NCBI RefSeq assembly: GCF_001895045.1
Contig: NZ_BDAM01000001.1
Coordinates: 434,001-498,000 of the forward strand
Source of the DNA: Rhodococcus coprophilus NBRC 100603
GTDB taxonomy: Bacteria; Actinomycetota; Actinomycetes; Mycobacteriales; Mycobacteriaceae
Direction: 5' to 3'
Length of the DNA stretch: 64,000 nt
Below the pieces are notes generated by a model, which had not been told where the DNA came from, did no database searches, and saw only the letters and a program-made list of their open reading frames with translations. Position numbers and translations under genes: made by a program. Of this stretch, positions 1 through 64,000 are shown in pieces (the stretch's first letter is position 1; the number at the start of each line of letters is the position of its first letter).

Positions 1-208
1 CGGTGGCCAGGCCGACGCTCCACCAACCCAGGACTGCGAAGGCGAGGACCGCGAGCGGTGTGCCGGCCGACGTCGCGACCGCGCCGATCACCGCGCACGC
101 GATCTCGCACATCCCCGCCGCGGGAACTCTGCCCGCCGATCGAGCCGCCGACGCGTATACCGCCGACCCTGCCGCGGCACCCGCGACCACGCCCCCCACG
201 ATCGTCAT
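1..208 (-). CDS. A24-type prepilin peptidase, N-terminal part (runs off window)
   Basis: The reverse strand from 208 down to the window edge reads as an open hydrophobic frame of 69 residues. It includes the stretches CEIACAVIGAVAT and PLAVLAFAVLGWWSVGLA, which resemble the N-terminus of the short actinobacterial type IV prepilin peptidases (membrane aspartyl proteases of tad/flp pilus systems). The catalytic aspartates would lie beyond the window edge. The start is uncertain: ATG at 208, with GTG codons at 211 and 217 in frame. The gene is divergent from the DUF1622 gene at 382. The family call rests only on this partial sequence. Confidence 0.5.
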   Translation of the reverse strand, partial: MTIVGGVVAGAAAGSAVYASAARSAGRVPAAGMCEIACAVIGAVATSAGTPLAVLAFAVLGWWSVGLAT

Positions 209-381
209 CACGGGCACGAGCGTGCCCCGGCGTGCCACGCACCGGAAGCCACCCGGCGTCACAACCGGCTTTCCGGGGAGAAACACGAGTCCTGTGGACA
301 AACCCGAATCCGGTGCAGAAGCGGCGGACTCTGGGAGCATCGGCGGAGAGGTCTCCCCGGTCACCGGAAGGAACGCTGGAC

Positions 382-741
382 ATGGAGCTTTCGTCGATCC
401 TCGAGCATGTCGGTTCTGCGGTCGACGTCGTGGGTGTCGCGGCCATCGTGCTGGGCGCCGCGCTCGCAACCTGGACTGCGGTGGCGGCGTGGGTGCGTTC
501 GCCGGGGACGGCGGTATACGAACAGTACCGGCGCAGTCTGGGTCGCTCGATCCTGCTCGGTCTGGAATTTCTGGTGGCGGCGGACATCATCAAAACCGTG
601 GCGGTCACCCCCACGTTCACTTCCGTCGGGGTGCTCGCGTTGATCGTGCTGATCCGAACCTTCCTGAGCTGGTCGCTGCAACTCGAGATCGACGGTCGCT
701 GGCCCTGGCAGCGCAACCGACCGTCGGATTCCACCGGCTGA
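382..741 (+). CDS. DUF1622 family small membrane protein
   Basis: This 119-residue protein starts MELSSILEHVG and has three hydrophobic segments: about residues 15-37, an amphipathic segment near 55-75 and about 75-98. A short charged tail follows. Length and pattern fit DUF1622, a family of inner-membrane proteins of unknown function. The open frame extends to position 58, but the upstream part is Arg/Pro-rich and lacks structure. A ggaagg element lies just upstream of the ATG at 382, so that start is preferred. The gene stands alone, divergent from the prepilin peptidase and convergent with the GH39-like gene. Confidence 0.7.
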   Translation: MELSSILEHVGSAVDVVGVAAIVLGAALATWTAVAAWVRSPGTAVYEQYRRSLGRSILLGLEFLVAADIIKTVAVTPTFTSVGVLALIVLIRTFLSWSLQLEIDGRWPWQRNRPSDSTG

Positions 742-790
742 CGTCGCTTGCGCAGCCTGATGTCACTACCTCAGCCTGATGTCGCTTGCG
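738..790. repeat. Short imperfect direct repeats in the convergent gap
   Basis: The 12-bp unit cagcctgatgtc occurs at 753-764 and 772-783. It is nested within an outer pair gacgtcgcttgcg / gatgtcgcttgcg (740-752 and 778-790, one mismatch). The first outer copy begins at the stop codon of the DUF1622 gene. It looks like a local duplication of a gene 3' end and resembles the arrangement at 37006-37055. Confidence 0.6.
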
Positions 791-797
791 TACCGGG

Positions 798-2123
798 TCA
801 TCGCGGCTCGGCCGCGCCGGACCAGGACCCGGCCGCCGTCACCCACAGCATCTCGTAGGCCGACCACTCGATCTGCCGACCGTCGACGTAGGCACTGATC
901 CTCCGATCCGTGGTGTTGACGATCACGCGGGCGCGGTCGGACTCGAGAGCGAGCAACCCGTCCGCCACGTCCACCTTCCGCCGCACGACAGTCGGTGGAA
1001 ACCAGCGGGCGAAGCGCTGGAGTACATCGAGAAAGGGCAGAGGCCGGCCACCGCCGGTCGCCCAGGTGTCCGTCCACAGACACTCGGCACACTCCGCTCC
1101 GTCCGGGCGCGGGTTCCAGTACAACACCGTGTCCGCGCCACTACTCGCGAGCTCGATCATCGCGGCGACGCGCAGCGCAACCTGACGCTCCGACGACCAT
1201 CCCGGCCCGGCCGGCTCGACATACCACTCGGTCCACCAAATGGGAACATCGACCTGCGCTCGGAGCCAAGTGGTGACTGCCGCGAACTTCTGCACGGCGG
1301 TGAACTCGTCCGGGGCGCCCTGTGCGGTGGTCGCGTGCGCGTCGACGGCGACGAAGTCGACGCCCTTCCTGCCCAGATTCCAATAGACGAAAGCGTCGAT
1401 GTATCGCTGGTCCACGGCCCCCCAAGGGCCCTGCAGCAGCGGAGAGCTGTCGGGGGAGCCCAGCGGTTTACTCGCGAACTCCACGTAGGGCCCACCGACG
1501 AGGTTCGCGGGGTTCACTGCCTTCACCGCGTCGTAGACAAGGTTGTAGAGATCGGTGTAGCTACGCGCGTCCCATCGTCCCAGTTCGTCGTCGAAGAACC
1601 CTTTGAACTCGTTCCAGACGACGAAATGGCGGACGTAGGGATAGCGCTCGGCCACTGTGGCACTCAGCGCAGCGAAATCGGCGAAGTGTTCGGGGCGCGG
1701 CGCAACTTCCAAGCGGTCCCAATCGGTCTCTCCGGGCTCGCCGCCCTTCATCCAGTCCGGGGCGCAGCACAGGACGATCACCGGAATGCCGCCGCTGCGG
1801 CGAATGAAGTCCATTCGCCGGTCCAGGCTGCGAAAATCGTATCGGCCGGGTGAGGGCTCCGGGTTGTCCGCTCCCCAGCCCATGATGGCCTGAGCCTGCA
1901 CCATGGGTACCGACTCGATCGCCCCGCCGGCCGTTGCGACCGCCGGGGGGTCACCGTCGTCGGCGCTGAACTGTGTGTGCGTGAATCCCCAGCCGGGCCA
2001 TCGGGTGTCGCCGGACCCGGCGGAAGGCTGAAGAGTGGGCGTCCACAGGCACATGGTCACAACCAGCGCGGTCACAGCCACCGCGGTGGGTAACCCGACG
2101 GTGACCCACCGTGGATTCTTCAT
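798..2123 (-). CDS. Secreted/anchored GH39-like glycoside hydrolase of the polysaccharide cluster
   Basis: This 441-residue protein has an N-terminal hydrophobic segment (residues 8-27) after a short basic start, consistent with a signal peptide or membrane anchor. The rest reads as a (beta/alpha)8 clan-A glycosidase. VVWNE at 168-172 would supply the acid/base Glu172 and WTEWY at 298-301 the nucleophile Glu299, as in GH39 and PslG-like enzymes. Such hydrolases often sit in exopolysaccharide operons, where they trim or release polymer. It is the last gene of the leftward unit, 54 bp after the small membrane protein. The substrate cannot be read from the sequence. Confidence 0.75.
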   Translation of the reverse strand: MKNPRWVTVGLPTAVAVTALVVTMCLWTPTLQPSAGSGDTRWPGWGFTHTQFSADDGDPPAVATAGGAIESVPMVQAQAIMGWGADNPEPSPGRYDFRSLDRRMDFIRRSGGIPVIVLCCAPDWMKGGEPGETDWDRLEVAPRPEHFADFAALSATVAERYPYVRHFVVWNEFKGFFDDELGRWDARSYTDLYNLVYDAVKAVNPANLVGGPYVEFASKPLGSPDSSPLLQGPWGAVDQRYIDAFVYWNLGRKGVDFVAVDAHATTAQGAPDEFTAVQKFAAVTTWLRAQVDVPIWWTEWYVEPAGPGWSSERQVALRVAAMIELASSGADTVLYWNPRPDGAECAECLWTDTWATGGGRPLPFLDVLQRFARWFPPTVVRRKVDVADGLLALESDRARVIVNTTDRRISAYVDGRQIEWSAYEMLWVTAAGSWSGAAEPR

Positions 2124-2177
2124 TCAGGCGGCCTTCCCTATTCGAATGCGGGGCGTCGCGGCCCCGTATGCCCGGTG

Positions 2178-2339
2178 TCACGCATGCTTTGTTCCGTGTT
2201 CGGAGTTCGACAACGGATTCTGGGGAATACGCGCTCGGAGCACCAGGAAAAGCGCCGTGTCGACAGCGATGAGAACGAGAAACACAGCCATGACCGCAAC
2301 GACAAGAATCATTGCGGCACCTATCACCATTTCCACCAT
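2178..2339 (-). CDS. Small single-pass membrane protein (53 aa)
   Basis: This short reverse-strand frame begins MVEMVIGAAMILVV and encodes 53 residues. One long hydrophobic helix covers about residues 5-34, followed by a basic turn (LRARIP) and a polar tail ending KHA. It fits the 257-bp gap between the GNAT gene (ends 2381) and the GH39-like gene (starts 2123), in the same direction, with 41- and 54-bp spacers. The upstream purine stretch AGGGCAG is a weak ribosome site. No family is recognised. Length, topology and operon position make it a credible microprotein, perhaps an accessory to the polysaccharide machinery. Confidence 0.5.
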   Translation of the reverse strand: MVEMVIGAAMILVVAVMAVFLVLIAVDTALFLVLRARIPQNPLSNSEHGTKHA

Positions 2340-2380
2340 GTCGAGCTACTGCCCTTCTCGTCGTCGGCTTCGAGCGCCCG

Positions 2381-3241
2381 CTACCAGGGCACACACACCA
2401 GCTCGCTGTAGAGGTCGTCGATCTGCCCGGGTTCCAGGCTCGTACTGCGGTACATCTTGGGCCAGTTGTTCAGCTTGAACGACAGGCGTGGCCGGTGCTC
2501 GATGATCCGCAACTCCACCAGGGTTGCCACGAGCCCCCGACGAACCAACAGATGACGGGTCAGCGGCATCAGGGCACGATGGAACAGCTCGGGATTGCCG
2601 ACATGCAGGACGATGGCGAACACCGGCACACCTTTGTATCGAAACTCCCGGTACATGACGTAGCAGGAGTCCCGGCCGCGGGTCAGCACGAGGTGATGCG
2701 CTGCGAGCGCTTGTGCGTGGTCGTGGTAGAGCTCGAGATCCGTTCCGGTGAGCGTCCTTTCGATCACGTCCGGGTCGGCGCTGATCCTCGTTCGGCCGGG
2801 CAGGGTCGGCCACGGCAGGTTGGGAACGAGCGCCGCAGCCGTATCGAGGAAGCGGAACTTGCGCCAGGCGAGGATCTCCCGCGGGCCTTCGCCGGGCGAC
2901 AGGGCCGTGAAGTGGTAGTCGTCCTGCGACAACACCGCCTCGAGCAGCGAAAGGCTCCGGGATCGGTAGTCGGGCAGCACGCACCACGATCCCATGTTGC
3001 AGAACCGCTCGACCCGCCCCGCGACCAGTCGCTCGGAGTACAAGGCCAACATTGTGCCGACGACGCGCTGCCCGTCCCGGAGCATGAAACCGTGATTGGG
3101 CGCCTCCACCTTCCACGGCACCGCGGAGCACGAGAGGGCCCAGGGAACTCTGTCATTGTGGTTGGCGTGCAAGAACTCCGCCACCGCACCCACGTCGGCA
3201 TCGGTGATCGGAGCCAACTCCACGCTCTTCGGAGTGCTCAT
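2381..3241 (-). CDS. GNAT-fold acyltransferase coupled to the aminomutase
   Basis: This 286-residue protein has a GNAT-like N-terminal half: VVGTMLALYSERLVAG (about 60-75) corresponds to the central beta strands, and GSWCVLPDYRSRSLSLLEAVL (from about 84) to the acyl-CoA-binding strand-loop-helix. The C-terminal half is family-specific. Its ATG overlaps the stop of the aminomutase gene by 4 bp. Coupling to carrier-protein and adenylation genes suggests it transfers the activated amino acid, rather than acetyl, to a sugar amine or hydroxyl. That is inference; ordinary acetyl transfer cannot be excluded. Confidence 0.65.
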   Translation of the reverse strand: MSTPKSVELAPITDADVGAVAEFLHANHNDRVPWALSCSAVPWKVEAPNHGFMLRDGQRVVGTMLALYSERLVAGRVERFCNMGSWCVLPDYRSRSLSLLEAVLSQDDYHFTALSPGEGPREILAWRKFRFLDTAAALVPNLPWPTLPGRTRISADPDVIERTLTGTDLELYHDHAQALAAHHLVLTRGRDSCYVMYREFRYKGVPVFAIVLHVGNPELFHRALMPLTRHLLVRRGLVATLVELRIIEHRPRLSFKLNNWPKMYRSTSLEPGQIDDLYSELVCVPW

Positions 3242-4677
3242 GACTCCAACTCGAGTCCGGCCGGAACTACTGTGTCACAGAGAAGGTCGCGCGCTTTCCG
3301 CCACCACGCCTGCCCGGAGGGCGGCAGACTGCCGATCGGGTCGTAGAACGGGTAGACCCGGCTCAGCGCGTCGGGATCCGTTCCGTCCAAGCCGGTGCGG
3401 TAGTTCTTGCTCCAGTGTGAGATACCGCGGATCCGGTCGTAATAGACCACCTGATCGACCCACCGTTTGCCGACGTAGGGAACATCGCACACGATTCTCG
3501 GAGTCGCGAACCCGGGCAGGTAGCCCATGATCTCCAACTGCAGCTGCTGAGCTTCCCACAGCGAGGTCCGCCAGTGCTCGGCGTGCGGGATCATGTCGCA
3601 CATGTAGAAGTAGTACGGCAGGATGTTCGCCTCGCCCTGCAACGCGAAGCACAGGTCGAGCAGGTCCGTTGCGGTGGCATTCACCCCGCGCATCAGCACC
3701 CCCTGGTTTCGCACATCCCGCAGCCCTCCGTCGAGCAGTGCCCGCGTCGCCTCCGCGACCAGTGGAGTCACCGACTGCGCATGGTTGATGTGGGTGTGCA
3801 ACGCCAGATTGACGCCGCGGGACGCGGCGAGTTGCGCCACGCGCGCAACTCCGTCGACCACCTTTGGCTGCAGCCAGTGCTGCGGCAGCGCGGCAAGCGC
3901 TTTCGATGCCAATCGGATATCGCGGATGGTGTCGATCGCGAGTAACTGCAGCACAAAGGATTCCAGCCGCGGCCACGGAACATTGGCGACGTCGCCGCCG
4001 GACACCACGACATCCCGCACCGTCGGCGTGGCTCGCAGGTAGTCCAGCATCCGGTCCTGCCGATCGGCCGGGTGGAGGGTCAGCTTGGCCTTGCCGATCG
4101 TCGGTGTCGAGTTTCCGACCAGATCCATCCGTGTGCAGTGTCCGCAGTATTGCGGACAGGTCGACAACAGTTCGGCGAGCACCTTGGTCGGGTATCGATG
4201 AGTCAACCCCTCGACCACCCACATGTCGCTCTCGTGCAACGAATCTCGCTCGGCGTAGGGGTGTGAGCTCCATTCCGAATCGCGATCGCTGAGCACCGGC
4301 AGCATGTAACGCCGAATCGGATCGGCATAGAAGGCCTCGGTGAGCCCGCGACGCCCCTGCCCCCAGTGAGGAGCCATGGTGTTCAGCATCTGCGGCGGCA
4401 GCAACATCGACATCGTTGCGCGCTGCTGCTGGTCGGCGTGCAGGTCGTCATAGAAGCGCTCGTCGAGGAGGTCCCCCACGACCGCGCGCAGTTGCCCGAT
4501 GTTCTTGACGGAGTGCGACCGCTGCCACTGCGGATCCCGCCACTCGGCCTCGGTGACCGTTGCCCAGCCCGGGTAACGTCGCCAATCGGGTTCGGACAGC
4601 TCTTTGCGCACATACGTGTACGGCTGATCGGCGACGGCGGCGAAGCCCGTCTGCTGGGACTCGATGTAGGTGGTCAT
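3238..4677 (-). CDS. KamA-family radical SAM aminomutase (lysine 2,3-aminomutase-like)
   Basis: This 479-residue protein has the radical SAM cluster motif CPQYCGHC (Cys174, Cys178, Cys181), a GGD motif at 227-229 and the family signature VLMRGVN (327-333). MCDM and CDVPYVGK follow at 359-362 and 397-404. By comparison with clostridial lysine 2,3-aminomutase as I remember it, Lys404 would bind PLP, and Asp361 and Asp398 would contact the substrate side-chain amine. This suggests lysine or a close analogue becoming a beta-amino acid. ATG 4677 is chosen because AAAGG lies about 10 bp upstream and it overlaps the oxidase stop by 4 bp. Confidence 0.85.
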   Translation of the reverse strand: MTTYIESQQTGFAAVADQPYTYVRKELSEPDWRRYPGWATVTEAEWRDPQWQRSHSVKNIGQLRAVVGDLLDERFYDDLHADQQQRATMSMLLPPQMLNTMAPHWGQGRRGLTEAFYADPIRRYMLPVLSDRDSEWSSHPYAERDSLHESDMWVVEGLTHRYPTKVLAELLSTCPQYCGHCTRMDLVGNSTPTIGKAKLTLHPADRQDRMLDYLRATPTVRDVVVSGGDVANVPWPRLESFVLQLLAIDTIRDIRLASKALAALPQHWLQPKVVDGVARVAQLAASRGVNLALHTHINHAQSVTPLVAEATRALLDGGLRDVRNQGVLMRGVNATATDLLDLCFALQGEANILPYYFYMCDMIPHAEHWRTSLWEAQQLQLEIMGYLPGFATPRIVCDVPYVGKRWVDQVVYYDRIRGISHWSKNYRTGLDGTDPDALSRVYPFYDPIGSLPPSGQAWWRKARDLLCDTVVPAGLELES

Positions 4678-6062
4678 CGTGACAGAACCTTTCGCGAAAC
4701 GGCCGCCGGTTCGACGCCGTGGATCAATTCGGTCGCGACTCGTCGGCCCGACCTGATCGCTCCCTCCATCAGCCCGAAGAACTCCAGGCTGGTTTCGGTG
4801 CCGGCCCAGTGGACGCGGCCGTGCGGTTCGGTCAGTGTCGGTCCCAGCCGCAGCCAGTCCCCCGGGCCGAACAACGCGGCATAGCATCCCCTGCTGTACT
4901 TCTCGGCAAGCCAATCGGTCACGGTGCATTGCGTCGGCGGCGGCAATTGCGGGAAGAGCCGGCGGGTATGTGCCAGCGCCGCGTCCATCTGCTCTGCCGT
5001 CGACAGCTCGGAGAAGGTCGCCGCCGCCGCACCGGTGACGAATCCGGTGAGCACGCCTGCAGATTCATCCGGTGGTGAATCGTCGACCGTGGACAGCAAC
5101 GGCCCGTCCGTACTCAACGACCATCCGGACAAGCCACTCTCACGCCACACCGGAGCCGGATAGCCCAGGTGTACTTTGACCGCGCAGCCACGGCCGGTGG
5201 CCGTCGTCGCTCGCGGCGTCCGCAGAGCAGGCCGGAACTCGATCTGTTGCGCCAACAACGGTGGAACGGCGACGACGACCCGGTCGGCTCGGTACTCGGA
5301 CGGTGCGCCCTCGGCGTCCGGAACGCAGTGCACCACGACCCCGTTGTCGTCCTGATCGATCGCAGCGACCGGACGACCCAACCGCACGCGCTCACCGAGC
5401 CGGTCGGCGAGCGCCAGGCACAACAGGTGTGCGCCGCCGTCGATCCGCCACTGCTGAGCCCCGCCCTCGAACGCGTTGAGGTAGCGGACCCCTCCGCCGG
5501 ATCGCAGGTAGAAGGCCATGTGGAGAACGGAGATCGCTGCGGGATCGGCCGCCATCATCTCGCTCAGAAACAGCGGGAAGAATGTTCGGGCGTCCTGATG
5601 CCCGACCTCGTCGGCCAGCCAGCGCGCGGCAGACAGCCGGTCGAGACGTTCTGCCTGCGGGCTCTGCCACGGCGCGTCGGGCCGGATCGACGCGGCGAGG
5701 TCCTCGAGCCGATCGAACAGATCACCGAGCGCGACCGCGTCCAGCGGGGGCACCCGACTCGCAGTCGTCTTCCGCTGATCCGCCACCAAGAACGTGCTGT
5801 CCCCGGTCATCGCTGTGGAGGCCAGGTCCAGTCCGTACTCCTGCACCTGCGCGAGGAGCTCGGTGTGCCGGACGCCCAAGTAGGCAGCACCCCCGTCGGC
5901 GACCACGCTCACGGACACCGGAATACCGTGTATCCGGCCGCCCACCCGATCGCGCGCCTCCAGGACCGTGACCTCCGCACCCGCCGCCACGAGGTCGACA
6001 GCGGCGGTCAGCCCGGCCAGACCGGCACCGACGACGACAACGCGCATGTTTCCCCCGTTCAT
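4674..6062 (-). CDS. Flavin monoamine oxidase-family enzyme
   Basis: This 462-residue protein opens with the FAD dinucleotide fold VVVGAGLAGL followed by VLEARDRVGGRIHG, the classic monoamine-oxidase N-terminus. Near the C-terminus, GRVHWAGTETS matches the second FAD contact. The family oxidises free or conjugated amines to imines, usually with release of H2O2. It lies between the carrier-protein and aminomutase genes with 4-bp overlaps on both sides. ATG 6062 fits the ATGA coupling. ATG 6047, five codons in and preceded by GGGGGA, starts directly at the Rossmann strand and is equally possible. The substrate may be carrier-bound; this is unproven. Confidence 0.82.
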   Translation of the reverse strand: MNGGNMRVVVVGAGLAGLTAAVDLVAAGAEVTVLEARDRVGGRIHGIPVSVSVVADGGAAYLGVRHTELLAQVQEYGLDLASTAMTGDSTFLVADQRKTTASRVPPLDAVALGDLFDRLEDLAASIRPDAPWQSPQAERLDRLSAARWLADEVGHQDARTFFPLFLSEMMAADPAAISVLHMAFYLRSGGGVRYLNAFEGGAQQWRIDGGAHLLCLALADRLGERVRLGRPVAAIDQDDNGVVVHCVPDAEGAPSEYRADRVVVAVPPLLAQQIEFRPALRTPRATTATGRGCAVKVHLGYPAPVWRESGLSGWSLSTDGPLLSTVDDSPPDESAGVLTGFVTGAAAATFSELSTAEQMDAALAHTRRLFPQLPPPTQCTVTDWLAEKYSRGCYAALFGPGDWLRLGPTLTEPHGRVHWAGTETSLEFFGLMEGAIRSGRRVATELIHGVEPAAVSRKVLSR

Positions 6063-6280
6063 GGTGCTACTGCAGCAACTTTGGCGAACAGCCCTGCCGG
6101 CGAGGGATTGTCGAGGAAGTCCTCGTACAGCAACTCCGTCCCGAAGTCTCGGGCGATCGCACTGAGCACCCGGGTCGCGAGCAGCGAATCGCCGCCGAGC
6201 TCGAAGAAGTCGGAATGCTCGTCCACCGCATCTGTATCGAGGACCCTGCGGAAGATCTGGACAATGTGGTCGGGGCTCAT
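6059..6280 (-). CDS. Stand-alone peptidyl/acyl carrier protein
   Basis: This 73-residue acidic helical protein carries the phosphopantetheine attachment motif FFELGGDSLLATRV with Ser32. Length and motif match discrete carrier domains of NRPS type (LGGDS is more typical of NRPS and stand-alone carriers than DSL-type fatty acid ACPs). The 4-bp overlaps with the adenylation gene upstream and the oxidase gene downstream make a stoichiometric partnership likely: the adenylating enzyme loads an amino acid as a thioester here. No phosphopantetheinyl transferase is in the window. Confidence 0.9.
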   Translation of the reverse strand: MSPDHIVQIFRRVLDTDAVDEHSDFFELGGDSLLATRVLSAIARDFGTELLYEDFLDNPSPAGLFAKVAAVAP

Positions 6281-7848
6281 CGGACTACTCCCTTGTTGTC
6301 GTGGTGCGCTGCGGCACGCTGTGTTGCCGCCCGATCAACCTTTCCGCTGGATGTGCATGCCAGCGCGGCGACGAATCTCACCCGAGTGGGCACGAATTGA
6401 TTGGGGAGGCGCTCACGTAGGTAACGCTTCAGCTCGGCCGGAGTCGTCTCCCCTGCCGGAACTACGTACGCCGTCAGCGATGTACGCCCGAGTAGCCGTT
6501 CACCGACCACGACGGCACCCGCGACCGCGGGGTGACTCGTCAACTGTACCTCGACTTCTGCCGGATGTACGCGCACACCAAGAACTTTCACTTGTTCATC
6601 GACGCGGCCGCGTGCATACAGCAGCCCGCGTTCCCCGCGGGTGACCAGATCTCCGGTACGGAACCACCGGGCCGGGCCGGATCCGTGATCGGCGACCGGG
6701 AAGCCGGTTGCGGTGAGCTCCGGTAGTCCGAGGTAGCCGGTGGCGAGGGCTTCCCCCGAGACCAGCAGCTCGCCCTCGTCGGTGACGTGATCGCGCACAT
6801 GGGGCAACGGGCGTCCGAGTGGCGCCTCGGCGTCGTTCACCGCGACTTCCGGTTCTGTGCCGGGGCCGCTCAGCTGCACCGCGTGGGTCACCATCGTCGT
6901 TTCGGTGCATCCGTAGGTGTTGAGCAACCGGACATGCCCGACGTCCAGATCACGCCACTGCCGCAATCGGTTGGGATCGATCCGCTCGCCGCCGATCACC
7001 ACCAGCCGGACGCCGGCCGGCAGCCCCACCTGCTCCTCGTGCAGGAAGAGTACAAGTTCGTGCCAGAACGCCGTCGGCAGGTCGAGCACGGTGATCTCCC
7101 GTTCCGCCAGCATGCGCAGAAAGGGCGGGAAGGCCCCGGAATGGGCCGTGTCGTCGAACACCAGAGTCGCACCGGAGGTCAATGCGGGCAGGATCTCTTC
7201 CAAGCAGGTGTCCCAGCCGAGTGAGGCGAATTGGAGCACACGGTCCTCGGGGGTGAGCGCGAAGAGGTCGCGCAGCGCCCGCACCGTGACGGCGAGGGCC
7301 TGCCGCGAGACCACCACCGGCTTCGGTGCCCCCGTCGATCCCGAGGTGCACAGCACATACGCGGGATCGTCCCGGTGCCATGAAGGCTGCGGCAGTTCGG
7401 CATCCGCGGCGACCCGGTCGTCGGGCATGTAGGCCCGCAGGGTCGTGGGCGCGTGTGGGTCTCGGTCGGCCACGAACAGTCGATCCACGCCGAGTGCGGC
7501 GGCGAGCGCCTGCTTGCGGGCTACCGGAAGTGCGGCGTCGATCGGGCAGTAAGTGGCACGGGCGTGGAGTATTCCGAGCAGCTGATCTATCACCGCGGGT
7601 GTGTGCGAAACCAGCACGCCGACCTGACCCGATGGCGGGTCGGCGCCGAATCCGAGTGCCCGGTAACGCAATGCGGTAGTTCGCACCCGCTCCGCAAGAT
7701 CTCGATAGGTGATGACCGACCCGTTGTGCACGATGGCAGCGCCCTGGGGCCGATCTCCGACCGCGGTGACGAAGTCCGCCACCACGTCGCCGGCGATATC
7801 GGTGCCGGCAGAGCCGGTACCGGTACGGGGAAAGATGGTGTGAGACAT
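6277..7848 (-). CDS. Stand-alone amino acid adenylation enzyme (NRPS A-domain type)
   Basis: This 523-residue single adenylation domain has a full set of core motifs: CTSGSTGAPK (167-176), A4 around GWDTC with Asp213 where amino-acid-activating domains keep the alpha-amine-binding Asp, NTYGCTETT (310-318), FRTGD (396-400), GRVDEQVKVLG (414-424) and the catalytic Lys503 in SGKVDR. It would form an aminoacyl adenylate and load the adjacent carrier protein. It lacks condensation or thioesterase domains. AGGAA lies 8 bp before the ATG. A 56-bp gap separates it from the large membrane protein gene, so it may be the first gene of a sub-operon. Specificity was not decoded. Confidence 0.88.
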   Translation of the reverse strand: MSHTIFPRTGTGSAGTDIAGDVVADFVTAVGDRPQGAAIVHNGSVITYRDLAERVRTTALRYRALGFGADPPSGQVGVLVSHTPAVIDQLLGILHARATYCPIDAALPVARKQALAAALGVDRLFVADRDPHAPTTLRAYMPDDRVAADAELPQPSWHRDDPAYVLCTSGSTGAPKPVVVSRQALAVTVRALRDLFALTPEDRVLQFASLGWDTCLEEILPALTSGATLVFDDTAHSGAFPPFLRMLAEREITVLDLPTAFWHELVLFLHEEQVGLPAGVRLVVIGGERIDPNRLRQWRDLDVGHVRLLNTYGCTETTMVTHAVQLSGPGTEPEVAVNDAEAPLGRPLPHVRDHVTDEGELLVSGEALATGYLGLPELTATGFPVADHGSGPARWFRTGDLVTRGERGLLYARGRVDEQVKVLGVRVHPAEVEVQLTSHPAVAGAVVVGERLLGRTSLTAYVVPAGETTPAELKRYLRERLPNQFVPTRVRFVAALACTSSGKVDRAATQRAAAHHDNKGVVR

Positions 7849-7904
7849 GGTTTCCTAGTGGTCTAGTAGGTACGGTCCCGCTTCGAGGTGGTCCGTGCAG
7901 CTCC

Positions 7905-10052
7905 TCATGACGTCAGCAATACGAAACGCTCGAGGACGACGAGGACGAAGCCGATGAGAAGCGGTACGGCGGCGAACGTGAGTGCGCGGAGCCGTTTTTG
8001 CTCGTGGGGCCCGAGGCGAATTCGCCACGCCTCACGCACGCCCAGAATGCCCAACAGCATGACCAGAAAAGCCACACCGACCGGGGTCCACGGTGTACGC
8101 CACACCTGCAATCCGGTGGGTGGTGGAACGAATGGTTCGGCTTCGTCCCCCGGGGGCCGGTCGAGGGCGTAGATCGACGCGTCAGGGTTTTCGACGACCA
8201 CCCGAACCCCCGGGGTGTCGGCGAGCGCGTGACGGAATTGCTCGCCCCAGCCGATGGGGTAACCCTGGCCGAACGTCACGAATGCCTCCTGACTTCGTGT
8301 AGTGATCAGGTAGCCCCCGGGCCCTTGATCCCTCAGGGACTGCACCACCCCGGTCAGGTCGGCCGGATCGATCGGCGCCATCGTGTTCGTCCAATGGACT
8401 CGCTCCACGTCGCGATAGCCGAGCGGCATGAAGGGGGTGGAGCCGAGCTCGGGCACAGCGGTGACGTAAAGGAACTTCACCCTGCCGGACGTTTGCTCGT
8501 AGACCGTCCCCACCGCACTGACCGCCCCTTCCGGGATACGTTCGAATGCCTCGTTGCCGTAGCGGGTGACGAAAAAGGAGAACATCATGACCAGCGCGCA
8601 TACGCCCGCGATGCATCGCGCAAGGAGCGGTGGGCGAGATGCCGGCCGGGGGAACAAGGCCAATGCGGCAAGCGCACTCGCGGGCGCGAGCGCAAACAAG
8701 TATATGCGCAAGGCCATTTCGCCGCCGTAGCTCTGCATCAGAGCCAGACTGGCCGGGGCCACGAGCAACACGAGGAGCACGCGGTCCTCGATGCCGCGTC
8801 GCCGCCGGCGGAGCAGCCCCACGCCGGCGATCAGGAAGACCAGCAGGGCCGCAACCACCCGGGCGCGCACGACCCATAGATGTTCGGCGGCGCCGAGGCT
8901 GGCTCGGTCCGCGATGTTCGAGGACACGGTCCCGCCGACATTCCCGACCCCGCTCATCACCTCGCCGAGGTTGCCTCCCCAATATTCGTGGGTCATATAG
9001 CTGATCCACGCCAGCACGATCACCACGAGGAGCACAGGGAGACCGGTGAGAGCACACCGACGCGCGACGACCAGCCCGGCGACGCTCACGATCATGGCGA
9101 AGGGGGTCAGCTGGTGGCTGACGGTGGCCGTGGCGAACAGGCCCACCACAACCGCAAGCACAACGATCCGTTCCGACGACGCTGCCTTTCTGGGCGGTAG
9201 CTCACCCCGTGAAGGGTTGCCCCCGAACCACCGCCACAGTCTGACTGGTCGGCGCAACGACCTCGGCAGTTCCTCCGACGTTCCGTGGGGTGTGCGGAAC
9301 CACATGACGAGTAAGCCCACGAAAAGCAGGTAGAGCAGCAGAGTCCAGCCTTGAGGAGCGAAATAGTCCTGCCCGATCCAGTTCAGGAGACAGAAGAACA
9401 ACGCCGCCAGCCACTTTGCCTGCCAAGACATCCGGAGGGTGCTCAGCAGCAGCCCGAGCGCAACCAGGTAGAGCAGGTTGTGCACCACCGGTGTCACGAA
9501 AAGGACAGTGTGCAGCGCCGCCAGCTCACCCGAACCGAGCACGAACGCGGCGAGCCCGAAGAAGCCTGGCCAGGACCATCGGGCGTCGAGGCCCGGCGCC
9601 GTGGTCCCGGTGCGATCGACGAACTCGACGAAGCCGGCGTGGACCCAGCTGATCGCGAAGCGCGGCTCGGACTCGAGGAGCATCGTGATGCCGTGCAGCA
9701 TCATCACGAGTAGCACCAGCTGAGCACAGAGCAGCCAGACGCAGGGCCGCCGCAGGGAAAGCGTCCCGATGTAGCCGACGGTCAGTAGTCCCAGCCCGAG
9801 CAACGTCGGCACCGGCAGTACCGAGATCAGCCCGAGACCGGTCAGGGCGTCGAGATCGACACTCCGCAATCTGACGAAGTACAACCCGACCGCTGCGACG
9901 GTCAGAACGCAGAGAAACGCCACGCGGACGCCCCGGCTGCCGACCAGTCGCGACCATGCCGGCCTCGCTCCGTCCTCGGTGGGCCGAGGACGGTGAGTTT
10001 CCCGGCCGGACCGGCGCGTTTCGTCGATCAGGGACATGTCGATCAGGGACAT
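7905..10052 (-). CDS. Large polytopic membrane protein of the polysaccharide cluster (possible polymerase)
   Basis: This 715-residue protein has about a dozen hydrophobic segments from residue 45 to about 500. A roughly 130-residue soluble loop follows (contains RDVERVHWTN and GGYLITTRSQEAF), then two C-terminal membrane helices. The layout recalls Wzy-type polymerases or GT-C-like membrane glycosyltransferases, but I recognise no decisive motif. The GTG/ATG region is shared with the flippase 3' end (10-bp overlap). ATG 10052, with GGGGAGA upstream, is preferred over ATG 10037, which arises from a 15-bp duplication. Its place between flippase and modification genes fits a role in polymer assembly. 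Confidence 0.6.
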   Translation of the reverse strand: MSLIDMSLIDETRRSGRETHRPRPTEDGARPAWSRLVGSRGVRVAFLCVLTVAAVGLYFVRLRSVDLDALTGLGLISVLPVPTLLGLGLLTVGYIGTLSLRRPCVWLLCAQLVLLVMMLHGITMLLESEPRFAISWVHAGFVEFVDRTGTTAPGLDARWSWPGFFGLAAFVLGSGELAALHTVLFVTPVVHNLLYLVALGLLLSTLRMSWQAKWLAALFFCLLNWIGQDYFAPQGWTLLLYLLFVGLLVMWFRTPHGTSEELPRSLRRPVRLWRWFGGNPSRGELPPRKAASSERIVVLAVVVGLFATATVSHQLTPFAMIVSVAGLVVARRCALTGLPVLLVVIVLAWISYMTHEYWGGNLGEVMSGVGNVGGTVSSNIADRASLGAAEHLWVVRARVVAALLVFLIAGVGLLRRRRRGIEDRVLLVLLVAPASLALMQSYGGEMALRIYLFALAPASALAALALFPRPASRPPLLARCIAGVCALVMMFSFFVTRYGNEAFERIPEGAVSAVGTVYEQTSGRVKFLYVTAVPELGSTPFMPLGYRDVERVHWTNTMAPIDPADLTGVVQSLRDQGPGGYLITTRSQEAFVTFGQGYPIGWGEQFRHALADTPGVRVVVENPDASIYALDRPPGDEAEPFVPPPTGLQVWRTPWTPVGVAFLVMLLGILGVREAWRIRLGPHEQKRLRALTFAAVPLLIGFVLVVLERFVLLTS
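10023..10052. repeat. 15-bp tandem duplication containing the start codon
   Basis: The unit gtcgatcagggacat is present twice, at 10023-10037 and 10038-10052. On the reverse strand it encodes MSLID twice, giving the membrane protein two possible in-frame ATG starts 15 bp apart. Only the upstream copy has the GGGGAGA element next to it. Confidence 0.9.
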
Positions 10053-11443
10053 ACAGTCTCCCCGCCGGCGGCGATCGGCGGAGTGTATCGCCGGCGCCAC
10101 CCGAGAAGCTGTCCGAGCTCTGGGAGCACCGCCAGCATTGCGATGAGCTGACCGAGCAGAACCGCCGCGCCCACCGCGGTCAGCCTCGGGTCACCGAAGT
10201 GCAGGAAGAACTGGTGGTAATGCTGCAGGGCGACAACCAATCCCAACACGGTCACTGCCCGAAGGGATTGCACCGCGATGATCCGCCTGCGCTTGGTGCG
10301 CGCCCGCAGTGTGCCGAGGTAGATGTCCACGACTGCGCTGGGCAGGCTGGCGAGGGCGAGTAATTGGAGTAACGGCACCGCATCGAGGTATCCGGTACCG
10401 AGCAGCCCGAGGGCGTACGGCGCCGCGAGACCGATCCCGACAACACCGATCATCAGCAGCCCCAGAGCCCGGGTCAGCGCGGAGCGGCAATAGTCGGCCA
10501 GGCTCGACGGGTCGCACACACCCTCCACCGCCATGGACGCGGCCATGTTGACAGCCACGAGATTCATCATGGTGGCGACGGACCAGACCAGAAAGAAGTA
10601 CGCGTAGGTGTGCGGCTCGACCTTTACTGCGACCAGAATCGGGACGAGAAACATGATTCCGTACAGCAACAGCGAACCGAGATAGTCCGCCGCGAAGAAG
10701 CGGCCCACCTGCGAAACCGTCAACTCGGTCTCGACCGTCGACCTGCGTACTTGTTGCGGCAGGAGTTTGCCGAAGATCAGCAGATTGACCGGGAACATGA
10801 CGATGATCATGGGAATGATCCAGGAGAAGAACACTCCGGACCGGGGCATCGATTCGGCCATCACCACCAGAAGGACCAGCTTGGCAACGGCGAACGCCGC
10901 ATTCCAGACAGGCACCCAGACCGCCGCCCGTAGTCCTGTCAACACGCTGTCCTGCACGGTGATCACACTCGCGGCCACCGCAGCGGCGATGAACCACACT
11001 CGCGTGTCCGGCTCGCGGAGGATGTCGTACGCGGGGCCTCCCAACGTGTGGAGTGCGAACAGTAATGCCACGGCGAGGACGGCGACCACGGCGGACGTGA
11101 TGAGGTAGACGAGGGCGACGACGGTGAACGTTCGCTTTCCGGCCTCGGGGATGAAGCGGTTCAGCGTGCCGGCGAAGTTGACCGACACCAGTCCGGTCAA
11201 CAGCATCAACGCCGAAATTGCGGCCGATCCCCGGCCCACGTCCGAGTCGTCGTAGTGGTGCGCCGCAAGGATCCAGTACGCCAGACCCAGGGCGCCCGAG
11301 ATGCCGGTATTGAGGACGAGGGCGTAGGCGTTTCGCAGGAAGGGCGGACCGCCCCGGCGATTTCCTGCCCCGCCCTGGGCAACCCCGGGACCGGCCGTAG
11401 GAAGGTCGTCGGTAACTCGGGTCGCGACCGCACGCTCATACAT
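10043..11443 (-). CDS. MOP-superfamily polysaccharide flippase (Wzx/MurJ-like)
   Basis: This 466-residue integral membrane protein has about 12-14 hydrophobic helices. A short cytoplasmic N-terminus precedes the first helix (NAYALVLNTGISGALGLAYW), typical of polysaccharide exporters that flip undecaprenyl-linked repeat units. GSAAISALMLLTGLVSVNFAG in the next segment resembles actinobacterial oligosaccharide flippases. The ATG overlaps the deacetylase 3' end by 8 bp, and the gene overlaps the following membrane protein gene by 10 bp. It is likely to export the repeat unit made by the neighbouring glycosyltransferases. Confidence 0.82.
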   Translation of the reverse strand: MYERAVATRVTDDLPTAGPGVAQGGAGNRRGGPPFLRNAYALVLNTGISGALGLAYWILAAHHYDDSDVGRGSAAISALMLLTGLVSVNFAGTLNRFIPEAGKRTFTVVALVYLITSAVVAVLAVALLFALHTLGGPAYDILREPDTRVWFIAAAVAASVITVQDSVLTGLRAAVWVPVWNAAFAVAKLVLLVVMAESMPRSGVFFSWIIPMIIVMFPVNLLIFGKLLPQQVRRSTVETELTVSQVGRFFAADYLGSLLLYGIMFLVPILVAVKVEPHTYAYFFLVWSVATMMNLVAVNMAASMAVEGVCDPSSLADYCRSALTRALGLLMIGVVGIGLAAPYALGLLGTGYLDAVPLLQLLALASLPSAVVDIYLGTLRARTKRRRIIAVQSLRAVTVLGLVVALQHYHQFFLHFGDPRLTAVGAAVLLGQLIAMLAVLPELGQLLGWRRRYTPPIAAGGETVCP

Positions 11444-12233
11444 GCCCCAAAACCCGCTTTCCGGCCCGTCGGGAGCGCCGCACAGCTGCCCAGCTCGCTG
11501 TCAGCAGGCGGTCCCGGCGGAAGATCTGCTTGTCGCCACCGGTCATGATCGAGGCGAAGGTGCTCGAGTCGGTACTGCGGCGGATGGTGAGCCGCGGGAG
11601 CATGAAGATGTCGTCGGACGAGCTCGCTCGGATGTTCCTCACGGCCGCGGCGCAGCGATAGCCCGCCGCCCGGGCCGCGTGCCGTACCCGCGGGGTGGAA
11701 TAACCGAAGGGATAGGCGAGGGTTCGCACCGGGGCGCCGATGCAGTCTTCGAGCAGTGTCCGGCCGAGGCGGAGTTCCTCGCGCAGCGGGGCGTCTGCGA
11801 GCTGGTCGAGCTCTGGATGGCTGTGGCTGTGGGCCCCGATCTCGATTCCCGCCGCCGCGAGCTCCCGGACCTGCGCCCAGGTCAACATCCGGTCCAGTGG
11901 CGCACCGGCGGCATGCGAACCGGCGTCGGCGATCCAGCCGCTCGTGACGAAAACCGTCGCCGGAAAACCGTAGCTCCGGAGAATCGGCCAGGCGCATTCC
12001 GCGAAGTCCGCGTAACCGTCGTCGAAGGTGAGAACCACCGGACGCTCGGGAAGCGTATCCCCGGTCTCGAAGGCACCGGCGAGGTCCGAGAAGGACATTC
12101 CGGTGAAGCCGTGACGCACCAGGAAGGCAAGCTGCTCGTCCAGTGCGCGTGGAGCGACGGAGAGTCGTCGTGTTGCGGCTGAGGGGTTTTCACCCACCGC
12201 GTGGTACATGAGGATCGGAACCGACTCGGTCAT
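11436..12233 (-). CDS. NodB-type polysaccharide deacetylase
   Basis: This 265-residue protein carries the NodB motifs: ILMYHAV near the start, TFDDGYAD (69-76) with the catalytic base and metal Asp, and the metal-binding HSHSHP (135-140). LAYPFGY follows further on. The family removes N-acetyl groups from sugar polymers or lipid-linked sugars using a divalent metal. No signal peptide is visible, so it probably acts in the cytoplasm on a lipid-linked intermediate. The ATG at 12233 overlaps the GT2 stop by 4 bp and has GGAGG upstream. It could expose the amine that the downstream GNAT acylates (inference). Confidence 0.85.
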   Translation of the reverse strand: MTESVPILMYHAVGENPSAATRRLSVAPRALDEQLAFLVRHGFTGMSFSDLAGAFETGDTLPERPVVLTFDDGYADFAECAWPILRSYGFPATVFVTSGWIADAGSHAAGAPLDRMLTWAQVRELAAAGIEIGAHSHSHPELDQLADAPLREELRLGRTLLEDCIGAPVRTLAYPFGYSTPRVRHAARAAGYRCAAAVRNIRASSSDDIFMLPRLTIRRSTDSSTFASIMTGGDKQIFRRDRLLTASWAAVRRSRRAGKRVLGHV

Positions 12234-13198
12234 CTCGCCTCCGCCGTCACGGGCCGCCGGCGGAGTGGCGCGCCGCCGCGCGCGTATCCGGCCGCAGCAG
12301 CGAGCAGGCCGACAGAGATGGCACATGAGCGCTCGATCCCGGTCCGGTCTCCGCGCAGCGCGTCACCGAACCCCCGCGCCACACCGCGGGTGAGGGTACG
12401 CGTGGTGTAACTCCGTTCGACAGAGAGCCCGTCCGCAACACCCACGCTGCGCGTCACTGCTGCCTTCGACAACCCTTCGGCAAAACACCGAGAGCGGAAG
12501 TACGAGAACGTCTCCCGCGCGGCCGGAACGCGGTGCCAGATCACCGCCCTCGGTTCGAAAACGAACGTCCAGTCGGGCCGGTGCTGGTTGACCCGGACAC
12601 AGAATTCCGTCTCCTCGCAACCCAGGGGGCGGCTCTGCGCCGAGGTCCGGCCGATGTGACTCGGGAACCCGCCCGCCACCGAAAAGACCTCCCGACGGAA
12701 GGAAGCGTTGCCGCCCAAAAGGTTCCGGACCGGGCCGGGCTCCCGTCCGGTGAACGTACAACCCAGGACCCAGTCGAACTCCTTCGGAAACCACCGGGGC
12801 CGGGAGGATTCCCAGAGCGGTAGGGTCGTGCCGCCTACACCGACGATGTTGTCGTCCGTGTACGCGTCGTGAAAGTGCCGAAGCCAGTCGGGGTGGGCGA
12901 CAGCGTCGTCGTCCAAGAAGGCCACCACGTCACTGGAGGTCACTTCGACGCCTGTGTCCTTACCGCCGGACAGCCCGCGTTGCTTCCGGTTCTCGACGAC
13001 CGTCACGTCGTGTAGAGCACTGCGTAGCCGGTCGTGGAGATCAGGATTGTGGTCGACAACGACTACGATCTCCTGCGCCGTCAGCGTCTGGCTCCGAACC
13101 GACGCAACGGCGGCGAGAACGTCGTCCCACCGATCGAATGTGTAGGCGCAGATCACCACACCCATCGTCAGGGTGCGGCGGGGGGTTACCGCTGTCAT
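12230..13198 (-). CDS. Family 2 glycosyltransferase
   Basis: This 322-residue protein has a GT-A fold opening with VVICAYTFDRWDDVLAAVAS. DDD at residues 96-98 (AFLDDDAVAHPDW) would bind the divalent metal and nucleotide sugar. The ED-type region is GCEETEFCVRV. A C-terminal hydrophobic patch (SVGLLAAAAGYA) may touch the membrane. It likely adds one sugar to the lipid-linked repeat unit. AAGGAAGG precedes the ATG, which overlaps the upstream membrane protein stop by 4 bp. Confidence 0.85.
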   Translation of the reverse strand: MTAVTPRRTLTMGVVICAYTFDRWDDVLAAVASVRSQTLTAQEIVVVVDHNPDLHDRLRSALHDVTVVENRKQRGLSGGKDTGVEVTSSDVVAFLDDDAVAHPDWLRHFHDAYTDDNIVGVGGTTLPLWESSRPRWFPKEFDWVLGCTFTGREPGPVRNLLGGNASFRREVFSVAGGFPSHIGRTSAQSRPLGCEETEFCVRVNQHRPDWTFVFEPRAVIWHRVPAARETFSYFRSRCFAEGLSKAAVTRSVGVADGLSVERSYTTRTLTRGVARGFGDALRGDRTGIERSCAISVGLLAAAAGYARGGAPLRRRPVTAEAR

Positions 13199-13689
13199 GC
13201 AGCACCTGCCTTCCTTGTGGAGTGGGAGGGCGATTCCGGAAGATCGCCGTCATCCGCCGAGGGACGACGGCTAACATGCGTTTCGGCACTCGACGTTTCG
13301 GCACCCGGCCTGCCGATCGGCACCAGCCACAGGAAAGCTGCGGCAAGCCCCACAGCGACGATGCCTCCATGCGGTGACCACACATCGGCCGCCAACATCG
13401 ACTGCGCGACCAGGGCATTGACGACTGCGGCGCCGGCAGCCCCCACAATCAAGGCGAGAGCAGCGTTGACGGCCGGCAACAATCGGGCGATCGCAACCAG
13501 AGGTGCCACAACGAGGAAGGACACCACCCACAGTCGACCCGAGAGCCCCGAAGTGTGAGGCGCGTTCAGCGCGATCGCGATCCCACCGAGCGCCGTCACT
13601 GCCGCCGCAAGCAGGCGGTAGCGAATCCGCGGGCACGGTCGTGGTGGGCACAGTGCCCTGACGAATCCGTCGGTCGCATCACGAAGCAC
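13195..13689 (-). CDS. Small four-helix membrane protein, unknown function
   Basis: This 164-residue protein starts at GTG 13689, 11 bp inside the epimerase gene, with GAGGAAG 7 bp upstream. A longer open frame reaches 13929 but overlaps the epimerase with Arg-rich sequence. Four hydrophobic segments are visible: RLLAAAVTALGGIAIAL, WVVSFLVVAPLVAIARLLP, ALALIVGAAGAAVVNALVA and GGIVAVGLAAAFLWLVPIG. A polar Ser-rich tail follows. No family is recognised. Position between epimerase and glycosyltransferase genes ties it to polysaccharide synthesis. Confidence 0.65.
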   Translation of the reverse strand: MLRDATDGFVRALCPPRPCPRIRYRLLAAAVTALGGIAIALNAPHTSGLSGRLWVVSFLVVAPLVAIARLLPAVNAALALIVGAAGAAVVNALVAQSMLAADVWSPHGGIVAVGLAAAFLWLVPIGRPGAETSSAETHVSRRPSADDGDLPESPSHSTRKAGAA

Positions 13690-14710
13690 TACGGACTTCC
13701 TCTCCGGCGGAACGCGCGCCGATCGGCCTGCCCGCCGACGAAATCGGCGCAAGCCCTGGAACGGTACGCAGCCACTGCACGGTGCGCTGGATCCCCTCGG
13801 CAACATCGACCGCGGGCGACCACCCGAGATCCTGTTTCGCCCTTCTGGTGTCCAAGGCGATTGCCTGTAGTTCACCGGTTCGGGCGTCGGCATACAGGGG
13901 CGGTGCCGACTCCGGTTGCAGCGAGGCAATCAGCCGGTGCACTTCCGCGACTGTGGTCTGTCGCCCGGTTCCGATGTTGTAGGTACCCGTCACGGAAGCG
14001 GGTGCATGGGCAGCCTGCACGAAGGCCTCGACGACATCGTCGACGTAGACGTAGTCGCGGGCGGCGGTCCCGTCCCCGTACACGGTCACGGGACGACCGC
14101 TGATGAGCGCGCTGCCGAAAACTGCTATCACTCCGGCTTCCCCATGTGGGTTCTGACGCGGGCCGTAGACGTTGGCCAGCGCCAGGCAGATCGGTTCCAG
14201 TCCATACATTCCGGCATATGCGCCCAGGTAGAGCTCACCGGCGAGCTTCGCCACGGCATAGGGCGACAGCGGAGCGAGAGGTGAGCCTTCCTCCACCGGC
14301 AGGCGTGCCGGCGTGCCGTAACGAGAGCCGCCCGAAGCGGCGTAGACGACCCTGCGGACGCCCGCCCGCCGACTCGCTTCACAGAGATTGATCGTGCCCA
14401 GCACGTTGCTGCGCGCATCGAACTGCGGATCGGTGACCGAAGCCCGTAGATCCACCTGCGCGGCCAGGTGGAAGATGACATCCGGGTTGATGCCCGAAAC
14501 GACGTCGACGAGCTCAGGATTCTGAATATCGAGCTTTACCAACGTGAATCGGCCTGCGCTCGCATCCTCGCCGCGGAGAGCCCGGTCGAGGTTGGTCGCA
14601 TCGCCCGAACTGAGATTGTCGATCCCGACCACGTGATGCCCCTCGGCGAGAAGACGATCGACCAAGGTGGATCCGATGAACCCGGCAGCGCCTGTAACGA
14701 GTGTCCGCAT
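13679..14710 (-). CDS. NAD-dependent sugar epimerase/dehydratase (GalE-like extended SDR)
   Basis: This 343-residue extended SDR has the NAD-binding TGAAGFIG (6-13), an acidic Asp31 at the end of strand 2 for NAD, HLAAQ (81-85) and the catalytic Ser126/Tyr151/Lys155 set (YAVAK). It resembles UDP-glucose 4-epimerases of actinobacterial polysaccharide clusters and would supply an NDP-sugar precursor. AGGAGG lies 8 bp before the ATG, among the best ribosome sites in the cluster. Exact substrate (UDP-Glc, UDP-GlcNAc or another NDP-sugar) is undetermined. Confidence 0.85.
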   Translation of the reverse strand: MRTLVTGAAGFIGSTLVDRLLAEGHHVVGIDNLSSGDATNLDRALRGEDASAGRFTLVKLDIQNPELVDVVSGINPDVIFHLAAQVDLRASVTDPQFDARSNVLGTINLCEASRRAGVRRVVYAASGGSRYGTPARLPVEEGSPLAPLSPYAVAKLAGELYLGAYAGMYGLEPICLALANVYGPRQNPHGEAGVIAVFGSALISGRPVTVYGDGTAARDYVYVDDVVEAFVQAAHAPASVTGTYNIGTGRQTTVAEVHRLIASLQPESAPPLYADARTGELQAIALDTRRAKQDLGWSPAVDVAEGIQRTVQWLRTVPGLAPISSAGRPIGARSAGEEVRSAS

Positions 14711-14796
14711 TCTTTCGACCTCCTATCCGGTGCCGGGCACGTGCCGGCGGGGCCGCAGATTCCGGGGCACGGGCAGCGAAGTCGCGACGAACCCGT

Positions 14797-15702
14797 TCAT
14801 CGGGCGGCCGGACGAGCCTGGACGAGTTGCGCGTCGCTGCCGCGGGACAGAGCTTGTGCGAGGTAGCCGGAGAGTCCGGAGTCGTGTCCGCGCAAGACGG
14901 TGCGCAGTACCCTGACCCCGTCACGGATGGCATGGAGGTTCGATTTTCCCGACCGCCTAGGCATTTCCAGACTCGGAACCTCCGCGATCCGCAGACCGCC
15001 CTGCATTGCGTGCACCACCATTTCTGCCTCGATTTCGAAACCCGGTGCGGAAAGGGACAACAGGTCGAGGTAGCGACGGTGAAACGCGCAGAACCCGTAG
15101 CACAGGTCGGTCAGCTCCGCATCGTAGAGCGTGTTGAACACCCGCAACAGAAAACGGTTGCCGAGTCGACGGATAGGGGTTATGTCCAGCGACCCGCCAC
15201 CCACGATGAACCTCGAGCCCTTGACGAAGTCGTAGCCGTTGGTAAGAAAGTGCAGGTAATGCCGAATCTCCTGGGGTGCCATGCTGCCGTCGGCGTCCAT
15301 CATGACGATGATGTCGCCGGTAGCGGCCAGGAACCCGGTCCTGAGGGCACTGCCCTTGCCGGTACCTTCCTGGGGAATAACCTTGATGTCGGGCCGATAG
15401 TGACTGGCCGTGATGAGGGTTGCGTCGGTCGAGTTGCCGTCGACCAGGATGATCTCGTCGACCTCGTCGGCGATCTGCTCCAGCACCCAGGCGATGTTCC
15501 GCGCCTCGTTCCTGACCGGGATGATCAAGCTGACCGTGGATGTCGCCTCCGGCACGGTGCGGCTTCGCTTGAGGCGCAGGTTACCGATGCCCTGGTCTAC
15601 GATTCGTGCTGCCTTCCCGACCTGGACCTGGACGGCTGCGTTCGCCGATCGCGCCGGTGAATCTTCGTCTGCAAATCCGTTCTGCTGGCGTACATCTGTC
15701 AT
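14797..15702 (-). CDS. Polyprenyl-phosphate-type GT2 glycosyltransferase (DPM1-like)
   Basis: This 301-residue enzyme has SLIIPVRNEARNIAWVLEQI, then IILVDGNSTDAT and the metal-binding MMDADGS, a pattern shared by dolichyl/polyprenyl-phosphate mannose or glucose synthases. A basic, Gln-rich 40-residue N-terminal extension precedes the GT-A domain. No C-terminal membrane helices are evident. ATG 15702 (GGAG upstream) is preferred over GTG 15753, which lacks a ribosome site. It is the first gene of the leftward polysaccharide unit, 86 bp ahead of the epimerase gene. Confidence 0.8.
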   Translation of the reverse strand: MTDVRQQNGFADEDSPARSANAAVQVQVGKAARIVDQGIGNLRLKRSRTVPEATSTVSLIIPVRNEARNIAWVLEQIADEVDEIILVDGNSTDATLITASHYRPDIKVIPQEGTGKGSALRTGFLAATGDIIVMMDADGSMAPQEIRHYLHFLTNGYDFVKGSRFIVGGGSLDITPIRRLGNRFLLRVFNTLYDAELTDLCYGFCAFHRRYLDLLSLSAPGFEIEAEMVVHAMQGGLRIAEVPSLEMPRRSGKSNLHAIRDGVRVLRTVLRGHDSGLSGYLAQALSRGSDAQLVQARPAAR

Positions 15703-16086
15703 GTCGGACTCCGATCTGCGTTCGATTCGCGGCAACGTACTGAGGTTTCTCACCGGGAACTTGGGTCTGGTGCGAGGGGCGGTTCGGGGAGATCGGCATC
15801 GCGCGACGGAAACTTGGACCCTGCGGTAGCTGGTCCTGCGGCATCGTCATGCACCACCCCGTTTGAGAAACCCACTCTTAACCAATCACATATGCGAGAT
15901 TAAGGGATATAAACATTCTTACAGTCTGTTTTTAGATAATTCTAGGTGGCGCTCCCTGTTTCTCGGGTCCAAGGGTCCCGTGACTGCCCGACGTGATGCC
16001 CGCGGCGGTGAGCGCGGCCGCTGCCCCGCACGATGGTCCGCTCGCCGGTCGCGGAGCCACTCGGTCGCAGAGCCGCTCGGTCGCGG
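15703..16086 (-). promoter_or_regulatory. Intergenic control region with AT-rich island, probable promoter of the polysaccharide operon
   Basis: This 384-bp gap has no convincing gene. Bases about 15868-15955 are strikingly AT-rich for this genome, with runs such as ttaaccaatcacatatg, gggatataaac and gtttttagataattctag, including a 9-bp acagtctgt near-palindrome. Both flanking genes read leftward. A leftward promoter here would leave a 5' leader of about 150 bases before the GT2 start. No -10/-35 pair stands out clearly enough to place. A short frame starting at 15850 is out of phase with the GT2 gene and looks non-coding. Confidence 0.5.
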
Positions 16087-17334
16087 CTACCGACCGTTGA
16101 CGAGTTCGTCGCGGACGCGCAGAAGGTACGCCCGCTCGACGGCATTGTCGGTGCGCGCCGCGGCCATGGCGTACGCAGCCGCGGCGTCGCGCGGCCGGCC
16201 GAGCCGGCGCAGCAGAGCCGCGCGGGCTGCGTGGAACACCCGGTAGCGGTCCAATTCCAGCTCGTCGACGAGTCGCAGAGCCGCCTCCGGCCCCTCGACC
16301 TCGGCCACCGCAATCGCCCGATGCAGCGCCACGACGGGCGTCGGTTGTAGCGCGAACAGCTGATCGTAGAGTTGCACGATCTGCGACCAGTCGGTGTCAG
16401 CGGCGGTTGCCGCGTCGGAGTGCACCGCCGCGATCGCCGCCTGGACCTGGTACGGCCCAGGACGGTTCGCGTGAAGGCATCGTCTAACGAGATCCTGCGC
16501 CTCGTCGACGAGGGCGCGATCCCAGTCGGCGCGCACCTGATCGGCGAGGAGCACCAGCCGGCCGTCCCCGGTGGTTCGGGCGGGACGACGCGACTCGCCG
16601 AACAGCATCAGGGCGAGCAGGCCGACGGTTTCGAGGTCACCGGGCAGGAGTTCTGCCAGCAGCCGGGTGAGCCGGACGGCCTCGACGCCCAGGTCCGGGT
16701 TGCCGAGGTCCGGTCCGTCGCTGGCGGTGTGCCCCTCGGTGTAGATGAGGTACAGCACCGCATGGACCGCGTCGAGCCGGTCGGGCAGCTCGGTGTCGTT
16801 CGGGATCCGGAACGGGATACGCGCGTCGCGGATCTTGGACTTCGACCTTGAAATACGTTGCGCCATAGTTGTTTCCGGAACCAGAAAGGCATGCGCAATC
16901 TGCGGGGTGGTGAGGCCTCCGAGCATGCGCAAGGTCAGGGCCACCCGCGACGCCGGTGCGAGCGCGGGATGGCAGCACGTGAACATCAGGCGGAGTCGGT
17001 CGTCGAGCATGTCCGTCGATTCCTCCACCGAAGCCTCGTCCTCCACCGAAGCCTCGGAAACGGGGTGCACCCGGGCAGCTTCGGCAAACTTCCGGCCCCG
17101 TGCTGCTTCACGGCGCGCGTGGTCTATCGCCCGACGCCGCGCGGTGGTGATGATCCACCCCGCCGGACTCGGCGGGATCCCCTCCCCCGGCCAGCGGTTC
17201 ACCGCGACGGTGAACGCCTCCTGCACCGCGTCTTCGGCGAGGTCGAGATCGCCGAAGACGCGGGTGAGGACGGATACCGCACGTCCGTACTCGTCGCGGA
17301 AGATCCGCTCGATCTGTGTCGAAGTGACCGTCAT
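16087..17334 (-). CDS. ECF sigma factor with TPR-like C-terminal extension (ECF42 type)
   Basis: This 415-residue protein has sigma region 2 at about residues 8-75 (FGDLDLAEDAVQEAF) and region 4 around LTLRMLGGLTTPQIAHAF. A roughly 230-residue helical extension follows (VLYLIYTEGHTAS), the layout of ECF42 sigma factors, where the extension regulates activity in place of a classic anti-sigma factor. It starts 5 bp after the YCII/DGPF-type gene, the conserved partner of this group. ATG 17334 begins MTVTSTQIERIF; the upstream open frame overlaps the partner. An 18-bp duplication lies in the interdomain linker. Confidence 0.88.
   Translation of the reverse strand: MTVTSTQIERIFRDEYGRAVSVLTRVFGDLDLAEDAVQEAFTVAVNRWPGEGIPPSPAGWIITTARRRAIDHARREAARGRKFAEAARVHPVSEASVEDEASVEESTDMLDDRLRLMFTCCHPALAPASRVALTLRMLGGLTTPQIAHAFLVPETTMAQRISRSKSKIRDARIPFRIPNDTELPDRLDAVHAVLYLIYTEGHTASDGPDLGNPDLGVEAVRLTRLLAELLPGDLETVGLLALMLFGESRRPARTTGDGRLVLLADQVRADWDRALVDEAQDLVRRCLHANRPGPYQVQAAIAAVHSDAATAADTDWSQIVQLYDQLFALQPTPVVALHRAIAVAEVEGPEAALRLVDELELDRYRVFHAARAALLRRLGRPRDAAAAYAMAAARTDNAVERAYLLRVRDELVNGR
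17021..17056. repeat. 18-bp tandem duplication in the sigma factor linker
   Basis: The unit tcctccaccgaagcctcg occurs at 17021-17038 and again at 17039-17056. It encodes the repeated EASVED/EASVEE stretch in the acidic linker between sigma regions 2 and 4. The reading frame is kept. Confidence 0.9.
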
Positions 17335-17339
17335 CGGAC

Positions 17340-17693
17340 TCAGCCGGACGACACCCACTGCAGAGGACGCACCTCGACCGGCAGGGTGGTAGCCTCCGCG
17401 AGCTTGTGACCCCACACCAGCGCGGCGTCGAGATCCGGCGCTTCGATGACGTTGAAGCCACCGAGATGTTCCTTGCCTTCGATGTAGGGCCCGTCGGTCG
17501 TCACGACGCCCCGGCTCCCGTTACGGACGACGGTCGAGGTGCTCGGCGCGTGCAGGCCTCCCGAAAAGACCCACGCCCCGGCCTCGCGCAGTTCGCCTTC
17601 GAGGGCCCGCACCCGTCGCATGATCGGTTCGAGTTCCTCGGGCGGCGGCGGATCACCGTCGGGTTGATAGATGCTGAGCAGGTACTGGACCAT
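17340..17693 (-). CDS. YCII/DGPF-domain protein paired with the ECF42 sigma factor
   Basis: This 117-residue protein starts MVQYLLSIYQPDG and contains TTDGPYIEGKEHLGGF, a variant (DGPY) of the DGPF signature of this dimeric alpha/beta family. Such proteins are regularly encoded next to, and often controlled by, ECF42 sigma factors; their biochemical role is unclear. AAGGAA lies about 9 bp before ATG 17693. An upstream in-frame extension (to 17738) is less likely. Its stop lies 5 bp before the sigma gene start, so the two are probably co-transcribed. Confidence 0.85.
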   Translation of the reverse strand: MVQYLLSIYQPDGDPPPPEELEPIMRRVRALEGELREAGAWVFSGGLHAPSTSTVVRNGSRGVVTTDGPYIEGKEHLGGFNVIEAPDLDAALVWGHKLAEATTLPVEVRPLQWVSSG

Positions 17694-17832
17694 TGCCGAA
17701 TTCCTTCTCTGCGGTGGCCGGCTGTTCCGGCCGCTCATCTACTACACGAACGATAGGCGGCAGATTCGACATCCACCGGCACGAAGGGGACAACCGGGCG
17801 CGAAGGCGCGGCACTCCGCCTACCGTGAGGTC

Positions 17833-19419
17833 ATGGAGTGGTCGAAGGCCCTCGGCATACCGGCTGCGGCGCTGGCCGCGGTGGCGTCCTACGACATGCT
17901 TCAGCGGAAGCACTCGCTGTTGCGGAACTTTCCTGTCGTCGGACACGGACGGCATCTGCTCGAGGCAGTCGGGCCCGAGTTGCGGCAGTACATCATCACC
18001 CGCAACGACGAGGAGCGCCCGTTCACCCGCGACCAGCGCCGATGGGTGTATGCGTCGTCGAAGCAGGAGAACAACACGTTCGGATTCGGCACCGACAACG
18101 ATGTCGAGTACACCGACGGGTACACGATTATCAAGCACCGCACGTTCTCGCAGCTTCCCGCGTCGGGTGCCCCGCACAGCGGGGAGGGGCTCGAGGTTCC
18201 GTCGGCGAAGATCCTCGGCGGACCGTTGGGACGGGCGAAAGCCTTCCGCCCGCCTTCGTTCGCCAACATCTCGGGGATGAGCTTCGGTTCCCTGTCCTCC
18301 GCCGCGGTCACCGCACTCAACCAGGGCGCTGCCGCCGCGGGATGCATGCACAACACCGGTGAAGGTGGCCTGTCGCGGTACCACCGCAACGGTGCCGAAC
18401 TGATCTTCCAGATCGGCACCGCCTACTTCGGGTGCCGCGACGAGGAGGGCCGGTTCGACCTGGACCGGCTTGTCGCCCTCACCGAGTCGGCGCCGGTCAG
18501 AGCGCTCGAGATCAAACTCAGCCAGGGCGCCAAACCCGGTCTGGGCGGCCTGCTGCCCGCCGCCAAAGTCACTCCCGAGATCGCCGAGATCCGTGGTGTG
18601 GCGATGGGCCGGGATGTCGTGAGTCCGTCCCGGCACACGGCGTTCCACGACGTCGACAGCATGCTCGACTTCGTCGAGCTCGTCGCCTCGGAGACCGGCC
18701 TTCCGGTGGGAATCAAAGCGGCTGTGGGAGATCCGACGTTCTGGCAGTCACTGGTGGGTTCGATGCGCAGCGGCGAACGAGGTGTGGACTTCGTGACCGT
18801 CGACGGCGGCGAAGGCGGTACGGGGGCTGCGCCGCTCGTGTTCACGGACGCGGTCTCGTTGCCCTTCCGCAGCGGGTTCGCGCGGGTCTACGGGCAGTTC
18901 GCCGAAGCGGATCTCGCCGAACGCGTCACGTTCGTCGGGTCCGGCAAACTCGGCCTGCCCGACAATGCCGTCGCCGCATTCGCCCTCGGCTGCGACATGC
19001 TCAACGTCGCGCGCGAACCGATGTTCGCGCTGGGCTGCATCCAAGCGCAGAAGTGTCACACCGACACCTGCCCGACCGGGGTGGCCACCCACAACCGCTG
19101 GCTGGAGCGAGGACTCGACGTTCCGTCCAAGGCCGCACGAGTCGAGGGCTATCTGCGGGCACTGCGGCGGGACGTGTTCAAGGTGGCGGAAGCGTGCGGC
19201 GTCGCACATCCCGGCCTGATCGGCGCCGACGACGTCGAAGTCGCCGACGGCAACCGGCGGTCGGTGACCCTCGCCGAACTCTACGGCTACCGCGAGGGGT
19301 GGGGGATGCCGAGCCTCGCCGACCGCGAGGAGATCATCCGGATCATGACGGCCCGGGCACCCGGGCCGGAAGACGGAGAGGGGTCCCCGGGAGCCACGAC
19401 CGCACCCCCGCGCCCGTGA
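17833..19419 (+). CDS. FMN-binding glutamate synthase-like protein (GltB2 domain)
   Basis: This 528-residue protein resembles the FMN/iron-sulfur synthase domain of glutamate synthase without the glutaminase domain. ANISGMSFGSLSSAAVTALN and NTGEGGLSRYH mark the barrel, and TVDGGEGGTGAAP is the FMN phosphate region. CIQAQKCHTDTCPTGVA (three Cys) matches the 3Fe-4S cluster loop. An N-terminal hydrophobic stretch (LGIPAAALAAVASYDML) precedes the domain. The native substrate of this stand-alone class is unknown. ATG 17833 follows GTGAGG; the longer frame overlaps the divergent YCII gene start. Confidence 0.85.
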   Translation: MEWSKALGIPAAALAAVASYDMLQRKHSLLRNFPVVGHGRHLLEAVGPELRQYIITRNDEERPFTRDQRRWVYASSKQENNTFGFGTDNDVEYTDGYTIIKHRTFSQLPASGAPHSGEGLEVPSAKILGGPLGRAKAFRPPSFANISGMSFGSLSSAAVTALNQGAAAAGCMHNTGEGGLSRYHRNGAELIFQIGTAYFGCRDEEGRFDLDRLVALTESAPVRALEIKLSQGAKPGLGGLLPAAKVTPEIAEIRGVAMGRDVVSPSRHTAFHDVDSMLDFVELVASETGLPVGIKAAVGDPTFWQSLVGSMRSGERGVDFVTVDGGEGGTGAAPLVFTDAVSLPFRSGFARVYGQFAEADLAERVTFVGSGKLGLPDNAVAAFALGCDMLNVAREPMFALGCIQAQKCHTDTCPTGVATHNRWLERGLDVPSKAARVEGYLRALRRDVFKVAEACGVAHPGLIGADDVEVADGNRRSVTLAELYGYREGWGMPSLADREEIIRIMTARAPGPEDGEGSPGATTAPPRP

Positions 19420-19493
19420 CCGCACCGATCGTCGGACCGGATCGTGCGCCCCACCTCGGCAACACGCGCCGCAGCGTGCAGGATCTCGCTTGG

Positions 19494-20333
19494 TCAGACG
19501 TAGTCGAGACCCACCGCGCGCGCCATCGCCTCCCGTGGCGCGGGCAGACCGGTGAACTGCTCGACCTGGCCGAACGCCTGATTCAGGAGCATGTGCAGTC
19601 CACTGATGACGACGCTCCCGCGGGTCTTCGCCGCCGTAGCCAGTGGAGTCGGCCACGGGTCGTAGATCGCGTCGAGGATGAACGGCGCTCGGGCGAGCAC
19701 GTCGGCGTACGGTGCCGCCGCATCAGCCGGCACGGTGCTGACCATGACGTCCGCGTCCGCGCACACCTGCCCGAGACCGGCAGCGTCGAACGGCATCCAT
19801 TGAGCGTCGACGCCCTCTCCGAGGCAGTCGAAGGTAGCCCGGGCACGACTTTCGTCGCGCGCAACGACCGTGACGTGGCGGACTCCGAGTTCGGTGAGGC
19901 CGACGAGCGCAGGTCTCGAGGTACCCCCGGACCCGACGACGACCGCGGACCCGTCACGCAGATCGCGGACGCCGCCGGAGCGCAGTGCTCCGGTGACCCC
20001 GTCGACGTCGGTGCAGTCCGCCCGCCATCCTCCGGGCACCCGCACCAGCGTGTTGGCGGATCCGATGATGACGGCGCGCTCGGTGCGCTCGGTCGCGAAC
20101 TCGAGTGCCGCGAACTTGCCGGGCATCGTCACCGAGACACCGACCCACTCGTCACCGAGACCACCGACCAGGCCCGCGAGTTCCTCTCCGGTGCATTCGA
20201 TCCGGTCGTAGGTCCACCCCGTCAACCCGAGCGCCCGGTACGCCGCGAGGTGCAGCAGGGGCGACTTGGAATGCTCGATCGGTTTCCCGAGGACCGCCGC
20301 CTTGCGGGGTCCCGGGTTCGGGTCATCTACCAC
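19494..20333 (-). CDS. aroE: Shikimate 5-dehydrogenase
   Basis: This 279-residue enzyme reduces 3-dehydroshikimate with NADPH in aromatic amino acid synthesis. The substrate site is seen in VLGKPIEHSKSPLLH (14-28), and the catalytic Lys73 and Asp109 in SVTMPGK and DCTDVDG. VVGSGGTSRPALVGL is the dinucleotide loop. The start is taken as GTG 20333, 11 bp inside the mltG 3' end; the open frame upstream lies wholly within mltG. The order ruvX-mltG-aroE is standard in mycolate actinobacteria. SVTMPGK departs from the common NVTxPxK, a conservative change. Confidence 0.9.
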   Translation of the reverse strand: MVDDPNPGPRKAAVLGKPIEHSKSPLLHLAAYRALGLTGWTYDRIECTGEELAGLVGGLGDEWVGVSVTMPGKFAALEFATERTERAVIIGSANTLVRVPGGWRADCTDVDGVTGALRSGGVRDLRDGSAVVVGSGGTSRPALVGLTELGVRHVTVVARDESRARATFDCLGEGVDAQWMPFDAAGLGQVCADADVMVSTVPADAAAPYADVLARAPFILDAIYDPWPTPLATAAKTRGSVVISGLHMLLNQAFGQVEQFTGLPAPREAMARAVGLDYV

Positions 20334-22083
20334 TTTTGAGGATTCCGCTTTCCAGAGCTTTTTCGGTGTTGACGAGGTGTTCTTCGTAGCTGTTCGCGAA
20401 CAGGGTGGTGCCCTTGTCGTCGATCGTGACGAAGTAGGTCCACTCACCCGGTTCCGGGTTCTCCACCGCTTGGAGAGCGCCGATGCTCGGCGAGGAGATC
20501 GGTGTCGCGGGCAGACCCACGCTCGCGTACGTGTTCCACGGAGTGACGAGTGCGCGGTCCGCGTCGGTGGTGGCGAGTTCCGTCTCGTCGAGTGCGTAGT
20601 TGACGGTGGAGTCGAACTGCAGCATCTGCCCGATCTCGAGACGGTTGAGAATGACGCGAGCGACCTTCGAGAAGTCCGCCGGGAGCGCTTCCCGTTCGAC
20701 CAGCGACGCCGCGACGAGCAGTTCGTAGGGTGTCAGCCCTACCTTGGCCGCCGCTGCCGTGATGCCGGTTTCGTCGTACTTGGCGGCACTCGCGGAGACG
20801 AGCGTGCGGAGGACCTCGACGGGTTCCGCACTCGGATCGATATCCCAGCTGCCCGCCGCGATCAGACCTTCGAGCTGGCGCGCCCGGTCGGGGACGTTCG
20901 CGACTGCCTCGCGGGCCCATTCGGGGACCCCGAGAGCTTCGAGATCGGGGCTCGCACCGGCCGCCTCGAGCTCCTCGTAGGTCAGGCAGGTGGGTACGCC
21001 GCCGTCGTCGTAGCAGCTTGCCTCGGAGATCAGCGTGTAGATGCCCTTGCGCACGGCCCCGGTGTTGACGTCACGGATGTCGTGGAGCTGACGGCCCTCG
21101 GAGACGACGAACGCGCCGACGCGGCTGGTGTCGCTCACCAATGCCGCAACCGCGTCCACCGCGGGAACGTTGGTCGGTACCCGGTAGAAGCCCGGGTGCA
21201 GAGCGTTCATGCCGGAGTTCTGCACGGCGGCTTCGTAGAACGCCGCAGAGCTGGCGACGACACCCTTCTCGACGAATTCGGTGCCGATCTGCTGAGCCGT
21301 GTCGCCGGGCTGCACCTGGACCACCACTTCCGGCCCCGGAGGCCCGGTGAAGTCGGGTGCGGGGTCGGGTCCGGTCAGCTTCGTGTAGGCGAAGTAGCCA
21401 CCGCCCAGAACGATAACCAGAAGCAAAGCCGCGGCGAGAGATCCAGCGATGCGTCCGCGCTTCTTGCGGGCAGCCGCCCCTCCCGCTCGCTTGCCCCGGG
21501 AGGCCGGGGCGCCGACGGCCGCGGGGGCCGCACGGGTCTCGGTGTGGTCGTCGTCCTCGCCCTCGTAGGGGCCGGCGAATTCGTCGGCGTCATCGTCGTC
21601 GTAGCGGTCGTACTCGTCGCCGGTGTCGTCGTAGCGGTAACCCTCGCGCTGAGCGTAGGAGTAATCCTCGACGTAGTCGTCGTCCGCGTAGGCAGGCTCG
21701 CCGTAAGCCTGGTCGGGGGCGTAGCCCTCGTCCGGGGCTGCGTAGCCGTGGTGCGGTGCCGCGTGGCCGTGATCGGGTGCATAACCCCGGTCGGCGGCAT
21801 ATCCCTGGTCGGCGGCATATCCCTGGTCGGCGGCATATCCCTGGTCGGGAGCGTGACCGGGGGGCGGACCGTCGAAGGCTCCCTGCTCGAAATGCAGCAC
21901 GTTCGTCTCGTCGTCGTCCGGCGAACGCGGCGGGCGGTTCCACTGCGGTGGCGGCGGGTCGTAGCGGTGATCACCCTGACCACCCCGTTCCGGCGGCCCG
22001 CCGTAGCTGTCGGCGTACGGATCGGAGAACAACCCCTGCCGTGTGTTGTCGGAACGGTCGTCGGACTGCCCGTGCCGGTTCAC
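20323..22083 (-). CDS. mltG: Endolytic murein transglycosylase MltG with long disordered N-terminus
   Basis: This 586-residue protein cleaves nascent glycan strands to set their length. The N-terminal 205 residues are Tyr/Asp/Pro-rich and disordered, with a GYAADQ repeat array at about 80-105 and acidic runs near 160-180. A membrane helix follows (about 212-234), then a LysM-like stretch and the YceG catalytic domain with Glu463 in [20 protein letters not shown] near the end is also family-typical. GTG 22083 overlaps the ruvX stop by 4 bp. The domain is extracytoplasmic; the long cytoplasmic tail may be a regulatory interaction platform (inference). Confidence 0.92.
21789..21842. repeat. Three perfect 18-bp tandem repeats inside mltG
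   Basis: The unit ggtcggcggcatatccct is repeated exactly three times (21789-21806, 21807-21824, 21825-21842), with degenerate copies on both sides. It encodes the GYAADQ hexapeptide array in the cytoplasmic tail of MltG. Perfect identity points to recent slippage, and copy number may vary between strains. Confidence 0.92.
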
Positions 22084-22598
22084 CGGCTTCCCCCGAGTTC
22101 TCCGTCGGCTTCGTTCACTGCTGCGCTCCGCTCGTCCAACCAACCCTGCAAAATGGCCACGGCGGCGGCCTGGTCGATCACAGGCCGCGCGCCCCTCGCG
22201 CTCACCCCGCTTTCGCGGAGGGCACGCGCCGCAGTGACCGTGGTGAAACGTTCGTCGGCCATGCGCACGGGAACATCCGGTAGCTGCCGACGAATGCGCC
22301 GAGCGAAGTCGCTCGCCAGTTTCGCGGCCTTGCCGGGCTCGCCGCGCAGCGTCTGCGGCAGCCCGACGATAACCTCCACTGCCTCGTATTCCATAACAAT
22401 TTGGACAATGCGCCGGATATCCGGCGCGTCGGGACCGCGATCCTTGGACCGAGGCACCGTTTCGACCGGCGTCGCGAGGATGCAATCGGGGTCGCTCGAG
22501 GCGACCCCGATCCGCACACTGCCGACGTCGATTCCGATTCGTCTTCCCCGGCCGGGGTCGTCGGCCCCGGGTCGGTCCGGGCCCGGCAGGTCAGCCAC
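22080..22598 (-). CDS. ruvX: Holliday junction resolvase-like YqgF/RuvX protein
   Basis: This 172-residue RNase H-fold protein has [13 protein letters not shown] (21-33) with the first acidic active-site residue, [16 protein letters not shown] in the middle, and RMADERFTT and [15 protein letters not shown] toward the C-terminus with the remaining acids. The family acts in pre-16S rRNA 5' processing and/or junction resolution. The start codon is GTG 22598, 2 bp after the alaS stop. The alaS-ruvX-mltG-aroE order indicates one operon. Confidence 0.92.
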
Positions 22599-22600
22599 GC

Positions 22601-25267
22601 TCAGCCGGCCAGCTCGCTGAGCCGTGCACGGAAGGCGTCGAGGGCGGCGGGGATGCCGGACGGGTTCGATCCGCTCCCCTGCGCCATGTCGGGCTTACCG
22701 CCGCCGCGGCCGCCGATCGCGGGGCCGAAGCTCGCCACGAGGTCGCCGGCCTTGATGCCCATGGACTGCGCGGCCTTGGTGGTGGCCACTACGAAGGGAA
22801 CCTTTCCTTCGGTATTGCCGAGCAGCAGCACCACCGCAGGTTCGGACCCCAGTCGGCCACGCACATCCGACGCGAGGGTGCGCAGGTCGTTGCCCGCCAC
22901 GCCTTCGGGTGCGGCGTCGGCCACCACAAGAAGATCACCGACCCGCTGGGCCTTGCCCGCGTAACCACCGGCGGCGGCGGCGACGTTGGCCGCTCGAGTC
23001 TTCTCGAGTTCCTTCTCCGCAGCCTTGAGCCGCTCGATCAGCGACTCGACTCGTCCGGGCACCTCTTCCGAGGGCACCTTCAGCGTCGACGACAGACCCG
23101 CCAGCAGCGCACGTTCCTTCGCGAGGTGCCGGTAGGAGTCGAGTCCGACGTAGGCCTCGACGCGGCGCACGCCTGATCCGACCGACTGCTCACCGAGCAA
23201 GGTGACGGTGCCGACGTGCGACGAATGCTGCACGTGGGTGCCACCGCACAGCTCCATCGAGAACGGTCCACCGATCTCGACGACACGCACCTCGTCGCCG
23301 TAGTTCTCGCCGAACAGCGCCATCGCGCCCATCTTCTTCGCCTTGTCGAGGTCGGTGACGAACGTGTTGACGGGGTAGTTCGCCGCGACGGCCTCGTTGG
23401 TGACGACCTCGATGTCCTGCTTCTGCTGCTCGGACAACGCGCCCGGCCAGGAGAAGTCGAACCGGAGGTAACCGGGCTTGTTGAGCGACCCGGCCTGCAC
23501 GGCGTTGGGGCCGAGGACCTCACGCAGAGCGGCGTGCACGAGGTGCGTGCCCGAGTGGCCCTGCGTCGCGCCCTTGCGCCACTCCGGGTCGACCTGCACG
23601 AGGACCGCGTCGCCTTCGGTCACCTGTCCTTCGACCACGGTGACCTTGTGCGTCCACAACTGCTTGGCGATCTTCTGGACGTCGTCGACCTTGATCTTCA
23701 GGCCCGGTCCGGTGATCGTGCCGATGTCGGCGATCTGTCCGCCCGACTCCGCGTACAGGGGGCTGCGATCGAGGATCAGCTCGACCTTCTGGCCTGCGGT
23801 TGCGGTGTGCAGACGTTCTCCGCCGGTGATGACGGCGAGCACGTGCGCCTCGGTCACCAGTTCACCGAAGCCTGTGAACTCGGTGGGGCCGCGATCGAGC
23901 AATTCCTTGTAGACCGTCATGTCGGCGTGCGCGTGCTTACGAGCGCGCGCGTCGTCCTTCGCACGCTGGCGCTGTTCGGCCATGAGCGAACGGAAGCCGT
24001 CCTCGTCGACGCTGAGCCCGGCCTCGGACGCCATCTCGAGCGTGAGGTCGATCGGGAAGCCGTAGGTGTCGTGCAAGGTGAAAGCGGCGGTGCCGCCGAG
24101 GACGGTGCGCCCCTCCGCCTTCGCGGCGTCGACAGCACCCTCGAACAGTTTGCTGCCGGTGCCGAGCGTCTTGAGGAACGCGGTCTCTTCACCCACCGCG
24201 ACGGTCTCGATACGGGCGAAATTCGTGGCGAGTTCGGGATAGGAAGGCGCCATGGTGTCGCGGACGACAGCCATGAACTCGGCCATCGTGGGCCGGTCGG
24301 CGCCCAGCAGACGCGCCGAACGCACGATCCGGCGCAGCAGACGCCGCAGGACGTACCCCCGGCCGTCGTTGCCGGGGTTGACACCGTCGACGATGAGCAT
24401 CGCAGCTGTGCGAGCGTGGTCGGCGATCACCCGGAAGTGGACGTCGTCCTCGTGCTTGTCGCCGTACAGCGCACCCGTCAGTTCGGCTGCCTTGTCGATC
24501 ACGGGACGGAGCAGATCGGTTTCGTAGACGTTCTCGACACCCTGGAGCAGAAACGCCACACGCTCGACGCCCATACCGGTGTCGATGTTCTTCTTCGGCA
24601 GCGGTCCGAGGATCGGATAGTCGTCCTTCGAGATCCCCACGCCGCGCTCGTTCTGCATGAACACGAGGTTCCAGATCTCGATGTAGCGGTCCTCGTCGGC
24701 CTCCGGGCCGCCTTCGACGCCGTATTCGGGGCCACGGTCGTAGAAGATCTCCGAGCACGGGCCGCACGGGCCCGGGATTCCCATGGACCAGTAGTTGTCC
24801 TTCATGCCGCGCCGCTGAATCCGGGCCTCGGGCACATTCATCTTGTCGCGCCAGATCGCGAACGCTTCATCGTCGTCGAGATAGACGGTGACCCAGAGCT
24901 TTTCGGGGTCGATCCCGTATCCGCCGTCCTCGACGGAGCCGGTGAGCAGCGACCACGCGAAGGCGATGGCCTCTTCCTTGAAGTAGTCACCGAACGAGAA
25001 GTTGCCCGCCATCTGGAAGAACGTGTTGTGCCGGGTCGTCTTGCCGACCTCTTCGATGTCGAGCGTGCGCACGCACTTCTGCACCGACGTCGCACGGTCG
25101 TACGGCGGGGTCTGCTGCCCGAGGAAGAACGGCACGAAGGGAACCATGCCGGCATTGACGAACAGGAGATTCGGATCGGCGAGGATCAGCGACGCGCTGG
25201 GCACCTCGGTGTGGCCGGCCTTCACGAAGTGATCGAGAAAGCGCCTACGGATCTCGTGGGTCTGCAC
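22601..25267 (-). CDS. alaS: Alanine-tRNA ligase
   Basis: This 888-residue class II synthetase starts at GTG 25267 ([19 protein letters not shown]), with AAAGGA about 10 bp upstream. The upstream open frame is not homologous. Motif 1 to 3 regions are visible ([42 protein letters not shown]). The editing domain zinc ligands appear as [11 protein letters not shown] and CGGTHV, and the C-terminal DHHA1-type domain ends in [13 protein letters not shown]. Length is as expected. It is the first gene of the alaS-aroE operon, 138 bp after rarA. Confidence 0.97.
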
Positions 25268-25405
25268 GTCGATGGTCCTTTGTCGTGTGTGACGGTTCCG
25301 GGAACTGCCCGGTGTGGCCTGCAGGCCGTGCGAAACGGCCATCGTTCAGCTTAACGTCCCGATGCAACCGGCTTCCGGTCGGTCCGACGGGGGCGTCACC
25401 TCCGT

Positions 25406-26821
25406 CTACCGCTCTCCGCGCACGATGCGGCGCAGCTTCGGTACCCGCGACGCCAGCTCCCGTTCGGCACCGTGATTGGTGGGCGTGAAGTAGTCGACTC
25501 CCACCAGTTCGTCGGGAGCGTACTGCTGGGCGAGCACACCGTCGGGATGGTCGTGCGGATAGCGGTAGCCGACAGCGTTGCCGAGTTTCTGCGCCCCCTG
25601 ATAGTGCCCGTCGCGCAGGTGCGGGGGCACCATCCCTGCCTTGCCGGCTTTGACGTCGGCGATCGCCGCACCCAGCGCGGCGGTGACCGCGCCCGACTTC
25701 GGAGCGGTCGCGATGTGGATGGTGGCCTGGGCGAGAGCCAACTGCGCCTCGGGCATCCCCACCTGCTGCACCACCTGTGCTGCCGCCACCGCGGTCTGCA
25801 AGGCGGTGGGATCGGCCATGCCGACCTCTTCGCTCGCCTGGATCATCAGTCGCCGGGCGATGAAGCGCGGGTCCTCCCCCGCGACGATCATGCGTGCGAG
25901 GTAGTGGAGGGCGGCATCGACATCGGAGCCACGCAGCGACTTGATGAAGGCACTCGCCACGTCGTAGTGCTGGTCGCCGTCGCGGTCGTATCGGACCGCG
26001 GCCTTGTCGATGCTCGATTCGACCGTCGCCAGATCGATGACGGCGTCGCCGTCGCCCGCACGGTCCATCGCCGTCTCGGCGGACGCCTCGAGCGCTGTCA
26101 GAGCCCGGCGCGCGTCGCCGCCGGCGAGTCGCACGAGGTGATCCAGCGCCTCGTCGCTGATCTCCACCGCGCCGCCGAGCCCCCGTTCGTCGGCGCGGGC
26201 TCGTTCGAGGAGTTTGCGGATGTCGTCGCTGCCCAGTGGCTGCAACTGAAGCACCAGCGAGCGCGAGAGCAGTGGCGCGACGACCGAGAAGGAGGGGTTC
26301 TCCGTCGTGGCCGCGACAAGCAGGACGATCCGGTTCTCGACGGCGGCGAGCAGCGCATCCTGCTGCGTCTTCGAGAACCGGTGGACCTCGTCGATGAACA
26401 GGACCGTTTGTTCCCCGTGGGTCAGCCGGCGCCGTGCCAGGTCGATGACCGCGCGCACGTCCTTCACACCGGCGGACAGGGCCGACAACGCCTCGAAACG
26501 GCGGCCGGTCGCTCCGGAGATCAACGATGCCAGGGTGGTCTTGCCCGTGCCGGGAGGCCCGTACAGCACCACCGACGCCGCTCCGGAACCTTCGACGAGA
26601 CGGCGCAAGGGAGCCCCCGGTTCGAGCAGGTGCTGCTGACCGACCACCTCGTCGAGGCTCGCCGGACGCATCCGCGCGGCAAGCGGCGCGCCCGGGCCGG
26701 TCGGCGCGGCGGGCGCACGACGGACCTCGGGCTCGGGTTCGTCGGGTTCCGCGTCGGGGGGCGTCTCGAAGAGGGCGTCCGGTTCTGCCGAAGGATCATC
26801 CGCCCCGAATACGTCACTCAC
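25406..26821 (-). CDS. rarA: Replication-associated recombination protein A (AAA+ ATPase)
   Basis: This 471-residue clamp-loader-like ATPase has Walker [12 protein letters not shown] (86-96), Walker B FIDEVHRF (142-149), sensor-1 [10 protein letters not shown] and a C-terminal tetramerisation part ([20 protein letters not shown]). A disordered acidic/proline N-terminus of about 45 residues precedes the domain. RarA/MgsA acts at stalled forks together with SSB. The 126-bp gap to the divergent PhoD-like gene would carry both promoters. Confidence 0.95.
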
Positions 26822-26947
26822 GACACCGACGCTACAAGCACGCCCCGACCGTCGCGGGCGCGGTGCGCGGCGAACAGGCGGTGACTTTTGGGCGCATATC
26901 CGCCATTCGGCCCGAATCGCGACGCTTGTCGTGGTCAGATCTTCGTC

Positions 26948-28606
26948 GTGCCCCTTCCTCGTGTGACGCGTCGAACACTCCTGCGTGCCGGTGCGGTCGC
27001 CGCCGGCACCTCCGCCCTCGCCGCCGCGACCGCTCCCGGTGCGTCTGCGGCCTCACCTGTATTCGTCCACGGCGTCGCCTCGGGCGACCCGCTCCCCGAT
27101 GCCGTGATCCTCTGGACTCGGGTGACCCCTGTTCCCGAGGCAATGCCCGGCTCCGGCGTCGGGCCGGCCACGACGGTGCAGTGGCAGATCGCGCGCGACG
27201 CCGACTTCACCGACACGGTCGCGTCGGGATCGGTGTCGGCCACAGCGGCGACCGATCACACCGTGAAAGTCGATGCGACCGGGCTCACCCCGGGCACCGA
27301 CTACTACTACCGCTTCGTTTCCGGTGGCGCGGTGTCCCCGACCGGACGTACCCACACTGCGCCGAGCGCCGATGCGCACGTCGCGGGGCTGCGACTCGGC
27401 GTCGTGTCGTGCGCGGACTGGGAGGGCGGGTACTTCGGGTCGTACCGGCATCTCGCCGCCCGCGGCGACCTGGACGCGATGGTCCACCTCGGCGACTATC
27501 TGTACGAGTACGCGGCGGGGCAGTTTCCGGTGTCCACCGGAACCGAGGTGAGAATGCACGTTCCGGCGCACGAGATCGTCACCCTCGCCGACTATCGCAT
27601 GCGGCACGGCCAGTACAAGACCGACCCGGATCTGCAGCGATTGCACGCCCAGGTGCCGTGGATCGTGGTCTGGGACGACCACGAGTCGGCGAACGATGCG
27701 TGGGCCGGTGGCGCGGAGAACCACGACCCGGCGTCGGAAGGCGACTGGGCCTCGCGCAAGGCCGCATCCGTCCGCGCCTACGACGAATGGATGCCCGTCC
27801 GCATGGAGGGTGACCGGCTGTACCGGCGACTCCGTTTCGGCGACCTCGCCGAATTGTCGATGCTCGATCTACGCACCTATCGCAGTCAGCAGTCCCGGCC
27901 GCTCGACGGGAGAAGTGTCGACGACCCTGGCCGCACCATGACCGGCCAGGACCAGATGGCCTGGCTCACCGCGGGTCTCGTGAGTTCCCCGACGCGCTGG
28001 CAACTGGTGGGTAACTCGGTGATGTTCGCACCGGTTCTGCTGCCGCCCCTCGATGCGCGCACCACCCGTGCGCTGACCACCCTTCTCGGTGTGCCGTCCA
28101 GCGGGATTCCCTTCAACACCGACCAATGGGACGGGTACCCGGCGGACCGCCAGCGCGTACTGGATGCGATCCGCGGTGCGGGGCGCCGCAATGTCGTGTT
28201 TCTGACCGGCGACATCCACACGTCGTGGGCGTCGGATATCCCCGAAAACGCGGCCGACTATCCCGGTGCCGGCACCGTCGCCACCGAGTTCGTGGTTCCG
28301 TCCGTGACGTCGGCGAACATCGACGAGTTGCTCGGGGTGCCGCCACGTTCGGCGTCGCCGGCTCTCGAGGAGGTCGTGCGGTCGACGAACCGGCATGTCC
28401 GGTTCGTGGAACTCGATTCCCACGGTTTCGGTGTCCTCGAGGTCACTCCGGAGGCGGCGCAGATGGAGTGGTTCTTCCTCGACGATCGCACCGATCCGTC
28501 CACGGGTGTGCGACGGGCTGCGGGCTTCCGCGTGAGAGAGGGAAGTGCGCGGGTCGAACCTCTGGCTCCGATCGGGTACGCGCAGTTCGAGACCGGGCAG
28601 CCATAG
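26948..28606 (+). CDS. PhoD-like alkaline phosphatase (Tat-exported)
   Basis: This 552-residue protein starts at GTG 26948 with a twin-arginine signal: [20 protein letters not shown], Arg8-Arg9, cleavage after ASA. The catalytic domain follows an N-terminal Ig-like module ([20 protein letters not shown]). It carries the PhoD metal motifs [29 protein letters not shown] and LTGDIHTSW. The family hydrolyses phosphomonoesters and diesters outside the membrane, using Fe/Ca. No strong ribosome site precedes the GTG. No Pho box was identified in the divergent gap with rarA. Confidence 0.9.
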
Positions 28607-28654
28607 CCTTAGCCCTGGGCCGGCCACATCAAGACGTCGGCCGTACAGGTGATA

Positions 28655-29821
28655 TCAGGCAGCCTCGCGGGCCTCGAGTTGCTCCAGCACTGCGCGTGCG
28701 TGGCCCGCGACATCGTCGTGACCGGTGTCGGCTGCGAAGTCGGCGAGCAGCATCCAGCGCGAACGCAGCGCCTCTATGCGCGGCACGGACAGTTCGTGCT
28801 CCCGTACCGAGGCGATGCGGGCGTGATCCTCGGGCAGGAACAGGTGGGTGCTGAGCCAGACGCACGCCAGTTGCGCATCGAGGAGACGTTCGGCGAGCAC
28901 TTCGTCGTAGGCCAGATGGGGCCACATACCGACCACTTCGGCGCGCCACGCGTCGGCCATCTCGCGCACCCGCTCCACGGTCATGGGCACCGCACACACG
29001 CACAGCGGGAACGAGGTCAGCGCGAACGCGATGTCGAGGGTCGCGTCGCGGAAGCCTCCCCACTCGTAGTCGAGGAACTGCACACCGTCGTCTCCGACGA
29101 CGATGTTGTCCGGGCAGAGATCGGACGGGCTGAAGGCGCGGTGACGGCCACCGGTGAACAGCTTCGCCGCTCGCTCGGCGCGTTCCCGGACCGAATCGGG
29201 CACGGCGAGCCCGAAGTCGGCGGCCAGCAGTTCGGGCACACCCCGGACGGCGTCGATCGCCTGCTCCGACACCATGTCGGCGACGTCCGAGACATCGGCT
29301 CGACGCAGCAGTGCGGCGAAATCCTCTTCACGTCCGACGGTCGCAGCGTGCATCCGGCCGAGGGCCTGCGCCAGCGCCATGAGTGTGTTTCCCACGGTCT
29401 CGCTGTCCCCGCTGCGCAGCAGGGTGGCGAGTGGGGTCGCGTCGCCGAGATCACTGAGTACGAGCAACCGGGTCTCGAAGTCGTAGGCGAGCAGTTCCGC
29501 GCCGGGGCGGTGGTCCTTCGCGAGTGCGGTCGCGAATTGATACGACACGGCTTCGCGGAGGAACGCGGTCTCCTCGTCTGTCGCCGAACCGTGGAAGTCG
29601 ACGTGACCCGCACCGCGCGACGGCGGTACCTGCTTGAGTACGAGCGTTCGCGGCAACGAGAAGGGGTTCGCCGCGACACGCACACGGAGAACCACGGACC
29701 TGCCACTGCCTCCGAGGTCGACGGGATCCGCCAGTCTGACCGGCGCTCCGGTACGACGAGTGAGCAGCTGTTCGGCTGCATGCACTACCTCTGACACGGG
29801 GTCCGCCAATGTTGCAGTCAT
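28655..29821 (-). CDS. APH-fold phosphotransferase with altered catalytic loop
   Basis: This 388-residue protein has the aminoglycoside/choline kinase fold: a nucleotide-binding lobe with LVLKQVPPS (ion-pair Lys), then AFSPSDLCPDNIVV and FLDYEWGGFRDATLDIA. In canonical members the loop reads HGDxxxxN; here the His is Pro, while Asp, Asn and the metal-binding Asp/Glu region remain, so catalysis is plausible but altered. ATG 29821 is preferred over GTG 29824. It is convergent with the PhoD-like gene. The substrate is unknown (sugar, amine or trehalose-like kinases share this fold). Confidence 0.78.
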   Translation of the reverse strand: MTATLADPVSEVVHAAEQLLTRRTGAPVRLADPVDLGGSGRSVVLRVRVAANPFSLPRTLVLKQVPPSRGAGHVDFHGSATDEETAFLREAVSYQFATALAKDHRPGAELLAYDFETRLLVLSDLGDATPLATLLRSGDSETVGNTLMALAQALGRMHAATVGREEDFAALLRRADVSDVADMVSEQAIDAVRGVPELLAADFGLAVPDSVRERAERAAKLFTGGRHRAFSPSDLCPDNIVVGDDGVQFLDYEWGGFRDATLDIAFALTSFPLCVCAVPMTVERVREMADAWRAEVVGMWPHLAYDEVLAERLLDAQLACVWLSTHLFLPEDHARIASVREHELSVPRIEALRSRWMLLADFAADTGHDDVAGHARAVLEQLEAREAA

Positions 29822-30014
29822 CACCGACCAATCTACAGGTTTCCGGTCACAAGATGGGCTCGCAGAAGACCCCGGTCACCAGGGACCTTGGACGGTCGCA
29901 CCCGAACGGGCAGGTCCGATTTGTCCCGAACTTCCTGTATTTCCGCAGAGCTCGGGCGTGTCGCGTTTTCCGACTGCCGGCGACGGGCGGACCTTCCAGG
30001 GCCGCCGCCGACTT

Positions 30015-30965
30015 TCACTCGACCTGGTCGGAACGCCCGCCCGCAGTCGAGATTTCGTCGTCGACCGGAGCGACGTCGACCGATACCTCGATCGTGCTGT
30101 CCGACGACTCGGTGTAGATCACGCCGCGCAGCGGTGACACATCGGCGTAGTCGCGTCCCCACGCCACGGTCGTGTACCGCTCGTCGCCGAGTTGGTCGTT
30201 GGTCGGGTCGAAGTCCAGCCAGGTGCCGTCGGGCAGCCACACAGCCGCCCACGCATGCGTCGCGTCGACTCCGACCATGCGCTCCTTGCCGGGGGGTGGG
30301 TCGGTTGCGAGATATCCGGACACATAGCGCGCCGCCAACCCCTGGGAACGCAGGCATGCGATCGCCAGGCGCGCGAAATCCTGACAAACCCCCCACCGGG
30401 CCTCGAGCACTTCTGCCACCCGGGTGGACACGGACGTGGACCCCGAGCGGTAGGTGAAATCCGTGAAGATCCGGTGTGTCAGGTCCACGATCGACTCGCC
30501 CAACGGCCGCCCTGCTGTGAACGTCACTTCTGCGTAGGCACGTACCTCGTCGTCGATCTCCGGTGGGTGGACGTCGAGCACGAAGTCGATTGCGAGCGCA
30601 CCGGCCGGCCCGGCCGGACGCGCGGTCTCCCACGGGGCCAGACACGCAGGGGTCTGTAACCGTCCGGGGTCCGGAGGCGAGACCTCGACCTCGGAGCGGC
30701 CGATCACTTCGAGCACCTCGTGCGTATCGGTGACGTGGAAGAAAAGGTCGCGGTTGCCCCACAGGTCCACACCCGTGGACATGTCCGCAGGCTCGGGGCT
30801 CACGGTGACCTCACTGGTGAGCACGCGCTGCCGGTCGGTCTCCCGGGGCAGCAGGTACCCACGCCCGTAGGAGGAAGTCACCGCGCCCGAGTATCGGTAC
30901 GTGGTGCGGTGCACGATCCGGTACCGACGCACGCCGGCCTCGACGGATCCGTCGGTGACGGTCAT
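30015..30965 (-). CDS. Transglutaminase-like protease-fold protein (BTLCP cassette)
   Basis: This 316-residue protein has an N-terminal beta-rich domain (YRIVHRTTYRYSGAV) typical of bacterial transglutaminase-like proteins. A catalytic triad region follows: WGVCQDFARL (Cys), DATHAWAAVWLP (His) and LDFDPTND (Asp). GGAGGGA lies 8 bp before ATG 30965, which overlaps the stop of the ATP-grasp/alpha-E gene by 4 bp. These families recur together and are predicted to form or hydrolyse small peptide or amide linkages; the product is unknown. No signal peptide is present, so it probably acts in the cytoplasm. Confidence 0.9.
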   Translation of the reverse strand: MTVTDGSVEAGVRRYRIVHRTTYRYSGAVTSSYGRGYLLPRETDRQRVLTSEVTVSPEPADMSTGVDLWGNRDLFFHVTDTHEVLEVIGRSEVEVSPPDPGRLQTPACLAPWETARPAGPAGALAIDFVLDVHPPEIDDEVRAYAEVTFTAGRPLGESIVDLTHRIFTDFTYRSGSTSVSTRVAEVLEARWGVCQDFARLAIACLRSQGLAARYVSGYLATDPPPGKERMVGVDATHAWAAVWLPDGTWLDFDPTNDQLGDERYTTVAWGRDYADVSPLRGVIYTESSDSTIEVSVDVAPVDDEISTAGGRSDQVE

Positions 30966-33508
30966 GGCAGGTCCCTCCGCTCTGTTCCGCCCCACAGGGG
31001 ACGGGTACCACCGGGCAACGACAACGGCCCCTTCATCAAGACCACCGCGAGTTCGGTGAGACCGGAATGGGTCGAGTCCAGCAGACGCGCGAACTCGACT
31101 CGCACACCGTCGGTGACGGTCTCGAGATCGGACGGGTCGCAGCGACGCAGCGTGGCGACAAGGTCGTCGACGAGCCGTTCCGGCAGGGACGAGCCCGACG
31201 ACTGCGGCATCGCCACGAGATTTTCGCGCAGCCGATCGAGCAGGTATGCCAGTGAGCGTGGATTGCCGGGGTCGAACAGCAGCAACTGCGCGACGGCGGC
31301 GACCCGCACGGTGGTGTTGCGCCGGCGGAAGGTCACCGAACTCTCCGCTGCGGCCAGCACCGACTCCATGAGCGCGCGCTCGGTCGGACGGGTGTGCTCC
31401 CGCGTCAGGGTCTCCGACAGCAGCGACACCAGCGCGAGACCGCGCTCGATGCGTTTGCCGATGTCCATCACGTGCCAGCCCAGATCCCGCACCATCGACT
31501 CCGCACCGAGTCCTGAAAGGGCGAGCATCCCGTTGAGCACGGCCGACTGTGTCGCACCGAGTTGCGCGCCGTCGTCCTCCGGGTCCACCGCGAGGTCGTC
31601 GAGCGCGCGTTGCACGTCGGCCAGCACCGTCCAGGTGTCGTGGGAAAGCTGGTCGCGTACGGCCCGGGCCGCGCGCTCGAGGCCGCCGAACGACTGCGCC
31701 AAGGAGCCCGGACGTGAGCGATCCTCGGTGAGCGCGCGGAACTCGGCGGCAACACTCCGGTGGTCGTCCACGATCGACACGCCCTCACGCAACTGCGACG
31801 TCGAGACGAGCGTGCCGAGCAGTACCGGCAGACAGTCGCTCCCCTCGAGCCACGGCCGGTTGCGGTAGTCCTGGTAGCGCTCCCTCATCGAAATGAGCAG
31901 GCGCGCAGTGTCTTCGGCACGCTCACTGTAGCGGCCGATCCAGAACAGGTCGTTGAGCACGCGGGGTGAGGCCACCACATCGGACAGAGGCACCGCAAAG
32001 CGCGGCAACGATTCGGGCACGGCCGGTCCGGCCGCGTCGGTGGTGGCGCCACCCGCGACGGTCCGCACCCATACGTCCTTCGCCGCGACTCTCGGATTCG
32101 TCTCGGTCGCCGCGCCCGGCACCAGGACCTCGCAGAGACCGCCGGGCATCGGCGTGTATCCCACCCGCTGGGCAACGGTGAACAACCGCAGACTCACCGG
32201 GGAAGCCGTCACGGCGGTTCCGTCGAGGCTGGGCGCATGCGAGTACTCGACACGCTCTTGCGCCACCCAATCGGAGGGCTGCGCTTTCACCCGAGCGAGC
32301 AACTCCTCACGCTGCGAGACCGTCAAAGCTTCGCCCACAACGGTTTCGGACGTAACGGTGGAGCGCAGGATCAGTTCCGGCAGGCGCGAGGTGAGCACCG
32401 AGAGCCCCGACGGGGTGCCACCCCAATGCGTTTCCGCCGACTCGAGCAGAAGATCCTCGTCGAGCAACGCGCGGGAGACGGCCCCTAAGTATCCCGTCAG
32501 CGCGGGGTTCTCGAGCACACCGCTGCCGAGTGGATTGACCAGCGAGACCCCACCGCGCCGGACGACCTCGACGAGGCCGACCACGCCGAGTCGCGAATCC
32601 CGGCGGAGGTCGAGGGGGTCGGCGTAGTCCGCGTCGATACGACGCAACACCACATCGACCCGCGTGAGCGAGCCCAGCGAACGCATCCACAACCGGCCTT
32701 CCCGCACGGTCAGGTCCGCGGACTCGACGAGCGGCACTCCCAGCACGCTCGCGAGATGAGCTTGGTCGAAGGCGGTTTCGGATTGCGCTCCCGGACTGAG
32801 GACTACCACGAAGGGGTCTTCGACTCCGCTGGGCGCCACGTCCCGCAGGGCCAGCCTGAGGGCCTGACCGAACGGTGCAAGAGGTCGTGGTCCTGCGGTG
32901 GTGTAGATCTCCGGCATGGCATGAGCGACGACCCTCCGGTCGGCCATGGCATAACCGAGGCCCGAGGGCGCCTGGGTGTGGTCGCGGATCGCGCGGAAGC
33001 CACCGTCCCGCTGCCGCGCGACGTCGACCGCATGAATGAAGAGTTGATGCGGGCCCGGAAGGGTGACCCCGTGGGCGACGCGAAGGTACCCGGGGTGGCC
33101 GAAGATCAGTTCCGGGGGAATCAGGCCGGAGGTAAGTGTCCTCTGCGGGCCGTACAGATCTGCCAGCAAGGCGTCCAGGACGCGAGATCTCTGCACGAGA
33201 CCGCGTTCGAGAACCGCCCAGTCGTCGGCTGCGAGGACCAGCGGAAGGGCGTCGATCTCCCAGCGCCCGGGACCCGCCGATTCCCCGTCGGCGTCGACCG
33301 GGTTGTAGGTGATGCCGTGGTTGTCGACGAGCGTGCGTACGCGTCGCCGGTAGCGCTCGAGCACCGCGGGCGAGCGGCCCTCGAGCACCCCGGCGAGTTC
33401 GCTCCAGTGCTCCCGGATCTCACCGGAAGCGGTGTGCAGCTCGTCGTACTGCGGACTGAACGGGGGGTTGTACTCCCCGACCGGATTCGCCTCGGCCACG
33501 TCGTGCAT
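30962..33508 (-). CDS. Fused circularly permuted ATP-grasp and alpha-E protein
   Basis: This 848-residue two-domain protein has an N-terminal circularly permuted type 2 ATP-grasp amidoligase at about 1-500 (PPELIFGHPGYLR, GLGYAMADRRV, NPLGSGVLENPAL). An alpha-E helical domain starts near 515 (SPRVLNDLFWIGRYSERAEDTARLL). Many species encode the two as separate genes; here they are fused, as in mycobacteria. The ATP-grasp part is predicted to join a carboxylate to an amine using ATP. ATG 33508, with GAGGG upstream, is chosen over GTG 33553. It is coupled by ATGA to the transglutaminase gene. Confidence 0.9.
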   Translation of the reverse strand: MHDVAEANPVGEYNPPFSPQYDELHTASGEIREHWSELAGVLEGRSPAVLERYRRRVRTLVDNHGITYNPVDADGESAGPGRWEIDALPLVLAADDWAVLERGLVQRSRVLDALLADLYGPQRTLTSGLIPPELIFGHPGYLRVAHGVTLPGPHQLFIHAVDVARQRDGGFRAIRDHTQAPSGLGYAMADRRVVAHAMPEIYTTAGPRPLAPFGQALRLALRDVAPSGVEDPFVVVLSPGAQSETAFDQAHLASVLGVPLVESADLTVREGRLWMRSLGSLTRVDVVLRRIDADYADPLDLRRDSRLGVVGLVEVVRRGGVSLVNPLGSGVLENPALTGYLGAVSRALLDEDLLLESAETHWGGTPSGLSVLTSRLPELILRSTVTSETVVGEALTVSQREELLARVKAQPSDWVAQERVEYSHAPSLDGTAVTASPVSLRLFTVAQRVGYTPMPGGLCEVLVPGAATETNPRVAAKDVWVRTVAGGATTDAAGPAVPESLPRFAVPLSDVVASPRVLNDLFWIGRYSERAEDTARLLISMRERYQDYRNRPWLEGSDCLPVLLGTLVSTSQLREGVSIVDDHRSVAAEFRALTEDRSRPGSLAQSFGGLERAARAVRDQLSHDTWTVLADVQRALDDLAVDPEDDGAQLGATQSAVLNGMLALSGLGAESMVRDLGWHVMDIGKRIERGLALVSLLSETLTREHTRPTERALMESVLAAAESSVTFRRRNTTVRVAAVAQLLLFDPGNPRSLAYLLDRLRENLVAMPQSSGSSLPERLVDDLVATLRRCDPSDLETVTDGVRVEFARLLDSTHSGLTELAVVLMKGPLSLPGGTRPLWGGTERRDLP

Positions 33509-33678
33509 GAAGCGCCGCCCTCTCGATCTTTCCGTCGGCGCACCGTCGTTCACGACCCGCTCGACCGTCGCATCGGCGACCGGGTCAACTCTGCCAGGTG
33601 AAGCTTCTCAACGTGTATTCGCGGCGGAGCCGGAGGCGTGCGAGGTGCCGCACGTCACTGCTCCGGAACCGAACGTGA

Positions 33679-33948
33679 CTATGCCGGCGACTTGTGGGTG
33701 ACCTTGCTGAAGCTCTTCGCCATTCCGCGGTCCACACCGGCTTTCACCAAGCCGAAGATCAAGCCCTGCAACGCCGCCGCGACGAGCACGTCGCGGGTGC
33801 TCTGTGACAGGTCTTGTGGTTCCGGCTTCGGGCGGTTCTGCCCCACTCGCTTCCAGACCTGCTGGAAGACCGCTCCCGCGAGCACACCTCCCCCGACACT
33901 CGCCGCCAGGGCAAGGGGCTTGTACATCATCACGCTTGCGTCGGGCAT
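33679..33948 (-). CDS. DUF4235 family small membrane protein
   Basis: This 89-residue protein, MPDASVMMYKPLALAAS, has a hydrophobic segment at about 9-30 (ALAASVGGGVLAGAVF), then QVWKRVG, a polar stretch and a second amphipathic helix (DVLVAAALQGLIFGLVKAGV). It ends in a basic tail. Pattern and length fit DUF4235, found across actinobacteria, function unknown. AGGAGG lies 10 bp before ATG 33948. The frame reaches 34119, but the extra N-terminus would include the aspS terminator hairpin and is not credible. Confidence 0.85.
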   Translation of the reverse strand: MPDASVMMYKPLALAASVGGGVLAGAVFQQVWKRVGQNRPKPEPQDLSQSTRDVLVAAALQGLIFGLVKAGVDRGMAKSFSKVTHKSPA

Positions 33949-34108
33949 CTGGTGGTTCCTCCTTCGTTGCGGCGCCCAGGGTGGCGCCGCGATCTCCCGA
34001 CCGAGGTACCCGTCTCCCGCCGACGGCAAACGGCCGGGTCGGTGCATCTGCAATGCCTTGCGACGGCCCGACGGGGCGTGCAATTCGGCGGTGTACCCGG
34101 ACATACGA

Positions 34109-34140
34109 CGAGGCCGCACGTCTTGCGACGTGCGGCCTCG
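34109..34140 (-). terminator. 13-bp perfect hairpin downstream of aspS
   Basis: The arms cgaggccgcacgt (34109-34121) and acgtgcggcctcg (34128-34140) pair perfectly around a 6-base loop. It lies 31 bp past the aspS stop. There is no T-tract, as is common for actinobacterial terminators. It probably separates aspS from the DUF4235 gene. Confidence 0.8.
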
Positions 34141-34171
34141 CGGTAAGCAGATCAGGCCCTGAGGTACGCGA

Positions 34172-35962
34172 TCAAGCCTTGGTAGGCGGCGTCTGCTTCT
34201 CGGGTTCGGGCTTGTAGTCGATACCCGACTCCTTGCGCTGCTCCGGGGTGATGGGCCCGGGCGCCTCGGTCAGCGGATCGACACCGCCGCCCGACTTCGG
34301 GAACGCGATCACCTCGCGGATCGAATCCATTCCGGCGAGCAGTGCGGTGATGCGATCCCAGCCGAACGCGATGCCGCCGTGCGGAGGCGCGCCGTATTTG
34401 AAGGCTTCGAGAAGGAAGCCGAACTTGTCGTTCGCCTCCTCCTGCGAGATGCCCATCACCTTGAACACTCGTTCCTGGATGTCGGGGCGGTGGATACGGA
34501 TCGAGCCACCACCGATCTCGTTGCCGTTGCAGACGATGTCGTACGCGTAGGCGAGTGCCGAACCGGGATCGGTATCGAACGTGTCCATGAACTCGGGCTT
34601 GGGCGAGGTGAACGCGTGGTGCACCGCCGTCCATGCCGAATGCCCCAGTGCCACATCGCCGCTCGCAGTGGCATCGGCAGCGGGCTCGAAGAGCGGAGCA
34701 TCGACGATCCACACGAACGCCCACGCGTTCGGATCGATGAGATCGAGCTTGCGGGCGATCTCCCCACGTGCCGCGCCGAGCAGCGCACGCATCGGCTTCG
34801 TCGCGCCGGCGGCGAAGAAGATGCAGTCGCCGGGCTTGGCGCCGACGTGGTCGGCGAGCCCCGCACGCTCGGCGTCGGTGAGATTCTTGGCAACCGGCCC
34901 GGTGAGTTCGCCGTCCTCCCCCACGAGGACGTACGCGAGACCCTTCGCTCCGCGCTGCTTGGCCCATTCCTGCCATGCATCGAGCTGGCGTCGCGGCTGG
35001 CTCGCGCCACCCTCCATGACCACCGCACCGACGTACTCCGCCTGGAAGACCCGGAAGGTGGTGTCCTTGAAGAATTCCTTGCACTCGACGAGTTCGACCC
35101 CGAACCTCAGGTCCGGCTTGTCCGAACCGAAACGGCGCATCGCCTCGGCGTACGTCATCCGTGGAATCGGCGTCTCGAGTTCGTACCCGACCAGCCGCCA
35201 CAACGCTTCGAGCACATCCTCGGCGAGCAGCATGACGTCGTCCTGGGTGACGAACGCCATCTCGATGTCGAGCTGAGTGAACTCGGGCTGCCGGTCCGCT
35301 CGGAAATCCTCGTCGCGGTAGCACCGGGCGATCTGGTAGTACCGCTCGATACCACCGGCCATAAGCAGCTGCTTGAACAGCTGCGGCGACTGCGGCAGTG
35401 CATAGAAGTTGCCGGGCTGCAGGCGCGCGGGCACCAGGAAGTCGCGGGCACCCTCGGGGGTGGAACGCGTCAGCGTCGGGGTTTCGACCTCGACGAACTC
35501 GTGCTCGGCGAGCACCGCGCGCGCAGCGGCGTTGACCTTGCTGCGCAGGCGGAGGGCCTTGCCCGGGCCTTCGCGTCGCAGGTCGAGGTAACGGTACTTG
35601 AGGCGGGCTTCTTCGCCGGCCTGGTCGTCGAGCTGGAAGGGCAGCGGAGCAGCCTCGTTCAGCACCTCGAGTCCGGTGGCGTTGACCTCGATGGCGCCGG
35701 TCGGGATCTCGAAGTTCTGATTTCCCTCGGGGCGCATCTCGACCACACCGGTTACCTTGACGCAGTATTCGGCGCGCAGACGGTGGGCCTGCTCGAGCAC
35801 CCCCTGCTCGCGGAAGACCACCTGCGCCACCCCCGACGCATCGCGCAGGTCGATGAAGATGACCCCGCCGTGGTCGCGGCGCCGAGCGACCCAACCGGTG
35901 AGGGTGACAGTCTGCTCGGCGTGCTCGGCTCGCAACGAGCCGGCGAGATGGGTGCGCAGCAC
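34172..35962 (-). CDS. aspS: Aspartate-tRNA ligase (bacterial type)
   Basis: This 596-residue class II synthetase has an N-terminal OB-fold anticodon domain ([21 protein letters not shown]) and motif 2 region [18 protein letters not shown]. The bacterial GAD insert lies in the middle, and motif 3 is [24 protein letters not shown]. Length matches the bacterial D-type enzyme. In actinobacteria with GatCAB such enzymes may also charge tRNA(Asn); the sequence alone does not settle this. The gap to the divergent metallopeptidase gene is 141 bp. A hairpin terminator follows. Confidence 0.97.
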
Positions 35963-36103
35963 GGAAGTCCTTTCGAAACGATCAGCGACGGGTTCGTCGG
36001 TGTAATCCTACGAAAGAGGAGAACAGGGTGGGCACACGCATGCCGAAACAGCCTCGTGGCAAGCTGGTGCGACTTCTGGGCACTGCGACGAGAAAGCGAT
36101 GCG

Positions 36104-37018
36104 ATGACCTTCAACGAGGGCGCACGGATGAATCCCGGCCGAGTCCGCACCGGGGGCGGGGGGCGCGGCGGCAAGATCGCTCTCGGTGGCGGCGCCGGCA
36201 GCATCGTGGTGCTGATTCTCGCGCTGTTGTTCGGCGGTGATCCGGGCGCGCTCCTCGGCTCCGGCGACCCGGACCAGTCCACCGAGTACGGGGCAGGCGG
36301 CACCGTCGAAGGATGCGAGACGGGCGCCGATTTCAATGCGAACGTCGACTGCCGCATCGTGGGCACCGTCGGAAGCCTGGATCTGGTGTGGGAGCAGCAC
36401 CTCGCCCAGCAGACCGGAGTGGCATACGTGCAGCCCGAGGTCGCCATCTTCAGCGGCTCGACCTCGACAGGGTGCGGCAATGCCACCAGCGATATCGGTC
36501 CCTTCTACTGCCCGCCCGATCAGACGGCGTACTTCGACAGCAGCTTCTTCGAGGAACTCGTGACGCGCTTCGGAGCGAGCGCCGGACCGCTCGCGCAGGA
36601 GTACGTGGTCGCGCACGAGGTGGGTCATCACATCCAGAACCAGCTCGGCGATCTCGGCCGCGCGCAGGCCGATCCGCGAGGCCCGGAGTCCGGCGCGGTG
36701 CGCACCGAGCTTCAGGCCGACTGTTACGCAGGGGTGTGGGCGTACCACGCGGACAAGATGCCCGATCCGAACACGGGGCAGCCGTTTCTCACGCCTCTCA
36801 GCGACACCGACATCCGTGACGCTCTCTCAGCGGCGTCCGCTGTGGGCGACGACCGGATCCAGTCTGCCGCGTCGGGTCGGGTCAACCCGGAGGCGTGGAC
36901 CCACGGCTCGTCGGAGCAGCGTCAGAAGTGGTTCCTCGCCGGATACCGCACCGGCCAGGTGTCGGCGTGCGACACCTACTCGGCGCGCGACCTCGACTCT
37001 CCGGACGCATTGCGCTGA
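36104..37018 (+). CDS. Neutral zinc metallopeptidase (YpfJ/Rv2575-like), membrane-anchored
   Basis: This 304-residue protein has a basic Gly-rich N-terminus, one membrane helix (about 24-44) and an extracytoplasmic zincin domain. HEVGHH at 171-176 is the HExxH zinc site, and ELQADCYAGVWA (about 206) supplies the third ligand. Four or more Cys in the ectodomain suggest disulfides. The family (PF04228 type) has unknown substrates. A large open frame extends upstream to 34379, but that part is antisense to aspS. ATG 36104 is the natural start. The 3' end carries a 25-bp duplication. Confidence 0.88.
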   Translation: MTFNEGARMNPGRVRTGGGGRGGKIALGGGAGSIVVLILALLFGGDPGALLGSGDPDQSTEYGAGGTVEGCETGADFNANVDCRIVGTVGSLDLVWEQHLAQQTGVAYVQPEVAIFSGSTSTGCGNATSDIGPFYCPPDQTAYFDSSFFEELVTRFGASAGPLAQEYVVAHEVGHHIQNQLGDLGRAQADPRGPESGAVRTELQADCYAGVWAYHADKMPDPNTGQPFLTPLSDTDIRDALSAASAVGDDRIQSAASGRVNPEAWTHGSSEQRQKWFLAGYRTGQVSACDTYSARDLDSPDALR

Positions 37019-37055
37019 CGCGCACTTTCACGCATTGCGCTGACGCGCACTTTCA
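37006..37055. repeat. Perfect 25-bp tandem duplication joining two convergent gene ends
   Basis: The 25-bp unit beginning cgcattgcgctgacgcgcac is present at 37006-37030 and 37031-37055 with no mismatch. The first copy holds the metallopeptidase stop codon. The last three bases of the second copy are the (reverse) stop codon of the chagasin-like gene. The duplication therefore separates two genes whose ends must once have been within one unit length. Confidence 0.95.
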
Positions 37056-37352
37056 GGTGACGTCGACCGTCATGTACGCGCGGTCGGCGTCGAGGTCCGC
37101 CAGCCGTCGCATACGCAGTGCCACCGGCCAACGGCCCACGCGACTCGCTTTGAGGTAGAAGACCCGCTCGCCACCTGCCCCGGGGAGCGGGTTCTTCGAG
37201 GGCACGAATCGGACGTCGTGCAACACGAGGCCCGCGCCCACCCTGCTGGTGAACCAGCAATAGTCGCGGGACGTGCTCTCCTCCATGTGGAGTTCGATCA
37301 TGTCCCCCACATCGACTGTCAGATCCTGTGGACCAGTACGGATGTGCTTCAT
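37053..37352 (-). CDS. Chagasin-like (inhibitor family I42) protein
   Basis: This 99-residue protein is mostly beta. VDVGDMIELHMEESTSRDYCW resembles the first conserved part of I42 cysteine protease inhibitors (the NPTTGYxW loop appears as ESTSRDYCW). RVFYLKASRVGRWPVALRMRR resembles the final G-x-W/R strand pair. No signal peptide is visible from ATG 37352, so a cytoplasmic protein is predicted unless the upstream frame (to 37469) is used. GAGGTG lies directly before the ATG. The inhibitor assignment is by pattern only. It converges on a metallopeptidase gene, a different protease class from known I42 targets. Confidence 0.55.
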   Translation of the reverse strand: MKHIRTGPQDLTVDVGDMIELHMEESTSRDYCWFTSRVGAGLVLHDVRFVPSKNPLPGAGGERVFYLKASRVGRWPVALRMRRLADLDADRAYMTVDVT

Positions 37353-37478
37353 CACCTCAGAGTACGAGGCCACTGTGACGCAGACGACTACATTCGGGAC
37401 CCCTGCATATCGTGAGCCACGCGTTTCGGTGCGGCAGTGATATGTGTGACATCGGGTCGTCCCGGGCACCCGAAGGAG

Positions 37479-37964
37479 ATGAACGACAAATCACCCGGAA
37501 CAACGCGCACCGACGCGGAGATCGGCGGTTATCTGCTCGCCCTGGCAGACGGTGACGCGTACAACGAACTGACCGAGGCCGTCGGTGTACTCATCTCCAG
37601 CACCGACTCGCACCCGCCGCCCTACGACGGTGTGTTCCGGTGGGTCGTCGGCAGCATCGCGGATGTACTGGTCAGCAAGTGCGGACCCGAGCTTCGTGGC
37701 AGCGAAGGCGTCGCACTCACGATCCGCACCGTCGGCGGGGACGAAGTCGACCTGAGCAGTCTCGCCGAACCCGAGTCGAGCGTGATGAAGGCCGTCGCCG
37801 ACGTGCTCGCCGGTGGCGCCTCCGAAGCACGGGTGAAACTGGGACCCGTCGGATTGGGCATGGACTGGATTAGCCGCCTCGAGATGCTCGTCGAAGCTGT
37901 GTTGTGGCTCGACAAGCTTCTCGACGCGCCGGCCCCGAACATGCCCGACCGTTTCCCGTGGTGA
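37479..37964 (+). CDS. Conserved-looking hypothetical protein (161 aa)
   Basis: This acidic protein of about 161 residues is probably alpha/beta. Recognisable stretches are DAEIGGYLLALADGDAYNELTEAVGV and RLEMLVEAVLWLDKLLDAP. No family is recognised and no signal or membrane helix is seen. The ATG at 37479 has GAAGGAG abutting it with no spacer, which is unusual; GTG 37437 is in frame and gives 175 residues. It is divergent from the chagasin-like gene. A structured hairpin with a T-run lies 87 bp downstream. Confidence 0.55.
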   Translation: MNDKSPGTTRTDAEIGGYLLALADGDAYNELTEAVGVLISSTDSHPPPYDGVFRWVVGSIADVLVSKCGPELRGSEGVALTIRTVGGDEVDLSSLAEPESSVMKAVADVLAGGASEARVKLGPVGLGMDWISRLEMLVEAVLWLDKLLDAPAPNMPDRFPW

Positions 37965-38050
37965 CCGCCCCCATTCCTGAACCTGGGCCCTAGCGGGCCG
38001 TCACGACGCGTGTGTGCTTCGCCGCGTGAGTAGACCTCGGCCTCGCAGCA

Positions 38051-38116
38051 CCGGACCACCGACCCCTCTGCCCGTGCAGATCGACTGCGCTTGCAGACGG
38101 TCGGTGGTCCGGTTTT
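38051..38116 (+). terminator. 14-bp perfect stem enclosing two hairpins, followed by T4
   Basis: The arms ccggaccaccgacc (38051-38064) and ggtcggtggtccgg (38099-38112) pair perfectly. The 34-base interior contains two small hairpins (tctgc-ccgt-gcaga and ctgc-gctt-gcag), giving a three-way junction; tttt follows at 38113-38116. It is likely an intrinsic terminator for the hypothetical gene ending at 37964. A structured small RNA is an alternative. Confidence 0.6.
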
Positions 38117-38218
38117 CCGGCTCTCGAGACGGAAATCGCAGCTCGGTTCCGAACCTGCGGACGCCTGAGCCATCGCGCCACACGGATCCGGCAGAATCGA
38201 CGTGGCAGGATCCCGGCC

Positions 38219-39367
38219 ATGCATCGCGCCGCCTCGACCGTCGTCCAACGCCTCTTGCGCTCTGCACTTCGCATCGTCGATTCGGCCGAATCTTCCGATG
38301 GGCAACCATTCTCCGAGCCGGAGATCCTGCTGCCGCACATGCGGTCGCGCCGCGTCGGGTGGACGCACTACGGCGTCATGATTCCCGACCTCCCGGAACC
38401 GCACCGATTCTTCTCGATGATGTCCCTCGTCGGTGCGACGGGATCACTGGCGTTCGACAACGACCAGGCCTTGGCCGCTAGCCCGCGCCACAACGCATCC
38501 CTGGTGGCCGGAACCGCAGCGTCATATCCCGGACACTTCGGCAACTATGCATTCGACGACACGTTCGTTGCGGCTCCCGACGGGTCGGCGCTGCGCTTCG
38601 GCGACGACCTGACGCTGACCGGCGGGTATCCACACTTCCGGCTGGAAGGTCGCCTCGGCGACGTAGAGATCACGTTGCGCCTGACCAACACGGACAAGGT
38701 CTCGTGGTTCTTCCGCAACCCGGTCTACAAGCACTTCGGTCTTCTCACCGAGTATGCGGGCGCAATCACCCACGGCGGCAGCACGGTCGACGTCGAGGGG
38801 TTGTGCTCGTTCGAGTACGGCGCGTGCCCGAGTCCGTACCTCGTGCGCGACGCGCCACTCCCCGCGTCGTTCAAAGCTCCCCTCGACTACTTCGTGTATC
38901 AGATCGTCAATCTCGATGCCGACAACCAGATCCTGCTGAGCAGGTACTCGATCGGCGGGACCCCGCTGATGACCACTGCGCTGCACCGGTCGCGCGACCG
39001 GTACGGCACCCGGTTCGAGGACGTGTCGTTCGAGGTGCTCGCGCTGCGTGACGCCCCCGAACCGACGCCGTACGGGATCCCGATGGACGTCCCGAGCGAA
39101 ACCCGTTTCCTGGTCGCGGGTGCCGACGGACGCCCGTGGCTGGACCTGCACGCGACCATGGACACGAACTTCACGTTCGGGCTGGGGAGCGGGTTCGTCA
39201 CCGGCTTCGTGTACACGGCGATCTGGCGTGGAGCCGAAATATCGGGACGGGGTTACTTCGAGTTCATCGATCGCCGGTCTGCGGATCGGCAGGCTCTCCG
39301 AGGCCGCGGGCACCCTGCCGAACGACCAGTACCGGACACGCCGCGTGCTCGGCGACGTGCGAGCTGA
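38219..39367 (+). CDS. DUF6670-like conserved protein
   Basis: This 382-residue protein has no signal peptide or membrane helix. The body is rich in beta-strand patterns (RVGWTHYGVMIPDLPEPHRFF, FGNYAFDDTF, GLCSFEYGACPSP, TGFVYTAIWRGAEISGRGYFEFID). It recalls a mycobacterial/rhodococcal family of unknown function, possibly lipocalin-like hydroxyneurosporene-synthase-fold proteins; that comparison is from memory. The last about 35 residues after FEFIDRR are Arg/Pro-rich and overlap the universal stress gene on the other strand by 104 bp. The true C-terminus may therefore be altered by a frameshift. Confidence 0.65.
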   Translation: MHRAASTVVQRLLRSALRIVDSAESSDGQPFSEPEILLPHMRSRRVGWTHYGVMIPDLPEPHRFFSMMSLVGATGSLAFDNDQALAASPRHNASLVAGTAASYPGHFGNYAFDDTFVAAPDGSALRFGDDLTLTGGYPHFRLEGRLGDVEITLRLTNTDKVSWFFRNPVYKHFGLLTEYAGAITHGGSTVDVEGLCSFEYGACPSPYLVRDAPLPASFKAPLDYFVYQIVNLDADNQILLSRYSIGGTPLMTTALHRSRDRYGTRFEDVSFEVLALRDAPEPTPYGIPMDVPSETRFLVAGADGRPWLDLHATMDTNFTFGLGSGFVTGFVYTAIWRGAEISGRGYFEFIDRRSADRQALRGRGHPAERPVPDTPRARRRAS

Positions 39368-39743
39368 CCGATCCGAGGAGCAGGCCGGCGAAGCCCCCGT
39401 GCCCTCGGCTGCCGACGACGACCATCGTCGCTTCACGACTGGCGTCCGTCAGGACCAGTGCCGCATTTCCTTTGGCGACGCGCTGACGTAGACCGGACGG
39501 AAGGTTGTCTCCGAACGCATCGGCCAGAGCTGTCCGCAGGACGCTCACCGCATCGATGTCAGGGCGGTAGTCCTCGGGAAACGCCACGAATCCGTACGTG
39601 TTCGGCACTTCCCACGCAGTCACCGCGTCGATGCCCGCGCCGAGACCGGGGGCGAGTCGCGCCGCCCACCGCAGAGCGTTGATCGACGAATCCGATCCGT
39701 CGACTCCCACCACCACGCGTGGAGACTCGTTCCTCGAGGTCAT
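39264..39743 (-). CDS. Universal stress protein, ATP-binding type
   Basis: This 159-residue single UspA domain has VVVGVDGSDSSINALRWAARLA at the start. The ATP-binding signature VVVGSRGHGGFAGLLLGSVS (G-x2-G-x9-G-S) lies near residue 115. CPVLVVRQG ends the fold, and a short polar tail follows. ATG 39743 is chosen because the upstream frame is Arg-rich noise. In mycolate bacteria such proteins are often induced by hypoxia or stationary phase; no DosR-type box was identified here. It overlaps the convergent DUF6670-like gene by 104 bp. Confidence 0.9.
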   Translation of the reverse strand: MTSRNESPRVVVGVDGSDSSINALRWAARLAPGLGAGIDAVTAWEVPNTYGFVAFPEDYRPDIDAVSVLRTALADAFGDNLPSGLRQRVAKGNAALVLTDASREATMVVVGSRGHGGFAGLLLGSVSSHVAEHAACPVLVVRQGARGLGEPADPQTGDR

Positions 39744-39832
39744 CGTGCGGCTGCCCTTCGTCGCGATCCTTCGACCGTAATCGAACGCAGTACGCGATGC
39801 AGGCGAACGCGACGCCCTGGTACAGGCGCGCG

Positions 39833-40243
39833 TCAGATACCGGGAATGAACCCCGGATAAACGTAATGGCTGTTTCCTCCGCCCGGCATGGAACTCCCCG
39901 TCACACTGGGTATGTTCGCGGGCAATCTCACGAGCTTGTGCGGGTTCCCGTGCTCGTCGGCTTGCCAGCACTCGAACGTCACGCCGTGAAAGGCGGTGCA
40001 CACGATTCGGGTGGAGGTCCCGAAAGGCGACGTGAGCCGCTCCCGTGCGTCGAGCGGATTCCAGTAGCCGGGGTCGGTCGGGGTGAGGAAGTTCTTCGTC
40101 TCGAACGGCACGAGCGGAGTTGGGTAGTCCGGTATCGGAGGCCATTCGTCCGCCATCGCAGTCGCGGCGCCTCCGACAGCGACGGCAGCGATGCACGCCG
40201 CGGTGACGGCGAACCGGGTGACGTGGCGCGATGCTGAAACCAT
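39833..40243 (-). CDS. Small secreted protein with Sec signal peptide
   Basis: This 136-residue protein has a clear signal peptide: basic start MVSASRHVTRF, hydrophobic core AVTAACIAAVAVGGAATA and likely cleavage AMA-DEW. The mature part of about 105 residues is Pro-rich at first (WPPIPDYPTPLVPF) and carries two Cys (IVCTAFHGVTFECWQ) likely to form a disulfide. It ends HYVYPGFIPGI. AAGGGA lies 7 bp before ATG 40243. No family is recognised. The long upstream open frame is Ser-rich shadow. Confidence 0.75.
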   Translation of the reverse strand: MVSASRHVTRFAVTAACIAAVAVGGAATAMADEWPPIPDYPTPLVPFETKNFLTPTDPGYWNPLDARERLTSPFGTSTRIVCTAFHGVTFECWQADEHGNPHKLVRLPANIPSVTGSSMPGGGNSHYVYPGFIPGI

Positions 40244-40421
40244 CGGATCCCTTCCGGTCGTTGCCGGTTCGGATTTCCGGCAGTTCCGGACAATGTAAAC
40301 CGAACCGTCACGGCAGGGAGCCGTTCGGCTCGCGTCGGGCCATTGGACGTTTACTTGCCTATTCGATCGAGGCGCCGCCGGGTACGCCCGAAGCATCGCC
40401 CATTCGATCCAGGAGGACGAT

Positions 40422-40664
40422 GTGTCGGCCGACGACCTGCGCGACCTGCTCGGCTCTTCTTTCCCCGATCCCGTGCTCGTTCTCGACGAAGGCAGATTGC
40501 ATACCGTCGACGCCGCACACACGGACGAGCGGAGCAAAGCCTTCGTCGTCGTCACGAGGGACGAACTACGGCAACAGCTTCCGCAGGACCGGGAGCACAC
40601 CGACACCGATCTCGAACTGCTGGCGAGCACGCTCGGCTCGACGGTCGCGAATCTCGGAGGATGA
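40422..40664 (+). CDS. Hypothetical 80-aa protein
   Basis: This GTG-start gene has AGGAGG 6 bp upstream, one of the clearest ribosome sites in this stretch. It encodes an acidic 80-residue protein (SADDLRDLLGSSFPDPVLVL ... LELLASTLGSTVANLGG) with no membrane segment and no recognised domain. It is divergent from the secreted-protein gene at 40243. A bidirectional hairpin terminator lies 37 bp past its stop. Confidence 0.7.
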   Translation: MSADDLRDLLGSSFPDPVLVLDEGRLHTVDAAHTDERSKAFVVVTRDELRQQLPQDREHTDTDLELLASTLGSTVANLGG

Positions 40665-40700
40665 CCCCTGACCCCGATGCGCACGGGTGACAGTGGCAAC

Positions 40701-40739
40701 GATGAGGGCCCGCGGGAAGAAACCCCGCGGACCCTCATC
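40701..40739. terminator. Bidirectional hairpin terminator
   Basis: The arms gatgagggcccgcggg (40701-40716) and cccgcggaccctcatc (40724-40739) form a 16-bp stem with one mismatch and a 7-base A-rich loop. It lies between two convergent small genes (ends 40664 and 40754) and can serve both. Confidence 0.85.
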
Positions 40740-40753
40740 GTCCCTGCCGATCG

Positions 40754-40852
40754 CTAACCGAGGGCTTCAGCCGAACCGGAGAAGAAGTCGAGGGCATCGA
40801 ACAGAGACGCAACGGCGCTGAAGAAATCTGCCAGGAAGGCGAAATCGATCAT
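40754..40852 (-). CDS. 32-residue amphipathic peptide (PorA/PorH- or PSM-like size class)
   Basis: ATG 40852 is preceded by AGGAGA with ideal spacing. The frame MIDFAFLADFFSAVASLFDA continues to 32 residues and stops 15 bp before a strong terminator. The peptide is acidic (several Asp/Glu, no Lys/Arg), Phe/Leu/Ala-rich and would form an amphipathic helix over most of its length. It resembles in style the tiny acidic PorA/PorH channel peptides of Corynebacterium and, more loosely, phenol-soluble modulins. That is analogy of size and composition, not homology. The 157-bp region upstream to 41010 would carry its promoter. Confidence 0.6.
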   Translation of the reverse strand: MIDFAFLADFFSAVASLFDALDFFSGSAEALG

Positions 40853-41009
40853 GGTGCTTCTCCTATCGGGCGGTGTCCGTCAGTAAGACCAGTAACGGCT
40901 GTCACTGCGATTCCCATTGTTACCGCAATCCCCTGCTATCGCAGCGCACGCGACACGCACGTGCGCAGACCTGGGCGCCTCCGCCCGCCCGTTTGCGCTG
41001 GTAGCGCGC

Positions 41010-42464
41010 TCAGCCGAGTTTTCCCGACAAGCGCTCGAGACGAGCCATACTCGCGCCGTCCAGTCCGACGATCTCCACACGCTTTCCCCTCTCGGCGTAC
41101 TTGTGTTGCACCGAGTCGAAGGTCGCCACGGTCGAGGCATCCCACACTTCCGCATCGGTGAGATCGATGACCACGTACTCGGGGTCGTGTGCGTAATCGA
41201 ACCGGTGCACCAGGTCGTTGCTCGAAGCCCAGAACAGTTCACCGGACACCCGGTAGGTGCGCGTGCCCTCCACGTCGGCGGTCTCCACCCTGGTCATGTG
41301 CGCGACCCTCCGCGCGAACGCGACCATCGCTGTCAGCACTCCCGAGACCACCCCGATCGCAAGATTGTCGGTGGCAAGCGTCGCCCCGACGGTCACCAGC
41401 ATCACCAGGGTCTCGCTGCGGGGCATCAATCGCAGCGTCCGTGGCGCGATGCTGTGCCAGTCGAGCGTGGTCACGGCGATCACCAGCATCACCGCGACCA
41501 GCGCAGCCATCGGTATCGCCCCGACCACGTCCCCGACGGTGACACACAACACCAGCAGGAACAGTCCCGCAAGGAATGTCGAGATCCGCGTCCGCGCACG
41601 CCCTTCCTTGACGTTGATCATCGTCTGCCCGATCATCGCGCAACCGCCCATGCCGCCGAACAGTGCACCGGCCCAGTTCGCTACTCCCTGTCCCCATGCC
41701 TCGCGGGTCTTGTCGGATCGGCTGTCGGTGATCTCGTCGACGAGTTTCGCGGTCATCAGGGACTCCATGAGCCCGACGAGTGCCAGGCCCACCGCGTACG
41801 GGGCGATGATCGCGAGAGTCTCCGTGGTGAAGGGAAGGTCGGGGATCATCCACGTGGGAAATCCACCGGGGAGATCGCCCTGATCGGCCACATCGGGCAC
41901 GTCGAGTCCGAACAGGATCACCGCGCCGGTGAGCACGACGATCGCGACGAGAGCGGCGGGCACCGCGGTCGTCAGTTTCGGGATGGCCACGATCAGGACG
42001 ATCCCGAACGCCACCATGGGATAGACGAGCCACGGAACGCCGAAGAGGTGTCGCAGTTGCGCCGCGAAGATGAGAATCGCCAGGGCGTTGACGAAGCCGA
42101 TCATGACGGATCGGGGTATGAAGCGCATCAGCTTCGCCACGCCCGCTACGGCGAGCACGATCTGCAGGGCCCCGGCGAGCCACACCGCGGCGATGAGATA
42201 GTCCAGGCCGTGCGAGGCGACGAGCGGCGCGATCACCAGCGCAGTCGCGCCCGCAGCAGCAGAGACCATCGCCGGGCGGCCACCGACGAACGCGATGGTC
42301 ATCGCCATGATGCACGACGTGTAGAGCGCAACCTTCGGATCGACACCGGCGATGACGGCGAACGACACCACTTCGGGGATCAACGCGAGTGCGGTCACCA
42401 GACCGGCCAGGATCTCGGTCGTGAGGCGCCGAGGGGACCGGAGGGTTTCTGACACGGTTTGCAC
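41010..42464 (-). CDS. SulP-family anion transporter with STAS domain
   Basis: This 484-residue transporter has about 10-11 membrane helices (residues about 20-385), including VVSFAVIAGVDPKVALYTS and GGMGGCAMIGQTMINVKEG, typical of SulP bicarbonate/sulfate transporters. A C-terminal STAS domain follows (about 395-484, YVVIDLTDAEVWDASTVATFD). It probably moves bicarbonate or sulfate with Na+ or H+. The start is GTG 42464 (or GTG 42455). It is divergent from the CNNM genes. No carbonic anhydrase or sulfate-assimilation gene is nearby to fix the substrate. Confidence 0.9.
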   Translation of the reverse strand: MQTVSETLRSPRRLTTEILAGLVTALALIPEVVSFAVIAGVDPKVALYTSCIMAMTIAFVGGRPAMVSAAAGATALVIAPLVASHGLDYLIAAVWLAGALQIVLAVAGVAKLMRFIPRSVMIGFVNALAILIFAAQLRHLFGVPWLVYPMVAFGIVLIVAIPKLTTAVPAALVAIVVLTGAVILFGLDVPDVADQGDLPGGFPTWMIPDLPFTTETLAIIAPYAVGLALVGLMESLMTAKLVDEITDSRSDKTREAWGQGVANWAGALFGGMGGCAMIGQTMINVKEGRARTRISTFLAGLFLLVLCVTVGDVVGAIPMAALVAVMLVIAVTTLDWHSIAPRTLRLMPRSETLVMLVTVGATLATDNLAIGVVSGVLTAMVAFARRVAHMTRVETADVEGTRTYRVSGELFWASSNDLVHRFDYAHDPEYVVIDLTDAEVWDASTVATFDSVQHKYAERGKRVEIVGLDGASMARLERLSGKLG

Positions 42465-42593
42465 CGGAAGAGTCTAGGCGCGACGCTCACCGCCGCCGTG
42501 TCACGCTGCCGATGGTTCCCGGCGCGAATTGGCTCCCGGCGCGCCCGCGGGCGGATCTGTGCGCGTGATCGCACTTACGGTACAGACGGAACT

Positions 42594-42620
42594 TTGCGGA
42601 CGGGCAATCCGTCATATTCT
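42594..42620 (+). promoter_or_regulatory. Candidate SigA-type promoter for the CNNM operon
   Basis: ttgcgg at 42594-42599 and tattct at 42615-42620 resemble -35 and -10 elements with a short 15-bp spacer (16 if tttgcg is used). They lie about 40 bp before the small leader frame at 42660. This is a visual match only. Confidence 0.3.
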
Positions 42621-42659
42621 GTGGAAGACCCTTTTGTCCGCGAGTTACCAGAGAGAGCC

Positions 42660-42749
42660 ATGAGTCGCGCCAAGCGCAAACCTCGAAGACCCATCCCGCC
42701 CATGAGTGACGAACCTCCCGTCACCGAGCCCCGGATCCTCCCGTGTTGA
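42660..42749 (+). CDS. Possible 29-aa leader peptide overlapping the CNNM start
   Basis: ATG 42660 with gagagag upstream opens a basic/proline-rich 29-codon frame (MSRAKRKPRRPIPPMSDEPP). Its TGA at 42747-42749 overlaps the GTG start of the CNNM gene at 42743. The CNNM GTG itself has no good ribosome site, so translation may depend on termination-reinitiation from this leader. It may instead be fortuitous. Confidence 0.35.
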   Translation: MSRAKRKPRRPIPPMSDEPPVTEPRILPC

Positions 42750-44110
42750 CCGCCCTCGGAATCGCGTTCGGTATCGCCGTCGTCCTGGCCATCACCGCCG
42801 TGACCGGCTACTTCGTAGCCCAGGAATTCGCCTACATGGCCGTGGACCGGTCACGTTTGAAAGCCCGCGCCGAAAGCGGCGACACCGCCGCGGCACGCGC
42901 CTTGTCCGTCACAAGACGCACCTCCTTCATGCTGTCGGGTGCGCAACTCGGTATCACCGTCACCGGCCTTCTCGTCGGTTATGTCGCAGAACCCCTCATC
43001 GGTAGTGGACTCGGCGAAGCCTTCGGCGGAATCGGAATCCCCACGGCCGTCGGTGTGGCATTCGGCACAGTCCTCGCCGTGCTGTTCTCCACTGTCGTTC
43101 AGATGGTCTTCGGTGAGCTCGTACCGAAGAACCTGGCCATTGCACGGCCCGAGCCGGTCGCGAGATGGCTGGCGTTGTCCACCACCGTCTATCTCAAGCT
43201 GTTCGGCTGGCTGATCCGGCTGTTCGACGCCTCGTCGAACCTGCTCCTGCGCGCGCTGCGAATCGAACCCGTTCACGACGTGGAACATTCGGCGACGCCT
43301 CGTGACCTCGAGCACATCGTCGCCGAATCCCGTGACGCCGGCGAACTCCCCAAAGAACTGTCGACCCTGCTCGATCGCATCCTCGACTTTCCCACCCGGA
43401 CCGCCGAACACGCCATGATCCCCCGCTCACACGTGGATGTCGTCGACCTCGACGAACCGGTGCGCGACATCCTCGTCAAGATGAGCACGGGCCACACGCG
43501 GTATCCGGTGGTCGGCACATCGTCGGACGATCTGCGCGGTGTGGTGCACCTGCACGACCTACTCGACGTGCGCGCCGAGGCGGGCACAGCCGCATCGGTA
43601 TGCCGTCCGCCCGTCATCGTCCCGACGACGTTGTCCCTGCCGGACGTCCTCAAGGAACTCACCGCCGCGAACGACGAGATGGCCCTGGTCATCGACGAAT
43701 ACGGCGGTTTCGCCGGCGTGGTCACCATCGAGGACATCGCCGAAGAACTCGTCGGCGAGATCGCGGACGAGCACGATCCGGAGGTGTCGGCCGAGGTCAT
43801 CGTGCGCGACGGCGACGGCTGGCTGATCCGCGGTGACGCCCACCTCGACGAGGTCAGCCGCACGCTCGAACACGAACTCCCGGAGGGTGACTACGAAACC
43901 CTCGCCGGACTGGTCATCACCGAGTTCGGCGGGTTGCCCGAAATCGGTGACACCGTCGAGATCCGGCTCGATCCCGACCCCGCCGACCTGGTGCACGAAG
44001 AACGGCCACCACGTCGCACGCTCGTCGCGCAGGTCCGCGACATCGAAAAGCATGTGCCGGCCTCGTTGCACGTGACCGTAAGGAACGAGGAGGCGACTCG
44101 CGATGAGTAA
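42743..44110 (+). CDS. CNNM/CorC-type membrane protein (DUF21-CBS-CorC_HlyC), full length
   Basis: This 455-residue protein has a DUF21 membrane domain with three or four helices (residues 1-175: AVTGYFVAQEFAYMAVDRSR, FGELVPKNLA). A CBS pair follows (about 205-330: MIPRSHVDVVDLD, DEMALVIDEYGGFAGVVTIEDI). A CorC_HlyC regulatory domain ends it (about 345-430: HELPEGDYETLAGLVI). The family is linked to Mg2+/Co2+ efflux or Na+-coupled Mg2+ transport. The start codon is GTG, overlapping a possible leader. Its end overlaps the next CNNM gene by 8 bp. Confidence 0.9.
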   Translation: MLTALGIAFGIAVVLAITAVTGYFVAQEFAYMAVDRSRLKARAESGDTAAARALSVTRRTSFMLSGAQLGITVTGLLVGYVAEPLIGSGLGEAFGGIGIPTAVGVAFGTVLAVLFSTVVQMVFGELVPKNLAIARPEPVARWLALSTTVYLKLFGWLIRLFDASSNLLLRALRIEPVHDVEHSATPRDLEHIVAESRDAGELPKELSTLLDRILDFPTRTAEHAMIPRSHVDVVDLDEPVRDILVKMSTGHTRYPVVGTSSDDLRGVVHLHDLLDVRAEAGTAASVCRPPVIVPTTLSLPDVLKELTAANDEMALVIDEYGGFAGVVTIEDIAEELVGEIADEHDPEVSAEVIVRDGDGWLIRGDAHLDEVSRTLEHELPEGDYETLAGLVITEFGGLPEIGDTVEIRLDPDPADLVHEERPPRRTLVAQVRDIEKHVPASLHVTVRNEEATRDE

Positions 44111-45113
44111 TCCGTGGGTAGTCCTGGCCGTCACAGTCGGATTGATCGCAGCCAGTGCGTTTTTCGTCGCAGTCGAATTCGCTCTGATCGCCGCCCGGCG
44201 CCATCGGCTCGAGGACGCGGCGCCGGACAGCCGGTCGGCACGCGCCGCACTGCGGAGCGCGTCGGAACTGTCGGTGCTGCTCGCAGGTTCGCAGCTCGGC
44301 ATCACGGTGTGCACGCTCGCGCTCGGTGCGACGACCAAGCCCGCCGTGCACCATTGGCTCACTCCCCTGTTCGAAACATGGGGTGCGCCGTTGTGGCTCG
44401 CGGATGTCACCGGTTTCGTCCTCGCGTTGATCATCGTGACGTTCCTGCACCTGGTGGTCGGCGAGATGGCACCGAAGTCGTGGGCTATCGCACATCCGGA
44501 GAAGTCGGCGACCATGCTCGCCATTCCGATGCGCGGGTTCATGTGGCTGACGCGGCCCGTCATCGTCCGGCTCAATCAGCTGGCCAACTGGTGCCTCCGG
44601 AAGGTCGGTGTCGACGCGGTCGATCAGGTGAGCACAGGCCAGGACTCCGATGCGCTGCGGCATCTCGTGGAGCATTCCGCCACTGTCGGCACGCTCGACG
44701 AGCGCTACCACGGGCACCTGACGAGCGCGCTCGAACTCGAGGCGCTCACGCTCGGTGACATCGTCACGCCTTCGCCGCCGAGCAGCGTCCGCCCGGAGGC
44801 GACAGCGCACGAGATCCAGGAGACAGCGCACCGTACGGGCCACCTGAGGCTGCTCGTGCGCGGTAACGGGCATGTCGACGGAGTCGTGCATGTACGCGAC
44901 AGTCTGCAAGCGGCGGAGGACGTCACCGCGGCGGATCTGATGCGGCCGGCCCTGACGCTCGACTCGTCCGTCCCGGTCTACGAAGCGTTGCGGACAATGC
45001 GGGAAACGCGGAATCATTTGGCAACGGTCACAACCGACGGCAAGGTGGTGGGTCTCATCACCCTCGCCGACGTCCTTGGCAGACTGCTGCCGACGGACGC
45101 CGTGCCCGCCTGA
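44103..45113 (+). CDS. Second CNNM-type membrane protein lacking the CorC domain
   Basis: This 336-residue protein has a DUF21 domain (AASAFFVAVEFALIAARRHR, VVGEMAPKSWAIAHPEKSA) and a degenerate CBS pair (VTPSPPSSVRPEATAHEIQE, VVGLITLADVLGRLLP). It has no C-terminal CorC_HlyC domain. The ATG lies 8 bp inside the upstream paralogue, so the two are translationally coupled and likely form a heteromeric complex, as is common for paired actinobacterial CNNM genes. It is followed by a hairpin terminator. Confidence 0.9.
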   Translation: MSNPWVVLAVTVGLIAASAFFVAVEFALIAARRHRLEDAAPDSRSARAALRSASELSVLLAGSQLGITVCTLALGATTKPAVHHWLTPLFETWGAPLWLADVTGFVLALIIVTFLHLVVGEMAPKSWAIAHPEKSATMLAIPMRGFMWLTRPVIVRLNQLANWCLRKVGVDAVDQVSTGQDSDALRHLVEHSATVGTLDERYHGHLTSALELEALTLGDIVTPSPPSSVRPEATAHEIQETAHRTGHLRLLVRGNGHVDGVVHVRDSLQAAEDVTAADLMRPALTLDSSVPVYEALRTMRETRNHLATVTTDGKVVGLITLADVLGRLLPTDAVPA

Positions 45114-45142
45114 CGGGACAGACACGCTCGGCTCCGAGCGTC

Positions 45143-45186
45143 ACGAGGGGCCATCGGCCGGGATACCCGGCACGGTGGCCCTTCGT
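45143..45186 (+). terminator. Hairpin terminator after the CNNM pair
   Basis: The outer arms acgaggggcca (45143-45153) and tggcccttcgt (45176-45186) pair with one G-T. An inner gccggg-ata-cccggc stem sits at the tip. The structure lies 29 bp after the second CNNM stop. Confidence 0.75.
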
Positions 45187-45371
45187 CGTTCCTCGATACG
45201 GCACCTACCTGCTCGTTCTGCGCTCACCCGGACACGACACGCCGTACCGGCGAGTAGGGGTTCGGGTCTGTCATAGTTCTCGTACGGGTACGGCATGTGC
45301 GGAACGTCACTTTCCGATCACCGCACACACCGTGCCGCTCTGAGATACGGCACATGACAGGGGCTCGACAC

Positions 45372-45650
45372 ATGCAGACATCCCAGCGACGCCTGTTGTT
45401 CGTGGGACATCCCGATGCTTCGGAGATATCCCAATGGGCGGCCGTGCGCGAGATGGCAGTTCAACAGGGTTGGCAGACGACCCGGAAATACTCGCCCGGC
45501 AACATCACCTGCGCCGTGGTTTCGGAGAACGTGCTCGACGGCGTGTGCTCGCCCACCGAAGCAACGCTGATGCATCAACTGCATGCCGACGAGGTTCGCT
45601 GCGCGAGCGCCACCGACACCGCCAACAACCTGTTCGCCTCTGCAACGTAG
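45372..45650 (+). CDS. Hypothetical 92-aa protein, possibly BRCT-like
   Basis: The protein starts MQTSQRRLLFVGHPDASEIS, with AGGGG 8 bp upstream of ATG 45372; ATG 45354 is an alternative. The 92 residues read as a small alpha/beta fold: LLFVGHPD (strand), SQWAAVREMAVQQGW (helix), CAVVSENVLDGVCSPTEATLMHQL. This is faintly reminiscent of BRCT domains of actinobacterial DNA-binding or exonuclease-like proteins. No firm assignment is made. It is convergent with the SEC-C gene 12 bp away. Confidence 0.55.
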   Translation: MQTSQRRLLFVGHPDASEISQWAAVREMAVQQGWQTTRKYSPGNITCAVVSENVLDGVCSPTEATLMHQLHADEVRCASATDTANNLFASAT

Positions 45651-45662
45651 CCGCTCCTCCGG

Positions 45663-47540
45663 CTACCCGGAGGTGAGTTCGCGCACCAGATCCGCCGCAG
45701 CCGGATCGGAGGTGGCCAGCAGGCCGCGCACCGACTCGCGATGCGCGTCGGGCACGAGGTGGACACCGCCGTATGTGTGCTGTTCCGAACCCACCGGCAG
45801 CACCCGCATGACCACGGTGGCACCGTCGAGGACGGCCCCGATCGTCCGATCTCGGACGTCGAGAGTCTCGCCGGTGCGTTGGTTCGAAACCGTGAGTCCT
45901 TCGCCCGGCTGCGTCGCGTCGACCAGGAAACTGTCGAGGGACGCCCCTTTCCAACTCTGCGCCAGGTCGTGTTCGTCCGCTGGGAGCAGCGCCGACCAGT
46001 GGTCGACGAAGTCGGCGAACGCGCCCGCCTCGAACAGCGTGAGGTCGGCGACGAGGCGACTCGTTTCCGATTCGTTCGCATTCGCCCCAGCAGCCCGGTC
46101 GAGGTCCGCGCGCACGGTCGTCCACCGTGGTTCGTCCAGGACGAGACTCGCCTTGGCGTACAGCCACGCCGCGCGTTCGCTCAGCGATGCATCGGACCGT
46201 CCGAGGTGGCACACCTTGTACTTGCGGCCCGATCCGCACCAGCATCGCTCGTTGCGTCCCAGTTCCGGATGTTCGGCCGGCTCGAAACGCCGGAGGAACG
46301 GGTACATGCTGTGCGCCGAGCCTTCGGCGACACGTTCGAGCAGGCGAAGACCGGTTGCCGCATCACCTTTCACCGCGGCGATCGTCGCCAGGTCTTCGAG
46401 CGCGGGCTCGAACTCCGGCGCTCCGGCGAGAGCGAGACGGTATCGTCGCTCGGCCTCACCGATATCGCCGAGCGCCTGAGCCGCCCGCCCGCCGATCCAG
46501 AGGGCACTCGCGAGCGCGACCCGCGGTCCGCGCCGGGTGACCTGCTCTGCGGCCGCGGCCACGACCCGCGGGTCGAATCGCAGCCGCCCGAGCGCCTCGT
46601 CCACGCACAACCGCGCGACCCGCGAGTCCGAAAGGCCGGCAAAGTCGTCGGGTTCGGCAAAATGCGAGTCGACGGTGGAGTCGCTGTCATTGCCGACGGC
46701 GAACGAGCCCGCGAGAGCGAGGAACGCCATCGCACCCCGTGCGGAACGGGTGTCCAGGCCGAACGCCCGCGAGAAGGAATCGGTGGCCACCTCGACGAGA
46801 TATCCGCCGGTCGGTGCCGCGGTGACCGTACCGGACCGCACCAACCGGTAACCGTCGCGCACCAACCCCGCACCCTCGAGTTGCTCGGCGAGCGGCAGAC
46901 ACGCCTCACGCACCAGCTCGCTGTCGTCCGCGAGAGCGACGAACAGGTCGGTGTCCGGATACAGCGCGTCCTCCGGTGACGCGAGCAGGGCAGCGCGATC
47001 GGTCGTCCAGTCGCCCAAGGTCCCGCGGCCGACATTCGGATACGGATGCGGGTCGACGACGAATTCACCTCCTGTACAGGTCACTGCGATGAGGTCACCG
47101 ACGGTGTTCCCGGCGAAAAAGTTTTCGGGGAAGAGCAGAACCCCGAAAGCGGCCCAGGACACAGCCGACAGTCCTCGTTCCTCGAAAGATTCCTCGCCGG
47201 GCATCGCGACGAGGATCTCCGGATCGGCGCTCGGCAGGCAGACCGGCAGCATCACATCGAAGAGTTCGACGGCGTCTGCGGAGATCTCCTCGGCGGTGAG
47301 TCGATGCGTCCAGATTCGCCGTTCCAGCAAGGTCCGCGGGGTGGCGAACCGCCCGTCGGCGAGGTGCATGATCCGCTGATCGTCGAACACGTCGCCGAGT
47401 TCGAGGGCTGATGCGAGCGCAGCGGCATCCCCGAAGCCGCGTGCCGACAACGCGGCGGCGATCTCCTCCACACCGAGCGCTCCCCGCTCCTCGAGGACAG
47501 CGACGGCTGTGGCGACAAGATCGGGAGACGGTTCGTTCAC
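45663..47540 (-). CDS. SEC-C motif protein with TPR-like region
   Basis: This 625-residue cytoplasmic protein has an N-terminal winged-helix-like part (GALGVEEIAAALSARGFGD). A central TPR-like tract follows (ALWIGGRAAQALGDIGEAERRY), then the zinc-binding SEC-C motif GRNERCWCGSGRKYKVCH around residues 432-449, and an alpha/beta C-terminus. SEC-C motifs mediate metal-dependent interaction with SecB, ribosomes or nucleic acids. The overall function is unknown. It is divergent from the 112-aa gene at 47655. Confidence 0.8.
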   Translation of the reverse strand: MNEPSPDLVATAVAVLEERGALGVEEIAAALSARGFGDAAALASALELGDVFDDQRIMHLADGRFATPRTLLERRIWTHRLTAEEISADAVELFDVMLPVCLPSADPEILVAMPGEESFEERGLSAVSWAAFGVLLFPENFFAGNTVGDLIAVTCTGGEFVVDPHPYPNVGRGTLGDWTTDRAALLASPEDALYPDTDLFVALADDSELVREACLPLAEQLEGAGLVRDGYRLVRSGTVTAAPTGGYLVEVATDSFSRAFGLDTRSARGAMAFLALAGSFAVGNDSDSTVDSHFAEPDDFAGLSDSRVARLCVDEALGRLRFDPRVVAAAAEQVTRRGPRVALASALWIGGRAAQALGDIGEAERRYRLALAGAPEFEPALEDLATIAAVKGDAATGLRLLERVAEGSAHSMYPFLRRFEPAEHPELGRNERCWCGSGRKYKVCHLGRSDASLSERAAWLYAKASLVLDEPRWTTVRADLDRAAGANANESETSRLVADLTLFEAGAFADFVDHWSALLPADEHDLAQSWKGASLDSFLVDATQPGEGLTVSNQRTGETLDVRDRTIGAVLDGATVVMRVLPVGSEQHTYGGVHLVPDAHRESVRGLLATSDPAAADLVRELTSG

Positions 47541-47654
47541 GACACGAGCCTACGACGCCGGCCCCTACCGATCGGTCGTGGCCGTCTCGCTTCCGGCCCG
47601 CCGGAAGGCCGTAAGTGATAGCTTGCGAAAACCCCTCGAGAGAGACCGGATCTC

Positions 47655-47993
47655 ATGCCCGACGTCACGGAGACCTTGCGAGTGGAACTCGAAGAGGTCG
47701 GCGCCCGACATTGGTGGGCTGCGCTTCTCGCGACCCTGTCGTCACAATCGGGCAACGCCTACATGCGGTTCGTCGGAGTCGTCGACGGCGAGCTCCGTTA
47801 CTTCGGACGAACCTTCCCGGTGCCGCGGATGTGGGGACCGGAATCCCCGCAGGAGAAGTGGGCTCCGGGAATGAACGACAGCCTCACCGATCTGACCCGC
47901 CGGATCGACGAAGACGGATGGCGCCGGGTCGGCTGCGGAACCCGGGCTTGGGAACTTACCTTCGAGCGGCCTTCCCTCCGCCCGCAGGAGTAA
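47655..47993 (+). CDS. Hypothetical 112-aa protein
   Basis: This soluble 112-residue protein (MPDVTETLRVELEEVGARHWW) is a mixed alpha/beta fold with RFVGVVDGELRYFGRTFPVP and DEDGWRRVGCGTRAWELTFERP. The codon-position GC bias is like its neighbours and a purine-rich stretch (gagagagaccgg) precedes the ATG. The pattern resembles small uncharacterised actinobacterial proteins; no function is assigned. It is convergent with the pirin gene. Confidence 0.65.
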   Translation: MPDVTETLRVELEEVGARHWWAALLATLSSQSGNAYMRFVGVVDGELRYFGRTFPVPRMWGPESPQEKWAPGMNDSLTDLTRRIDEDGWRRVGCGTRAWELTFERPSLRPQE

Positions 47994-48020
47994 TGAAAGC
48001 AGGCAACAGGGAGCGCTGCG

Positions 48021-48815
48021 CTATCTCCCGGCCTGCCCCAGGGTGGCGTGCATTTCCCACACGATGACCTCGGCGCCGGTGGCTGTCGTGAGCATCTGCC
48101 CCCCGCCGCCGCTGATCCGTACGGCGTCACCTTCCGCCAGAGGACCGGCGCCCTCGAGTGCCGCCTCGCCGCGCGCGACGAAGACGTGCAGATAGGGGGC
48201 GTCGGGGAGGGAAACCGGCTGTCCGGGCTGCACTCGTGCGACGTGCATGGCGGCATATTTGTTGCGGATGCGGATCGCGGAGTGGTCGGCGTAGGCCTTC
48301 ATTCCGGATGCGACCGGCACCAGTCCACCCGCGAGCAGTTCGTGGTCGATCTCGAGTTGCTCGTATCCGGGGGTGATGCCGGATTCGTCTGGCAGAACCC
48401 ACATCTGGATGAAATGGACGGGGTTGTCGTGGCGATCGGCGTGGATGCCGGCTGCACCGTCGAAGCGCCACGAGTCGTTCTTCTCGGAATGGAGGATTCC
48501 TGTGCCGGCACTCATGCGCTGGGCCAGACCGGGATAGAGAACGCCGGAGTTTCCCGTCGAATCCTGATGGACGAGGGAGCCCTCGAGCACCCATGTCACG
48601 ATTTCCATGTCCTGGTGCGGATGGGTATCGAAACCCGTTCCCGGCGCGACGATGTCGTCGTTGTTGACCATGAGCACCCCGTGGTGGGTGTTGGCCGGGT
48701 CGTAGTGGTGGCCGAACGAGAACGAGTGCTTGGAATCGAGCCATCCGATCCTCGTCTTGTCGCGGGCGTCCGCGCGCCGGACGTCGAGAACGGTGTCGTG
48801 CGGTGTGGTACTCAT
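48021..48815 (-). CDS. Pirin family protein (quercetinase-like bicupin), YhhW type
   Basis: This 264-residue bicupin keeps the metal site of pirins/quercetinases in the N-terminal cupin: FDTHPHQDMEI (two His) and HSEKND (His, Glu). GYEQLEIDHELL and LHVFVARGEAAL follow. E. coli YhhW of this size oxidises quercetin in vitro; the physiological substrate is unknown. AGGAAGAG lies about 8 bp before ATG 48815, which overlaps the stop of the second pirin gene by 4 bp. It is the last gene of a short operon facing a MarR regulator. Confidence 0.9.
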   Translation of the reverse strand: MSTTPHDTVLDVRRADARDKTRIGWLDSKHSFSFGHHYDPANTHHGVLMVNNDDIVAPGTGFDTHPHQDMEIVTWVLEGSLVHQDSTGNSGVLYPGLAQRMSAGTGILHSEKNDSWRFDGAAGIHADRHDNPVHFIQMWVLPDESGITPGYEQLEIDHELLAGGLVPVASGMKAYADHSAIRIRNKYAAMHVARVQPGQPVSLPDAPYLHVFVARGEAALEGAGPLAEGDAVRISGGGGQMLTTATGAEVIVWEMHATLGQAGR

Positions 48816-49849
48816 CGTGTCTCTTCCTGGGTGGAGCGCTGGGGGTTCTCGGTGGGGGGATTGCGACGAGGGCGAATGCGGGCGTGCGGTAGCTGCGGAG
48901 CGGGCAGGCGCGAGACGGCGCCCACGTAACCCTCCACCCGCCCGAAGCGTTCGGATTCGCGCTCCCATTCGTCGCGGAAGGCGGCGATCTCGTCGTGGTC
49001 GCGGCCGACGAAGTTCCACCACATGACGATCTCCTCACCGAACGGCTTGCCGCCGAGAAGGATCAGCCGGGCGGGTGCGTCGCCGGCGCCGGCGCCGGTG
49101 ATCGTCAGTGAGGAGACACCGGTGCCGACATAGCCGAGTTCACCACGAGACAAGGGTGTATCCGACAGCGCCACCGATCCGGTGTCGACGAGCAGCCCGT
49201 GTTCGTAGCCGGGATCGACGTCGAGGGCGACGGTCGCTCCGGGTTCGACGACGATCTCGGCCCCGAGCAGCGGGCTGAAGGTGGTGACCGGCGACGTCGA
49301 TCCCGCGAGGTTACCGAGAAACACGCGTGCCCTCGCGCCACCACCGAGTTCGGTGGTGGGCGGCACATAGTGCTGGAAGTCGCGCGGCGTGTTCCGGGCG
49401 GCGTCGGGCAGGGCCACCCACAGTTGCACACCGTGCAGGGTCGAGGTACCGGGTGTCGAGACTTCCGAATGACAGATGCCGTGCCCGCCGGTCATGAGGT
49501 TGACCTCCCCCGGCCGGACGATCGCGTGGACTCCGAGGCTGTCGCGGTGTTCTATCTCGCCGGTGAACAGCCACGAGACGGTCTGCAACCCGGTGTGGGG
49601 GTGCGGTGCGACGTCCATTCCTCCGGTCGACACGACATCGTCCGGACCGTAGTGGTCCACGAAGCACCATGCTCCGATAAGCGAGCGCTGCCGCTGCGGC
49701 AACGTGCGGCGGACGGACATGGCGCGGGGACCGCCGAGCGGGACCTCACGTGAGGTGATGATCTCGACGTAGGGGTGCCGCACGTCGCCGACAGGGAGAT
49801 CGTCGGCACGACAACGGATTTCGTCGGGATCTGTGTCGATGTTGCTCAT
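48812..49849 (-). CDS. Pirin family protein, longer type
   Basis: This 345-residue bicupin has metal ligands in DVAPHPHTGLQT (His, His) and ICHSEVS (His, Glu). The C-terminal pirin domain contains GYEHGLLVDTGSVAL and LLGGKPFGEEIVMWWNFVGR, the latter typical of the longer pirin class. The last about 25 residues are Arg/Pro-rich. It overlaps the YhhW-type pirin gene by 4 bp and follows the VOC gene by 54 bp, so the three are likely co-transcribed. Confidence 0.9.
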   Translation of the reverse strand: MSNIDTDPDEIRCRADDLPVGDVRHPYVEIITSREVPLGGPRAMSVRRTLPQRQRSLIGAWCFVDHYGPDDVVSTGGMDVAPHPHTGLQTVSWLFTGEIEHRDSLGVHAIVRPGEVNLMTGGHGICHSEVSTPGTSTLHGVQLWVALPDAARNTPRDFQHYVPPTTELGGGARARVFLGNLAGSTSPVTTFSPLLGAEIVVEPGATVALDVDPGYEHGLLVDTGSVALSDTPLSRGELGYVGTGVSSLTITGAGAGDAPARLILLGGKPFGEEIVMWWNFVGRDHDEIAAFRDEWERESERFGRVEGYVGAVSRLPAPQLPHARIRPRRNPPTENPQRSTQEETR

Positions 49850-49903
49850 GGGCTTCGGTGACTCCGATCGGGGACGGACGAGAATGTGCGGTGGGGGCGC
49901 TTG

Positions 49904-50413
49904 TCAGAGCACTGTGGACCCGTACATTTCGCCGAGCGGATCGGCGATCAGTTCGAGTCGCGCCCCGTCCGGATCCCGGAAATACAGGGACACCTCGGAG
50001 TGCTCGACGAGTTCGATCCCGGCTTCGATCAGTCTGTCGCGCAGACGGTTCCAGCGTTCGGGTTCCACACTGATCGCGACATGATGCAGCCCTCCCAGAA
50101 CTTCCTGGTACGGACCGAGGTCGAGGCCGGGAAAATCGAAGAACGCCAGCAGGTTCCGGTTCCCGATATCGAAGAAGAAGTGTGAGGACCCCGGATAGTC
50201 CCGATTCTCGATCAGTTCGGTGAGTGGAAACTCGAGCAGTCCTTGGTAGAACTGCACCGTGCGCTCGACGTCGCTGCTCACGAGGGCGGTGTGGTGCAGG
50301 CCCCGCGCCGACGACGGGGGTCTGGTATCCGTCGGTGCGAGGTAGCGGGTCCGGATCCGGGCGCGCCGGCGTTCGAACTCCTCCGCCGCATCGATGTTGT
50401 CGTTGCCGGTCAT
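49904..50413 (-). CDS. VOC/glyoxalase-family dioxygenase-like protein
   Basis: This 169-residue protein has a 40-residue charged N-terminal helix and then a VOC fold: LHHTALVSSDVERTVQFYQGLL, GSSHFFFDIGN, LHHVAISVEPERW, LYFRDPDGARLELI. The metal ligands would be the two LHH histidines and the late Glu, as in ring-cleavage dioxygenases and glyoxalases. GGAGGAGG precedes ATG 50413. It is divergent from marR. With two pirins it suggests a MarR-controlled aromatic/flavonoid response (inference). Confidence 0.85.
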   Translation of the reverse strand: MTGNDNIDAAEEFERRRARIRTRYLAPTDTRPPSSARGLHHTALVSSDVERTVQFYQGLLEFPLTELIENRDYPGSSHFFFDIGNRNLLAFFDFPGLDLGPYQEVLGGLHHVAISVEPERWNRLRDRLIEAGIELVEHSEVSLYFRDPDGARLELIADPLGEMYGSTVL

Positions 50414-50489
50414 CCCGACCTCCTCCGTCCACCGGCGATGCTGCGCCGGGGCACTTCGTCGATTCCGCAACCAGAGTGACACAAATTTC

Positions 50490-50518
50490 GTTGCACAGTC
50501 AACTACTTGCGTTAGACT
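50490..50518 (+). promoter_or_regulatory. Candidate marR promoter and operator
   Basis: ttgcac (50491-50496) and tagact (50513-50518) form a -35/-10 pair with a 16-bp spacer. The -10 ends 7 bp before the marR ATG at 50526, so the transcript may be leaderless. The palindrome gttg-cacagt-caac (50490-50503) overlaps the -35 and is a plausible MarR operator. Confidence 0.45.
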
Positions 50519-50525
50519 GCAGGTC

Positions 50526-50993
50526 ATGACGAAGAAATGGCTGAGCGACGAGGAACAAGTGCTGTGGCGGTCCTATCTGGACGTGACGCGCATGTTGTTC
50601 CGTGAGCTGGACAGGCAACTGCTCCGCGATGCAGGCATCTCCTTCGCCGACTACGAGATCCTGGTCCTTCTTTCCGAAGCACCCGATACCCGAATGAGGA
50701 TGAGCGACCTCGCCGACGCGAGCACGACGACCCGCAGTGGCATCACGCGCGCGATCTCGCGGATGGAAAACGCCGGGTGGGTGCGCCGCACCGGGTGCAA
50801 GTCCGACAAACGCGGCGCCTGGGCGGAGTTGTCCGCGAAGGGCTCGTCCGTCCTCGCCGACGCGAGCCCCGGCCACGTGGCGGCGGTGCGGGAGGGCATG
50901 TTCGACGCACTCACTCCCGAAGAGGTCACGGCGATGGGCAACGCGTTCACCGAAATGCGCACTCGCCTGCTCGAACGTCGCCGCCCCTCCTGA
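50526..50993 (+). CDS. MarR family transcriptional regulator
   Basis: This 155-residue winged-helix protein has a dimerisation helix at the N-terminus and the DNA-binding part MRMSDLADASTTTRSGITRAISRMENAGWVRR. The wing is SDKRGAWAELSAKG. It probably represses itself and the divergent VOC-pirin-pirin operon, relieved by an aromatic ligand. ATG 50526 sits 7 bp after a likely -10 element with only agg before it, consistent with leaderless translation. Confidence 0.92.
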   Translation: MTKKWLSDEEQVLWRSYLDVTRMLFRELDRQLLRDAGISFADYEILVLLSEAPDTRMRMSDLADASTTTRSGITRAISRMENAGWVRRTGCKSDKRGAWAELSAKGSSVLADASPGHVAAVREGMFDALTPEEVTAMGNAFTEMRTRLLERRRPS

Positions 50994-51059
50994 CAGCCCG
51001 TCCGTGAGTGCGGCTACGTTGAGTACGCCACAGACCCGAAAACATCAAGGCGGTAACCG

Positions 51060-51500
51060 ATGCGCCACGATCCGCGACGCACCTCGCTCGACCTCTACCC
51101 CATACAGCGCACGCTCACGACACTGTTCAGTGACACCGACGCACTCGGGCACATCAACAACATTTCGATCGCGCGCTATTTCGAACAAGCCCGCGTGATG
51201 ATCATGGAGGCCATCGCACCGTCACGCGGCGTGCCCCTGTTCGAACGCGCAGTCCTCGCGCGCATCGAGATCGACTACCTCGCCGAGGTCTTCTATCCCC
51301 ACGAGGTCGTCGTTGCGACGGGAGTGCTGCGCGTCGGCACGTCGTCCCTGATCGTGGGCTCGGCGCTCTTCCAGCACGACCGCTGCGTCGCGCTCGCCGA
51401 TTCGGTGGACGTGAGCACCGCGATCGCGGGTGGCAGCCGTCCGATCACCGACGACGCGCGAACCGTCCTGGAGAAGTTCCAGCTCGACCTTCCCGCATAG
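51060..51500 (+). CDS. Hotdog-fold acyl-CoA thioesterase (4HBT/YbgC type)
   Basis: This 146-residue hotdog protein has FSDTDALGHINNISIARYFEQAR, with the catalytic Asp of the 4-hydroxybenzoyl-CoA thioesterase family and the long central helix. DYLAEVFYPHEVVVATGVLRVG forms the sheet. It hydrolyses an acyl- or aroyl-CoA; the substrate is not known. It follows marR by 66 bp in the same direction and may be co-transcribed, again consistent with aromatic metabolism. Confidence 0.88.
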   Translation: MRHDPRRTSLDLYPIQRTLTTLFSDTDALGHINNISIARYFEQARVMIMEAIAPSRGVPLFERAVLARIEIDYLAEVFYPHEVVVATGVLRVGTSSLIVGSALFQHDRCVALADSVDVSTAIAGGSRPITDDARTVLEKFQLDLPA

Positions 51501-51504
51501 GGGC

Positions 51505-52233
51505 TCAGAGTTCACCGAGCACGGTGTCCGGGTCGAGCAGCGCCACGACCGGGCCGTCCAGCGCCTGCCAGAGCGCCTCGGTTTCGGAATCGTCGCCGAT
51601 CGCTCCTTCGCTCGCGAGGAGATTCTTCTCCAGGAAGCATCGCACCGGCGCCGAATCCACCGTGGATCCGAGCCGGAACCGGTCGTGGACGGCGAACGTC
51701 ATGAGCAGCAGATCCGGGACTCGCGACTCATCGGGTCGCAGGCGCGGCTGGAAATAAGGCACATCGATCACGCGTGCGCCCTCGGTCGCATAGAACGCCA
51801 GCCGCCGCCCCGGATCGCCGAAACCCCGATCGCGATGGCGACGGGGATCCTCCACCTCGCCGAGAACGAGGAGCGGATCGAAGCGACGCGTCCACTCCTC
51901 CATGACCGTGCGCAGGATCCGGCGGCCGATGCCGCCGCCCCGCCGTCCCGGGTGGGTCGCGAGGTACACCGTCAGGATCACCTTGCACTCCGGGAACCAT
52001 TGACCGACAACACCACCCACGACCTCGTTGCGTTCGGTCAGGGCGACGGAGGCGAACATGCGTGGTTCGGGATCGGCGAGCGCGCGGGACAGCTCGTCGG
52101 GCATGAGGAGTTCTTCGTCCGGGAACGACGGGGTCAGTACGTCGTCGTAGAACTCGTCGAGCGCCGATTCGGGAAGCTCACCGACATCGACGATACGGAG
52201 AGGAATTCCTCCCGCCACATTCGTTTCGGTCAT
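51505..52233 (-). CDS. GNAT family N-acetyltransferase
   Basis: This 242-residue protein has the acetyl-CoA-binding motif ATHPGRRGGGIGRRILRTVM (R-x-x-G-x-G/A) near residue 95, preceded by VILTVYLA. FYATEGARVIDVPYF follows as motif B. GGAGAG lies about 8 bp before ATG 52233; ATG 52245 is in frame. It is convergent with the thioesterase gene, 4 bp apart. The substrate is unknown. The C-terminal about 60 residues are a family-specific extension. Confidence 0.82.
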   Translation of the reverse strand: MTETNVAGGIPLRIVDVGELPESALDEFYDDVLTPSFPDEELLMPDELSRALADPEPRMFASVALTERNEVVGGVVGQWFPECKVILTVYLATHPGRRGGGIGRRILRTVMEEWTRRFDPLLVLGEVEDPRRHRDRGFGDPGRRLAFYATEGARVIDVPYFQPRLRPDESRVPDLLLMTFAVHDRFRLGSTVDSAPVRCFLEKNLLASEGAIGDDSETEALWQALDGPVVALLDPDTVLGEL

Positions 52234-52280
52234 CGCACTCTCCATCTCGGGCGGATCGCGGCTCGATACGCTCCCTGAGG

Positions 52281-52655
52281 TTACAGATACGGACGGGTGA
52301 TCAGCTCGATGGCGTGGCCCGGAGGATCGAAGAAGTACACCCCTCGTCCGCCGTGTCCGGAATTGCATTCGCCCTTGCGACGCATCTGCGGATCGGCCCA
52401 ATGATCGATATCGGCCTCGATCAATCTCGCGTATGCGCGTCGGAACAGTTCGTCGTCGACAAGAAAGGCGTAGTGCTGCATCTGGATATCGACCGGGGGT
52501 TCGGCGAACTGGAGGAGGACCCCGTCGTCGAGGACGATATTGGTGAACACACCCCAGGAGGGCGCTTCACCGAGTTCGAGCAGATCGCGAAAGAACGCGG
52601 CCGAACGGGCACGGTCCTTCGACGCGATAATGGTGTGGTTGAACGATACGGACAT
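52281..52655 (-). CDS. VOC/glyoxalase-family protein, short form
   Basis: This 124-residue single VOC module has FNHTIIASKDRARSAAFFRDLL, MQHYAFLVDDELFRRAYARL and GGRGVYFFDPPGHAIELI. His7, a mid-protein His and the late Glu are in metal-ligand positions. Such short forms include glyoxalase-like and fosfomycin/bleomycin resistance-like proteins; nothing here selects one. AAGAGAGA precedes ATG 52655. It lies 47 bp upstream of, and in line with, the GNAT gene. Confidence 0.82.
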   Translation of the reverse strand: MSVSFNHTIIASKDRARSAAFFRDLLELGEAPSWGVFTNIVLDDGVLLQFAEPPVDIQMQHYAFLVDDELFRRAYARLIEADIDHWADPQMRRKGECNSGHGGRGVYFFDPPGHAIELITRPYL

Positions 52656-52875
52656 GTGGATCTCTCTTTCGATTCGTGGAGTGGAGCACTTGCGCTTTGC
52701 TTCACGAAACGAGGCGGAGCCCGAACATCTCTGCGGCGGCACCGGTCGGGTGCCGCGGAGGAAGTCAGAACTCCACCGGATCACCAATCCGTGTGTGGCA
52801 TGACGCCGGCCCGGTGTTCACGCGCAAGAGGCTACACCGCAGTTTTCTCGGACGACAGCTTCCGGAAGAAATCCG

Positions 52876-53907
52876 TCAGAACAATGTGGGAGCGCCGAGG
52901 GCGTCGATCGGTTCGCGACGACGCTCATCCGGGGCACTCGGAATTTCCCGGTGTTCCGACTTCTCGCCCCCGAGACCGTAGCGCTGGATCAAGGGCGCTA
53001 CCCGGGCATCGAGCCATCGGGAGTATTCCGGCGTGACGTATGCGCCGCGTCCGTACAGAGCGCGATACCGCCGTACCAACGCCGGGTGTTGCTCCGACAA
53101 CCACGACAGGAACCACCCCCGGGTGGAACCACGCAGATGCATCGGTATCACGGTCACGGACGACGCCCCGGCCGCCGCCACGGACCCCAGCAGTTCGTCG
53201 AGGTGCCGGCTCGAATCGGTGAGGAACGGGATGACCGGCGCGATCATCACGTGACACGACAGCCCAATGCCGGTGATCGCGCGCACCAGCTCCAGACGCG
53301 CCTTGGGAGAAGGGGTTCCGGGCTCGATCTGCTGTTGCAGGTCGTGATCGACGATCGGAAGGGACACTGCGGTGCGCACCTCGACCTGCTGGGCCGCCAG
53401 CGACAACAGCGGCAGATCGCGCCGTAACAACGTGCCTTTGGTGAGAATCGAGAACGGCGTGCCCGACTCGGCGAGTGCCCGGATCACGCCCGGCATGAGC
53501 CGATAGCGGCCCTCCGCACGCTGATACGGATCGGTATTGGTGCCCAGCGCGACGTGCTCCCGGGTCCACGATCGGCGCGCGAGTTCGCGGCGCAGCACCG
53601 CGGCCACATTCGTCTTGACCACCAACTGGCTGTCGAAGTCGTGCCCGGCGTCGAGATCGAGATATTCGTGCGTCGGACGGGCGAAACAGTAACGGCACGC
53701 GTGACTGCAACCCCTGAACGTGTTCACGGTGTACCGGAAGGGCAACCGGGATGCGTCCGGAGTCTTGTTCAGTGCGCTCTTGCACAACACCTCGTGGAAG
53801 GTGATGCCCTCGAACTCCGGCGTCTGCACGCTCCGCACGAGCCCCGCCCGGTCCAGACCGGGAAGAGCGCCGTCGTCCGCGTCCACCGCCTGAGCTGCCC
53901 ACCGCAT
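52876..53907 (-). CDS. Rv2578c-type radical SAM protein
   Basis: This 343-residue protein has the SAM-cluster motif CSHACRYC near residue 68 within VNTFRGCSHACRYCFARPTHEYLDL, then LGTNTDPYQRAEG and FSILTKGTLLRRDL, patterns of the spore photoproduct lyase-like SplB/COG1533 branch. Mycobacteria keep an orthologue in the same position relative to hisS, function unknown. ATG 53907 is preferred over the longer basic frame. It is divergent from the flavoenzyme gene with a 113-bp gap. Confidence 0.88.
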   Translation of the reverse strand: MRWAAQAVDADDGALPGLDRAGLVRSVQTPEFEGITFHEVLCKSALNKTPDASRLPFRYTVNTFRGCSHACRYCFARPTHEYLDLDAGHDFDSQLVVKTNVAAVLRRELARRSWTREHVALGTNTDPYQRAEGRYRLMPGVIRALAESGTPFSILTKGTLLRRDLPLLSLAAQQVEVRTAVSLPIVDHDLQQQIEPGTPSPKARLELVRAITGIGLSCHVMIAPVIPFLTDSSRHLDELLGSVAAAGASSVTVIPMHLRGSTRGWFLSWLSEQHPALVRRYRALYGRGAYVTPEYSRWLDARVAPLIQRYGLGGEKSEHREIPSAPDERRREPIDALGAPTLF

Positions 53908-54020
53908 GAACACAGTCGAACATGTGTGCGATCGCGTGTCAATGCGGAACGGGATGAGGTTCCCTGATGCCGGGTGGTAGGGAAGGATCTGTGCACCACT
54001 GTGCCGAGGGAAGGAAACCC

Positions 54021-55328
54021 GTGACCGAAACCGCCGTTCCCGCGACCGCAGGCCCCGGCCGAGACCGACAAGGTGTGGTCTACCGCAACGGCGCGCTCGG
54101 CCGTCGCCCCGCGGTGCCCACCGCATTCGGCGACCTCGAACGCGCCGCGCGGCGCGCCAGTTCGAAACGAGCCTGGGCGTATGTGGCCGGCGGCGCCGGT
54201 GAAGGACGCACGATGCGCAACAACCGGCGTGCGTTCGACCGCTGGGCGATCGTCCCGCGCATGGCGCACGGGGTAACCGAGCGCGATCTGACTACGACGG
54301 TGGTGGGCACGTCGTTGTCGTCGCCGCTGCTGCTCGCCCCGGTGGGCGCCGGAGCACTGATGGCGCGCGGCAGCGACCTGTCGATCGCCCGGGCGGCGGC
54401 CGCGACGGGTGTTCCGTACATCTTCTCCAATCAGGGTTGCAGCCCGATGGAGGAGTGCGCCGCCGCGATGGGCACGGCTCCGCGCTGGTTCCAGCTGTAC
54501 TGGAGTTCCGACGAGGATCTCGTCGACAGCCTGCTCCGAAGGGCCGAAGCCGCCGCCGCAGGAGCCGTCGTGGTCACGCTCGACACGACGATGCTCGGGT
54601 GGCGTCCCCAGGATCTGAATCTCGGTTCGTTGCCGTTCGCGCGGGGCGAGGGCATCGCTCAGTACACGTCGGATCCGCGCTTCCTCGAGATCGTCCGGCA
54701 GCGGATCGACGCCGCCCGGAATGCGGTCACGGAGCGGCCCGACGTCACGCTGGGCGCGATCCGCACGCTGATCTCGATGACTCGCAACCATCCGGGAAGG
54801 TTCCTCGACAACCTGCGTTCCCCGGTGCCGCGCGCCGCCGCGGAAACGCTCCTCGACATCTACTCGAATCCCGGGCTGAGCTGGGAACATCTCGCAACCC
54901 TTCGCGACCGCACGAAGCTTCCGATCGTGCTCAAAGGGATCCTGCATCCCGACGATGCTCGCCGCGCCGTCGATCTCGGCGTCGACGCGATGGTCGTGTC
55001 GAACCACGGCGGCCGCCAGATCGACGGATCGATCGCGTCGCTGGACGCATTGCCCGAGATCCGGGCCGCTGTGGGGCGGGAACCTACCCTGTTGCTGGAC
55101 AGCGGGATACGAAGCGGATCCGATGTGTTCGTCGCTCTCGCGCTCGGTGCCGACGCGGTGCTGCTCGGCCGGCCCTACATGTACGGGCTGGCGGTTGCGG
55201 GGCAGCGGGGCGTCGAGGAGGTCATCCGCAACGTCGTCGCCGAGTTCGACCTCACCATGGCGCTGGCAGGAGCGCGATCGGTGCGCGACATCGACGAACG
55301 GTTCGTCCGCCCCAACCCGTCACTGTGA
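54021..55328 (+). CDS. FMN-dependent alpha-hydroxy-acid oxidase, lactate 2-monooxygenase-like
   Basis: This 435-residue barrel enzyme has YVAGGAGEGRTMRNNRRAFD, PVGAGALM, FQLYWSSD, VVTLDTTMLGWRPQDL and the catalytic SNHGGRQIDGSIASLDALPEI, ending with DSGIRSGSDVFVALALGADAV. TMLGWRPQDLNLGSLPFA followed by an inserted helical loop is characteristic of lactate 2-monooxygenases rather than short lactate oxidases. The expected reaction is lactate plus O2 to acetate, CO2 and water, or oxidation of another 2-hydroxy acid. GTG 54021 has AAGGAA upstream. Confidence 0.85.
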   Translation: MTETAVPATAGPGRDRQGVVYRNGALGRRPAVPTAFGDLERAARRASSKRAWAYVAGGAGEGRTMRNNRRAFDRWAIVPRMAHGVTERDLTTTVVGTSLSSPLLLAPVGAGALMARGSDLSIARAAAATGVPYIFSNQGCSPMEECAAAMGTAPRWFQLYWSSDEDLVDSLLRRAEAAAAGAVVVTLDTTMLGWRPQDLNLGSLPFARGEGIAQYTSDPRFLEIVRQRIDAARNAVTERPDVTLGAIRTLISMTRNHPGRFLDNLRSPVPRAAAETLLDIYSNPGLSWEHLATLRDRTKLPIVLKGILHPDDARRAVDLGVDAMVVSNHGGRQIDGSIASLDALPEIRAAVGREPTLLLDSGIRSGSDVFVALALGADAVLLGRPYMYGLAVAGQRGVEEVIRNVVAEFDLTMALAGARSVRDIDERFVRPNPSL

Positions 55329-55479
55329 TCGGCCCCGGACGGGTTCGGCACAGCACCGGCTCCCCTGGCTCGAGTCCTGGGCGCGAGATGTGCGGTGTCC
55401 GAACGGTCGTCACGTCGTGTCGCCGACGTCGGCGCCTCGAGCTACAGTGCTCGGCACACTGATCTTCGAGGGGGGTTCG

Positions 55480-55815
55480 ATGAGCGGTTTGTTTCACGGT
55501 GCCGAAATCCGGGTGGTTCCCGATGGAATCAGAGCGTTCGGTACGACCAATCTGACCGCGGCCGAGAATGTCGCGCGCGCCGGGGCGATCGACCTTCAGG
55601 CGAACATCGCTTCGCTCAGCCCCGCTCTCGGGTTGATCGGCGCGGAGTTCCTCGCCGTCTTCGGTGCCGCACAATCCGAACACAGCCGGGCGGTCGGCCG
55701 GCTCGCTCTCGCATACGGGTCCTGCGGTTTTGCCGCGCACGAGGCGGCGACCGGTTACGAGAACGCCGATGCCGCAACCGCCGACGCACTCGCGCACACG
55801 ACGGGGGCGCTGTGA
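55480..55815 (+). CDS. EspC-like type VII (ESX) secretion substrate
   Basis: This 111-residue helical protein has the EspC-type layout: VVPDGIRAFG near the start, two long helices, and YENAD (93-97), which fits the YxxxD/E secretion signal of ESX substrates near the C-terminus. There is no Sec signal. GAGGGGGG lies 5 bp before ATG 55480. Its stop overlaps the GTG of the next gene (GTGA), giving a tightly coupled pair such as those secreted as heterodimers. No ESX core gene is in the window, so export would rely on a system encoded elsewhere. Confidence 0.75.
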   Translation: MSGLFHGAEIRVVPDGIRAFGTTNLTAAENVARAGAIDLQANIASLSPALGLIGAEFLAVFGAAQSEHSRAVGRLALAYGSCGFAAHEAATGYENADAATADALAHTTGAL

Positions 55816-57068
55816 ACCAGGTCGTGCAAGCTCCTCCCCCGACGTCCCCGACAGTGCTCGACGCTCTCCGTGCGTCTCCCGTCGGACCGGTTCTGGACGT
55901 ACCCCTGCCGGCGATTTCCGGCCCTACAGTGTTCTCGGGTCAGTTCCCGCTGTTGCCCGACACGAATGCCATCACCGAACTCCTGCAATCGATTCCGGTT
56001 CCGGTCATGCCTGAGATCCAGGAGTTGCTGCGGCCGCTCACCGAACTCGGGTCACTCTTCGGCACAGGAATCGTCGACGCGCTCGACCCCACCGCCGTGC
56101 TGCAGCAGGCATCACGGCTTCTCGAATCCGCGACCGCGTTGGGGCGCAGCGCACTTCATGCTCTTCCGGATTCGTGGGAGGGCGCCACCGCTGAGGCCGC
56201 GGCCGACCACGGCATCCGCGCCCGGCAGGCGACCATCGAACTCGCCGACCGCGGCGACCGCATCGGCGACGTGACCCGTGCGGCGACCGCCACCGTGGAG
56301 CGAGGGAATGTCGAGCTGACCGGTATCGCAAGCTCTTTCGTCTCGATCGCGGTCGCGGCTGCACCTGCGGCGATCACGCCGGTGGGTCAGGCCGCTCTAC
56401 TTGCCTCCGCGGTCGAGCATCTGCATGCCGCTCTCGCCGTCGTTGCACGAACCCGCGGCGAACTGACGGTACACACCGGAACGATGAGTGCGCTGACCAC
56501 GCCTGTTCCCGTGCCCGCCCCCGTGTCGACGGTCCTCGCCGACCCTCGGGTGCTCTCCGGCGTCGCGACCGACGCCGTCTCGACGGTCACGGGAGCGGTG
56601 ACCACGATGGCAGGCTCTGCCGCCCCAGATGGCGAAGCCTCCACCTCGCCGGCCTCGTATGCGCCGCCCACCCCCGGGGCACACCCCCTGGCACAGACGA
56701 TGCCGAGCGCTGCTGCCGGAGTCGGTATCTCCTCGTCGTTCGCGGCGCCGGCCGGGGCAGGCCACGGACTTTCCGGCCTCGGCCAGACCGGCCTGGGTTC
56801 GGCCCTCCCGGTCTCCGCCGTTCCGTCCACGGGAGCGGGGGTGCCGGGCACAGCGGGAACGGGCGCACCAGGAACGGGCACGCCGGGCACCGCGGGGCGC
56901 GGACCGGCCCTCGGCGCCCTGCCTGTCGGCGCCGGCGCGCGACAGGACGTCGACGACTCTCACCGGTCGACCCCCGGATTCCTCGTCGCCGCAGCGACGA
57001 GCACGGACGTCGTGGGTGATCTACCGCTGGTCACGCCAGCTGTGATCGGGGGAGATCCAGCCTGGTGA
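55812..57068 (+). CDS. WXG-containing ESX partner protein with disordered C-terminus
   Basis: This 418-residue protein has no Sec signal. The N-terminal part contains a helical hairpin with WEG at 122-124 (LPDSWEGATAEAAADHG), matching the WxG turn of ESX substrates. More helices follow to about 215. From about 255 on it is Ala/Pro/Gly/Thr-rich and disordered, with GTGAPGTGTPGTAG repeats, reminiscent of EspB/PPE-type substrates. The GTG start overlaps the EspC-like gene by 4 bp. A role as secreted partner in the envelope or medium is inferred. Confidence 0.7.
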   Translation: MNQVVQAPPPTSPTVLDALRASPVGPVLDVPLPAISGPTVFSGQFPLLPDTNAITELLQSIPVPVMPEIQELLRPLTELGSLFGTGIVDALDPTAVLQQASRLLESATALGRSALHALPDSWEGATAEAAADHGIRARQATIELADRGDRIGDVTRAATATVERGNVELTGIASSFVSIAVAAAPAAITPVGQAALLASAVEHLHAALAVVARTRGELTVHTGTMSALTTPVPVPAPVSTVLADPRVLSGVATDAVSTVTGAVTTMAGSAAPDGEASTSPASYAPPTPGAHPLAQTMPSAAAGVGISSSFAAPAGAGHGLSGLGQTGLGSALPVSAVPSTGAGVPGTAGTGAPGTGTPGTAGRGPALGALPVGAGARQDVDDSHRSTPGFLVAAATSTDVVGDLPLVTPAVIGGDPAW

Positions 57069-57155
57069 CATGCCGTCGGGGCGTCCCCGGTTCGTGACTC
57101 GGCCGGTTTCCGAAGCACAGCCGGGGAAGCCCCGCTCTCGCGTACCGTCGTCAGA

Positions 57156-59744
57156 GTGGTCGATGTCCATCCGAGGAAGATCGGCGTCGAAGAGGAATTC
57201 CAGCTCATCGACGTGAGGACAAGACGTCTCGCCCCGCGAGCACCCCAACTGCTCGCCCGGCTGTCCGACGTCGGTTTCGTCGCCGAGATGCAGCGGTGTG
57301 TGGTGGAGGCCAACAGTACGGTCCACACCGACCTCGCCGCCTTGCGGACCGACCTGAAGGCCAAGCGTGCCCTGCTGGTGTCTACGGCGGCCACGATGGG
57401 TCTGGGAGTCGCCGCGGCGGGCTCGGCCCCCTTGGGCGTGCCGGAAGAAATACGCGTCAGCGATACTCCCCGGTTCCACCGCATGCTCACCGAGTACCAA
57501 CTCCTTGCCCGTGAACAACTCATCTGTGGCACCCAGGTCCACGTGGAGATCTCCGACCGCGACGAAGCGGTGCGAGTCGCCCACCGGATCACGCCGCATC
57601 TGCCACTGTTCCTCGCCCTCAGCGCGAGCTCCCCGTTCTGGCCCGACGGTTCCGACACCGGATACGCCAGTGTCCGGCCGCTGATGTGGATCCGGTGGCC
57701 CACCACCGGGCCCTCCCCGCCGGTGTCGTCAGCCGCCGAGTACGACCGGCTGGTCGCCGACCTGGTGTCGAGCGGAGCGATCACCGACCCGGGGATGGTG
57801 TATTTCGATGTGCGCCCTTCGTCGCACCTGCCCACCCTCGAACTGCGCGTGTGCGACAGCTGCCCCTCCGTCGACACGATCACGCTCGTGACGGGCCTCT
57901 ACCGTGCCCTCGTCGACCGGGAGGTCGCGGTGGTACGCGCCGGAGACCCACCGCCGGTGCCGTCACCGACCCTCGTGCGGGCGGCGATGTGGCGCGCCGC
58001 GCGCAGCGGTGTGGAAGGCGACCTCGTCGATCTCGACGCCTCACTCCCCCGTCCTGCCGCGGACATTCTCGCCCGCTTCCTCGCCACGGTACGGCCGCAA
58101 CTGGAAGACAACGGTGATTGGGAACTCGTCACACAGCTCGCTGCGGACGCCGTCGAGCGCGGGAGTTCTTCCGCTCGGCAGCGCAGGGTGCTGCGGCGCC
58201 GCGGCAAGATGACCGACGTCGTCGATCACCTGCTCGCCGAGACCGCCGGTCACGCCGAACCGTCCTACCCGGGAGGCGGCTCGCAGTGCGCGCTGCTGCA
58301 CGGTTACCCACCGACGCGCCATAGGGCGCCGTACGACGAGGCGATCGGCAGCGATGGTGTGCCGCGATCCCACTACCTGCGCCCGCTGCAATCGCTGGCG
58401 CGTCTCGGCGCCACGACGCTGCGAATGTCGCAGGACGCGATCGCGCAAACGCAGAGTGCAGAGAAAGTCACCTTCCGCCCCAGAGGTGAGGGCAGTCCGC
58501 AGCCGTTCCCGATGGACGTGGTGCCCAGGATCGTCACCGCCGCGGCGTGGCAGGGGCTCCAACGCGCGCTCGAGCAGCGCGTGACCGCCCTGAACGCTTT
58601 TCTCGTCGACATCTACGGCCGCAGGGAAATCCTCGCGGCCGGCGTGCTCCCACCGGAGGTACTCGATCTCGCCCGCGGCTACCGCAGCACCGGCGACGCG
58701 TCGCACGGTCGCGCAGTACGCGCGCACGTTGCCGCAGTGGATCTGGCGTGCACAGGACCGGATCGCTTCGTCGTGCTCGAAGATCACCTCCGCAACCCCA
58801 CCGGGATCGGATATGCGCTGGCGCACCGGGCGATGACGCAGCGTTTCCTGGGCGACCTCTGGCCGGCGACCGGGATCGTCGGCGTCGACGGCACACCCGA
58901 GCTGATCTTCCGGACCCTCGCCGACGCCGCCCCGCCGGCAGCGGGCGACGAGGTCACCGTTGCGGTACTCGACGCCGGCGCACGGGACCCGGGATGGTTC
59001 GAACACGTGATGCTCGCCGACCGCGCCGGAGTCGAACTGGTGCAGACGGACGAACTGGTCGTGCGCGACGACGTCGTCTACATCCAGCACGGACCGTCGT
59101 TCACGCGCGTGGACGTGCTGTACAGCCGGATCGACGAGGAGACGTTGCTGTCGTCGACCGGTTACGACGGACGTCCGTTGCGGTCCGGACTGCTCGGGGC
59201 CGTCCGTGCGGGCACTCTCACCCTCGCCAATGCGCTGGGCAACGGGGTCGGTGACGACAGGTCCGTGTACCGGTACGTGCCCGCGATGATCGAGTACTAC
59301 CTCGGCCAGCGACCGCTGCTCGACCAAGTGTTCACCTGGGTGTGCGCCGATCCTGCCCAGCGTGACCACGTTCTGACTCGTCTCGACGAACTCGTCGTCA
59401 GGCCCGTCGACGGTGGCGACGGAGCGGAGATCATGGTCGGTCCCGAGGCAGGTTCGGCCGAACTCGAACGGCGACACCTCGAATTGCTCACCCACCCCGA
59501 GCGTTTCGTCGCTCACGAGTTGGTGACGACGTCCACTCACCCCACCTTCGACGGAGACGGCCTGTACCCTCGCCACGTCGATCTGCGCGCATTCGTATAT
59601 CTGCGACCCGACAGAACGTCGGTGAGGGCGGAGGTGGCACCGGCGCTGCTCACCCGTGTGGCCCCGACGGGAAGTGCGGTCGTCGATTCGAGTCGCGGGG
59701 GTGGAACCAAGGACACCTGGATTCTCGAACCTCCGGAGGGGTGA
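57156..59744 (+). CDS. Fused glutamate-cysteine-ligase-like (GCS2) and circularly permuted ATP-grasp protein
   Basis: This 862-residue fusion has a YbdK/GCS2 domain at about 1-355 (IGVEEEFQLID with the Mg-binding Glu cluster, GTQVHVEI, MVYFDVRPSSHLPTLELRVCD). A circularly permuted type 2 ATP-grasp domain covers about 400-855 (RNPTGIGYALAHRAMTQRF, LANALGNGVGDDRSVY). Both halves are carboxylate-amine ligases, so one polypeptide could form two successive amide bonds. The same arrangement occurs in other actinobacteria. The start is GTG 57156. It echoes the ATP-grasp/alpha-E gene at 30962, 24 kb away. Confidence 0.88.
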   Translation: MVDVHPRKIGVEEEFQLIDVRTRRLAPRAPQLLARLSDVGFVAEMQRCVVEANSTVHTDLAALRTDLKAKRALLVSTAATMGLGVAAAGSAPLGVPEEIRVSDTPRFHRMLTEYQLLAREQLICGTQVHVEISDRDEAVRVAHRITPHLPLFLALSASSPFWPDGSDTGYASVRPLMWIRWPTTGPSPPVSSAAEYDRLVADLVSSGAITDPGMVYFDVRPSSHLPTLELRVCDSCPSVDTITLVTGLYRALVDREVAVVRAGDPPPVPSPTLVRAAMWRAARSGVEGDLVDLDASLPRPAADILARFLATVRPQLEDNGDWELVTQLAADAVERGSSSARQRRVLRRRGKMTDVVDHLLAETAGHAEPSYPGGGSQCALLHGYPPTRHRAPYDEAIGSDGVPRSHYLRPLQSLARLGATTLRMSQDAIAQTQSAEKVTFRPRGEGSPQPFPMDVVPRIVTAAAWQGLQRALEQRVTALNAFLVDIYGRREILAAGVLPPEVLDLARGYRSTGDASHGRAVRAHVAAVDLACTGPDRFVVLEDHLRNPTGIGYALAHRAMTQRFLGDLWPATGIVGVDGTPELIFRTLADAAPPAAGDEVTVAVLDAGARDPGWFEHVMLADRAGVELVQTDELVVRDDVVYIQHGPSFTRVDVLYSRIDEETLLSSTGYDGRPLRSGLLGAVRAGTLTLANALGNGVGDDRSVYRYVPAMIEYYLGQRPLLDQVFTWVCADPAQRDHVLTRLDELVVRPVDGGDGAEIMVGPEAGSAELERRHLELLTHPERFVAHELVTTSTHPTFDGDGLYPRHVDLRAFVYLRPDRTSVRAEVAPALLTRVAPTGSAVVDSSRGGGTKDTWILEPPEG

Positions 59745-59805
59745 CACCGGCGGTCTCCGTGCCCACCGGGTCCCGCGACCTGCTGCGTCGGAAGTCTCCG
59801 CGACC

Positions 59806-60489
59806 TCAGTCGACGAGCGACGCGACCTCGTGATCGGTGAGCGTGGTCTGCGGCACGCGACCTGCGTCCCGCGCCAGTGAGATCGCCCGGTAGAGCGGGC
59901 GTTCGCCGAGCCCCGCGCCCCGGGCCTCGGCTCGGAGTTGCTCGACCAGCACCGACGAGATCGCGGCGGCGGGAGCCAGTTCGCTTGCGGCAAGCGCATT
60001 GGCGAGGGTGCGTAGCGCGAGCACGTCGAGTTCCCGTCCTCCCTCGCCTGCGTACAGCGCGAGCGGAACGGTCACCAGTCCGTGGTGTCCGTCGTTCACC
60101 CGCAGAATCGCTTGCGATACGCGGCCCACCCGCACCAGGAGTTCGACCCCCGCGAGTTGCCGGAGGTCGACGCTGCGGGAACGGAACATGCCCGAGACCG
60201 TGACGACGGTGCCCTCGATCCGCAGATGACGGTGGGTCGCAACGAATGCGCTGATCGTCGGCGGCCCTGCGACGAGCACTCCCACCAGCACGGCCACCCA
60301 CAACGGGGCGATGAGGTAGACGAGGATCCCCACGAGGAAGCCGATCGCGAAAGTCGCCAGTTCGACCTTCCGAACGCGGGGACGCAGCAGACGCGCCGGG
60401 ATCAGGTCGAGCGATACCGCTGCGGGCGAACCGTCCCGGCCCCCCGCGGCAGCGCCGCCCCGCCCGTCATCCGCCGGCAACGACCTCAC
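59806..60489 (-). CDS. PH-domain-like membrane protein
   Basis: This protein of about 227 residues has two adjacent membrane helices ([28 protein letters not shown]). A beta-rich PH-like segment follows ([30 protein letters not shown]), then an alpha-helical C-terminus ending in [13 protein letters not shown]. The start is uncertain: GTG 60489 is chosen to limit the overlap with hisS to 23 bp. The open frame continues to 60534, with ATG 60507 inside hisS. It is co-directional with hisS and probably in its operon. Confidence 0.65.
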
Positions 60490-61741
60490 CCACGCGTGCG
60501 ACGACATCGGCCAACGGAACGGTCTGCTGTTCACCGTTGCGGAGATCCTTGATCACGATCTCCCCGGCTTCGAGTTCGCGCTCCCCCAGGACCAGCGCGA
60601 CCACGGCCCCGGACTTGTCCGCGGCTTTCATCGCGCCCTTGACACCGCGACCTCCGTAGGCCAGGTCGACGCGGATGCCTGCGGCACGAAGGCGGTGCGC
60701 GACCGGAACGAGGGCAGCTTTCGCGGCGTCACCCATCGGCACCCCGTACACCTCGCACCGGGCGGGATTGCCGGCGGTCTTGCCCTCGGCGGCGAGAGCC
60801 AGGATCGTGCGGTCGACGCCCAGCCCGAATCCGATGCCGGACAGAGCCTGACCACCGAGTTGTTCCATCAGACCGTCGTACCGGCCACCACCACCGATGC
60901 CCGACTGGGCGCCCAGTCCGTCGTGGACGAACTCGAAGGTCGTCTTCGTGTAGTAGTCGAGTCCGCGGACCATGCGCGGATTGACGACGTACGGGACACC
61001 GAGCGCGTCGAGATGAGAGAGGACCTCGTCGAAATGCGCCTTCGCGCTGTCGGAGAGGTGATCGAGCATCAAGGGCGCGTCCGCGGTCATGGCTTTGACG
61101 TCGGGCCGCTTGTCGTCGAGCACGCGCAGCGGGTTGATCTCGGCGCGCCGACGGGTCTCCTCGTCGAGAGGGAGGCCGAACAAGAACTGCTGCAACAGTT
61201 CCCGATACTGCGGACGGCAGGTGCCGTCACCGAGCGAGGTGATCTCGAGCCGGAAACCGTCGAGACCGAGGCTGCGGAATCCGGCGTCGGCGATGGCGAT
61301 GACCTCGGCGTCGAGCGCCGGATCGTCCACCCCGATGGCCTCGACGCCCACCTGCTGGAGCTGGCGGTACCGCCCGGCCTGCGGCCGTTCGTATCGGAAG
61401 AACGGGCCCGCATACGACAACTTGACGGGCAACTGCCCACGATCGAGACCGTGCTCGATCACCGCGCGCATCACCCCGGCGGTGCCCTCCGGACGCAGGG
61501 TGACGGAACGATCACCGCGGTCGGCGAAGGTGTACATCTCCTTGGAGACGACGTCGGTGGACTCGCCGACACCTCGCGCGAACAGGCCGGTGTCCTCGAA
61601 GATCGGCAACTCGATATGTCCGTATCCCGCGAGTCGCGCAGCTCGGGTCAAGCCGTCGCGCACCGCGACGAACTCGGCGGACTGCGCGGGAACGTAATCG
61701 GGCACACCCTTGGGCGCCGAGAACGTAGAGGCCTTGCTCAC
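60467..61741 (-). CDS. hisS: Histidine-tRNA ligase
   Basis: This 424-residue class II synthetase has [16 protein letters not shown], the motif 2 region [25 protein letters not shown], the histidine signature [16 protein letters not shown] and [15 protein letters not shown], and a C-terminal anticodon domain ([16 protein letters not shown]). The start is GTG 61741; the longer frame upstream is antisense to the MBL gene 5' region and not homologous. The gap to the MBL-fold gene is 50 bp, so they are probably co-transcribed. Confidence 0.97.
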
Positions 61742-61791
61742 TGGTACTGCTTTCTCTCGAGGGGTTCGGTGGTGCCGGTGGCGCGGAGACG

Positions 61792-62481
61792 TCAGCGCGA
61801 TTGCGGGAGACCGACGAGGAACTGGTTCGACGTCCGTTCCTGCCCGATCGTGCTGGATCCGCCGTGTCCGGGAAGAATCGCGGTGGCGTCGTCGAGGACG
61901 AGCAGCTTGCGCGCGATCGAATCCAGGAGCTGTTCGTGGTTGCCCCCGGGAAGGTCGGTGCGTCCGATCGAGCCCTGGAACAGGGTGTCGCCGGTGACGG
62001 CGACCTGCAACTCGGCGCCGCCCGGGGTGGTCGTGCGAGTGCGGAGGACCACCGAGCCCTGGGTGTGTCCGGGAGTGTGGTCGACCACGAACTCGATACC
62101 GGCGTGCTCGATCTCGTCCCCGTCGGCGAACTCGACGACCTGCTGCGGCTCCACGAACTCCACACCGTCGAGGAAGGGCGCGAGGCTCGATCCCATCCCC
62201 TGCAGCGGGTCGGTGAGCATCATGCGGTCGCCGGGATGGATGTATACGGGGATCTCGTAACGATCCGCGACGGCCTGCGCGGACCACATGTGGTCGAGAT
62301 GGCCGTGGGTGAGCAGCACGGCGCGCGGCGCGAGATCGGAGCCGATGAGGAATTCCACCAAAGGCTCGGCGGCATCCTGCCCCGGATCGACGACGACGCA
62401 CTCCTTCGCGTTGTCCTGCGCGAGGATGTAGCAGTTGGTCTGGAACATCCCGGCAGGGAATCCGGTCACGAGCACGAGCAT
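61792..62481 (-). CDS. Metallo-beta-lactamase-fold hydrolase (glyoxalase II-like)
   Basis: This 229-residue protein has the zinc motif THGHLDH at about residues 58-64, then [24 protein letters not shown] and [10 protein letters not shown], the pattern of the glyoxalase II/YcbL group of thioester hydrolases. An MBL gene directly upstream of hisS is conserved in mycobacteria (Rv2581c position). AGGAG sits 3 bp before ATG 62481. Likely substrates are hydroxyacyl thioesters of mycothiol or similar; not proven. Confidence 0.9.
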
Positions 62482-62628
62482 CGCTCCTACGGGTGTGGGT
62501 ATTCGCGGTCCCCTACAGAGTAGGCGCAGCGCCCCGTCCTTTCGCTCTCAGGTTGGGGTGGCAAACTCGACTCGGCCCCGGAGCGCGGGCACACCATCGA
62601 TCGATCGGGTCACGGGAGGACAACTGCA

Positions 62629-63510
62629 GTGCCGAGCAACGCACAGCGGCGTAACGCCGCGAAACGCAAACTCGAACGGCAGCTCGAGCGCAGGGCCGAA
62701 CGCGAGCGCAAGCGCCGCCGCATGACGATCGCCCTGTCGGCGCTCGGGATCGTGGTGGTCGTCGGGGCGGGTGCCGCACTCTGGGCTGTCGCGGGAAGTG
62801 GCGACGACGCGGCGACGGACGCGTCCGCATCCGATACGACGACCGAAGGCGACAGCGAATACCCGGCGCTGCCGGCGGGTCGCTCCGAGCCTCTTCCCGA
62901 GACGGTGAACTGCGAGTATCCCGTCGACGGAAGGGAAGCGGCGAAACCGGTCGAGCCGCCGCGCACCGAAGGCATCGTGACCACCGGTGAGAGCAACACC
63001 GATATCAGCGTGAGCGTGGAGACAACGCAGGGCAACATCGGGTTGATCCTGCACAACGACGAGTCGCCGTGCACGGTCAACAACTTCCTGTCGCTTGCGG
63101 GCCAGGGCTACTTCGACGGCACGGACTGCCACCGTCTGACCACCTCGCCGTCTCTCGCGGTCCTGCAGTGCGGCGACCCGACGGGCAGCGGCTCCGGCGG
63201 TCCGGGCTACCAGTTCGCGAACGAATTCCCCACCGACCAGTACGCGGCGGACGACCCGGCGTCACAGGAGCCGGTGATCTACCCCCGCGGGACGGTGGCG
63301 ATGGCCAACGCCGGCCCCGGCACGAACGGCAGCCAGTTCTTCCTGGTCTACGAAGATTCGGTGCTTCCTCCGCAGTACACGGTGTTCGGCACGATCGACG
63401 AGACCGGGCTGGCCACTCTCGACAAGATCGCCGAAGCGGGCGTCGCGGGCGGGACCGCCGACGGCGCCCCCGCCGCAACGACGACACTCACGTCGGTCAG
63501 GATGGACTGA
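62629..63510 (+). CDS. Membrane-anchored cyclophilin-type peptidyl-prolyl isomerase
   Basis: This 293-residue protein has a very basic N-terminus (about 31 residues, Arg/Lys-rich), one membrane helix (ALSALGIVVVVGAGAALWAVAG, about 35-56), a Ser/Thr/Asp linker and an extracytoplasmic cyclophilin domain (about 125-293). CHRLTTSP, VLQCGDPTGSGSGGPGY and GTVAMANAGPGTNGSQFFLVY are the family motifs. Four cysteines in the ectodomain suggest disulfide bonding. The start is GTG 62629 with GGGAGG upstream. The stop codon overlaps the next cyclophilin start by 1 bp (TGATG). Confidence 0.92.
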   Translation: MPSNAQRRNAAKRKLERQLERRAERERKRRRMTIALSALGIVVVVGAGAALWAVAGSGDDAATDASASDTTTEGDSEYPALPAGRSEPLPETVNCEYPVDGREAAKPVEPPRTEGIVTTGESNTDISVSVETTQGNIGLILHNDESPCTVNNFLSLAGQGYFDGTDCHRLTTSPSLAVLQCGDPTGSGSGGPGYQFANEFPTDQYAADDPASQEPVIYPRGTVAMANAGPGTNGSQFFLVYEDSVLPPQYTVFGTIDETGLATLDKIAEAGVAGGTADGAPAATTTLTSVRMD

Positions 63511-64000
63511 TGACTCGCTTCCGCACCACCCTCGCCGTCGGCGCGGGGCTCGCACTGATCCTGACCGGTTGTTCGGACAACGGAGGTGACGACACCACCG
63601 CCACGTCCGGATCCGCCACGGCGAGCGGTACGGCGCAGTCGCCCGAATACACCGGCGCGCTGCCGGAGCGTCCCACGGGCGGAGACCCGGTGTCGTGCAC
63701 CTATAACCCGTCGGGTGACGCTTCCCGTGATGTGAGCGCTCCCGCTGCGACCGACGTACCCGCCGAAGGAACCGTCGGCGTGTCGCTGACCACCAGCGTC
63801 GGACCGATCGGTCTCGAGCTCGACCGGGCGGAAGCACCGTGCACGGTCAACAGCTTCGTCTCCCTTGCGGAGCAGGGCTACTTCGACGACACCCCGTGCC
63901 ACCGGCTGGTGACCTCCCCGGGTCTGCAGGTGCTGCAGTGCGGAGACCCCAGCGGCACCGGGACGGGCGGGCCGGGATACGGGTTCGACACCGAATACCC
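63510..64000 (+). CDS. Lipoprotein cyclophilin (partial, runs off window)
   Basis: At least 163 residues are visible. The protein starts MTRFRTTLAVGAGLALILTGCSD, a lipoprotein signal with lipobox LTGC (lipidated Cys21). A Thr/Ser/Ala linker follows, then a cyclophilin domain closely resembling the upstream paralogue (CTVNSFVSLAEQGYFDD, CHRLVTSPGLQVLQCGDP). The same four cysteine positions are kept. It is translationally coupled to the upstream gene through TGATG. The C-terminal half lies outside the window. Confidence 0.9.
   Translation, partial: MTRFRTTLAVGAGLALILTGCSDNGGDDTTATSGSATASGTAQSPEYTGALPERPTGGDPVSCTYNPSGDASRDVSAPAATDVPAEGTVGVSLTTSVGPIGLELDRAEAPCTVNSFVSLAEQGYFDDTPCHRLVTSPGLQVLQCGDPSGTGTGGPGYGFDTEY

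Follow-up and report, generated by a model that had tools for sequence, protein, structure and literature searches.

The window analysed here, a stretch of 64,000 nucleotides from Rhodococcus coprophilus NBRC 100603, carries on its minus strand a chain of five open reading frames that runs leftwards from 7848 to 2381 in the order adenylation enzyme (A), carrier protein (PCP), monoamine-oxidase-type flavoenzyme (MAO), lysine-2,3-aminomutase-like enzyme (KAM) and GNAT-like protein. All five frames are present and all four junctions between them are 4-bp ATGA overlaps, which bears out the gene chain put forward in the original prediction. The families proposed there for the first three proteins were likewise recovered above the respective cut-offs, namely PF00501 and PF13193 for A, PF00550 for PCP and PF01593 for MAO. 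All further features of the window described below are also on the minus strand.

Proteins of the block

A (6277..7848, 523 aa) is a stand-alone NRPS-type adenylation enzyme that scores 169.9 bits with PF00501 and 49.5 bits with PF13193. It lies below the cut-off of the NCBIfam model TIGR01733 (276 vs 317.4 bits), and D235 and K517 are present, as fits an NRPS adenylation domain. Alignment with GrsA, whose core segment gave the known code DAWTIAAICK, yields the pocket code DTEDVGTMVK, which is of the diamino-acid type. The code is near-invariant: all 78 sequences start it with D, T and E, and all keep D235. The PCP (6059..6280, 73 aa) is a discrete carrier protein that matches PF00550 with 54.1 bits against a cut-off of 20.8, and its phosphopantetheine motif GGDS is found in 81 of 81 aligned rows, the window among them.

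MAO (4674..6062, 462 aa) matches PF01593 with 240 bits and finds monoamine oxidase relatives in the PDB. K296 and C393, which we take to be the flavin-site lysine and cysteine, are invariant (81/81 rows). MAO-A and MAO-B have a pair of cage tyrosines; in the block enzyme this pair is incomplete, as Y394 is kept and L431 replaces the second tyrosine of MAO-A, again in 81 of 81 rows.

KAM (3238..4677, 479 aa) resembles radical SAM/PLP lysine 2,3-aminomutases; the form called from 4929 is longer through an in-frame extension on the upstream side. There is no Pfam match, and six KamA-type NCBIfam models are matched (best E 1.4e-44) with every cut-off missed (TIGR03820, 152.5 vs 525.4 bits; TIGR00238, 148.1 vs 199.2), so that the protein is termed 'like' rather than an equivalog member. 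The aminomutase-like assignment made at the outset holds at the level of these models and of the lysine 2,3-aminomutase structure 2a5h (E 9.9e-39), but not by NCBIfam thresholds. The radical SAM motif CxxxCxxC reads CPQYCGHC, with the three cysteines in 63 of 63 rows. R183, D361, D398 and K404 are equally invariant (63/63) and correspond to R134, D293, D330 and K337 of 2a5h, the D293 and D330 equivalents having been counted by hand on the alignment and K337 lying just past its end. K337 is presumably the PLP lysine and the other three the lysine-binding residues.

The last protein (2381..3241, 286 aa) is a putative acyltransferase with a predicted GNAT fold over residues ~4-150, a family among those listed by Foldseek and VIA; the second half of the model is of low confidence. 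The GNAT named in the original prediction thus stands on the predicted fold, but no GNAT profile of Pfam or NCBIfam matches the window protein, and its relatives give only weak PF13527/PF00583 matches below cut-off. The CoA motif of GNAT enzymes, Q/R-x-x-G-x-G/A, is degenerate and reads R-S-R-S-L-S in the window. The homologues have YR[SA]xS, with serine at the first glycine position in all 11 aligned.

Genomic setting and distribution

Upstream of the block, sugar genes continue to 15753. Next to A lies a large membrane protein of 731 aa (7905..10100) with 15 hydrophobic segments and no Pfam or NCBIfam match, which is syntenic and might, as a guess, be a polymerase or GT-C-like; its AF2 model (mean pLDDT 41.8) is too poor for use. 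It is followed by a syntenic flippase-like (Wzx-like) membrane protein (10043..11443). The predicted flippase has 11 hydrophobic segments and no convincing Pfam match of its own; a weak PF01943 match, below cut-off, was obtained for one of five homologues scanned, the Mycolicibacterium ortholog in L056. Beyond it come a polysaccharide deacetylase (11436..12326; PF01522, 98.9 bits; PgaB-type model below cut-off; FDDG and HSHSH motifs), a GT2 glycosyltransferase (12230..13198; PF00535, AglG-like model below cut-off), a small membrane protein with an uncertain start and four hydrophobic segments, weakly conserved in synteny (13195..13929), an NAD-dependent sugar-nucleotide epimerase/dehydratase (13679..14710; NCBIfam epimerase/dehydratase models, below cut-offs) and, at the upstream end of the conserved cluster, a syntenic GT2 polyprenyl-phosphate-type glycosyltransferase (14797..15753; AglJ-like model below cut-off). 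Sugar genes had been described on both sides, but downstream there is only one, for an N-terminally anchored, GH39-like glycosidase-like protein (798..2123; PF01229 E 1.1e-4, below cut-off; one N-terminal hydrophobic segment), after which shikimate-pathway genes begin. The glycan operon is fully syntenic, this glycosidase-like gene included, in one Rhodococcus and three mycobacterial loci (L056, L057, L059, L061).

A scan guided by MAO gave 80 loci. The PCP adjoins MAO in every one, and A is present in 79; in L072, which has PCP and MAO, A was not found by tblastn. KAM directly follows MAO in 17 of the 80 loci and lies 1.3-2.8 kb away in 39 more. Another 18 loci have no KAM in the stretch examined, and a match was found elsewhere in the genome in 17 of 17 tested (in L063 and L081 in pieces only), L123, a 3.2 kb contig, having been left out; L055 and L062, which have KAM, also matched in this test. 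An obligatory adjacency of KAM is thereby ruled out. Among 401 genomes of the family, MAO occurs in eight, and the same eight have KAM matches that cover at least 448 of the 479 residues, two further KAM matches being partial and 64-65% identical (Fisher p 3e-15, a statistic that ignores relatedness). Recurrence of the A and PCP-MAO genes and co-occurrence of MAO with KAM rule out a chance neighbourhood. KAM alone is no marker of the system, being found in 174 of 397 genomes of the order and as a stand-alone homologue (L053) beside lysine-fermentation genes, those for lysine 5,6-aminomutase and diaminohexanoate dehydrogenase. With KAM so common in the order, little can be concluded from finding it in Streptomyces-type genomes.

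At least two sugar markers accompany the block in 18 of 21 Mycobacteriaceae/Rhodococcus (glycan-type) loci and in none of the 59 others, a test biased towards the former group, since the window and the Mycobacteriaceae loci were the source of the markers. With the operon synteny, this means that the block is found in the polysaccharide loci of relatives, where its absence would have told against a glycan role. The 59 other loci hold acyl-AMP ligase (56), thioesterase-like (44), PaaK-like (39) and SARP (23) genes, and look like secondary-metabolite clusters by gene content; acyl-AMP ligase and SARP markers occur in 0 of 21 glycan-type loci. The cassette is not confined to glycan loci.

No GNAT gene was detected in the genomes of 7 of the 21 glycan-type loci, among them L063, a short contig of a MAG. 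In L064 and L068, where KAM lies away from A-PCP-MAO, the KAM stretches (L141, L144) have the GNAT gene directly after KAM, amid sugar genes and ~21 kb from MAO. Two distant GNAT relatives (43 and 53% identity) adjoin a TIGR03098 ligase and a TIGR03099 decarboxylase, a third (36%) adjoins an exosortase A-type hydrolase, and one further relative (L143) has no ligase-based module beside it. In L142 a carrier protein stands alongside the ligase and decarboxylase too; a motif scan found no carrier-protein frame beside the L137 and L138 GNATs, with a pattern that would also miss the L142 carrier.

A possible route to a glycan substituent

The preferred model, judged as likely as not on the sequence evidence, is that the block builds an acyl group from lysine on PCP and provides it for an exported glycan. 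This model is based on gene order, families, conserved residues, co-occurrence and synteny, from which we infer the chemistry. Of the scheme first suggested, in which an unusual amino acid is made, activated on the carrier and attached to the glycan by the GNAT, the glycan link and a lysine/beta-lysine-type unit are upheld by synteny, sugar genes, co-occurrence, the A pocket and the KAM residues, but attachment by the GNAT is still putative. To begin with, KAM would convert free L-lysine into beta-lysine, as suggested by its residues, co-occurrence and family context. A would then adenylate a diamino acid, most likely beta-lysine to judge from the pocket, and load it on PCP.

The A code retains the aspartate usual for alpha-amino binding, which makes L-lysine a candidate substrate as well. 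A rather unlikely alternative is accordingly that A loads L-lysine, which MAO turns into an allysine- or Delta1-piperideine-type acyl group on PCP, with KAM in a parallel branch or acting on another substrate. In PMC10522769, the Asp and Glu of the PosA code are assigned to the two amines of the diamino acid, the Asp binding the alpha-amine, and the same Asp is the universally kept D235 here; the lack of KAM near the core in 18 loci, with matches elsewhere in the 17 genomes tested, also agrees with this alternative. The code of the eps-poly-beta-lysine enzyme given in that source, DGESISVVNK, however, retains D and E too, so D235 is compatible with beta-lysine. Restriction of MAO and KAM to the same eight family genomes and the closeness of KAM to MAO in 17 plus 39 loci also speak against L-lysine.

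In the preferred route through beta-lysine, the strict adjacency of MAO to PCP suggests that MAO would oxidise the residue while it is tethered, with the terminal amine at C6 as the most likely site. The resulting aldehyde would probably close on the 3-amino group to give a (1-pyrrolin-5-yl)acetyl thioester. Plain beta-lysine is unlikely as the final group, because the block includes MAO. The GNAT may then transfer the acyl group from PCP onto a lipid-linked glycan, at an amino or hydroxyl function, and the deacetylase may expose an acceptor amine there. Where the GNAT was not found (7/21), another transferase must exist if the model holds. That absence, together with the GNAT fold itself, would suit an ordinary acetyl-CoA N-acetyltransferase that caps a free amine, while transfer of the acyl group to the glycan falls to a different enzyme that takes it from PCP. 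This is judged fairly improbable, as serine replaces the first glycine of the CoA motif in 11 of 11 homologues and two distant relatives adjoin a different, ligase-based activation module.

Finally, the flippase-like protein would export the decorated glycan. It is doubtful that the block instead makes a small diffusible metabolite, the probable role of the Streptomyces-type clusters, and only happens to sit among polysaccharide genes. The 59 loci with acyl-AMP ligase, thioesterase-like, PaaK-like or SARP genes and no sugar markers would be in keeping with it; sugar markers in 18 of 21 glycan-type loci, operon synteny across genera and the lack of acyl-AMP ligase and SARP markers there oppose it, as do the glycan-type KAMs, which form one clade (SH-like support 100). 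That KAM acts after loading, on PCP-bound lysine, would match its gene following MAO but is very improbable: all 63 rows retain R183 (R134 of 2a5h), the arginine by which lysine 2,3-aminomutase presumably binds the free carboxylate.

A broader reading, offered tentatively and with the balance of probability against it, is that A-PCP-MAO-KAM forms a transferable cassette for a single carrier-bound unit not described before, an oxidised and cyclised beta-lysine of pyrrolinyl-acetyl type. Actinobacteria would put it to two uses: decoration of a glycan, through a GNAT whose acyl donor is a carrier protein rather than CoA, and a unit of a large secondary-metabolite family not matched to a product. 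If the proposal is correct, bacterial surface glycans receive, through NRPS-style chemistry, a modified lysine that is probably charged or reactive, which would alter the charge of the cell surface or its cross-linking in environmental mycobacteria and rhodococci. It would also provide a handle on a GNAT family without an assigned role and allow a prediction of the unit with which the 59 other clusters start.

Comparison with known systems

The literature search found nothing on a glycan operon with aminomutase, amine oxidase and carrier, most subscription journals being outside it, and no match for the A code strings. The 59 actinobacterial clusters share the A-PCP-MAO core, nearly the same A code and often KAM, but have the acyl-AMP ligase, thioesterase-like, PaaK-like and SARP genes where the present operon has sugar genes. 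No described product was matched to them, and the search returned nothing on negamycin as their product.

Exosortase A-type sets (TIGR03098 ligase_PEP_1, TIGR03099 PLP decarboxylase, carrier and GNAT) share with the block GNAT relatives and an AMP-forming ligase. The block ligase, however, is an NRPS A that reaches 144.2 bits against the TIGR03098 cut-off of 592.35, and KAM and MAO take the place of the decarboxylase. Exosortase (PF09721) was matched in none of six genomes searched, the block's own included, the same family being matched in 1 of 14 control genomes.

Streptothricin and viomycin/capreomycin-type pathways, which lead to antibiotics, use a lysine 2,3-aminomutase together with free-standing A and carrier components; we know of no MAO step in them. 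The streptothricin beta-lysine polymer is made by a stand-alone A domain, according to PMC10522769. Aminomutase, A and carrier are thus shared with the block, whereas the products there are antibiotics and the setting here is a glycan operon.

In Dlt D-alanylation, a stand-alone A and a discrete carrier modify an envelope polymer, an arrangement that the block would share. Unlike in Dlt, the substrate here would be remodelled and a GNAT would replace the membrane transferase, and A scores far below the DltA cut-offs (155.6 vs 476 and 142.6 vs 559.85 bits). Systems that acylate envelope glycans from a carrier are already known, and the block would be a variant of them.

The gene block and its setting

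The five-gene block of the original prediction was confirmed as an observation. It runs on the minus strand from 7848 to 2381 and encodes a stand-alone NRPS-type adenylation enzyme (A), a carrier protein (PCP), a monoamine-oxidase-type flavoenzyme (MAO), a lysine-2,3-aminomutase-like protein (KAM) and a GNAT-fold protein (GNAT). Upstream, on the same strand, lie genes for a 731-aa membrane protein (TM), a flippase-like protein, a polysaccharide deacetylase that has both the FDDG and the HSHSH motif, one GT2, a small membrane ORF, an epimerase/dehydratase for sugar nucleotides and another GT2, with the cluster reaching 15753, and downstream there is a single GH39-like gene. The flippase assignment is weak, since a Pfam scan gave no convincing match for the window protein itself and a sub-cut-off match for one of five homologues scanned.

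The GH39-like gene is followed by genes for chorismate synthase and dehydroquinate synthase, and at the opposite end of the cluster Pfam identifies a shikimate-dehydrogenase-like gene. As shikimate-pathway genes thus stand on both sides, the glycan cluster may be an insertion into a shikimate gene region. The flanking genes were read with Pfam over 798-20447 of the window and 6699-9599 of the stretch L139. Upstream of the cluster, at 16087-17738, a sigma-factor-like ORF adjoins a small YCII-like ORF, both named by eye. Genome G000 contains very long open frames (7409 and 5923 aa) with many adenylation domains at C1:127097-145540 and C10:153095-167944.

Recurrence of the block

A genome scan was guided by a three-sequence MAO alignment and the patterns VALGDLFD and PLFL[GS]EMM, and so favours MAOs with these motifs. 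It yielded 86 relatives, and the analysis used the best 80. Within these 80, tblastn places a PCP next to the MAO in every locus and an A in 79 (no more than 700 bases away in 77), the locus without an A match being L072. KAM is present in 62 of the same 80, directly after MAO in 17, at 1.3-2.8 kb in 39 and elsewhere in the stretch in six. Eighteen loci have no KAM in the stretch; 17 of them were tested, and all 17 gave a match elsewhere in the genome, though for L063 and L081 the genome match came only as pieces. This search also took in L055 and L062, which have KAM nearby, and both matched.

At E<=1e-20 KAM turns up in 174 of 397 order genomes and is thus common there, which makes the family the informative set for co-occurrence. 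Among 401 family genomes MAO is found in eight at E<=1e-120 and KAM in ten at E<=1e-100, eight of which are the MAO genomes (Fisher p 3e-15, with relatedness not corrected). The KAMs of the shared genomes match over at least 448 of 479 residues at 79-100% identity; the other two matches are partial, at 64-65%.

In the genomes of three loci, L064 (M. aurum), L068 and L072, KAM lies apart from A-PCP-MAO, by about 21 kb in the first two and on a different contig in L072, and in all three GNAT is directly beside KAM, at 72-239 bases. The KAM-GNAT stretches of the L064 and L068 genomes (L141 and L144) carry sugar genes. Among those of L141, an EPS sugar transferase scores above its NCBIfam cut-off and a flippase above its Pfam cut-off; the remaining sugar genes of L141, and all those of L144, were named by eye.

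The contig of L063 is labelled as an Acidobacteria MAG, yet its A, PCP and MAO are 68-78% identical to those of the window; it probably comes from a mycobacterium and was misbinned. In Rhodococcus sp. JCM 9791 (L044, L075) the MAO, GNAT, GH39 and TM matches are broken into pieces, through either assembly error or decay.

The glycan link and the distribution of GNAT

The glycan-type set comprises 21 Mycobacteriaceae/Rhodococcus-type loci (L055-L075), including L063. Two or more of the eleven markers for sugar genes occur in 18 of these 21 as against none of the 59 other loci among the best 80 of 86 relatives, the markers having been taken from the window and mycobacterial loci, a choice that favours this group. 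L058, L072 and the short L075 have fewer than two. The mycobacterial records L056, L057 and L061 and the Rhodococcus locus L059 share the gene order GT2-epimerase-GT2-deacetylase-flippase-TM-A-PCP-MAO-KAM-GNAT-GH39. Rhodococcus sp. HNM0563 is one environmental strain whose operon is syntenic. Glycan-type KAMs form one clade with an SH-like support of 100 (FastTree, 95 rows). In eight of the 21 loci (L055, L060, L062, L063, L064, L067, L068 and L073) a GlmS-like gene, which in L055 has SIS and glutamine amidotransferase domains by Pfam, ends about 0-200 bases upstream of A, a hint that the acceptor may be an amino sugar.

The 59 other loci (L076-L134; best 80 of 86 relatives) carry an acyl-AMP ligase in 56 cases, a thioesterase-like gene in 44, a PaaK-like gene in 39 and a SARP in 23. 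They represent a widespread actinobacterial cluster type, matched to no product, of A-PCP-MAO with an acyl-AMP ligase and often KAM, accompanied also by ATP-grasp-like (by eye) and MFS genes. Their A code is nearly identical to that of the window.

GNAT is found in 14 of the 21 glycan-type cases, 11 at the locus and three more elsewhere in the genome; the genomes of L055, L062, L063 (a short MAG contig), L067, L069, L070 and L074 gave no match. Of 27 genomes tested from the 59 other loci, two gave a match: the first has two copies, at 54 and 49%, and the second matches at 27%. Counting its own genome, GNAT matches in three of 61 relatives and three of 396 phylum-sample genomes.

Of the distant relatives of GNAT, that of L137 adjoins a ligase above the TIGR03098 cut-off and a decarboxylase above that of TIGR03099, and in L142 (Actinoplanes philippinensis, 5738-9682) genes for GNAT, the same kinds of ligase (ligase_PEP_1) and decarboxylase (dCO2ase_PEP1) and a carrier protein stand in a row. 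The L138 relative adjoins an exosortase A-type hydrolase (above cut-off) and an amidotransferase-like protein (below cut-off), and that of L143 has a glycosidase-like gene (named by eye) as its neighbour and lacks a ligase/decarboxylase module. No exosortase was detected in six genomes searched, the control matching in one of 14. These neighbourhoods count as evidence, short of proof, that GNAT-family proteins act together with carrier-based acyl modules in loci of polysaccharide type.

Proposed chemistry and known systems

Three cysteines and the equivalents of R134, D293, D330 and K337, the lysine- and PLP-binding residues of the solved lysine 2,3-aminomutase 2a5h, are kept in 63 of 63 KAMs. 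A stand-alone KAM homologue, L053, adjoins lysine 5,6-aminomutase and diaminohexanoate dehydrogenase genes, both above cut-off. In MAO, K296 and C393 are conserved in 81 of 81 sequences, with L431 at the position of a MAO-A tyrosine. The A code is DTED[VI]GT with slight variation: D, T and E at positions 1-3, along with G, T and K, do not vary among 78 of 78 sequences, while three have N at position 4. According to PMC10522769, the Asp and Glu of the PosA code bind the alpha-amine and the side-chain amine, respectively, and DGESISVVNK is the code of an eps-poly-beta-lysine synthetase.

Together, the A code, the KAM residues and homologue context, and the MAO residues suggest that KAM would form beta-lysine, that A would load it onto PCP and that MAO would oxidise it on the carrier. 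The position of this oxidation and any ring closure are guesses by analogy with amine oxidase chemistry. The original prediction proposed, as the simplest model, that the block makes and carrier-activates an unusual (beta-)amino acid, which GNAT attaches to the exported glycan; comparative evidence supports its glycan and diamino-acid parts, whereas attachment by GNAT is a step that we infer.

A literature search, judged by its result listings, returned no paper describing this combination of parts. The nearest known kinds are the exosortase A-type ligase/carrier/GNAT modules and the beta-lysine pathways of antibiotics.
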